Virus record (IMG/VR): IMGVR_UViG_3300042540_000012
Coordinates: 1 to 25,752 of that record
DNA: 25,752 bases
Origin: a virus
Reading direction: 5' to 3' (one strand)
Positions 1-25,752 of this stretch are shown piece after piece. Numbering within the stretch: position 1 is the stretch's first letter; the number at the start of each line of letters is the position of its first letter. Under the pieces are notes generated by a model. The model was not told the origin of the DNA and did not search any database. It saw only the letters and a list, made by a program, of their open reading frames with translations. The translations under genes and the position numbers were made by a program.

Positions 1-224
1 CAGAGGTTAGCATTTCAACAGCTAACACTTTTTCAAATACTGCTAATCTTTGTAGAGTGGTTGCTACTGGCGCTGCAGCAGTTTTAAATATTTCATACGC
101 AAATGGTGTTGTTTATGCTAATACAACTGTAACCAATACAGCACCTGTCATTGTTGCTAAAGGTTTAACAGACGGTTTACAAGGCACTGGCCTATTAGCA
201 ACTCCAGTAGCATACAGAGGATAA
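1..224 (+). CDS. 3' end of an unidentified protein, cut by the window edge
   Basis: An open frame runs from the window edge to a TAA at 222-224 and encodes about 73 residues rich in Ala, Thr, Asn and Val, with many short beta-like stretches and no strong charge. It ends 3 bases before the ATG of the gp21 protease gene, so it belongs to the same head-gene transcript. In T4 the genes just upstream of 21 encode the small prohead core proteins gp67 and gp68, but this low-charge, Thr/Ala-rich C-terminus does not look like them. A virion surface or structural protein is a guess from composition and position only. I do not recognise the family. Confidence 0.7.
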   Translation, partial: EVSISTANTFSNTANLCRVVATGAAAVLNISYANGVVYANTTVTNTAPVIVAKGLTDGLQGTGLLATPVAYRG

Positions 225-227
225 CAG

Positions 228-899
228 ATGAAACTCATCGCCGAATTAAACGAAGACACTCAATATATTACCGAAAGATCTGAAGACGGTAAGAAGCACC
301 ATTATATTATGGGACGCTTTATGACTGCTGAAGAGAAAAATAAAAACGGTAGATTGTATAAGAAAGATATTCTTGAAAACGAAGTGTCAAGATATATTCG
401 TGAAGTAGTTAATGCAAAAAGAGCATTCGGCGAATTAAATCATCCATCAGGTCCAACTATCAATCTAGATCGTGTTTCTCATATCATTACCGAATTAAAG
501 TGGGATGGTAACTATGTAAACGGTAAGGCCAAAATTACATCAACACCTATGGGTGAGATTGCTCGTGGTCTCCTAGAATCAGGCGGACAACTTGGCGTTT
601 CTACACGTGGTATGGGTTCATTAAAAGAATCAAATGGCGCCATGATCGTTCAACCTGATTTCAAACTTTCAACAGTTGATATTGTTTCTGATCCCAGTGG
701 ACCAGGATGTTTCGTAAATGGTATTATGGAAAACGTTGAATGGATTTACGACCCAGTCAAAGGTTCGTGGCATGAAGAAAAACTTCATGAAATGAAGAAG
801 AATATTCATTCTTTGAGTAAAAGACAACTTGAAGAACAGAAATTGAACTTATTTGAGAACTATCTCACTTCTCTAATCGTAAAAAACAAAAAATTATAA
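228..899 (+). CDS. 21: Prohead core maturation protease (gp21)
   Basis: This 223-residue protein matches the T4 gp21 family, the serine protease that assembles inside the prohead and cleaves scaffold and capsid proteins at (L/I)-x-E sites during head maturation. The His of GELNHP (about residue 72), the Ser of LGVSTRG (about residue 125) and an Asp in the DIVSDPS segment (about 151-155) fit the catalytic pattern of phage prohead proteases. Length is close to T4 gp21 (about 212). It lies directly upstream of the gp22 scaffold and gp23 capsid genes, the canonical T4 order. The stop codon overlaps the late promoter that drives gene 22. Identification is firm from motifs plus synteny. Confidence 0.95.
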   Translation: MKLIAELNEDTQYITERSEDGKKHHYIMGRFMTAEEKNKNGRLYKKDILENEVSRYIREVVNAKRAFGELNHPSGPTINLDRVSHIITELKWDGNYVNGKAKITSTPMGEIARGLLESGGQLGVSTRGMGSLKESNGAMIVQPDFKLSTVDIVSDPSGPGCFVNGIMENVEWIYDPVKGSWHEEKLHEMKKNIHSLSKRQLEEQKLNLFENYLTSLIVKNKKL

Positions 900-902
900 A
901 TA
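895..902 (+). promoter_or_regulatory. T4-type late promoter for the scaffold gene
   Basis: TATAAATA is an exact match to the T4 late promoter -10 element read by gp55-RNA polymerase with gp33 and the gp45 clamp. It overlaps the stop codon of gene 21 and lies about 33 bases before the gene 22 start, with no -35 element expected or seen. The gp55 and gp45 genes are both in this window, so the machinery to use it is present. Confidence 0.88.
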
Positions 903-934
903 ATTGTAAATTTCTTTAATAGGAGACTATTTAA

Positions 935-2095
935 ATGGCTAATAACGAAGAATTCGATCTTGAAGCTCTAAATGCTCTTGAGGAAGCCAAGGTAAAGGGC
1001 AAGAAGAAGCATCATGAGGAAGAGGAAGAGGAAGAAGAGGAAAAAGAAGAAAAGGAATCTTCTTGTAAGAAGATGGGAGAAGAAACAGTTGACGAGGAAA
1101 CTCTTGCTGCATCTTCACTTCATCCAGCCGCTCGTCATTCAGATCCAATGCCAAAACTAAAAGCAATGACTTCAGTAATGAATGTTATGGCTGGCATGGG
1201 CAAGTCAGATCTTGTCGATTTCTTCAATCAGGTTCAAGCTCAGTATGGTCCAGGTAAGGATTGGGGTGTTGGTGATAAGTCAGGTCACAATCAGTCAACT
1301 ATTGACATGAAGCCATCTGATGCAACTGCTAAGTCAGCTCCAAAGACACGTGACGCTATGCCAAAACTAAATGTCCGCGAAGACATTGAAGAAATGTTTA
1401 ACGGTCAGGATCTATCAGAAGAATTTAAAGACAACGTTGCTACTCTATTCGAAGCTGCAGTTTCCGTAAGAGTTATTGCAGAGCAGACACGTCTTGAAGA
1501 AGAATTTGAAACAAAGCTACAGGAAGAAGTTTCTTCAATTGCTGAAGAGATGACATCAAAGCTCGACACATATCTCGATTATGTTGTTGAGAACTGGATG
1601 AAAGAAAACGAAGTAGCTATCGAATCAACCCTACGTAATGAACTTGCTGAAGAGTTCATGGAAGGATTGAAGAACCTATTCGCTGAACACTACATCAGTG
1701 TCCCAGAAGAAAAGGTTGATGTTCTAGAGGCTATGGCTGAAAAGGTTGAAGCTCTAGAAGCAAAACTTGACGAAACAATTACAGAAAACGTTGAGCTAAG
1801 AAACTTTGTTGTTGAGAACGAAAGACAGGATATCGTTGAGAGTCTTGCTTCCGATCTAGCATTGACACAACAAGAAAAGTTTGCTGCTCTAGTTGAAGGA
1901 ATTGAGTTCGACGGCGATCTTGACGTTTATGCTAAGAAGCTAATGATTGTCAAGGAAAACTACTTTAAGAATGAAGCAACTTCAAGTTCTTCAATTGAAG
2001 AAGAAACATTTGAAGGAGAAGTAGCTGTAACTAAGAATATCGATCCAACAGTTGGTCGTTATCTAGACGCTATCTCCAGAACAGTTAAAAAGTAA
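935..2095 (+). CDS. 22: Prohead core scaffolding protein (gp22)
   Basis: This 386-residue, highly acidic, largely alpha-helical protein lies between the gp21 protease and gp23 capsid genes, the fixed position of the T4 scaffold gene 22. Residues about 27-45 hold a run of Glu broken by Lys. The middle carries two short MPKL-containing segments, and the C-terminal half is predicted coiled coil with many L-x-E sites suited to gp21 digestion. At 386 residues it is much longer than T4 gp22 (about 269), and the extra length is mostly the N-terminal acidic and low-complexity part. A good Shine-Dalgarno (AGGAG) precedes the ATG. The scaffold directs prohead assembly and is cleaved to peptides before DNA packaging. 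Sequence identity to gp22 is low, so the call rests on position and composition. Confidence 0.88.
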   Translation: MANNEEFDLEALNALEEAKVKGKKKHHEEEEEEEEEKEEKESSCKKMGEETVDEETLAASSLHPAARHSDPMPKLKAMTSVMNVMAGMGKSDLVDFFNQVQAQYGPGKDWGVGDKSGHNQSTIDMKPSDATAKSAPKTRDAMPKLNVREDIEEMFNGQDLSEEFKDNVATLFEAAVSVRVIAEQTRLEEEFETKLQEEVSSIAEEMTSKLDTYLDYVVENWMKENEVAIESTLRNELAEEFMEGLKNLFAEHYISVPEEKVDVLEAMAEKVEALEAKLDETITENVELRNFVVENERQDIVESLASDLALTQQEKFAALVEGIEFDGDLDVYAKKLMIVKENYFKNEATSSSSIEEETFEGEVAVTKNIDPTVGRYLDAISRTVKK

Positions 2096-2100
2096 TATAT

Positions 2101-2108
2101 TATAAATA
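2101..2108 (+). promoter_or_regulatory. T4-type late promoter for the major capsid gene
   Basis: An exact TATAAATA (followed by AG) lies 6 bases after the gene 22 stop and about 35 bases before the gene 23 ATG. A dedicated late promoter upstream of gene 23 is also found in T4, consistent with the need for very high capsid expression. Confidence 0.92.
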
Positions 2109-2142
2109 AGATAAAGTGTATTTCTAAGAAAGGAAAACCTAA

Positions 2143-3519
2143 ATGTATCTAGCTGAGGAAATTCAAAACAAGTGGGCTCCAGTCCTAGACCATGACGCTC
2201 TTGGCGCCATTAAGGACCAGCACCGCCGTTCAGTCACAGCAGTTATGCTTGAGAACACAGAGAAGGCTCTCCGTGAATCAGCAGCTCATGGTGACTATCA
2301 GACACTAACAGAAACAAGTTCACTTGTTCACACAAACCTAATGGGCGCTTCAAGCTCAACTCAGGGAACAGGCGGCATCGATACTTTCGATCCAGTTCTT
2401 ATTTCTCTAGTTCGTCGTGCAATGCCAAATCTAATTGCTTACGACATCTGCGGCGTTCAGCCAATGACTGGCCCAACTGGCCTCATTTTCGCTATGCGTT
2501 CACGTTATGCTAATACAACTAGCTATAACAACGCTGGCGCAGAAACATTCTATAACGAAGTTAACACTCAGTTCTCTTCTGTTACATCTGGCGCTAACAC
2601 CTTCGGTCAGAAGTTCGTTGGTACAATCCCAGGTGCTACTAATACTACACCACTAACAGCTGTTAATACATATAACACTGGTGCTGGTATGTCAACTTTC
2701 CAGGCTGAAGCTCTTGGAACTGACTCAAACACTGCTTTCCCACAGATGGCATTCTCAATTGAAAAGGTTACTGTTACTGCTAACACTCGTGCTCTAAAGG
2801 CAGAGTATACTATGGAACTTGCTCAGGATCTTAAGGCAATCCATGGTCTAGACGCTGAAACAGAACTAGCTAACATTCTATCAGCTGAAATCCTAGCCGA
2901 AATCAACCGTGAAGTTGTTCGTACTATTAACTTCACTGCTGAAGCTGGCGCTCAGGATAACGTTACTACAGCTGGTGTCTTCGATCTTGATACTGACTCA
3001 AACGGTCGTTGGTCAGTTGAAAAGTTCAAGGGTCTAATGTTCCAGCTAGAGCGTGAAGCTAACCAGATCGCCAAGCAGACTCGTCGTGGTAAGGGTAACA
3101 TCGTTATCTGTTCTTCAGACGTTGCTTCTGCTCTACAGATGGCTGGTGTTCTTGACTACGCTCCTGCTCTTAACTCAAATAACCTACAGGTTGACGATAC
3201 AGGAAATACCTTCGCTGGTATCCTAAATGGTCGTCTACGTGTTTATATCGATCCATACGCTCTAGGCGGTAACTATCTAACAGTTGGCTATAAGGGTTCA
3301 TCAGCTTTCGACGCTGGTCTATTCTACTGCCCATACGTTCCACTACAGATGGTTCGTGCTGTTGATCAGTCATCCTTCCAGCCAAAGATCGGCTTTAAGA
3401 CTCGTTACGGCATGGTTGCAAACCCATTCGCCGAAGGTACTAACCAGGGTCTTGGTCGTTCTAATGTTATTAGCACTAACAAATATTATCGTCGTGTGAT
3501 CGTAAATAATCTTATGTAA
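2143..3519 (+). CDS. 23: Major capsid protein (gp23)
   Basis: This 458-residue protein is the T4-type major head protein, which forms the hexameric shell after gp21 removes its N-terminal propeptide. Family features include the N-terminal helical region, the segment around residues 77-115 (GGIDTFDPVLISLVRRAMPN, then GVQPMTGPTGLIFAMRSRY), and the C-terminal core ending in a Tyr/Arg/Val-rich tail. It is shorter than T4 gp23 (521). L55-T56-E57 fits the gp21 (L/I)-x-E cleavage rule and sits near the expected position (T4 cuts after residue 65). The gene has its own late promoter upstream and a strong terminator downstream. No gp24 vertex paralogue follows it. Shine-Dalgarno AAGGAAA precedes the ATG. 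Confidence 0.97.
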   Translation: MYLAEEIQNKWAPVLDHDALGAIKDQHRRSVTAVMLENTEKALRESAAHGDYQTLTETSSLVHTNLMGASSSTQGTGGIDTFDPVLISLVRRAMPNLIAYDICGVQPMTGPTGLIFAMRSRYANTTSYNNAGAETFYNEVNTQFSSVTSGANTFGQKFVGTIPGATNTTPLTAVNTYNTGAGMSTFQAEALGTDSNTAFPQMAFSIEKVTVTANTRALKAEYTMELAQDLKAIHGLDAETELANILSAEILAEINREVVRTINFTAEAGAQDNVTTAGVFDLDTDSNGRWSVEKFKGLMFQLEREANQIAKQTRRGKGNIVICSSDVASALQMAGVLDYAPALNSNNLQVDDTGNTFAGILNGRLRVYIDPYALGGNYLTVGYKGSSAFDAGLFYCPYVPLQMVRAVDQSSFQPKIGFKTRYGMVANPFAEGTNQGLGRSNVISTNKYYRRVIVNNLM

Positions 3520-3534
3520 AATATACATTTTTTA

Positions 3535-3554
3535 AGGTTATTCACTAATAACCT
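3535..3554 (+). repeat. Perfect 8-bp hairpin in the gene 23 3' UTR
   Basis: AGGTTATT and AATAACCT pair perfectly around a CACT loop. It starts 15 bases after the gene 23 stop and only 8 bases before the terminator hairpin. No U-tract follows it, so it is not itself a terminator. It may stabilise the capsid mRNA 3' end. Confidence 0.6.
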
Positions 3555-3562
3555 GACTAAAT

Positions 3563-3592
3563 ATACCAGGGGCTTCGGTCCCTGGTATTTTC
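3563..3592 (+). terminator. Rho-independent terminator after gene 23
   Basis: An 11-bp stem (ATACCAGGG at 3563-3571 with CCCTGGTAT at 3580-3588, extended inward by a G-U and a C-G pair) closes on a TTCG tetraloop at 3574-3577 and is followed by TTTTC. The C(UUCG)G loop is exceptionally stable and typical of T4-like phage terminators. It separates capsid transcription from the downstream homing-endonuclease-like gene. Confidence 0.9.
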
Positions 3593-3607
3593 ATTTAGGA
3601 GGTTATT

Positions 3608-4225
3608 ATGGAAAAGTATGGATTTGTATATCTTTGGTATGACAAGAAGCACAAAAGATATTATCTAGGTTGTCATTGGGGAACTGTCGATGACGGATAC
3701 ATATGTTCATCAACTTGGATGAAACAAGCATATTTACGTAGACCAAATGATTTTAAACGAAGAATTCTAAAAACTAATCTGGCCAGAGAACAGATGTATA
3801 TCGAGGAACAATATTACCTTGATATGATCAAGCCAGAGGAAAAGAAAATAAGATATTACAATTTAAAAGTAAGCAAAGATAATCCTTGGCACCAGTATCC
3901 AGACAACGTCATAACCGTTGGACAAAAAATATCATACTCAAAAAAAGGCAAAAAGACAGGACCATGTTCTTCTGAGAAAGCAGCAAAGATTTCTGCTGCT
4001 AAGAAAGGTAAGAACCTTACCGAAGAACATAAACAAGCTCTTCGTGGAATAAAAAAGAAACCTCATACTGAAGAATGGAAAGAAGAGAATGCTACTAGAA
4101 TGAAAGAACAGTGGTCGGATCCTAATAATAAAAGAAGATTAGCAGTTTCTGCTGCATCAAAAAAACGTTGGGAAGATTATAGACTAAATAAATCGTTAGG
4201 CAAAGATCTAACAACATCAGACTAG
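3608..4225 (+). CDS. GIY-YIG-like homing endonuclease with NUMOD3-type repeats
   Basis: This is a 205-residue basic protein. Residues 1-80 form a variant GIY-YIG nuclease domain: YLW (8-10) and YLG (19-21) stand for the two signature strands, followed by an Arg-rich helix (about residues 44-53) and the likely metal-binding Glu in EEQYYLDMI. After residue 110 come at least two Ser/Lys-Gly NUMOD3-type DNA-binding motifs (SEKAAKISAAKKGK, then TEEHKQALRGIKKK), the modular arrangement of free-standing phage homing endonucleases. The gene has a strong Shine-Dalgarno (AGGAGG) and is bracketed by the gene 23 terminator and its own terminator, as expected for a recently inserted mobile gene. Its nuclease domain resembles that of the gene at 16216-17556. 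The natural cleavage site is unknown; a neighbouring conserved gene such as 23 in related phages is the usual expectation. Confidence 0.82.
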   Translation: MEKYGFVYLWYDKKHKRYYLGCHWGTVDDGYICSSTWMKQAYLRRPNDFKRRILKTNLAREQMYIEEQYYLDMIKPEEKKIRYYNLKVSKDNPWHQYPDNVITVGQKISYSKKGKKTGPCSSEKAAKISAAKKGKNLTEEHKQALRGIKKKPHTEEWKEENATRMKEQWSDPNNKRRLAVSAASKKRWEDYRLNKSLGKDLTTSD

Positions 4226-4249
4226 GGGGCTAATCACCCCCACTTTTTT
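4225..4249 (+). terminator. Terminator after the homing-endonuclease-like gene
   Basis: GGGGG (4225-4229) pairs with CCCCC (4237-4241) around a 7-base loop and is followed by ACTTTTTT. The stop codon of the upstream gene runs into the stem. Confidence 0.82.
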
Positions 4250-4259
4250 AGAGAAAAAC

Positions 4260-4781
4260 ATGTCAGCTATAGATAACACACCATCTAATAGAAACTTTCT
4301 TTCCCCTCTGAATTTCAAGTTTCAGATTAAGAAAGCTCCACATGTAAACTTCTTTATTCAGAAAGTAAACATACCGGCAATCAATCTATCGCCTGCAGTA
4401 TCACCAAACCCATTCGTCAATATACCGCTACCAGGCGATCATTTATCTTATGGCGAATTAGAGATTACTTTCAAAGTCGATGAAGATCTTCAGAATTATT
4501 TGGAGATTCATAACTGGATAACTGCATTAGGCAAGCCAGAAGAGTTTGAACAGTATAAAAACATTGCAGACAAAAAAGAATGGACTGGCGAAGGCATATA
4601 CTCAGATATTTCTGTTATAGTTTTATCTAGCACCAAATCAGCCAATTATGAAATTGTTTACGTTGACGGGTATCCAGTTTCTCTATCTGGACTTGAATTC
4701 AATACAATTGATAGCGATGTAAATTATATTACAGCTACTGCTTCTTTCAAATATACATACTATAATATTATTAAAATCTAA
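4260..4781 (+). CDS. Tail-tube-family virion protein (gp3- or gp19-like)
   Basis: This 173-residue protein is beta-rich with a fold pattern like T4 tail-tube relatives: an N-terminal strand pair (NFLSPLNFKFQIKKAP), an Asn/Phe-Ile-Gln-Lys-Val-Asn segment ending in a Pro-rich loop, an IPLPGDHLSYGELEITFKVDED core around residues 60-80, then the helix LEIHNWITALG. Related proteins sit between gene 23 and uvsY in many marine T4-like phages. My recollection is that this slot is occupied by gp3, the tail completion and sheath-stabilising protein (T4 gp3 is about 176 residues), but a gp19 tail-tube-like role cannot be excluded. There is no obvious own promoter. It starts 11 bases after the upstream terminator, so its transcript source is unclear. 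Confidence 0.65.
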   Translation: MSAIDNTPSNRNFLSPLNFKFQIKKAPHVNFFIQKVNIPAINLSPAVSPNPFVNIPLPGDHLSYGELEITFKVDEDLQNYLEIHNWITALGKPEEFEQYKNIADKKEWTGEGIYSDISVIVLSSTKSANYEIVYVDGYPVSLSGLEFNTIDSDVNYITATASFKYTYYNIIKI

Positions 4782-4804
4782 ATTATTTAACCTGTGAGAT
4801 TATT

Positions 4805-5239
4805 ATGAATATAGATGAAATACTAGAACATTGGCAAACCGACACTAAAATTGATAAAACTGAACTGGGCGAAGAAGCTCTAAACATCCCAAAACTTCAC
4901 CATAAATACTATCAGATATATGTTAAGGAGAAAATGCTTCTTCGAAAACATGAAGCTGACATGAGACAACTCAAACTAGATAAGTATGAGTTTTTGACTC
5001 AGGGGCCGAACGAAGAAACTAAAGACAAGGGTTGGAAGCTCCCTCCAAAAGGAATGGTGCTTAAAAGCGATATTCCTATGTATCTAGAAGCCGATCAGGA
5101 TATTATCAATTTATCTCTTAAGATTGGTTATCAACAAGAAAAAATAGAACTGCTAGATTCAATTATCAAGTCTATTATGAATAGAAATTTCGTGATAAAA
5201 AATGCGATTGACTGGCAGAAATTTACAATGGGTGCTTAA
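4805..5239 (+). CDS. uvsY: UvsY recombination mediator
   Basis: This 144-residue, charged, mostly helical protein matches T4 UvsY (137 residues), which loads the UvsX recombinase onto gp32-covered single-stranded DNA. The C-terminal segment (KSIMNRNFVIKNAIDW, about residues 122-137) is the best conserved part, corresponding to the T4 region containing GFAIKHIQD. An internal segment with SDIPMYLEADQDI aligns with the T4 stretch around VLSADKDVL. It is directly followed by uvsW with a TAATG overlap, as in T4-like genomes, so the two are probably translationally coupled. Confidence 0.92.
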   Translation: MNIDEILEHWQTDTKIDKTELGEEALNIPKLHHKYYQIYVKEKMLLRKHEADMRQLKLDKYEFLTQGPNEETKDKGWKLPPKGMVLKSDIPMYLEADQDIINLSLKIGYQQEKIELLDSIIKSIMNRNFVIKNAIDWQKFTMGA

Positions 5240-6684
5240 TGGATATAGTGCAAATCGAAAGGTTCGACGAAGTTTATATTAAAGTAAAAGCCGAACCAAG
5301 CATTATGATGGAAATGAGCGAATTCTTTACGTTCACTGTTCCTGGCGCTAAATTCATGCCCGCTTATCGTTCTAAATTTTGGGATGGTAAGATACGCTTG
5401 TTAAATGCCATGACTGGTTTGTTGTATGCTGGTTTAACAAAATATGTAGAAGAATTTTGTAAATCTAGAAACTATGAACTAGAATATCTTTCAGATTTTG
5501 CTTCTGAGAACTTTTCTTTAAAGGAAGCTAAAGAGTTTGTTGAAAAAATAAAACCTACGATGCAGCCAAGAGATTACCAGTTGGATGCTTTTGTTCATGC
5601 TGTAAGAGAACGTAGAGGATTAATGCTTTCTCCCACAGCTTCTGGTAAATCATTTATTATCTATTTACTTGTGAGGTATTATGCGAAACGCACTCTTATT
5701 ATTGTACCAACTACTTCTCTTGTTAGTCAGCTTGCCAGTGATTTTGCTGACTATGGTTTTGACTCCGATACTTTTGTTCATCGTGTGTTCGCTGGACAGG
5801 ATAAGGGATCAACAAAACCGATCACAATCACAACTTGGCAAAGCGTATACAAGCTACCTAAAGAATTCTTTGCAAACTTTGATGTTGTCATCGGAGACGA
5901 AGCTCATCTCTTCAAAGCAAAATCTCTTACTTCTATACTTACTAAGATGTCCGGATGCCGTTATCGTTTTGGATTTACCGGAACATTGGATGGTACTGAA
6001 ACCCACCGCCTCGTCCTTGAGGGACTCTTCGGAGCAGTCAGAAAAGTAACAACCACAAAAGAACTTATTGATCAAAAACATCTTGCTGATTTTAAAATTA
6101 AAGCTATTGTTTTGTCATATCCGGATGAAATTAGACAGATGATTGCTCGAGCAAACGATTATCAAGCTGAAATGGATTACCTTGTTAGGTTAGAATCAAG
6201 AAATAAATTCATTAAAAATCTTGCTTTATCGTTAGAGGGTAATACTTTAGTATTATATCAATTTGTAGAAAAACATGGTATTCATCTAGCTAATATGTTA
6301 CAAAACAATAATCGTCCTGTTTATTTCGTTTCAGGAGATATATCTGGCGACGATAGAGAACAAATTAGAAAGGTTGTAGAAAATGATCACAATGCTATTA
6401 TTGTCGCTTCTTTTGGTACTTTTAGCACCGGAGTCAATATTAAGAATCTCCATAATATTATTTTTGCTAGCCCAAGCAAGTCTCGCATTAGGAATCTACA
6501 GTCAATTGGCCGTGGACTACGTAAGTCTGATACGAAAACTTCTGCTACCCTTTTTGATATAGCTGACGATTTGTCTTGGAAGAGTAAGAAGAACTATACT
6601 TTACTCCATTTCATGGAGAGAATAAAGATATATAACGAAGAGAAGTTTGAGTACAAGATCTATAAGGTTCAATTGGATATTTAA
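5239..6684 (+). CDS. uvsW: UvsW RNA-DNA / DNA helicase
   Basis: This 481-residue superfamily 2 helicase matches T4 UvsW (503), which unwinds R-loops and branched DNA and helps switch replication from origin-driven to recombination-driven. Motifs in order are: an N-terminal small domain with KFWDGKIRLL (46-55), Q-motif-like RDYQLDA (111-117), Walker A SPTASGKS (131-138), DEAH box (220-223), GFTGTL motif III, and C-terminal motif VI QSIGRGLRKS. T4 carries DECH at the Walker B site; this protein has DEAH. The start overlaps the uvsY stop (TAATG). Confidence 0.95.
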   Translation: MDIVQIERFDEVYIKVKAEPSIMMEMSEFFTFTVPGAKFMPAYRSKFWDGKIRLLNAMTGLLYAGLTKYVEEFCKSRNYELEYLSDFASENFSLKEAKEFVEKIKPTMQPRDYQLDAFVHAVRERRGLMLSPTASGKSFIIYLLVRYYAKRTLIIVPTTSLVSQLASDFADYGFDSDTFVHRVFAGQDKGSTKPITITTWQSVYKLPKEFFANFDVVIGDEAHLFKAKSLTSILTKMSGCRYRFGFTGTLDGTETHRLVLEGLFGAVRKVTTTKELIDQKHLADFKIKAIVLSYPDEIRQMIARANDYQAEMDYLVRLESRNKFIKNLALSLEGNTLVLYQFVEKHGIHLANMLQNNNRPVYFVSGDISGDDREQIRKVVENDHNAIIVASFGTFSTGVNIKNLHNIIFASPSKSRIRNLQSIGRGLRKSDTKTSATLFDIADDLSWKSKKNYTLLHFMERIKIYNEEKFEYKIYKVQLDI

Positions 6685-6726
6685 TTTCAATCAGCGCATT
6701 AATGATTATACTGGGTGTCAGGAAAA

Positions 6727-7098
6727 ATGTCAATAGAAATTTTGAGAAAGATACTTGAAATAGGAAACATTAATATCGCTTTCTATCTAGCGTATATTGT
6801 TTTTATTTTGTCAAACAATTTTAGATTCGTATTGTCTTTTCTCTCTTCAGTGGTAATAACTGGTTTTTTAAAAATAATTCTACAGCCGTATAGCCCCAGT
6901 GGACATATGGCAATGGCAACAATTATATTGTTATGGGCTTCTTTTTTATCAAATAAGTCATTGACTTTTATAGCTTGTTTAGGTATACTATCTATATTTG
7001 CTTATGCGCTTATTGAAACTAACAGTCACACAATATCTGAAACTGTCTTTGGGTTTTTAATATCTTCAGTATGTTTCTTTTTATTCGTAATTTTTTAA
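6727..7098 (+). CDS. Small PAP2-like integral membrane protein, catalytic residues partly missing
   Basis: This very hydrophobic protein of about 123 residues has four likely membrane spans. Residues 57-60 read PSGH, the hallmark of motif C2 of the PAP2 (type 2 phosphatidic acid phosphatase) superfamily. A C3-like SHxxxE stretch follows at residues 100-105 before the last span. The Arg of motif C1 appears replaced by Gln53 (QP instead of RP), and the Arg normally before the C3 His is absent, so phosphatase activity is doubtful. The ATG at 6727 is preceded closely by AGGA; a GTG at 6715 would add four residues without a better Shine-Dalgarno. The gene lies between uvsW and gene 55, where most T4-like phages have no membrane gene, and it carries an internal promoter for gene 55. 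Confidence 0.72.
   Translation: MSIEILRKILEIGNINIAFYLAYIVFILSNNFRFVLSFLSSVVITGFLKIILQPYSPSGHMAMATIILLWASFLSNKSLTFIACLGILSIFAYALIETNSHTISETVFGFLISSVCFFLFVIF
6961..6989 (+). promoter_or_regulatory. Sigma70-type promoter inside the PAP2-like gene
   Basis: TTGACT (6961-6966) and TATACT (6984-6989) are separated by exactly 17 bases. Transcription would start near 6996 and read the late sigma gene 55 and the 47/46 genes. It is one of a family of closely similar promoters in this window. Confidence 0.65.
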
Positions 7099-7110
7099 AA
7101 GTGAGGAATG

Positions 7111-7650
7111 ATGGCTAAGGCAAAAAATTATATCAATAACAAAACTTTATATGGCGCCATGATCCATTACAAGAATGATTTGCAACATGCTCTGGAACGC
7201 GATGCAGATAAACCGCAAGTGCCTAACTATATTGGAGAATCGATTATCCTTATATGTAATAATCTTGCTAAGAAACCAAACTTCTCAGGATATACATACA
7301 AACAAGAAATGATTTCTGATGGTATCATGGATTGTATATCTGCAGTTGATAATTTTAATCCAGACAAAACAAACAATCCATTTGCTTATTTTACACAGAT
7401 TGCATGGAACGCCTTTCTTCGAAGAATACAAAAAGAAAAGAAACAGACATATATAAAACATAAGAATTTCGAGAACTCTCATTTGTTTAGCGAAATTGTA
7501 GAAAATTCGGGGCATGCTATGCATTTGAAATCTAATGAGTATTCGTCAGACATAGTGCGTTCGTTTGAAGATAAGTTGACTAAATCTAAAAAAGAGAGTA
7601 AACTTACTGGAGTAGAAAAATTTTCAGAGGTGGAAGAAAATGAAGAATGA
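7111..7650 (+). CDS. 55: Late-transcription sigma factor (gp55)
   Basis: This 179-residue protein matches T4 gp55 (185), the minimal sigma-family factor that directs host RNA polymerase to TATAAATA late promoters. The conserved core resembles sigma region 2: NNKTLYGAMIHYKNDL near the N-terminus, NFSGYTYKQEMISDGIMDCI in the middle, then NPFAYFTQIAWNAFLRRIQKEKK. The acidic C-terminus corresponds to the clamp-binding tail of T4 gp55, but the hydrophobic LDFLYE-type motif is not obvious; VEKFSEVEENEE is the closest. ATG 7111 is preferred over 7108 because GAGGA directly abuts the latter. Three exact late promoters lie in this window. Confidence 0.93.
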   Translation: MAKAKNYINNKTLYGAMIHYKNDLQHALERDADKPQVPNYIGESIILICNNLAKKPNFSGYTYKQEMISDGIMDCISAVDNFNPDKTNNPFAYFTQIAWNAFLRRIQKEKKQTYIKHKNFENSHLFSEIVENSGHAMHLKSNEYSSDIVRSFEDKLTKSKKESKLTGVEKFSEVEENEE

Positions 7651-7822
7651 TCATTTAGTACCTGTTGTCGTTCAGGATATTGTTAATAGATTAAACGACA
7701 AAAATATTCGAGAAAACGAAAGAGCAAATCTATTGCTACGTTTAGACGCTATTCGTGATTATGTTACGGCTGCTGTTGTAAAGGCAAGTTCTAAGAATGA
7801 AAATCGCTCTTTTAACCGATAG
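7640..7822 (+). CDS. Small hypothetical protein between genes 55 and 47
   Basis: This 60-residue, probably helical protein (QDIVNRLNDKNIRENERANL, then a second helix with RDYVTAAV) has no recognised motif. It overlaps the end of gene 55 by 11 bases and the start of gene 47 by 26 bases, and a GAGG lies upstream of its ATG, so it looks like a genuine coupled gene. Small genes in this slot are common in T4-like phages. The tight overlaps on both sides suggest its main selected feature may be its protein or the coupling it provides to gp47 translation. Confidence 0.72.
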   Translation: MKNDHLVPVVVQDIVNRLNDKNIRENERANLLLRLDAIRDYVTAAVVKASSKNENRSFNR

Positions 7823-8855
7823 TCATGCTGGAGTCCGTAATGACTCTCTAGTCTTTCATGACTATATGAAAAGGTTTTATGATAATGTATTCTATAGATA
7901 TATCGACGAAAATAATATTAAAACTGTTGTGCATTGCGGCGATATTGTGGATCGCCGAAAATATATCAACATCAATACTGCGTATCGTTTAAGAAAAGAT
8001 TTGATTGAGCCAGCTATTGAACGTGGTTTAGATTGGCATCAGATACTTGGTAATCATGACACGTATCATAAAAATACTAATGAGGTGTCATCTTTTAATG
8101 AACTTTTTCGTAAATATGAGATAAATATCTATGATAAAGCAACCGAAGTAATGTTCGGTGAAACCAAGATTCTATTAATTCCTTGGATTTGTGATGACAA
8201 TAAACAGCATTCCTTCAAACTAATTAAGGAAACAGATGCACAAATTGCTTTCGGTCATTTGGAACTGGAAGGATTTGAAATGTTTAAAGGATCAATCGTT
8301 TCTCATGGAGACGATCCGTCACTTTTTGGACGGTTTGATATTGTTTGTTCTGGGCATTTTCATCATCGTTCAAACCGTGGTAATATTAATTATCTCGGTT
8401 CTCCTGCAGAGTATACTTGGTCTGATTATAACGATCCTCGAGGGTTTCATATCTTTGACACAGAAACGAGACAATTAACATTTATTGAAAACCCGTATAA
8501 GATGTTTCATAAGTTCTGGTATAATGATGGAGATACTGAATTTGTAGACTCCGAAATCGACTATACACAATTTGCCAATAAGATAATTAAAATTATAATC
8601 ACTGAAAAGAATAATCCTTATTGGTTTGAAAAATTTATAGAGAATATTGAAAAACAAAATCCTGTGGACATACAAATCGTAGAAGATCATCTTAATCTTG
8701 ATTTGGAAGATGACGATGATATTATTGATGAAGCTGAATCTACAATTGAAATTTTCAAGAAGTATATTACTGGCGCCGAAGTAAAAGGCGTTGATAAGAA
8801 CAAATTAGAAAATAAAATTGTAGAGTTATATCATGAGGCATTGACAATTGAATGA
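7797..8855 (+). CDS. 47: Recombination nuclease subunit gp47 (Mre11/SbcD-like)
   Basis: This 352-residue calcineurin-like phosphoesterase matches T4 gp47 (339), the nuclease partner of gp46 in resecting DNA ends for recombination-dependent replication and host DNA degradation. Metal-binding motifs appear in order: DSHAG (8-12), a GDIVDRR motif near residue 49, LGNHDTYH, and GHFHHR in the middle of the protein. The acidic C-terminal part (DLEDDDDIIDEAE) is the likely gp46-contacting region. It overlaps the upstream small gene by 26 bases and the downstream gene 46 by an ATGA. Confidence 0.95.
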   Translation: MKIALLTDSHAGVRNDSLVFHDYMKRFYDNVFYRYIDENNIKTVVHCGDIVDRRKYININTAYRLRKDLIEPAIERGLDWHQILGNHDTYHKNTNEVSSFNELFRKYEINIYDKATEVMFGETKILLIPWICDDNKQHSFKLIKETDAQIAFGHLELEGFEMFKGSIVSHGDDPSLFGRFDIVCSGHFHHRSNRGNINYLGSPAEYTWSDYNDPRGFHIFDTETRQLTFIENPYKMFHKFWYNDGDTEFVDSEIDYTQFANKIIKIIITEKNNPYWFEKFIENIEKQNPVDIQIVEDHLNLDLEDDDDIIDEAESTIEIFKKYITGAEVKGVDKNKLENKIVELYHEALTIE

Positions 8856-10552
8856 TTCACTTTAAGACATTAAAATGGAAGAACTTCCTTTCGACTGGGA
8901 ATGTTTTTACAGAAATCGATCTAGCAAGCAAAGAGACTACGCTCATTGTTGGACAGAATGGGGCTGGGAAGTCTACGATTCTAGATGCATTGAGTTTTGG
9001 TCTTTTTGGTAAACCGTTCCGAAAGATAAACAAACCACAACTTGTAAATTCAATCACACAAAAGAACTGCCTAGTAGAAATAGAATTTTCTATAGGTTCT
9101 AAAGAGTATAAGATTGTTCGTGGTATAAAGCCAACTGTTTTTGAAGTATATCAGAACGGTAATCTTTTAAATCAAAACGCTGAGATGAAAGATTATCAGG
9201 AACTTTTAGAAAAACAAATTATCAAAGTAAATCATAAATCTTTTTCGCAGGTAGTTGTTCTAGGTTCAGCTACCTTTCAGCCTTTTATGCAGTTGTCTTC
9301 TGGTCAGCGTAGAGAAATTATTGAGGATCTATTAGACCTTCAAATCTTTACTGTTATGAATTCTATATTAAAAGATAAAGTTCTTATAAACAGTGAAAAT
9401 ATCTACGAAGTTAATACTTCTAAAAAACTGGTCAACTCTAAAATTGAATTGACTAAAAGTCATTTACAAGAACTTCAGATTAATAATAATAAATTAGTAG
9501 AGGAAAAAGAAAAAAACATAAAAGACACCAATAAAAAAATCCAAGAGTATACTAATAAAATTGATAGAATAACAAAACAAATAGAAATTTGTAAGAAAGA
9601 TATTGGCGACAATGATAGCGTTTCTAGAAAACTAGAAAAGCTCTCTAAACTTCGTCATCAGATAGAAGCAAAAGTAGCCATTCTAAATCAAGATGTTGTT
9701 TTCTTTAGTAATCACGAAAATTGCCCCACATGTAAACAAAACATTGATAAAAATTTTAGAGACAAAACTATAGAGGAAAAAACTTCTCAGATCAAAGATA
9801 CTGAAGAAGGGTTGAAGTTATTATCTTTAGAGTATGAAACTGCTAACAACCGCCTAAAACAAATTATGAATATGAACAATGATATTCAGAAATTTGAAAT
9901 GGAAAGAGTTGAATACAAAACAACAATAAATTCTTTAAACAAATATATCGAACAATTGAATCAAGAGATAGAAAATCTAAAAGATAAGAATGAAGTGGTT
10001 GATGATAAAATAGTAGACTACGAAAAAGAATTAAATGCGTTAGAAACTAGATATAATGAATTAAGCGAAGAGAAAGATGTTTTGAGCGCAGCAACAGTTC
10101 TATTAAAAGATACAGGAATTAAATCTAAAATTATTAGGCAGTATGTTCCTGTCATTAACAAATTGATTAATAAATATCTTTCTTCTATGGATTTTTTTGT
10201 TTCGTTTGAACTCGATGAAAATTTCAACGAAACAATTAAGTCTAGATATAGAGATGATTTTTCATACGCATCTTTCTCTGAAGGAGAGAAACAGAAAATT
10301 GATTTGGCTTTATTGTTTACATGGAGAGCAATTGCCAAACTTCGTAACTCGATAAGCACAAATCTTTTAATAATGGACGAAGTGTTCGATTCTTCTTTGG
10401 ACCAAAATGCAACAGATTATCTTATGAACATTATTCGCGAGATAGCCAAAGATAATAATATTATCATTATATCACACAAAGAACATTTGAACGAGAAGTT
10501 CAATAACGTATTGAAATTCGTGAAAAATAAAAATTTCTCTCAGATACAATAA
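8852..10552 (+). CDS. 46: Recombination ATPase subunit gp46 (Rad50/SbcC-like)
   Basis: This 566-residue SMC-like ATPase matches T4 gp46 (560). It has Walker A GQNGAGKST (about 34-42), long heptad-repeat coiled coils on both sides of the zinc hook CPTC (291-294), the ABC signature SFSEGEKQK in the C-terminal domain, and Walker B LLIMDEVFD with catalytic Glu near residue 510. With gp47 it forms the heterotetrameric end-processing complex. Its start overlaps the gene 47 stop (ATGA), implying coupled, balanced synthesis. A sigma70-type promoter begins 3 bases after its stop codon. Confidence 0.96.
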   Translation: MIHFKTLKWKNFLSTGNVFTEIDLASKETTLIVGQNGAGKSTILDALSFGLFGKPFRKINKPQLVNSITQKNCLVEIEFSIGSKEYKIVRGIKPTVFEVYQNGNLLNQNAEMKDYQELLEKQIIKVNHKSFSQVVVLGSATFQPFMQLSSGQRREIIEDLLDLQIFTVMNSILKDKVLINSENIYEVNTSKKLVNSKIELTKSHLQELQINNNKLVEEKEKNIKDTNKKIQEYTNKIDRITKQIEICKKDIGDNDSVSRKLEKLSKLRHQIEAKVAILNQDVVFFSNHENCPTCKQNIDKNFRDKTIEEKTSQIKDTEEGLKLLSLEYETANNRLKQIMNMNNDIQKFEMERVEYKTTINSLNKYIEQLNQEIENLKDKNEVVDDKIVDYEKELNALETRYNELSEEKDVLSAATVLLKDTGIKSKIIRQYVPVINKLINKYLSSMDFFVSFELDENFNETIKSRYRDDFSYASFSEGEKQKIDLALLFTWRAIAKLRNSISTNLLIMDEVFDSSLDQNATDYLMNIIREIAKDNNIIIISHKEHLNEKFNNVLKFVKNKNFSQIQ

Positions 10553-10554
10553 TA

Positions 10555-10583
10555 TTGACTAAAATAAAAATCGAGGTTATAAT
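10555..10583 (+). promoter_or_regulatory. Sigma70-type promoter abutting the deformylase start
   Basis: TTGACT (10555-10560), a 17-base spacer and a perfect TATAAT (10578-10583) form a near-consensus promoter. The -10 box ends one base before the deformylase ATG, so the expected start site (about 10590) lies inside that gene. It would therefore serve downstream genes, or a shortened deformylase product. Confidence 0.6.
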
Positions 10584-11051
10584 ATGAAACTAGATGATAG
10601 ATATCTTTTAGAACAATGTGAAGAATTCGATTTTAAAGATCCTCCCTTCGATCCGATCGATTTTGCGCAGACTCTCATCAAGTTCATGTATGAGAATAAT
10701 GGTCTTGGAGTGGCAGCAAACCAAGTAGGAGTGCCTTATCGTATTTTCGCTATGCGTGGAGCTCCAGAGAATTTTGTTTGCTATAACCCTAAGATAGTCA
10801 GTCAATCTAAAGACGAGGTAGTCCTCGAGGAAGGATGTTTATCTTATCCTGGATTGTTGGTTAAAATCAAAAGACCAACAGTAGTTCGTGTTCGATTCAA
10901 TACTCCTAATGGAGATAGTTTGACAAAACAGTTTATAGGTATGTCTGCTAGAGTATTTCAACATGAATACGATCACCTACAAGGTATTCGTTTCTATGAT
11001 AGAGCGAACAAGTTTCATCGAGATCAAGCAATGAGAAAGTGGAAACAATGA
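10584..11051 (+). CDS. def: Peptide deformylase
   Basis: This 155-residue metalloenzyme removes the formyl group from the initiator Met of nascent proteins. All three deformylase motifs are present: GLGVAANQ (40-47), EGCLS (83-87) and HEYDH (127-131), giving the Cys/His/His metal site and catalytic Glu128. Length is typical of compact phage deformylases. Phage-encoded deformylases are known from marine T4-like phages, where they may speed maturation of phage proteins. GAGG at 10574-10577 is the ribosome site and overlaps the -10 box region of the promoter. The stop overlaps the start of a 37-codon micro-ORF (ATGA). Confidence 0.96.
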   Translation: MKLDDRYLLEQCEEFDFKDPPFDPIDFAQTLIKFMYENNGLGVAANQVGVPYRIFAMRGAPENFVCYNPKIVSQSKDEVVLEEGCLSYPGLLVKIKRPTVVRVRFNTPNGDSLTKQFIGMSARVFQHEYDHLQGIRFYDRANKFHRDQAMRKWKQ

Positions 11052-11161
11052 ATCATTTTTTTAATTTCTATAAACTGAATTTAATGCTTGAATATTATGA
11101 ACAATGGTTTATAATAATTGTATTCGCAATGTTTGTTTACTGGTATATGAGAAAAAAATGA
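11048..11161 (+). CDS. 37-residue membrane micro-protein
   Basis: A 37-codon frame runs from ATG 11048 to TGA 11161. The product is highly aromatic, with one hydrophobic span from about residue 20 to 34 (WFIIIVFAMFVYWYM) and a short basic tail (RKK), giving a predicted single-pass protein with its basic end in the cytoplasm. Both ends use ATGA overlaps: its start overlaps the deformylase stop and its stop overlaps the next gene's ATG at 11158. This chain of couplings is the best evidence that it is translated. No family is recognised. It could be a real micro-protein or a coupling leader for the downstream gene. Confidence 0.62.
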   Translation: MNHFFNFYKLNLMLEYYEQWFIIIVFAMFVYWYMRKK

Positions 11162-11718
11162 ATATTTTCTATATTTCTGACAACCCCGTGGAAGCAGCCG
11201 AGTGGATGGTAGATCGTCATGTTGTTAAGATGATTCTCGAATCTGCTCAGCTGCTTTCCACAGCACATCGTTTACTAGACGGTCGAGAAATTCAACTCGA
11301 AGTGCAGGTTGAACAGGAAGATGGTAAAATTAAAACACGCAAGAAAAAATGGTGGTTACTAAATGACTCGCGCGAACAAATTATATATTCAGCTACGCAC
11401 ATCAATCACCCATCTGCTGTATGGGCTCGCAGTAGCGTCGAGAATTACAATTGGTTGGTAGATCATTTCTTTGCGTTGATGCAAGAGTATACCTATCGTT
11501 ATGAAAAAACGCATAAGTGTTATGGCGAGATTTCAGCAACGTTGGCTTCTCCTCCTAAAAATTTACAAGAATATGATATGACTACTATGCCTTCTTGTAT
11601 GGCTCCTGAATATATTATTGACTCTGATCCAATAATAAATTATCGTAACTATTATAAGATGGGTAAAACACATCTTCATAAATGGACGAAGCGAGAGGCT
11701 CCACATTGGTTAGTATAA
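11158..11718 (+). CDS. Conserved phage protein of unknown function
   Basis: This 186-residue protein starts at ATG 11158, which overlaps the micro-ORF stop. An in-frame ATG at 11104 lies inside the micro-ORF and lacks support. The N-terminus (MNIFYISDNPVEAAEWMVDR followed by HVVKMILESAQLLSTAHRLL) is a well-conserved pattern I have seen in uncharacterised proteins of T4-like phages. His, Asp and several Trp residues recur (HINHPSAVWAR, PSCMAPEYI, HKWTKREAPHW). I cannot name an enzymatic function. It overlaps the following oxygenase gene by 13 bases (37 if that gene starts at ATG 11682), tying it to the modification-gene block. Confidence 0.75.
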   Translation: MNIFYISDNPVEAAEWMVDRHVVKMILESAQLLSTAHRLLDGREIQLEVQVEQEDGKIKTRKKKWWLLNDSREQIIYSATHINHPSAVWARSSVENYNWLVDHFFALMQEYTYRYEKTHKCYGEISATLASPPKNLQEYDMTTMPSCMAPEYIIDSDPIINYRNYYKMGKTHLHKWTKREAPHWLV

Positions 11719-12287
11719 AAGAAACTATTATAATTGATGATGTGATACCTGAAAACTTACAAGACGAGTATCATGATATAGTATTGTCAGAAAGATCTTG
11801 GTGTTTTCTTAAAGATATGACTTATAGTAAGGGTAATATAAAATACCCTTCTTATGGGTTTAATATGTTATTTAAACATCCGGATTATGGAGTAGTTTCT
11901 TCTCTTTATGAAAGAATAAGCGTTCCTATCATCAACAGTTTATTAGAAAAAACTAATTTAGAAATAAACGATATTTATTTCAATAGGTCTTTTTTGCAAT
12001 TACCTTTGTCTCAAAATTTTTACAGAGATCAAAATGGGTTGCATGTTGATTTGTCAGAACCGCATTACGCTTGTGTATATTATTTAAACGATTCTGATGG
12101 TGATACAATTATTATGGAACAAACTATAGATAATACTCCTCCAGGATCGCAAGGAGTTGATGTTAAAATACATAAGAGAGTTACTCCCAAGAAAGGCAGA
12201 ATGGTTGTCTTTGATGGAAGAAGGTATCATTGTTCAAGTCAACCTACGGAAAGTTATAGAGCAATAATAAATTTTGACTTAATATAA
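11706..12287 (+). CDS. 2OG-Fe(II) oxygenase, prolyl-hydroxylase-like
   Basis: This protein of about 193 residues has the double-stranded beta-helix signature of 2-oxoglutarate/Fe(II) dioxygenases: HVD (about 113-115), a distal His in RRYHCSSQ (about 175) and the 2OG-binding Arg ten residues later in SYRAIINF. The TTG at 11706 is chosen because GAGAGG lies 7 bases upstream; ATG 11682 is possible but has no ribosome site. Members of this branch hydroxylate protein side chains or small molecules in phages. Location next to a TET/JBP oxygenase raises the possibility of a tailoring step on modified DNA, but the target is not visible from sequence. Confidence 0.85.
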   Translation: MVSIKETIIIDDVIPENLQDEYHDIVLSERSWCFLKDMTYSKGNIKYPSYGFNMLFKHPDYGVVSSLYERISVPIINSLLEKTNLEINDIYFNRSFLQLPLSQNFYRDQNGLHVDLSEPHYACVYYLNDSDGDTIIMEQTIDNTPPGSQGVDVKIHKRVTPKKGRMVVFDGRRYHCSSQPTESYRAIINFDLI

Positions 12288-12302
12288 GGATTATAGTATA
12301 AT
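12274..12302 (+). promoter_or_regulatory. Sigma70-type promoter overlapping the MazG-like start codon
   Basis: TTGACT (12274-12279), a 17-base spacer and TATAAT (12297-12302) form a near-consensus promoter. The -10 box overlaps ATG 12301. The expected start site, about 12309, is next to an in-frame ATG at 12310, so a leaderless or nearly leaderless message is possible. Confidence 0.7.
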
Positions 12303-12681
12303 GTCTAATATGTTCCAAGAAGTAAAAAAGTTTCAAACAGCAGTCGGACAGAATGTCAGCGAAGTTCCATATTTTCCAGATGAGAACGAACGTGTGTTGC
12401 GTCGTAAACTTTTAAAAGAAGAAGTAGAAGAGTATTTTGAAGGCGAAGATAAGGATGATCTAGAGAATGTCGCCAAAGAGCTTGCTGATATTATTTACAT
12501 TGTTTGTGGCACTGCTGCATCTTATGGGATTCCCTTGGACAGAGTCTTCAACGAAGTCCATAGATCTAACATGGAAAAATTAGTAGACGGTAAAGTAGTT
12601 CGTCGTGATGATGGTAAGATTTTGAAACCCGAAGGTTGGACTGCTCCAGATATTAAGAGTGTTCTATACGGAGATAAGTGA
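12301..12681 (+). CDS. MazG-like nucleotide pyrophosphohydrolase
   Basis: This 126-residue all-alpha NTP pyrophosphohydrolase carries the Mg-binding pattern E40-E41-x2-E44 and E60-x2-D63 (EEVEE then KELAD) typical of MazG/HisE-like enzymes. These hydrolyse NTPs or dNTPs to monophosphates and pyrophosphate. Phage MazG-like proteins are proposed to adjust nucleotide pools or ppGpp levels. Start is either ATG 12301 (AGGA 11 bases upstream) or ATG 12310 (initiation on a transcript starting at the overlapping promoter). Its stop overlaps the start of the TET/JBP gene, so the two are cotranslated. Confidence 0.85.
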   Translation: MSNMFQEVKKFQTAVGQNVSEVPYFPDENERVLRRKLLKEEVEEYFEGEDKDDLENVAKELADIIYIVCGTAASYGIPLDRVFNEVHRSNMEKLVDGKVVRRDDGKILKPEGWTAPDIKSVLYGDK

Positions 12682-14051
12682 TGGTAAGACGTATTGTTGC
12701 TCGTCAAAAACACGATTGTGAACATCTTCTTGGCACTTTCGTTGACGAGAGTCATTATGATATTTTGATCGAAGAAGATACTGATTGCTATATGCCACCA
12801 CTATGCGATCCGCTTACCAAAGCGGATTGTGGAACTAAAGAATGCGAAGATTGTGATAAAGGTAATGATGAATTACGTATCGCATTTAAGTTTCGCAAAA
12901 ACTATTTTTCTAAGGAAGAATGTGAACGAGCGTATGAAGGTCTAAGGCAAGCAGCCACTGAATCTCAAAATCGTGGTCTTGCTGCTGGCCCTCGTGGTGA
13001 CATGCTAGCATGTGAAGGTCGTGGTGGTCGAGATTGGGTTACTCCTTATCAACAGGAGATTTTAGACTTTCTTATGGATGATGGCGCAAAGGTAATTGAT
13101 GACAATTCAGTTGCATCTATTCGCGCTAAGTATGCAGATCCTAAATTTAAACCTGCAGATGAAACTCGTGGTACTGTATGGTTACGTTCAGAAGTCCAGA
13201 AAGTGTATCCGGAATATCATGGTTGGTTTGATAAATGGGTAGATGGTTTATCTAATAAACCAAACGAAGAAGTGCGTGCAGAGGCAAGAAAGGTTGCTGA
13301 AAAGTGGGCATCAACTACTAACTATGCAAAGTCAGTGTTTTCGGGCGTTGCTGGTTGGTATGATCGATACCCACGTATTCCGTATGGTCGTGCTACTGCA
13401 TACACTGAAAACCATCCAGAATTGTTTTCAAAGGCATATCCATTTCTCCAAACACTGAATAAAGGTTTTAGAGAATTACTTCCTTGGCGTTGGGGCAATC
13501 AGAAAGCTGCAGCAGATAAACTTGATCCAAGGTTTCTTGTTCCTGGAACAGTGTTTACTACATTGACTGTGAACAAGACTTTCCGAACAGCATGTCATCG
13601 AGACGCTGGCGATCTTGATTCTGGTTTATCTAATCTACTTGTCCTTGGTTCTGGAGAATATACTGGTGGTTATCTTATATTTCCTGAGTATCGTATCGCT
13701 GTTAATGTGCGTCCTGGCGATTTGTTACTCGTTAACAACCATGAGATTATCCATGGTAATACTCCTATCGTGCTTAATAAGCCTGATGATCCTTCTTGTG
13801 AGCGCATATCTGTAGTCTGCTATTTCCGTGAGAAAATGCTTGAGTTGAAATCATATGACTATGAATTGCTGCGTAAGCAATTTGTGGAAGAACGTCGTAT
13901 GAATAAAGATCATCCATTACATCGCCCATTGTGGAATGGGGTTTCTCCTGGAATGTGGGAAGAGCAAGAATGGTATGATTATCTTCACGCTCATGGAATG
14001 AAAGATCCTTACGGCAAAGACGAATTGGCTTCACTGGAGTCATTCTTCTAA
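12681..14051 (+). CDS. TET/JBP-family 2OG-Fe(II) dioxygenase acting on DNA bases
   Basis: This protein of about 456 residues has a C-terminal oxygenase domain (about 285-390) with the TET/JBP pattern: TVNKTFRTACHRDAGD with H and D iron ligands near residues 306 and 308, GGYLIFPEYRIAVNVRPGDLL, an HGNTP segment with the distal His near 358, and ERISVVCYFRE with the 2OG Arg near 375. This family oxidises the methyl group of 5-methylcytosine or thymine in DNA. The N-terminal third is extra and begins with a Cys-rich stretch (five Cys between about residues 36 and 58) that could bind zinc. ATG 12681 is preferred, with GGAG 7 bases upstream. The gene is followed by a TAATG overlap to the amidotransferase. 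Whether it hydroxylates T or 5mC is undetermined. Confidence 0.85.
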   Translation: MVRRIVARQKHDCEHLLGTFVDESHYDILIEEDTDCYMPPLCDPLTKADCGTKECEDCDKGNDELRIAFKFRKNYFSKEECERAYEGLRQAATESQNRGLAAGPRGDMLACEGRGGRDWVTPYQQEILDFLMDDGAKVIDDNSVASIRAKYADPKFKPADETRGTVWLRSEVQKVYPEYHGWFDKWVDGLSNKPNEEVRAEARKVAEKWASTTNYAKSVFSGVAGWYDRYPRIPYGRATAYTENHPELFSKAYPFLQTLNKGFRELLPWRWGNQKAAADKLDPRFLVPGTVFTTLTVNKTFRTACHRDAGDLDSGLSNLLVLGSGEYTGGYLIFPEYRIAVNVRPGDLLLVNNHEIIHGNTPIVLNKPDDPSCERISVVCYFREKMLELKSYDYELLRKQFVEERRMNKDHPLHRPLWNGVSPGMWEEQEWYDYLHAHGMKDPYGKDELASLESFF

Positions 14052-14749
14052 TGTGTGGTGTGCTTGGTATAGCATTAAGAGATGTAACTTCGGAAGATTG
14101 CGATTTAGTTCGCAATCTTTTTCTTCAATCCACGATTAGAGGAAAGCACGCTACTGGTGTATCATACGTAAAGAATGATAAGGTTGTTACAATTAAAGAA
14201 CCAGTTCCAGCTGATCAGTTTCTAGCTGATAAGGATATTTGGGATTGGGTCAATGAAGATGGTAATCTTTATTGCATTGGTCATGTAAGATATTCTACAA
14301 GCGACCTAAGATATAATCAGCCAATGGCAACTGATGAGTTGTCCATTGTTCATAATGGAGTAATCTCTCAAGAACCACCAGAGACTTGGGAAGAAACGTA
14401 TGGTTATAAAACAGAAACTGCTAATGATAGTGAACTGATTCTTCGAGCGATTGAAACAGGTCATAATCCTTTGATTAAATTTCATCCTGCTTCTATGGCT
14501 GTTTGTAAGATTGATAAAGATAAAGTGATCTCTGCATTCAGAAACGAAGCAAGACCTTTGTATAGAACATATATACAAAATAAAGGTTATCTGTTCGCTT
14601 CAACTGAAGATATTATTCACCGTAGTGGAATTGAAGGTATCATTAATAAAATGCATATGTATGAGGTTTATACGGTTACTCCACACCGAAATAGTTTTAA
14701 ATTTAATAATATGATATTCAATCATAATAAAGTGGAAGATCTACAATGA
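14051..14749 (+). CDS. Stand-alone class II glutamine amidotransferase
   Basis: This 232-residue Ntn-hydrolase begins MCGV, giving the N-terminal Cys nucleophile after Met removal, as in PurF, GlmS and AsnB amidotransferase domains. Further family motifs are RGKHATG, GHVRYSTS and a HNG motif with the oxyanion-forming Asn. No synthetase or isomerase domain is attached, so it should supply ammonia or a gamma-glutamyl transfer to a separate partner. The partner is probably the amidoligase whose start codon overlaps its stop (ATGA). It also overlaps the TET/JBP stop (TAATG), placing it in one translational unit with a DNA-base oxygenase. Confidence 0.92.
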   Translation: MCGVLGIALRDVTSEDCDLVRNLFLQSTIRGKHATGVSYVKNDKVVTIKEPVPADQFLADKDIWDWVNEDGNLYCIGHVRYSTSDLRYNQPMATDELSIVHNGVISQEPPETWEETYGYKTETANDSELILRAIETGHNPLIKFHPASMAVCKIDKDKVISAFRNEARPLYRTYIQNKGYLFASTEDIIHRSGIEGIINKMHMYEVYTVTPHRNSFKFNNMIFNHNKVEDLQ

Positions 14750-15618
14750 CATATGATCCTAAAACATTCACTTGGGGATTTGAGATGGAAGTTGGTGACG
14801 TAGATCGCCGTCTTCCTCTACCAGAAGAACTGGGTAAGTGGGAATTTTCAGAAACAGATGTTGTTAATTTAAATCCACCTTATCGTGGTATTGCTTGCGA
14901 TCCGCTTGGCATTGAACCACCATTTGGCGGCGAAATTAATGTAAGACCAACGAAAACTTGGAAGGAACAGGTTGACAGAATTTTTGAGATTCTTGATTTT
15001 TATAAATCGCACGGTAACAATCCTACTAGTAATTGTATTTCTCATAATCATGTTCATGTATATGTTCCAGGTCTAAAAGAAGATGTTGATGCGCTCAAAC
15101 GATTGGTTGCATACATCAAAGAAAATCAACATGTAGTAGTTGATCGTATCCATGCATTTAGATTGCACCCGGATATGGCTTCTACAAAGACTGCAAAAAC
15201 TTATTTGAAGTTAGATTGTGGTAGGTTGATGCCTGATTATATGTGTAATAATATTATCAATCTTACGACTAGTTTTGAACATTTTATTAAGTTACATTGC
15301 GCAGGTAAAGATGGCGTTTCTATGGGTCGTCCTTTCCGTTATGCAATTAATACATATTGTATGAAACACACAGGAACTATTGAGTTCCGTTGTTTCCGTA
15401 ATTCTTTTGACCGTAGAGAGTTAGAAGATTCTTTTAGATTTGTTGAAGCGTTTATAGACGCTGCGCTCAATAATGGCCCAGATGTTCTACAAATTCTTCT
15501 TGAAGGCGATTATAAATTTCCTGAACTAAAATATGATCACGAGATTTATACGTCATGGGAGAAAACAAAATATGATAAAGAGCGAGGAAAGAAATCCCGA
15601 GAGTTCATTGCAGTTTAA
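14746..15618 (+). CDS. Amidoligase-family (glutamine-synthetase-fold) COOH-NH2 ligase
   Basis: This 290-residue protein has the pattern of the Amidoligase_2 superfamily: GFEMEV (11-16) and GGEINV (61-66) supplying metal-binding Glu residues, HNHVHV (100-105) with the conserved paired His, and TIEFR (211-215) near the C-terminal part of the fold. These enzymes use ATP to join a carboxylate to an amine. In phages and bacteria they often pair with a class II amidotransferase and a GNAT, exactly the arrangement here (ATGA overlap upstream, 47-base overlap downstream). Substrate could be a modified base, a small metabolite or a peptide. Placement beside TET/JBP and kinase genes favours a modified base. 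Confidence 0.82.
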   Translation: MTYDPKTFTWGFEMEVGDVDRRLPLPEELGKWEFSETDVVNLNPPYRGIACDPLGIEPPFGGEINVRPTKTWKEQVDRIFEILDFYKSHGNNPTSNCISHNHVHVYVPGLKEDVDALKRLVAYIKENQHVVVDRIHAFRLHPDMASTKTAKTYLKLDCGRLMPDYMCNNIINLTTSFEHFIKLHCAGKDGVSMGRPFRYAINTYCMKHTGTIEFRCFRNSFDRRELEDSFRFVEAFIDAALNNGPDVLQILLEGDYKFPELKYDHEIYTSWEKTKYDKERGKKSREFIAV

Positions 15619-16144
15619 AACAGTTACAAAAGAACAATTTATAGCAAACATTAGCGATCATAAAGAAGATAAGTTTGCCAAAACATTTGTTGCTAAATGT
15701 GATATGTTAGATAAATGGAATGAAGTTGTTGGGCTCTGGGAAGGCGACGACCTTGCCGGAGCCATTCTTACAACTATTTCGAAACGTAAACCTTATACCG
15801 CTAACCTTCAATTGCTTCATACTTTTTATGCGCATAGAAACAAAGGTGTTGCCAGAAAGCTATGCAATCATTCTTTGTATTACGCTTTCTATTCGAGCGC
15901 ACATTATTTCAGAGTTTCTTCGGAAATTCCAGCTATACCGTTCTACAAAAAACTAGGCATACAATTCGTAGGTAAACAGAAAAGTGGATGTCTATTGGCT
16001 ATGTTTAAGATTAATTCTTCGGAATTCGAGAAGATTGATTACTCTCTCGACGATATAATCTATAAGGCTGCAACGAAAAAAGGAAAGGGAGGCTGCGTAG
16101 AGCTCTTCGTCGAATATAAAGGACTTGACATTTTCGCAGAATAG
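15572..16144 (+). CDS. GNAT-family N-acetyltransferase
   Basis: This 190-residue protein has the GNAT acetyl-CoA-binding motif A: beta strand LQLLHTFYAH followed by RNKGVA (about 89-94) at the start of the pyrophosphate-binding helix. A later FYKKLGIQFVG segment matches motif B. The C-terminal 50 residues are an extension of unknown role. ATG 15572 is chosen because GGGAGA lies 9 bases upstream; an earlier in-frame ATG at 15533 has no ribosome site. The gene overlaps the amidoligase end by 47 bases. GNATs recur in phage amidoligase clusters, where acyl transfer to a new amino group is a plausible role. The substrate is unknown. Confidence 0.85.
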   Translation: MIKSEERNPESSLQFKTVTKEQFIANISDHKEDKFAKTFVAKCDMLDKWNEVVGLWEGDDLAGAILTTISKRKPYTANLQLLHTFYAHRNKGVARKLCNHSLYYAFYSSAHYFRVSSEIPAIPFYKKLGIQFVGKQKSGCLLAMFKINSSEFEKIDYSLDDIIYKAATKKGKGGCVELFVEYKGLDIFAE

Positions 16145-16153
16145 TGGTAGTAT
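16125..16153 (+). promoter_or_regulatory. Sigma70-type promoter for the GIY-YIG/ParB-like gene
   Basis: TTGACA (16125-16130), a 17-base spacer and TAGTAT (16148-16153) lie across the end of the GNAT gene. Transcription from about 16160 would give a leader of roughly 55 bases before the ATG at 16216 and could carry the downstream kinase genes. Confidence 0.72.
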
Positions 16154-16158
16154 ATGTT

Positions 16159-16186
16159 TATTGGGTGATGTAAAGGAAGCCCAATA
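16159..16186 (+). repeat. Hairpin at the start of the leader of the 16216 gene
   Basis: TATTGGGT (16159-16166) pairs with GCCCAATA (16179-16186), seven Watson-Crick pairs plus a G-U, around a 12-base loop. It would lie at the very 5' end of the transcript from the 16125 promoter and leave the AGGAG site free. It may protect the mRNA end or bind a regulator. Confidence 0.55.
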
Positions 16187-16215
16187 TTTTGAAACGGTCC
16201 AAAAAGGAGTGACCT

Positions 16216-17556
16216 ATGAAAACTGCAAAACAGGCTATTTGTTATCTTTGGTATAATCGTGAAACTACTAAGATTGTCTATGTAGGTTATCATAAACTTT
16301 CTGATAAGAATGTTTCAGACTATTACACTTCGAGCTCTACTGATCCAGCGTTTAATGATGCCTGGAACAAAGGGTTTCTTCGTCGAGTAGAATTTTTTGA
16401 AGGCACATTAGAACAGTGTATCTCGCTCGAGCATTATATGCTTGATGTATTAGATGCTCGTAATAACCCAGATATGTATAATAAGACAAATGGTGGTGGT
16501 GCTGGATGTAGTCTTTCGCACGTCACAGATAAAATGCGAGAGATCGTTAGCCGATGTATTTCTACAGATTTCATTATCGAAAAAGCTAGATCTACGTATA
16601 AGGAGCATATTCGTCTTGCTCGATCGATTGCAAATAAGGTAAAAGAAAACAAAATCAAGAAACATTATGAAGTCCATAATGTTTACGTTGGAGAGTTGGC
16701 GAATTTCGAACGAATTCAAATTCGTTTTAAGCTACGTCATAATCATCATGTAAATAAACTTGTAGATCGTATGAACGATCCAGAGCGTGCCAATCAGCAT
16801 ATCAATCCTATTGTGGTTGTTGTTTTCCGTGACGGCAAGAAAAAGATTCTTGACGGTAATCATACGCTCAGTGCAGCAATTGAAGCTAAATGGGCAACTG
16901 TGCCCGTAATTTATATTAATTCTGACGAATTCCTTGATGATCCTTCTATTATGGATCATTTCGGGGTTCTTATGAATCACGAGCCAGTTGTCAAGGAAGG
17001 TAATTCTAAGGAAGATGTGAAGCGCAAGATTGAAGCTCTTTATGTCGATGGAATTCCTTTTGATTCGGATGAAATGGAAGAAATTGTATTTGATCTTTAT
17101 CTTGGAGAATTCTCTGAGAAGTCTCTAAAGAGTTTGATCAGCGCTGCTAAAGATCGTTATTTCACTAACGAAATTAACAGCAAGTATAATTTCTATAACT
17201 GGGTAGATAAGGATCTGAAGAAGAAGGTAAATTCTTACCTTGCAGAAAATCCTTATGCTGGTTGTATCAGTCAGTCTATAAGCACTGTCATTCACTCGGG
17301 TATTGGTGGTGTGGTAAATAGTTTGCGCCAAAAGACAAAGAATCGTCCCTCGGCAAGAAATAATCCGAAAGGCAAAATATTCATTCACTTTAAGAATGTT
17401 GAAGAATATCTTGAGAGAGATGTTCTTGAGCAAGAAGTCCGTGAATGTTTGGCCATTGCTAAACTTGAATGGATCGAGTTGGAATTTCTTCCTTGCTTCT
17501 GGGACACCAGGACAAATAAGGTAATAAGTGAACCAGCAAATCGTAAAGCAGCGTAA
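16216..17556 (+). CDS. GIY-YIG-like nuclease fused to a ParB-like domain
   Basis: This 446-residue protein has a variant GIY-YIG domain at residues 1-95: YLW (10-12), YVG (22-24), LRR (55-57) and the likely catalytic Glu72, followed by the typical end NKTNGGGAG. A basic helical linker (100-150) leads to a ParB/Srx-like domain (about 150-240) with INPIVVVV (196-203), DGNHT (213-217) and VPVIY (229-233). The last 200 residues are unassigned. The N-terminus resembles the nuclease domain of the gene at 3608. ATG 16216 has AGGAG 6 bases upstream and its own promoter. It overlaps the next gene by 29 bases. It may be a captured homing endonuclease or a working part of the DNA-modification module. 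I do not know this architecture from a characterised protein. Confidence 0.75.
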   Translation: MKTAKQAICYLWYNRETTKIVYVGYHKLSDKNVSDYYTSSSTDPAFNDAWNKGFLRRVEFFEGTLEQCISLEHYMLDVLDARNNPDMYNKTNGGGAGCSLSHVTDKMREIVSRCISTDFIIEKARSTYKEHIRLARSIANKVKENKIKKHYEVHNVYVGELANFERIQIRFKLRHNHHVNKLVDRMNDPERANQHINPIVVVVFRDGKKKILDGNHTLSAAIEAKWATVPVIYINSDEFLDDPSIMDHFGVLMNHEPVVKEGNSKEDVKRKIEALYVDGIPFDSDEMEEIVFDLYLGEFSEKSLKSLISAAKDRYFTNEINSKYNFYNWVDKDLKKKVNSYLAENPYAGCISQSISTVIHSGIGGVVNSLRQKTKNRPSARNNPKGKIFIHFKNVEEYLERDVLEQEVRECLAIAKLEWIELEFLPCFWDTRTNKVISEPANRKAA

Positions 17557-18526
17557 GCAAGATTTTATAAACTGGTATCGGTGGTCGCTTTCCATTAAGG
17601 ATTGCGACCCCGCTATCTTTATGACCAATTACTTGTTCCGTAGGTTCGAACATAACAGAGAACAGAAACTCTGGATTGCTTGGATCTACGGTACAACGTA
17701 TCATTTTCCGACAACGTGGGTTATCTGGAACGAGTTTCCTGATATGGAACTTGTTGGTCTTGATCGTTTGAAAGATTGGAACAGTAAGAATTATAAACGT
17801 CTACGGTATCAAACAGATACTAAATGGAACAAAGGCCATCTACCTGCTCAGTTTGAATCTTATAAAAACTGGGTTGGTGATAGATCGCAAGCAGAAGCGT
17901 TTAAAGATTTCCTTGCTCCGGGTAGCCCTAAACTAAGTTTCAGTTTACTATGGGACGAGGTCAAGGGAAACTTTCATAAGTTTGGTAGATATTCAACTTG
18001 GTTCTACATGCAAACATTAAAGCAATGTTGCGGTTTACCAATTGAACCGAGCAGTCTAATGCTTGAAGATTATTCTGGCTCAAGATCTCACCGCAATGGT
18101 TTATGCTTCGCTCTTGGTAAGCCTGAATGGATTGATAAAAAATTAGATGTCAGTCAACTTGCTTATCTGGAAGCACAGGCGTATCTAATTCTAGAAGAAG
18201 TTAAGAAAGACTTTCCTGACACTGATTATTTTGATATGGAAACATGTCTCTGTTCTTTTAAAAAGTTATTCAGAGTAAAACATGGTCGATATCTTGGGTA
18301 TTATCTTGATCGTCAAGCTGAAGAAATTACTCAGTGTGAAAAAGATGGATGGGATGGTATTGATTGGCAACCAATGTGGGACGCTCGTAATGAAACTCTA
18401 AATAATAAACTATTGACTAATCAGATAAACAATAGTAAAATGGCTTTGTATAGTGAGAATGGTATTCTAGACTGTACAGGTTTATTTGTTAAACCTGAGA
18501 GTATAGGAATTGAAAGGTTTATGTAA
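17528..18526 (+). CDS. Helical protein resembling amino acid:DNA transferase / hmdU-kinase helical families
   Basis: This 332-residue, Trp- and Tyr-rich, mainly helical protein starts at GTG 17528 (AAGG 6 bases upstream). Conserved-looking blocks are the N-terminal DFINWYRWS and IFMTNYLFRRFE, the IYGTTYHFPTTWVIW block, and a central TKWNKGHLPAQFESY. The overall pattern recalls the helical aGPT-pyrophosphorylase group described for thymine-hypermodifying phages, later resolved into amino acid:DNA transferases and the helical domain of 5-hydroxymethyl-dU DNA kinase. This is recognition from memory and is uncertain. Supporting it, the stop overlaps the start of a P-loop kinase (TAATG), the expected partner. 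The family would act on DNA containing hydroxymethylated bases. Confidence 0.6.
   Translation: MNQQIVKQRKQDFINWYRWSLSIKDCDPAIFMTNYLFRRFEHNREQKLWIAWIYGTTYHFPTTWVIWNEFPDMELVGLDRLKDWNSKNYKRLRYQTDTKWNKGHLPAQFESYKNWVGDRSQAEAFKDFLAPGSPKLSFSLLWDEVKGNFHKFGRYSTWFYMQTLKQCCGLPIEPSSLMLEDYSGSRSHRNGLCFALGKPEWIDKKLDVSQLAYLEAQAYLILEEVKKDFPDTDYFDMETCLCSFKKLFRVKHGRYLGYYLDRQAEEITQCEKDGWDGIDWQPMWDARNETLNNKLLTNQINNSKMALYSENGILDCTGLFVKPESIGIERFM
18413..18441 (+). promoter_or_regulatory. Sigma70-type promoter inside the 17528 gene
   Basis: TTGACT (18413-18418), a 17-base spacer and TAAAAT (18436-18441) precede the P-loop kinase gene by about 85 bases. It would allow the kinase, DUF3310 and downstream genes to be transcribed separately from the helical partner gene. 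Confidence 0.58.
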
Positions 18527-19071
18527 TGAAAATAATTGCGATTGGTGGGGAGCCAGGTGCTGGTAAGTCTACGTTAGTTAAACAGATTCTAGAAATTCTA
18601 GATAAGTATATTCCTGTAAAATGTTATGATAATTTTAAACTAGTTCCATATATCCAATGCGGTTCTCTTTATATACTAGGTAAGTATGACGAAGGCGAAA
18701 CTTTCTCTGGAACCGATCGCATGTCTATGGCAGTTCAGCCAGAAGCAGTTAAATTCCTAGCAAGTTTGCATAAAGATTCGGTTGTTCTTTTTGAGGGCGA
18801 CCGTCTTTTCACATCAACGTTCTTAGAACATTGCGTTGAGAATTACGATACTGAAATCATTTATCTAGAAACCGATAAGAGTATTCGTCAAGAGCGTTAC
18901 AAAGAGCGTGGTAGCAATCAGAATGAAACTTGGCTACAAGGTCGGGAAACAAAGATTGCAAACATTCTTTCTAATATGACATTGATGTTCAATGTTACAA
19001 AGTTCAAGAACAACAATAAGGAAGAACAGAAGATTATTGTGGATTACATTATGAAATATTTGGAGGCATGA
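18526..19071 (+). CDS. P-loop kinase, candidate hydroxymethyl-base (5-hmdU) DNA kinase
   Basis: This 181-residue nucleotide-kinase-like protein has Walker A GEPGAGKST (8-16), a FEGDRLF motif with an acidic substrate or metal residue, an IYLETD beta-strand end and an Arg-rich lid (RQERYKERGSNQNETW). The LGKYDEGETFSGTDR block is like that of P-loop kinases linked to phage base hypermodification. In the ViI/M6 phage systems a P-loop kinase phosphorylates 5-hydroxymethyl-dU in DNA so the phosphate can be displaced by an amine. Its start overlaps the helical partner gene (TAATG). An ordinary nucleotide kinase is the alternative. Confidence 0.75.
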   Translation: MKIIAIGGEPGAGKSTLVKQILEILDKYIPVKCYDNFKLVPYIQCGSLYILGKYDEGETFSGTDRMSMAVQPEAVKFLASLHKDSVVLFEGDRLFTSTFLEHCVENYDTEIIYLETDKSIRQERYKERGSNQNETWLQGRETKIANILSNMTLMFNVTKFKNNNKEEQKIIVDYIMKYLEA

Positions 19072-19415
19072 TGAGCAGGTTATATAGTGAAATACCATCA
19101 GGTGTTAGTTATAAATTGGATGTTGCTGGAAAGGTTGCGCCTAAATACAAATATATGGAAGATCAGATTATTGCTGATTTCCACGCCTATATAGATAAGA
19201 CATATGGGCAGCATTATATGACTGAAGAAGAGAATATAGAATGTTTCGATGTGTGGCTTGCTCTTGGTGATTCTATGCCTACCTTCCGAAACACTGCTAT
19301 CAAATATCTTTGGCGCTATGGTAAAAAGCATGGCAGCAATAAAGATGACTTGCTAAAAGTTCTTCATTATGTTATAATGATGCTTTATGCAGATCATTAT
19401 AAGGATAGGAAATGA
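19068..19415 (+). CDS. DUF3310-type protein
   Basis: This 115-residue protein has the DUF3310 pattern in its C-terminal half: an aromatic/charged lead (ECFDVWLALGD), then FRNTAIKYLWRYGKKHGSNK, then a Leu-rich helix with a His (DLLKVLHYVIMM). The domain is widespread in phages, often close to nucleotide metabolism or DNA modification genes, and its biochemical role is unsettled. GGAGG sits just before the ATGATG, so initiation is at 19068 or 19071; the start overlaps the kinase stop. It overlaps the next gene by an ATGA. Confidence 0.82.
   Translation: MMSRLYSEIPSGVSYKLDVAGKVAPKYKYMEDQIIADFHAYIDKTYGQHYMTEEENIECFDVWLALGDSMPTFRNTAIKYLWRYGKKHGSNKDDLLKVLHYVIMMLYADHYKDRK
19350..19378 (+). promoter_or_regulatory. 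Possible sigma70-type promoter inside the DUF3310 gene
   Basis: TTGCTA (19350-19355), a 17-base spacer and a perfect TATAAT (19373-19378) precede the zinc-ribbon and glycosyltransferase genes. The -35 box matches only four of six consensus bases, so this is weaker than the others. Confidence 0.4.
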
Positions 19416-19600
19416 AGACTATTGAGGAATACGAAGAAGAGAAAAGATTATTGAGAGAAAGGCATGGCACTGGCATTCAGTGTCCAGCTTGTGGTGATGA
19501 ATTAGTTTTGTCTGAACCTGGCATCGTCTTACTATCAAACCCTCCTAGAAAAAAAGTTCATTGTAACACTTGTAAGTATCATAATACTATTACAGCATAA
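19412..19600 (+). CDS. Small zinc-ribbon protein
   Basis: This 62-residue protein has an N-terminal charged helix (TIEEYEEEKRLLRER) and two Cys knuckles, CPAC (about 24-27) and CNTC (about 51-54), separated by 23 residues, the spacing of a single zinc ribbon. It may bind nucleic acid or a partner protein. Its start overlaps the DUF3310 stop by an ATGA and the glycosyltransferase follows 12 bases later. The function is not known. Confidence 0.75.
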   Translation: MKTIEEYEEEKRLLRERHGTGIQCPACGDELVLSEPGIVLLSNPPRKKVHCNTCKYHNTITA

Positions 19601-19612
19601 GAAAGGTATATT

Positions 19613-20485
19613 ATGGAAATTAAGATCCCAATTGAAAAACTAAGAGAGCGCAAGTTATTTGTCGCCACACCAATGTATGGCGGACAGTGCGCTGGTATGT
19701 TTGCTCGTTCGTGTGCAGATCTTTCTGCTCTATGTACGCAGTATGGTATTCCTCTTCAGTTTTATTATTTGTTTAACGAATCACTAATTACTCGAGCTCG
19801 TAACTATTGTTGCGATGAGTTTATGCGTTCTGAATCGCAGCATCTAATGTTTATTGATTCTGACATCGGATTCAATCCACAAGATGTTATTGCTCTAATG
19901 TCTCTACAGGCTCTTGAAGAAGATAAGTATGACATTATTGGTGGTCCATATCCTAAGAAGTGTATATCTTGGGAAAAGATTAAGCACGCTGTAGATAAGG
20001 GTGTTGCTGACGATGATCCAAATGTTCTAGAGCGGTTCGTTGGCGATTATGTTTTCAATCCCAAGGGCCATCAGACCTCTATTCCAATCGCAGAGCCAGT
20101 TGAAGTTCTAGAGATCGGAACTGGATTCATGATGGTTTCTAAGAAGGCCATGACTAAGTTTTATGATGCCTATAAGGATCAGTATTCTTACAAGCCTGAT
20201 CATGTTCGCACTGAGCATTTTGATGGTAGCCGTGAGATTCTTCAGTTCTTCCAGGCAGAAATTGATCCGGTATCTAAGCGTTATCTTTCGGAAGATTATT
20301 GGTTCTGTCAGAAGGCACAGGCAATTGATCTTAAGACATGGTTCTGTCCATGGATGAAGATGCAGCATGTTGGAACTTACATCTTTGGTGGTTCGCTTGC
20401 TGACCTTGCTTCGATTGGCGCTTCAGCTACTGCTGATCCAGGAGCATTAAAGTCAAAGAAAATGATGAAATCAAAGAACAAGTGA
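19613..20485 (+). CDS. GT-A-fold glycosyltransferase
   Basis: This 290-residue protein has the features of a GT-A, family-2-like glycosyltransferase: an N-terminal LFVATPMYGG strand-loop, an Arg-containing SLITRARN helix, and the metal-binding DxD in MFIDSDIGF (Asp82 and Asp84). A GGPYPKK loop, an EVLEIGTGFMMVSKK acceptor-side block and SEDYWFCQKA supplying acidic residues complete the pattern. The C-terminus is Ala/Ser-rich, then Lys-rich (KSKKMMKSKNK), which may help DNA or membrane contact. Similar enzymes are frequent in T4-like phages. Next to a TET/JBP oxygenase and kinase, glycosylation of a hydroxymethyl base is plausible; glycosylation of a host surface or virion component is the alternative. 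Confidence 0.85.
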   Translation: MEIKIPIEKLRERKLFVATPMYGGQCAGMFARSCADLSALCTQYGIPLQFYYLFNESLITRARNYCCDEFMRSESQHLMFIDSDIGFNPQDVIALMSLQALEEDKYDIIGGPYPKKCISWEKIKHAVDKGVADDDPNVLERFVGDYVFNPKGHQTSIPIAEPVEVLEIGTGFMMVSKKAMTKFYDAYKDQYSYKPDHVRTEHFDGSREILQFFQAEIDPVSKRYLSEDYWFCQKAQAIDLKTWFCPWMKMQHVGTYIFGGSLADLASIGASATADPGALKSKKMMKSKNK

Positions 20486-20501
20486 TAGGAGAAAATACAT
20501 T

Positions 20502-21155
20502 ATGAAGATTGATACAGATACAGTTAATGTTCTTAAGAATTTTGCTAAGATTAATCCTTCCATTGTTGTCCAGGAAGGTAATGTTCTTAAGACTATTTCG
20601 CCAACCAAGACAATCATGGCAAAGGCAAAGGTAAAGACAGATTTTGATAAGCGATTTGCAATCTATAATCTCGATCGTTTCATCTCGATCGTTAGCACTT
20701 TTACTGATCCAGATTTTAAGTTTGGAGATAAGTCTGTTGATATTTCTGACAACAATCGTAAGACTCATTATGTTTATGCTGACGAAACCACGGTAACAAA
20801 GGCTCCGGAGAGAGAAATCAATCTTCCTTCGGTTGACGTTACTTTCCGTTTGACTAATGATAATCTTCGAGATGTTGAGAAGGCTGCTGGCATTCTTGCT
20901 CTGCCAGAGATTGTTGTCATGGGCGACGGTAAGAATCTATATCTTCAGGCTGCTGATTCGAAGAATCCTTCTGGCGACGTATATTCTATTCAGATTGGCG
21001 AGACTGATAAGGCGTTCAAGGCAATCTTTAAGGCTGAGAATATTAAGATTATTCCTGGCGATTATGATGTTAATATCTCATCAAAGGGCATTTCGCATTT
21101 TGTGCGTGATGATGTAGAATATTATATTGCAGTTGAATCAAGCTCAACTTTCTAA
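20502..21155 (+). CDS. 45: Sliding clamp (gp45)
   Basis: This 217-residue protein matches the T4 gp45 clamp (228), the trimeric processivity ring for DNA polymerase that also activates late transcription by contacting gp55 and gp33. The N-terminal MKIDTDTVNVLKNFAKINPS, the AKVKTDFDKRFAIYNLDRFI segment and the C-terminal EYYIAVE strand are characteristic. AGGAG precedes the ATG. It normally sits directly upstream of gene 44; here a minus-strand endonuclease gene intervenes, and the two convergent genes overlap by 12 bases at their stop codons. Confidence 0.95.
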   Translation: MKIDTDTVNVLKNFAKINPSIVVQEGNVLKTISPTKTIMAKAKVKTDFDKRFAIYNLDRFISIVSTFTDPDFKFGDKSVDISDNNRKTHYVYADETTVTKAPEREINLPSVDVTFRLTNDNLRDVEKAAGILALPEIVVMGDGKNLYLQAADSKNPSGDVYSIQIGETDKAFKAIFKAENIKIIPGDYDVNISSKGISHFVRDDVEYYIAVESSSTF

Positions 21156-21662
21156 TCTATAAAACTCGGAATACTTTGGATTGTCTAATCTTTTGCGAAT
21201 AGAAATACCAGGATATGCTTCTTGAGCTTCGTTGATAGAAGCATATCTTTTTCCTTCGCACATAACTGGGCGACTATTGGATTTTCTGATAGCTTCAAAA
21301 AACTTATCAGATTGTTTCTTTCCGAGCATACCATAAGTGGGAGGTGGTGGCGGTCTTTTCTTTATGCCTTCGATAAAATTTGGAGAGCTAGAAGTATCAC
21401 CGCCATCTCCTCCTTTTGTCATATTGTAATGTGGCGCCAGTTCTGAAATCCAGAACTTTTCTCTTTCGTCGATATATGTGGTTTCTTCTATTGTTTCAAT
21501 AACAAAATTATCGAAGCCATGTTTTCTCATCGACTTATAGAGATAGGTGTTACCAGATTTGTGATTGTAATAATGACGCTTAAATCTTTCTTCGGTAGTT
21601 TTTGTGGACTTACCTACGTAAAATTTACCATTGATAAGGTTGGTGATTTTATATATAATCAT
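21144..21662 (-). CDS. GIY-YIG homing endonuclease, antisense between genes 45 and 44
   Basis: This 172-residue protein is encoded on the minus strand. Residues 1-85 are a textbook GIY-YIG domain: IYKITN (3-8) and FYVGKS (14-19) signature strands, catalytic-type Arg in ERFKRHYYNHK, metal-binding Glu in DEREKFWISEL and the family end NMTKGGDGGD. A Pro run follows, then a NUMOD3-like GMLGKKQSDKFFEA and a C-terminal NUMOD1-like module (SRPVMCEGKRYASINEAQEA) for DNA recognition. AGGAG lies 9 bases before the ATG. A perfect late promoter (21723-21730) and a leader hairpin lie upstream. Its position suggests mobility into the gene 45/44 junction. Confidence 0.93.
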   Translation of the reverse strand: MIIYKITNLINGKFYVGKSTKTTEERFKRHYYNHKSGNTYLYKSMRKHGFDNFVIETIEETTYIDEREKFWISELAPHYNMTKGGDGGDTSSSPNFIEGIKKRPPPPPTYGMLGKKQSDKFFEAIRKSNSRPVMCEGKRYASINEAQEAYPGISIRKRLDNPKYSEFYRLES

Positions 21663-21689
21663 ATGCTGGCGCTCCTGTTTAGCGTTAGA

Positions 21690-21719
21690 GTAGGTAGGGA
21701 TTGGCGTCCCGTGACCTAC
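21690..21719 (-). repeat. Hairpin in the leader of the minus-strand endonuclease gene
   Basis: On the plus strand GTAGGT (21690-21695) pairs with ACCTAC (21714-21719), and GGGA (21697-21700) with TCCC (21707-21710), separated by a small internal loop and a 6-base apical loop. It lies at the expected 5' end of the minus-strand late transcript (start near 21717). It is also just upstream of gene 44 on the plus strand. Confidence 0.6.
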
Positions 21720-21722
21720 GCT

Positions 21723-21730
21723 TATTTATA
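21723..21730 (-). promoter_or_regulatory. T4-type late promoter on the minus strand
   Basis: Read on the minus strand the sequence is TATAAATA followed by AG, an exact late promoter, identical over ten bases to the one before gene 23. It lies 60 bases upstream of the minus-strand endonuclease ATG and is divergent from gene 44. It is the only exact octamer I saw on this strand. Confidence 0.88.
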
Positions 21731-21747
21731 TAATGGAGAGTTTTGAC

Positions 21748-22686
21748 ATGGATGAACACTTTATCTGGACTGAAAAGTATCGCCCAAAAACTATTGAAGA
21801 AACTATTCTTCCTTGCGATCTTAAACAAACATTTCAACAGTTTGTTGAACAAAAGAATATCCCTAATCTAATTCTAGCAGGAACAGCAGGTGTCGGAAAG
21901 ACGACCGTAGCACGTGCTATGCTTGAACAACTTGGTTGTGATTATATCGTCATTAATGGATCTATGAATGGAAATATCGACACGCTTAGAAATGAAATTC
22001 TCAACTTTGCCTCATCAGTGTCACTTTCGGGTGGAAGGAAATATGTCATCCTTGATGAAGCGGACTATCTTAATGCCAATTCTACTCAACCCGCACTTCG
22101 AAATTTTATGGAGGAATTCTCGAGGAATTGCGGCTTCATTCTTACCTGTAATTTCAAAAACCGCATCATTGAGCCGTTACATTCAAGATGTTCAGTAATT
22201 GATTTTAAAATTAGCAAAAAGGCCATGGCCAAACTTGCTACGCAGTTCTTCAAACGTGTTACTTTTATTCTGGAAAACGAAAAGATTGAATACGATAAGG
22301 CTGTTGTTGCTGAAGTAATCAATAAACATTTTCCAGATTGGCGCCGTGTTCTTAATGAGCTTCAGCGTTATTCAGCAACGGGTAAGATTGATTCTGGTAT
22401 TCTAGCGAATATGACAGAGGCTTCAATCAAGGATCTTATTGCTCTACTGAAGCAGCAAAATTATACAGAGATCCGTAAATGGGTTAAGAATAATTTAGAC
22501 ACTGATGTTAACTATCTTTACAATCAGTTCTATGAATTGTCATCTGACATTTGCACTAAGAACTCGGCTCCTGTTCTAGTATTGCTCATTGCTAGATACC
22601 AATATCAAAATGCTTTTGCAGCCAATGCAGAAATTAATTTCATGGCATTCCTGGTTCAGGTAATGATTGATTGTGAGTTTGTGTAA
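21748..22686 (+). CDS. 44: Clamp loader large subunit (gp44)
   Basis: This AAA+ ATPase of about 312 residues matches T4 gp44 (319). It has the N-terminal EKYRPKTIEETILP signature, Walker A GTAGVGKTT, Walker B LDEADYLN, sensor 1 region FILTCNFKNRI and the SRC motif (HSRCSVID). With gp62 it forms the 4:1 loader that places gp45 on DNA. ATG 21748 is preferred because GGAGAG lies 7 bases upstream; ATG 21733 would add five residues and lacks a site. The gene follows the inserted endonuclease region and overlaps gene 62 (TAATG). Confidence 0.96.
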   Translation: MDEHFIWTEKYRPKTIEETILPCDLKQTFQQFVEQKNIPNLILAGTAGVGKTTVARAMLEQLGCDYIVINGSMNGNIDTLRNEILNFASSVSLSGGRKYVILDEADYLNANSTQPALRNFMEEFSRNCGFILTCNFKNRIIEPLHSRCSVIDFKISKKAMAKLATQFFKRVTFILENEKIEYDKAVVAEVINKHFPDWRRVLNELQRYSATGKIDSGILANMTEASIKDLIALLKQQNYTEIRKWVKNNLDTDVNYLYNQFYELSSDICTKNSAPVLVLLIARYQYQNAFAANAEINFMAFLVQVMIDCEFV

Positions 22687-23180
22687 TGGCTACTAAGTTT
22701 CTTAATGTGTTATTGGAAGAGAGAACTCCTGAAAAAGAAGCTGTTGGATTCTTTGGCAATTGGGCAAAACATTCTATAGAAACTAAGAAAGAAAGATATG
22801 ATTGGAGGTATGAAAATTCAATTACCTCTGGTAAAAACCCAGTTGACATTGATATGGATTATAGTCAATGGAGAACTAATAACATCCTATCGAATTATCG
22901 AGAAACAATCCTCTACGCCAACGAAATGAATTGTCATTATAACGTGACAGATCAGATGCATTACGATTATCTTTATTATTCAATTCGTAAGAAAAAGATG
23001 AAAGGCGTCAAAGAAACCGAAGAGGAAAAGAAATCCAGAAAGAGGAAAGAAGAACTCCAAACCTTAGTTTCTAATTATTATAAATATAATATTGTGCGCA
23101 CTAAAGAAGCGTTGAAGATTCTTACAGCGGAACAATTAGAAATTATAAGGAATAAAAATAATAAAGGTGGAGTCAAATGA
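22686..23180 (+). CDS. 62: Clamp loader small subunit (gp62)
   Basis: This 164-residue protein lies directly after gene 44 with a TAATG overlap and before regA with an ATGA overlap, the T4 order 44-62-regA. The pattern of an N-terminal VLLEERTPEKEAVGFFGN segment, tyrosine-rich middle (HYDYLYYSIRKKKMKG) and basic C-terminal helix fits gp62 (187 in T4). The family diverges fast, so synteny carries much of the weight. Translational coupling to 44 is needed to give the 4:1 subunit ratio. Confidence 0.9.
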   Translation: MATKFLNVLLEERTPEKEAVGFFGNWAKHSIETKKERYDWRYENSITSGKNPVDIDMDYSQWRTNNILSNYRETILYANEMNCHYNVTDQMHYDYLYYSIRKKKMKGVKETEEEKKSRKRKEELQTLVSNYYKYNIVRTKEALKILTAEQLEIIRNKNNKGGVK

Positions 23181-23578
23181 ATGAATTTTTAGATTCTTTA
23201 ATTGAGGTGAAGATTGCCGAGGAAGAAGATTTTCTTAAGATCAAAGAAACGTTAACACGCATAGGTGTTGCTTCGCGCAGAGAAAAGAAAATTTATCAAT
23301 CTTGTCATATTTTCCATAAGCAAGGAAAATATTATATTGTTCATTTCAAAGAAATGTTTATCATTGATGGCAAACCTTCTAATTTCTCAGAAGAGGATAA
23401 AGGTCGTCGAAACAAAATAATTCACTTACTCCAAGAATGGGGTTTGTTGAAAGTAGTAGAACCCGATAGAATTAATGAACCATTGGCATCTATGAGTCAA
23501 ATAAAAATTATTAATCATAAAGAAAAAAATGAATGGACTTTAGAGACTAAGTATAATATGGGTCGTAAGAAAAAGTAA
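23177..23578 (+). CDS. regA: RegA translational repressor
   Basis: This 133-residue protein closely matches T4 RegA (122), which binds early mRNAs near start codons to block their translation. Strongly conserved segments are EDFLKIKETLTRIG (residues 18-31), IYQSCHIFHKQGKYYIVHFK (about 39-58) and an HLLQEWGL helix. T4 RegA represses genes 44 and 45 and its own synthesis, so the clamp operon here is a likely target. It ends with a basic tail (GRKKK). Confidence 0.96.
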   Translation: MNEFLDSLIEVKIAEEEDFLKIKETLTRIGVASRREKKIYQSCHIFHKQGKYYIVHFKEMFIIDGKPSNFSEEDKGRRNKIIHLLQEWGLLKVVEPDRINEPLASMSQIKIINHKEKNEWTLETKYNMGRKKK

Positions 23579-23594
23579 TTGAAGGAATTATATT

Positions 23595-23945
23595 ATGTGG
23601 CCATTTAAAATTGAAAAGAAAATTAATACACCAGCCGAAGAACGATTAGAACAGATTAAAGAAATACTATTTCCACCCAGTAAATTGAACGAGGAAATGG
23701 ATAAGGATGGTAGTTTTTTCAAATGGCAAGTTGATTATTCAGTAGATATGAATCTAGATGCTGCTCTAACCGATCTTGAAGAAGGCGTCAACGATCAAGC
23801 AGTCCATAATACAATAAGAGACATTTCAAAAAGACTATATAGCGTAAGGAAATTACTTGACGCTTATATGGAATTACATCCTGAAGCCAGGTATATTATG
23901 GTAGAGAGCAGCAAGGATAACACGGATGTCGAAGATATACAGTGA
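23595..23945 (+). CDS. Conserved phage protein of unknown function
   Basis: This 116-residue protein has a short Trp/Phe start (MWPFKIEKK), a central KWQVDYSVDMNLDAALTDLE segment and a helical C-terminal half (TIRDISKRLYSVRKLLDAYM). The central pattern is one I associate with uncharacterised proteins of marine T4-like phages near regA. No catalytic motif is visible. It follows regA by 16 bases and overlaps the next small gene by 20 bases, so it is part of the same early transcript. Confidence 0.78.
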   Translation: MWPFKIEKKINTPAEERLEQIKEILFPPSKLNEEMDKDGSFFKWQVDYSVDMNLDAALTDLEEGVNDQAVHNTIRDISKRLYSVRKLLDAYMELHPEARYIMVESSKDNTDVEDIQ

Positions 23946-24129
23946 CGGACAAATATTCACACCCACTTCGAAACTATTACCAATAGTATTAGAGGCAGTT
24001 ATCGATTCTAGATTTAAGTATTTAAAAGAACTAGAGTACGAAAATCATAGCTACGCTAGACAAATACTTGAAAATGAATATAATCCAGCAGTAGAAAAAC
24101 TTAAAAAGCTATTAGAAAATACCGCTTGA
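23926..24129 (+). CDS. Small hypothetical protein
   Basis: This 67-residue protein is mostly helical and charged (ELEYENHSYARQILENEYN). Its ATG is preceded by AAGGA and overlaps the upstream gene by 20 bases. The TGA stop falls inside the -35 region of a strong promoter. There is no recognised family. Base composition and tight packing support it as a real gene. Confidence 0.68.
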   Translation: MSKIYSDGQIFTPTSKLLPIVLEAVIDSRFKYLKELEYENHSYARQILENEYNPAVEKLKKLLENTA

Positions 24130-24154
24130 CTTTTTTCAGGGGATAGGGTATGAT
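24126..24154 (+). promoter_or_regulatory. Sigma70-type promoter before the 24176 gene
   Basis: TTGACT (24126-24131), a 17-base spacer and TATGAT (24149-24154) give a start near 24161, about 15 bases before the ATG at 24176. This is the most conventionally placed member of the promoter family in the window. Confidence 0.82.
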
Positions 24155-24175
24155 AGACAAGATAGGAGATTATCT

Positions 24176-24604
24176 ATGTCTATGCATATCCTTCCCGCTT
24201 ACTATACGACGACTGTTAGTAAACGTAAGCAGAGCCGTAAGAATACAGCTAAGTCCAAGCTCGTATCCGACCATGATAGATGGTTGTTATCAAAGGGTCT
24301 TCACCCAGATCAAATTCGTTCCAAAAAAGACAAAAAATCGCTTGACTTATCCTTCAGAAAAGAGTATAATGAGTCTATGGTGGTTGATCGTTCTACTCGC
24401 GAATACGACAATAAGAAGCTAGTCGCTGGTGATTGTTCGAAGCGCGATATTATGACAAACCTTCATAAAGAACCAGAGCACGTTCAACAGGAGATACTGA
24501 AGAAAGCGAGTCTGGTGATGCCCCTTTATAATAAGGGCGGTCTACAATATGCTGGTCCGAATGTAGATTTAACTACGGTTGGAACAAAATCTCGAAGAGG
24601 ATGA
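24176..24604 (+). CDS. Basic hypothetical phage protein
   Basis: This 142-residue protein is rich in Lys, Arg and Ser, with an N-terminal stretch (SKRKQSRKNTAKSKL) followed by HDRWLLSKGLHPDQI and a C-terminal KGGLQYAGPN segment ending in KSRRG. It may bind nucleic acid, judged only by charge. AGGAG stands 7 bases before the ATG, and a strong promoter lies immediately upstream, so expression early after infection is likely. A second promoter lies inside the gene. A shorter overlapping frame at 24150-24422 is not supported. I recognise no family. Confidence 0.8.
   Translation: MSMHILPAYYTTTVSKRKQSRKNTAKSKLVSDHDRWLLSKGLHPDQIRSKKDKKSLDLSFRKEYNESMVVDRSTREYDNKKLVAGDCSKRDIMTNLHKEPEHVQQEILKKASLVMPLYNKGGLQYAGPNVDLTTVGTKSRRG
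24342..24370 (+). promoter_or_regulatory. Sigma70-type promoter inside the 24176 gene
   Basis: TTGACT (24342-24347), a 17-base spacer and TATAAT (24365-24370) form a near-consensus promoter within coding sequence. It would drive the small genes from 24613 onward and perhaps the tRNAs. Confidence 0.75.
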
Positions 24605-24612
24605 CTAAATAG

Positions 24613-24813
24613 ATGGCTACGGATATTGAACTTGCAGAAGTATTCATGAATGTTTCTGAAACGATTACCGTCAACCGTTATGAAAACGGTTGGATGGTCG
24701 AGGTCTCTGGCAACGATCATAACGACGATTGGCAGAATAAGAAGTTTATCTTCTCTGATCTAAAAAATGTCTTGACTTTTATCGAAGACTATAGTAAGAT
24801 TAAGTTAAGCTAA
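24613..24813 (+). CDS. Small hypothetical protein
   Basis: This 66-residue acidic protein (NRYENGWMVEVSGNDHNDDW, then a FIFSDLKNVLTFIEDY helix) has a beta-beta-helix look, with no known domain. AGAGG lies 12 bases upstream of the ATG. A promoter lies near its 3' end. It belongs to a run of small genes typical of T4-like early regions. Confidence 0.72.
   Translation: MATDIELAEVFMNVSETITVNRYENGWMVEVSGNDHNDDWQNKKFIFSDLKNVLTFIEDYSKIKLS
24772..24800 (+). promoter_or_regulatory. Sigma70-type promoter before the 24831 gene
   Basis: TTGACT (24772-24777), a 17-base spacer and TAAGAT (24795-24800) lie in the end of the upstream gene. The start would fall near 24807, giving a leader of about 24 bases before ATG 24831. 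The -10 box is only moderate. Confidence 0.6.
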
Positions 24814-24830
24814 AGACAGGAGATACGGAT

Positions 24831-25004
24831 ATGGACATGATCGAAATCCAGCTTCAAGATCAGACGGGTAACTGGCGTACGTATTCGTATACTCAAAATG
24901 TTCCTCTCTTGTATCGAGATGGGATGCGTCAGCTGCAGTGGCAGTTTCCGAATGCTCGGATTCGTGCAGTTGATTCGAATGGCCGAGTTGTTGATATATT
25001 TTAA
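24831..25004 (+). CDS. 57-residue hypothetical protein
   Basis: A 57-codon frame runs from ATG 24831 to TAA 25002-25004 with AGGAG 8 bases upstream. The product alternates hydrophobic and polar residues (MIEIQLQDQTGNWRTYSYTQ and, at the end, ARIRAVDSNGRVVDIF), suggesting a small all-beta or beta-alpha-beta fold of the kind used by short phage proteins. A second in-frame ATG lies two codons downstream. Strong ribosome site, promoter upstream and the lack of any other frame in this 200-base gap support it. Confidence 0.75.
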   Translation: MDMIEIQLQDQTGNWRTYSYTQNVPLLYRDGMRQLQWQFPNARIRAVDSNGRVVDIF

Positions 25005-25021
25005 TATGGAGAAAGTATATA

Positions 25022-25285
25022 ATGGTTGCTAATGTTACAAAGGTTGAGAAGGTTTTTGAGGCTCTTGTAGGTCGTGGCGAGGAACTAACTGCTCAGCAGA
25101 TTAAGACTCGTTATGGTGTTGCTAATCCGCATGACGCTGTTTATCAGATCCGTCAGATGGGTTATGCGATCTATCTAAACGAGCGCAAGAACTCAAAGGG
25201 CGAAACTGTCGCTAAGTATCGTGCAGGTAAACCAAGCCGTAAGCTGATTGCTGCTGGATATCGAGCACTGGCCGCTGGTCTCTAA
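25022..25285 (+). CDS. Small HTH-type DNA-binding protein
   Basis: This 87-residue protein has a winged-helix or helix-turn-helix pattern: helix 1 KVEKVFEALVGRG, then LTAQQIKTRYGVANPHDAVY as the helix-turn-helix, then a wing-like QMGYAIYLNER strand and a basic C-terminus (AGKPSRKLI). It resembles small putative DNA-binding proteins of marine T4-like phages. GGAG precedes the ATG. It is the last gene before a palindrome and the tRNA array, and could regulate early genes. Confidence 0.78.
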   Translation: MVANVTKVEKVFEALVGRGEELTAQQIKTRYGVANPHDAVYQIRQMGYAIYLNERKNSKGETVAKYRAGKPSRKLIAAGYRALAAGL

Positions 25286-25290
25286 TCAAT

Positions 25291-25317
25291 AGAGGGCGGT
25301 CTAGACCGCCCTCTTTA
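25291..25317 (+). terminator. Palindromic hairpin between the HTH gene and the tRNAs
   Basis: AGAGGGCGGT (25291-25300) pairs perfectly with ACCGCCCTCT (25305-25314) around CTAG, a 24-base perfect inverted repeat. Only TTAT follows, so it is a weak intrinsic terminator or an RNA-processing/attenuation site ahead of the tRNA precursor. Confidence 0.7.
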
Positions 25318-25318
25318 T

Positions 25319-25395
25319 GTGGATGTGTCCGGAACTGGTTACGGAACGGTCTGCAAAACCGTATTATGTGGGTTCGAGTCCCATCATCCACTCCA
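25319..25395 (+). tRNA. tRNA-Cys (anticodon GCA)
   Basis: The acceptor stem GTGGATG pairs with CATCCAC, followed by T and an encoded CCA. The anticodon arm ACGGT-CTGCAAA-ACCGT places GCA at positions 34-36. The T-arm has a TTCGAGT loop. The first base lies 5 bases after the preceding palindrome. Confidence 0.88.
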
Positions 25396-25396
25396 T

Positions 25397-25470
25397 GCTT
25401 CCTTAGCTCAAAGGTAGAGCAATCGCTTGATAAGCGATAGACGTTGGATCGATACCATCAGGAAGCACCA
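25397..25470 (+). tRNA. tRNA-Ile (anticodon GAT)
   Basis: The acceptor stem GCTTCCT pairs with AGGAAGC, then A and CCA. The D-arm is GCTC/GAGC and the anticodon arm ATCGC-TTGATAA-GCGAT gives GAT. The T-loop reads ATCGATA in place of the usual TTCGANN, and one T-stem pair is mismatched, so this tRNA is slightly atypical. Confidence 0.8.
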
Positions 25471-25471
25471 T

Positions 25472-25546
25472 GGCCCCATCGTCTAATGGTTAGGACAGCG
25501 GCCTTTCAAGCCGTCAATACGAGTTCGAATCTCGTTGGGGTCACCA
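25472..25546 (+). tRNA. tRNA-Glu (anticodon TTC)
   Basis: The acceptor stem GGCCCCA pairs with TGGGGTC, then A and CCA. The anticodon loop CTTTCAA gives TTC, and the T-loop is TTCGAAT. All arms close, with wobble pairs only at the ends. Confidence 0.9.
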
Positions 25547-25552
25547 GTTTAT

Positions 25553-25628
25553 GGACCGATAGCTCAGTTGGTAGAGCAGGGGACTCTTAATCCCTTTGTC
25601 GTGGGTTCGAATCCCTCTCGGTCTACCA
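25553..25628 (+). tRNA. tRNA-Lys (anticodon CTT)
   Basis: The acceptor stem GGACCGA pairs with TCGGTCT, then A and CCA. The anticodon arm GGGGA-CTCTTAA-TCCCT gives CTT. The T-loop is TTCGAAT. It reads AAG codons. Confidence 0.9.
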
Positions 25629-25633
25629 TTTAT

Positions 25634-25709
25634 GGATCCGTAGCACAATAGGTGGTGCAAGGGACTTTTAATCCCAAGGCTGTCGGTTCGAGTCCGACCG
25701 GATCCTCCA
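25634..25709 (+). tRNA. tRNA-Lys (anticodon TTT)
   Basis: The acceptor stem GGATCCG pairs with CGGATCC, then T and CCA. The anticodon loop CTTTTAA gives TTT. The outermost anticodon-stem pair is A-A, the rest pair well. It reads AAA codons and complements the CTT tRNA-Lys next to it. Confidence 0.85.
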
Positions 25710-25714
25710 TCATA

Positions 25715-25752
25715 TGGTCGTGACGCTGGGTAGCGGGGAGGCTCTTATAAAG
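25715..25752 (+). tRNA. Truncated sixth tRNA at the window edge
   Basis: After a short spacer the sequence GGTCGTG...GACGCTGGGTAGCGGGGAGG looks like an acceptor strand, a D-arm with GG in its loop and the start of an anticodon stem. The last bases CTTATAA would be an anticodon loop with TAT (Ile, AUA codons) if AGGCT is the stem. The 3' half lies outside the window, so identity is provisional. Confidence 0.5.

Follow-up and report, generated by a model that had tools for sequence, protein, structure and literature searches.

A candidate thymidine hypermodification locus with amidotransferase, amidoligase and acetyltransferase genes in a freshwater T4-like phage

What might a phage do to its DNA if the genes of a TET/JBP oxygenase and an amino acid:DNA transferase (ADDT) are interleaved with those of a glutaminase, an amidoligase and an acetyltransferase? 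The question is raised by a freshwater T4-like phage with a compact operon, seen in the 25,752 nucleotides of the IMG/VR record IMGVR_UViG_3300042540_000012, the whole stretch being referred to below as the window. The operon comprises TET/JBP, GATII, amidoligase, GNAT, ParB-like, ADDT and kinase genes at positions 12678–19071, all of them on the plus strand and mostly overlapping by a few bases. We consider it probable that these genes form a post-replicative thymidine hypermodification pathway, in which amino-acid transfer is followed by amidation and acetylation; the chemistry is inferred. The genes are as follows, with the downstream glycosyltransferase (GT) given for reference.

12678..14051, plus strand: TET/JBP 2-oxoglutarate/Fe(II) oxygenase (GTG start, ATG at 12681; Pfam Tet_JBP, 1.1e-23)
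14051..14749, plus strand: stand-alone class II glutamine amidotransferase (GATII, a glutaminase; Pfam GATase_6, 8.7e-11)
14746..15618, plus strand: amidoligase, a COOH-NH2 ligase of the glutamine-synthetase/gamma-GCS superfamily (Amidoligase_2 matches of aligned members, fold)
15533..16144, plus strand: GNAT acetyltransferase (Acetyltransf_10, 2.3e-7; the ATG at 15533 overlaps the amidoligase gene, alternative ATG at 15572)
16216..17556, plus strand: ParB-like protein whose N-terminal part resembles GIY-YIG, an optional member (PHROGs)
17528..18526, plus strand: ADDT, aGPT-PPlase-like (PF18724, 3.5e-24)
18526..19071, plus strand: P-loop kinase (Ploopntkinase3; PF18751, 4.6e-12)
19613–20485, plus strand: glycosyltransferase of the GT-A fold (predicted structure)

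A first-pass annotation had outlined an island with these TET/JBP, GATII, amidoligase, GNAT, aGPT-like, P-loop kinase and GT-A genes at 11706–20485. The genes themselves are confirmed by Pfam, PHROGs and predicted structure, but the span is too wide, as the genes at 11706–12681 and 19068–20485 lie outside the conserved unit. Megablast of the window against phage records gave no match. The window has 48 promoter-like sites against 40.2 in shuffled sequences, and 16 terminator-like sites against 5.8.

The oxygenase, transferase and kinase

The TET/JBP family is recognized by an HxD...H motif and a distal arginine. The window TET has a Tet_JBP domain (83.7 bits, cut-off 34.9), matches TET2 in a profile search of the PDB (4.9e-6), and its H307, D309, H359 and R376 are invariant in an alignment of 28 rows. 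Hence it satisfies the family definition by domain, motif and arginine, and the earlier placement of the protein starting at 12681 in this family holds.

The window ADDT scores 86.2 bits with PF18724, above the cut-off of 26.2, and thus belongs to the family, in agreement with the initial assignment of the 17528 protein to the aGPT-pyrophosphorylase-like group. A PDB profile search produced no match at E up to 1. The homologue from Salmonella phage ViI, itself an ADDT (3.2e-58), is 27.9% identical to it.

The kinase meets the family cut-off of PF18751 (46.3 bits against 27) and has the Walker A motif GEPGAGKS. HMUDK_HMUD1 is absent among the best 25 of 30 families, and phmmer against the PDB found no match. 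Mycobacteriophage Magpie has a kinase of this family as well (9.3e-73 there), adjoining its TET and ADDT genes. We propose that the window kinase is a 5-hydroxymethyl-dU DNA kinase, phosphorylation of hydroxymethyluracil (hmU) in DNA being inferred. The ViI gene guessed to be its counterpart was rejected: it shows no BLASTP relation to the window kinase and matches NT5C.

The product of 16216–17556 had been described as a GIY-YIG/ParB-like fusion. The ParB-like part is supported by PHROGs (3.2e-6 and 1.1e-5) and weakly by Pfam (0.052), while the GIY-YIG half was read by eye only and found no confirmation in Pfam, PHROGs or NCBIfam. The slot of this gene is a gap of more than 900 bases in 57 of 88 loci, some of which are one contig counted twice, and in 43 of those 57 it contains a DGN-type motif.

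Actinophages already provide examples of TET combined with ADDT, kinase and ParB, namely Magpie and Rhodococcus phage Tonitrus (PMC11955845), the latter described with ParB, TET/JBP, ADDT or aGPT-Pplase2, a 5-hmU DNA kinase and a hypothetical protein. Magpie has, besides its kinase, a Tet_JBP match (5e-6; 26.3 bits, below the cut-off of 34.9), an ADDT (4.6e-9; 28.1% identity to the window ADDT over 74%) and an annotated ParB; it differs in that no GATII, amidoligase or GNAT is annotated in the 6.1 kb examined. By gene content, that is, TET/JBP, ADDT, kinase and ParB-like genes, the window locus is of this TET-initiated type.

The starting base

The lack of a methyltransferase or hmdUMP synthase gene had earlier been taken to indicate thymine as the start, for the window only; this was extended to relatives. 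The C5-methyltransferase family PF00145 is absent from all 22 long records searched (0 of 13 and 0 of 9), the nearest relative included, many of these records being fragments and the window itself lying outside this search. The ThyA family PF00303 occurs in one of the 13 records (Cr30) and in none of the nine, and so is missing from 21 of 22, fragments among them; the window has none either. ThyX is present in eight of 13 records, with none shown in the other five, and TET in all eight searched. Given these three distributions of methyltransferase, ThyA and ThyX, thymine is likely to be the starting base, as far as can be predicted from sequence; the absence of methyltransferase or hydroxymethylase genes is not proof, since many records are fragments. 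We do not assign the locus to the ThyA-initiated type (ViI/M6, with hmdUMP synthase), the family being missing from the window and those 21 relatives, fragments among them, nor, judging by the 22 long relatives, to TET-based cytosine hypermodification, which calls for a phage C5-methyltransferase.

It remains conceivable, yet improbable, that the oxidised base is 5-methylcytosine, with the methylase supplied by the host or encoded elsewhere in the genome. TET enzymes do act on 5-methylcytosine, and phage TET cytosine hypermodification was reportedly described by Burke in 2021. Moreover, relatives have TAGT at this position, and its substrate in T2/T6 is glucosylated hmC (PMC13216743). Apart from the lack of a C5-methyltransferase in the 22 long records, many of them fragments, this possibility is opposed by ThyX, supplying ordinary thymine in eight of 13 records, and by the description, in PMC6449724, of the kinase and transferase as acting on hmU.

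The locus was compared with two further systems. The ViI pathway, which yields 5-(2-aminoethoxy)methyl-dU, includes a decarboxylase, and the window has GATII, amidoligase and GNAT in its place. In ViI, hmU in DNA is phosphorylated and then substituted, and is believed to be incorporated in nucleotide form during replication (PMC6449724); in the window, TET would replace this entry. Phage Simon, whose hypermodification cluster is an M6-type gene set, shares with the window ADDT, 5-hmdU kinase domains (HMUDK_HMUD1 and HMUDK_hel) and a distant amidoligase (27.7%), but has a thymidylate-synthase homologue in place of TET, as well as an FAD oxidase; no GATII, GNAT or TET match was found in the 12.8 kb examined.

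The proposed amidation arm and the alternative cassettes

The GATII residues C2, R30-G31, H78/R80, H101-N102-G103 and D126/E128 are identical in every row reaching them (C2 in 51/51, R80 in 53/53, HNG in 54/54) of a 56-row alignment, two PaP3-type rows being excluded. With the N-terminal cysteine and the glutamine-binding residues, the protein qualifies as a class II glutamine amidotransferase. Its NCBIfam matches, asparagine synthase and N-acetylglutaminylglutamine amidotransferase, are far under the cut-off (for the latter, 8.3e-8 and 30.9 bits against 570).

The window amidoligase alone matches Amidoligase_2 only at 0.052, below the Pfam cut-off; however, 29 of 31 aligned members match this family, the best at 2.6e-8. 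The AlphaFold2 model (pLDDT 92.6) yields glutamine-synthetase/gamma-GCS/PafA-type chains in 50 of 50 rows listed by Foldseek (best E 2.6e-3, none of the listed ones at 0.001 or less), and against these folds in the PDB VIA gives Z 10.8 and rmsd 4.6 over 220 residues. The only row of a PDB profile search was at chance level (0.36). E13, E15, E63, E213 and R215 are invariant in 31 rows. Thus the product of 14746–15618 has both the superfamily fold and the conserved acidic residues of a glutamine-synthetase-like amidoligase, and in view of the member matches, Foldseek rows and Z value we reject a misreading of this gene.

One alternative keeps the same pathway and, though unlikely, has to be reckoned with. 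In it, GATII, amidoligase and GNAT would assemble a capped amino acid or dipeptide in free form, which ADDT would then attach ready-made; or else the nucleophile of the amidoligase would be another amino acid instead of ammonia. The synthesis of N-acetylglutaminylglutamine amide is a precedent for a prebuilt block, and the sub-threshold GATII match mentioned above fits it. Further, the amidoligase fold includes gamma-GCS/YbdK-type ligases, which join two amino acids. Against this, a glutaminase adjoining the ligase points to ammonia as the nucleophile; nevertheless, the amidoligase of Simon, lacking a GATII match in the stretch examined, leaves room for the alternative.

We kept 80 amidoligase loci from 200 IMG/VR matches, 37 of them with flanks sufficient to show every partner; 25 of the 37 remain if no amidoligases 95% or more identical are allowed. 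TET, GATII, GNAT, ADDT and kinase are all present in 37 of 37, whereas GT and gp45 are each found in 24. GNAT is present in all 77 loci covering its position. TET, ADDT, kinase, GATII, amidoligase and GNAT travel as one unit.

In 64 loci the interval between TET and GT is occupied by one of eight alternative cassettes. GATII and amidoligase occur there solely with ADDTs of the window type (ADDTa, sharing at least 45% identity with that of the window): 18 cassettes are complete, two lack the amidoligase, and none of the 44 other intervals contains either gene. The other cassettes mostly carry base-modification genes, such as TAGT (20), which sits as a separate cassette, or another ADDT type with a kinase and inositol-1-phosphate synthase (7). 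TET is found without ADDT too, in the TAGT and GT4 cassettes, hence TET alone does not imply an amidated product. Loci L033 and L034 retain GATII, GNAT, ADDT and kinase with no amidoligase between them, nor any match elsewhere on these contigs, which are fragments; thus the amidoligase is not indispensable. In L058 the amidoligase is diverged (30%) and GNAT gave no match.

This distribution bears on the suggestion that GATII, amidoligase and GNAT are mere passengers, serving cell-wall, capsid or osmolyte amidation. PaP3/LUZ24-type phages do have adjoining genes annotated as GATII-type and amidoligase, along with a ribosomal S6 glutaminyl transferase and a gamma-glutamyl cyclotransferase, with no ADDT, kinase or TET match in the 8.6 kb of PaP3 examined; and in Vibrio phage 2.275.O a distant amidoligase is accompanied by a weak GATase_6 match, again without an ADDT match, in 12.8 kb. 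However, the PaP3 amidoligase does not match that of the window, and the 2.275.O pair lies among annotated 7-deazaguanine genes, possibly base chemistry again. As the trio accompanies ADDT, kinase and TET in all covered loci, with or without gp45 and GT, and GATII and amidoligase are missing from the 44 other intervals, we regard passengers as very improbable.

The glycosylated base considered initially is not supported. The GT model (pLDDT 71.8) has a GT-A fold by Foldseek (7.1e-6), its only Pfam match at E up to 1 is Anp1 (0.011), and it is not a PF20691 glycosyltransferase of the TET-associated kind. Since GT is also found in Sinorhizobium phages giving no TET match, where gp46 and gp45 flank it, and in only part of the amidoligase loci, it is a syntenic neighbour. 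The second oxygenase (11682–12287) and the pyrimidine-excise-like (11104–11718), MazG, DUF3310 and zinc-ribbon genes were likewise rejected as module parts, coming and going independently of the cassette.

Proposed pathway and its implications

With TET, ADDT and kinase in their families, travelling with GATII, amidoligase and GNAT, and with no C5-methyltransferase in the 22 records and no ThyA-family enzyme in 21 of them, many being fragments, a DNA hypermodification island starting from thymine, as first suggested, is still the best reading. Direct support comes from the families of the genes, the conservation of catalytic residues, the fold predicted for the amidoligase and the co-occurrence of six genes. 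From family membership we infer that TET would oxidise thymine of the phage DNA at its 5-methyl group, giving 5-hydroxymethyluracil, the kinase would phosphorylate its hydroxymethyl group, and ADDT would let an amino acid displace the phosphate. A ViI-type ADDT would go well with a serine-like amino acid whose amine and carboxyl stay free once it has been transferred. GATII may then supply ammonia from glutamine for the amidoligase to turn a carboxylate of the adduct into an amide, and GNAT may acetylate a free amine, so that the major groove would receive a bulky group without charge; the ParB-like nuclease might be accessory. Both amidation and acetylation are inferred only, as are the point at which they occur (on DNA or before the amino acid is attached), the identity of the amino acid and the purpose, supposedly escape from nucleases recognizing base sequence and probably a chemical disguise against bacterial defences. 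The product, an amino-acyl thymine carrying an amide, an acetyl group or both, is likewise an inference. The literature yielded no chemical data for any of these phages.

The modification had been suggested to be undescribed. This does not apply to the core with its kinase and transferase, known from Magpie and Tonitrus; the GATII–amidoligase–GNAT arm is the unusual part and looks like a new variant. In the literature searched, which did not include the founding papers, TET is nowhere described together with GATII and amidoligase, so that a prior description is not excluded.

A bolder version, which we hold only tentatively and think rather unlikely to be right in full, is that the product is a doubly capped, carboxamide-type amino-acyl thymine (e.g. 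the N-acetyl-serinamide ether of 5-hydroxymethyl-dU) assembled wholly on thymine already in the DNA and not described in the literature searched, and that cassettes are swapped between TET and GT in this freshwater T4-like lineage, changing genome chemistry (amide, sugar, inositol-linked, methylase-coupled), like chemical antigenic variation.

The isolated Caulobacter phage Cr30, Stenotrophomonas phage DLP6 and mycobacteriophage Magpie have related TET genes, which opens the core to experiment without recourse to the metagenomic phage. Neither Magpie nor Cr30 shows the amidoligase arm in the stretches examined, and the ThyA-family gene of Cr30 could itself be a source of hmU. If the proposal is true, carboxyl amidation would be added to the reactions used in DNA hypermodification, and thymine could be tested as the substrate of a phage TET. 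Phages that are otherwise alike but carry one or another of eight cassettes at a single locus would provide a natural comparison of which base modification overcomes which defence of the bacteria.

Gene content and the amidoligase

The window, a virus record of 25,752 bases, is T4-like in its gene order; Stenotrophomonas phage DLP6 and Caulobacter phage Cr30 have tblastn matches to its gp46, gp45, gp44 and peptide deformylase. The genes considered here are

12678-19071, plus strand: seven genes, encoding a TET/JBP oxygenase (TET), a class II glutamine amidotransferase (GATII), an amidoligase, a GNAT, a ParB-like protein, an amino acid:DNA transferase (ADDT) and a P-loop kinase

Calls of the oxygenase, amidotransferase, GNAT and kinase in the first-pass annotation hold: TET, GATII, GNAT, ADDT and the kinase all pass the Pfam cut-offs. 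Its amidoligase call is settled by the relatives, 29 of 31 aligned ones matching Amidoligase_2, and by structure. The ParB call is based on PHROGs. Since the conserved residues of the active sites are intact, the seven-gene set looks functional.

Just upstream is a second 2-oxoglutarate oxygenase (11682-12287; 2OG-FeII_Oxy_3, 9.2e-6), present in only some relatives. Two ORFs of the GIY-YIG type are possible homing endonucleases: one after the capsid gene (3608-4225, assigned by eye only) and one between the sliding clamp and clamp loader genes (21144-21662, minus strand; match 1.8e-9). Five tandem tRNA genes (Cys, Ile, Glu, Lys, Lys; 25319-25709) lie at the window end.

Partners of the amidoligase

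The amidoligase scan of viral contigs yielded 200 relatives. We retained the best 80 and counted only loci with a flank reaching the expected place. In these best 80 of 200, GATII is present in 66/66 covered loci, GNAT in 77/77, ADDT in 64/64, the kinase in 49/49 and TET in 54/55. The exception is locus L167, where the sequence stops 2.2 kb after the amidoligase; in L126 and L131-L133 TET is situated about 4 kb downstream. All 37 loci covered on all sides contain all five partners, and the gene order is identical in 36, TET being relocated downstream in L126. The 37 cannot be counted as independent: limiting amidoligase identity to 95% leaves 25, and limiting it to 80% leaves 18. GT, the GT-A-fold glycosyltransferase neighbouring the gene set, and gp45 are each found in 24/37, and a ParB-like match in 20/37. 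When both scans (amidoligase and TET) are pooled, some contigs being counted twice, the ParB slot has a gap of more than 900 bases in 57 of the 88 loci with amidoligase, GNAT and ADDT, and none in 31; the gene in this slot of L030 has an HNH-like start by eye and no Pfam match. The operons of loci L033 and L034 have no amidoligase gene but retain GATII and GNAT, hence the tailoring arm can vary.

Outside these contigs, two records of the phage collection match the window amidoligase at E 0.01. In phage Simon (27.7% identity), the amidoligase stretch matches ADDT (5.8e-15), DAO (6.4e-17), LMWPc (5.2e-15), HMUDK_hel (3.8e-42) and thymidylate synthase (2.2e-22), with HMUDK_HMUD1 (2.5e-5; 24.3 bits) below the cut-off of 27. 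We take this gene set to be of the M6 type. The Simon thymidine hypermodification cluster (2864-10543 of locus L087, from PQ683277) is unannotated, with the amidoligase and an FAD oxidase inside. In Vibrio phage 2.275.O (locus L088, 5887-10147), a distant amidoligase (26.2%) lies near annotated 7-deazaguanine genes and a weak match to GATase_6 (0.0015); this cluster may amidate a deazaguanine base. A pattern scan through bacteria and archaea (84,980 species, one genome per species) found a single contig, L170. Visual reading of its remaining ORFs suggests GATII, GNAT and a ParB-like protein, so L170 is probably a phage fragment. PaP3-like phages have another GATII-amidoligase cluster with no ADDT match in the stretch examined; thus this pairing alone is no proof of DNA chemistry.

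Starting base and proposed pathway

The first-pass annotation had seen no methyltransferase or hmdUMP synthase within the window. Among the long records (45 to 168 kb), the C5-methyltransferase family PF00145 was found in 0/13 and 0/9 (0/22), and the ThyA family PF00303, which includes the hmdUMP and dCMP hydroxymethylases, in 1/13 (Cr30) and 0/9 (1/22), nor was PF00303 found in the window. ThyX is present in 8/13, among them G008, an 87.8 kb contig with a TET 99% identical to that of the window. TET occurs once per record in 8/8 records searched. As most long records are fragments, the absences are evidence, not proof. Given ThyX, TET and these absences, most of these phages seem to make ordinary thymine, and TET is the visible source of the hydroxymethyl group.

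From family knowledge, TET, the kinase and ADDT would perform steps 1-3. According to PMC6449724, transferases modify 5-hydroxymethyluracil (hmU) in DNA once a 5hmdU DNA kinase has phosphorylated it, and the base of phage ViI is 5-(2-aminoethoxy)methyl-dU. The window ADDT matches 376 named-phage records (best 29.8%), the majority from Salmonella, Vibrio, Klebsiella and Escherichia phages, ViI included; 27 are mycobacteriophages. Lee and colleagues reportedly trace the ViI base to an O-linked serine that is afterwards decarboxylated. An O-linked amino acid would leave a carboxyl for GATII and the amidoligase and an amine for GNAT. We infer that it suits the window gene set; the amino acid, the step order and action on DNA are not established.

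Free combination of tailoring genes, acetyltransferases included, is said to be a theme of Lee 2022 on thymidine hypermodification. The combination of TET, ADDT, kinase and ParB is already known from mycobacteriophage Magpie and from phage Tonitrus (PMC11955845). No description of a GATII-amidoligase-GNAT arm on a TET-initiated pathway was found in the literature searched, which did not cover the founding papers; within this scope, it looks like a new variant. Nor did an inositol-1-phosphate synthase in such a cassette turn up in this literature, which was not searched for it.

Cassettes between TET and GT

The TET scan gave 259 relatives; the best 80 of 259 and four named phage records form 84 loci. 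We analysed the 64 with a GT match at most 12 kb downstream of TET, and dropped 20 with no GT match in the stretch or with GT upstream (L058 and Cr30). Cassette families were assigned from one representative each.

Cassettes in the TET-GT interval (loci of 64; ADDTa, at least 45% identical to the window ADDT; ADDTb, another type; TAGT, TET-associated glycosyltransferase)
20/64: TAGT
18/64: amidoligase, GATII, ADDTa, kinase
7/64: ADDTb, kinase, inositol-1-phosphate synthase
5/64: ADDT, kinase, N6/N4 methylase
3/64: ADDT, kinase, unknown protein f25
3/64: ADDT, kinase, PLP-like protein (weak label, 0.078)
3/64: GT4-type glycosyltransferase (label below cut-off, 2.9e-4)
2/64: GATII, ADDTa, kinase, without amidoligase
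2/64: kinase alone
1/64: no cassette (DLP6)

With the two ADDTa sets merged and DLP6 counted as none, there are eight cassettes.

In the TAGT loci (L019-L029, L035, L036, L038, L040, L043, L044, L047, L048, L059), TET is followed by PF20691, which replaces the ADDT/kinase cassette (one representative tested, 6.2e-13). TAGT is described, in PMC13390438 and PMC13216743, as a T2/T6-type glucosyltransferase acting on modified cytosine. These loci are candidates for a base-J-like route in phages.

The inositol cassette is seen in L004 (1375-4767), L005, L006, L008, L009, L011 and L018. Besides the kinase, it contains a divergent ADDT, myo-inositol-1-phosphate synthase (PF01658, 3.4e-21) and a small protein with a weak HAD-like match (0.074), which suggests that an inositol-type group is attached to the base. 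Cr30 (locus L082, 17027-22894), also listed here, has ADDT (1.3e-52), an inositol-1-phosphate synthase by annotation, and matches to the small protein, the kinase and, weakly, TAGT.

L052, L053, L054, L060 and L061 have a single cassette with TET, an N6/N4-type DNA methylase (PF01555, 1.3e-16), ADDT and kinase. The kinase and GT directly follow TET, without an ADDT match, in L056 (3534-6309) and L057, where phosphorylated hmU is possibly the final product. The 261-aa f25, between TET and ADDT (L041, 9273-10058), has no Pfam or NCBIfam match. Phage C48C1 (locus L083, 13932-17379) has TET, a protein without a Pfam match and UDP-galactopyranose mutase (5.6e-52), a hint of galactofuranose-type decoration.

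The minimum number of cassette changes is 16 both on the TET tree (41 rows) and on the GT tree (38 rows), while nine would suffice for ten states. Both trees were built quickly and leave many forks open; the counts have no shuffle control. The pattern fits repeated exchange at the TET-GT interval, with GATII, the amidoligase and ADDTa staying together.
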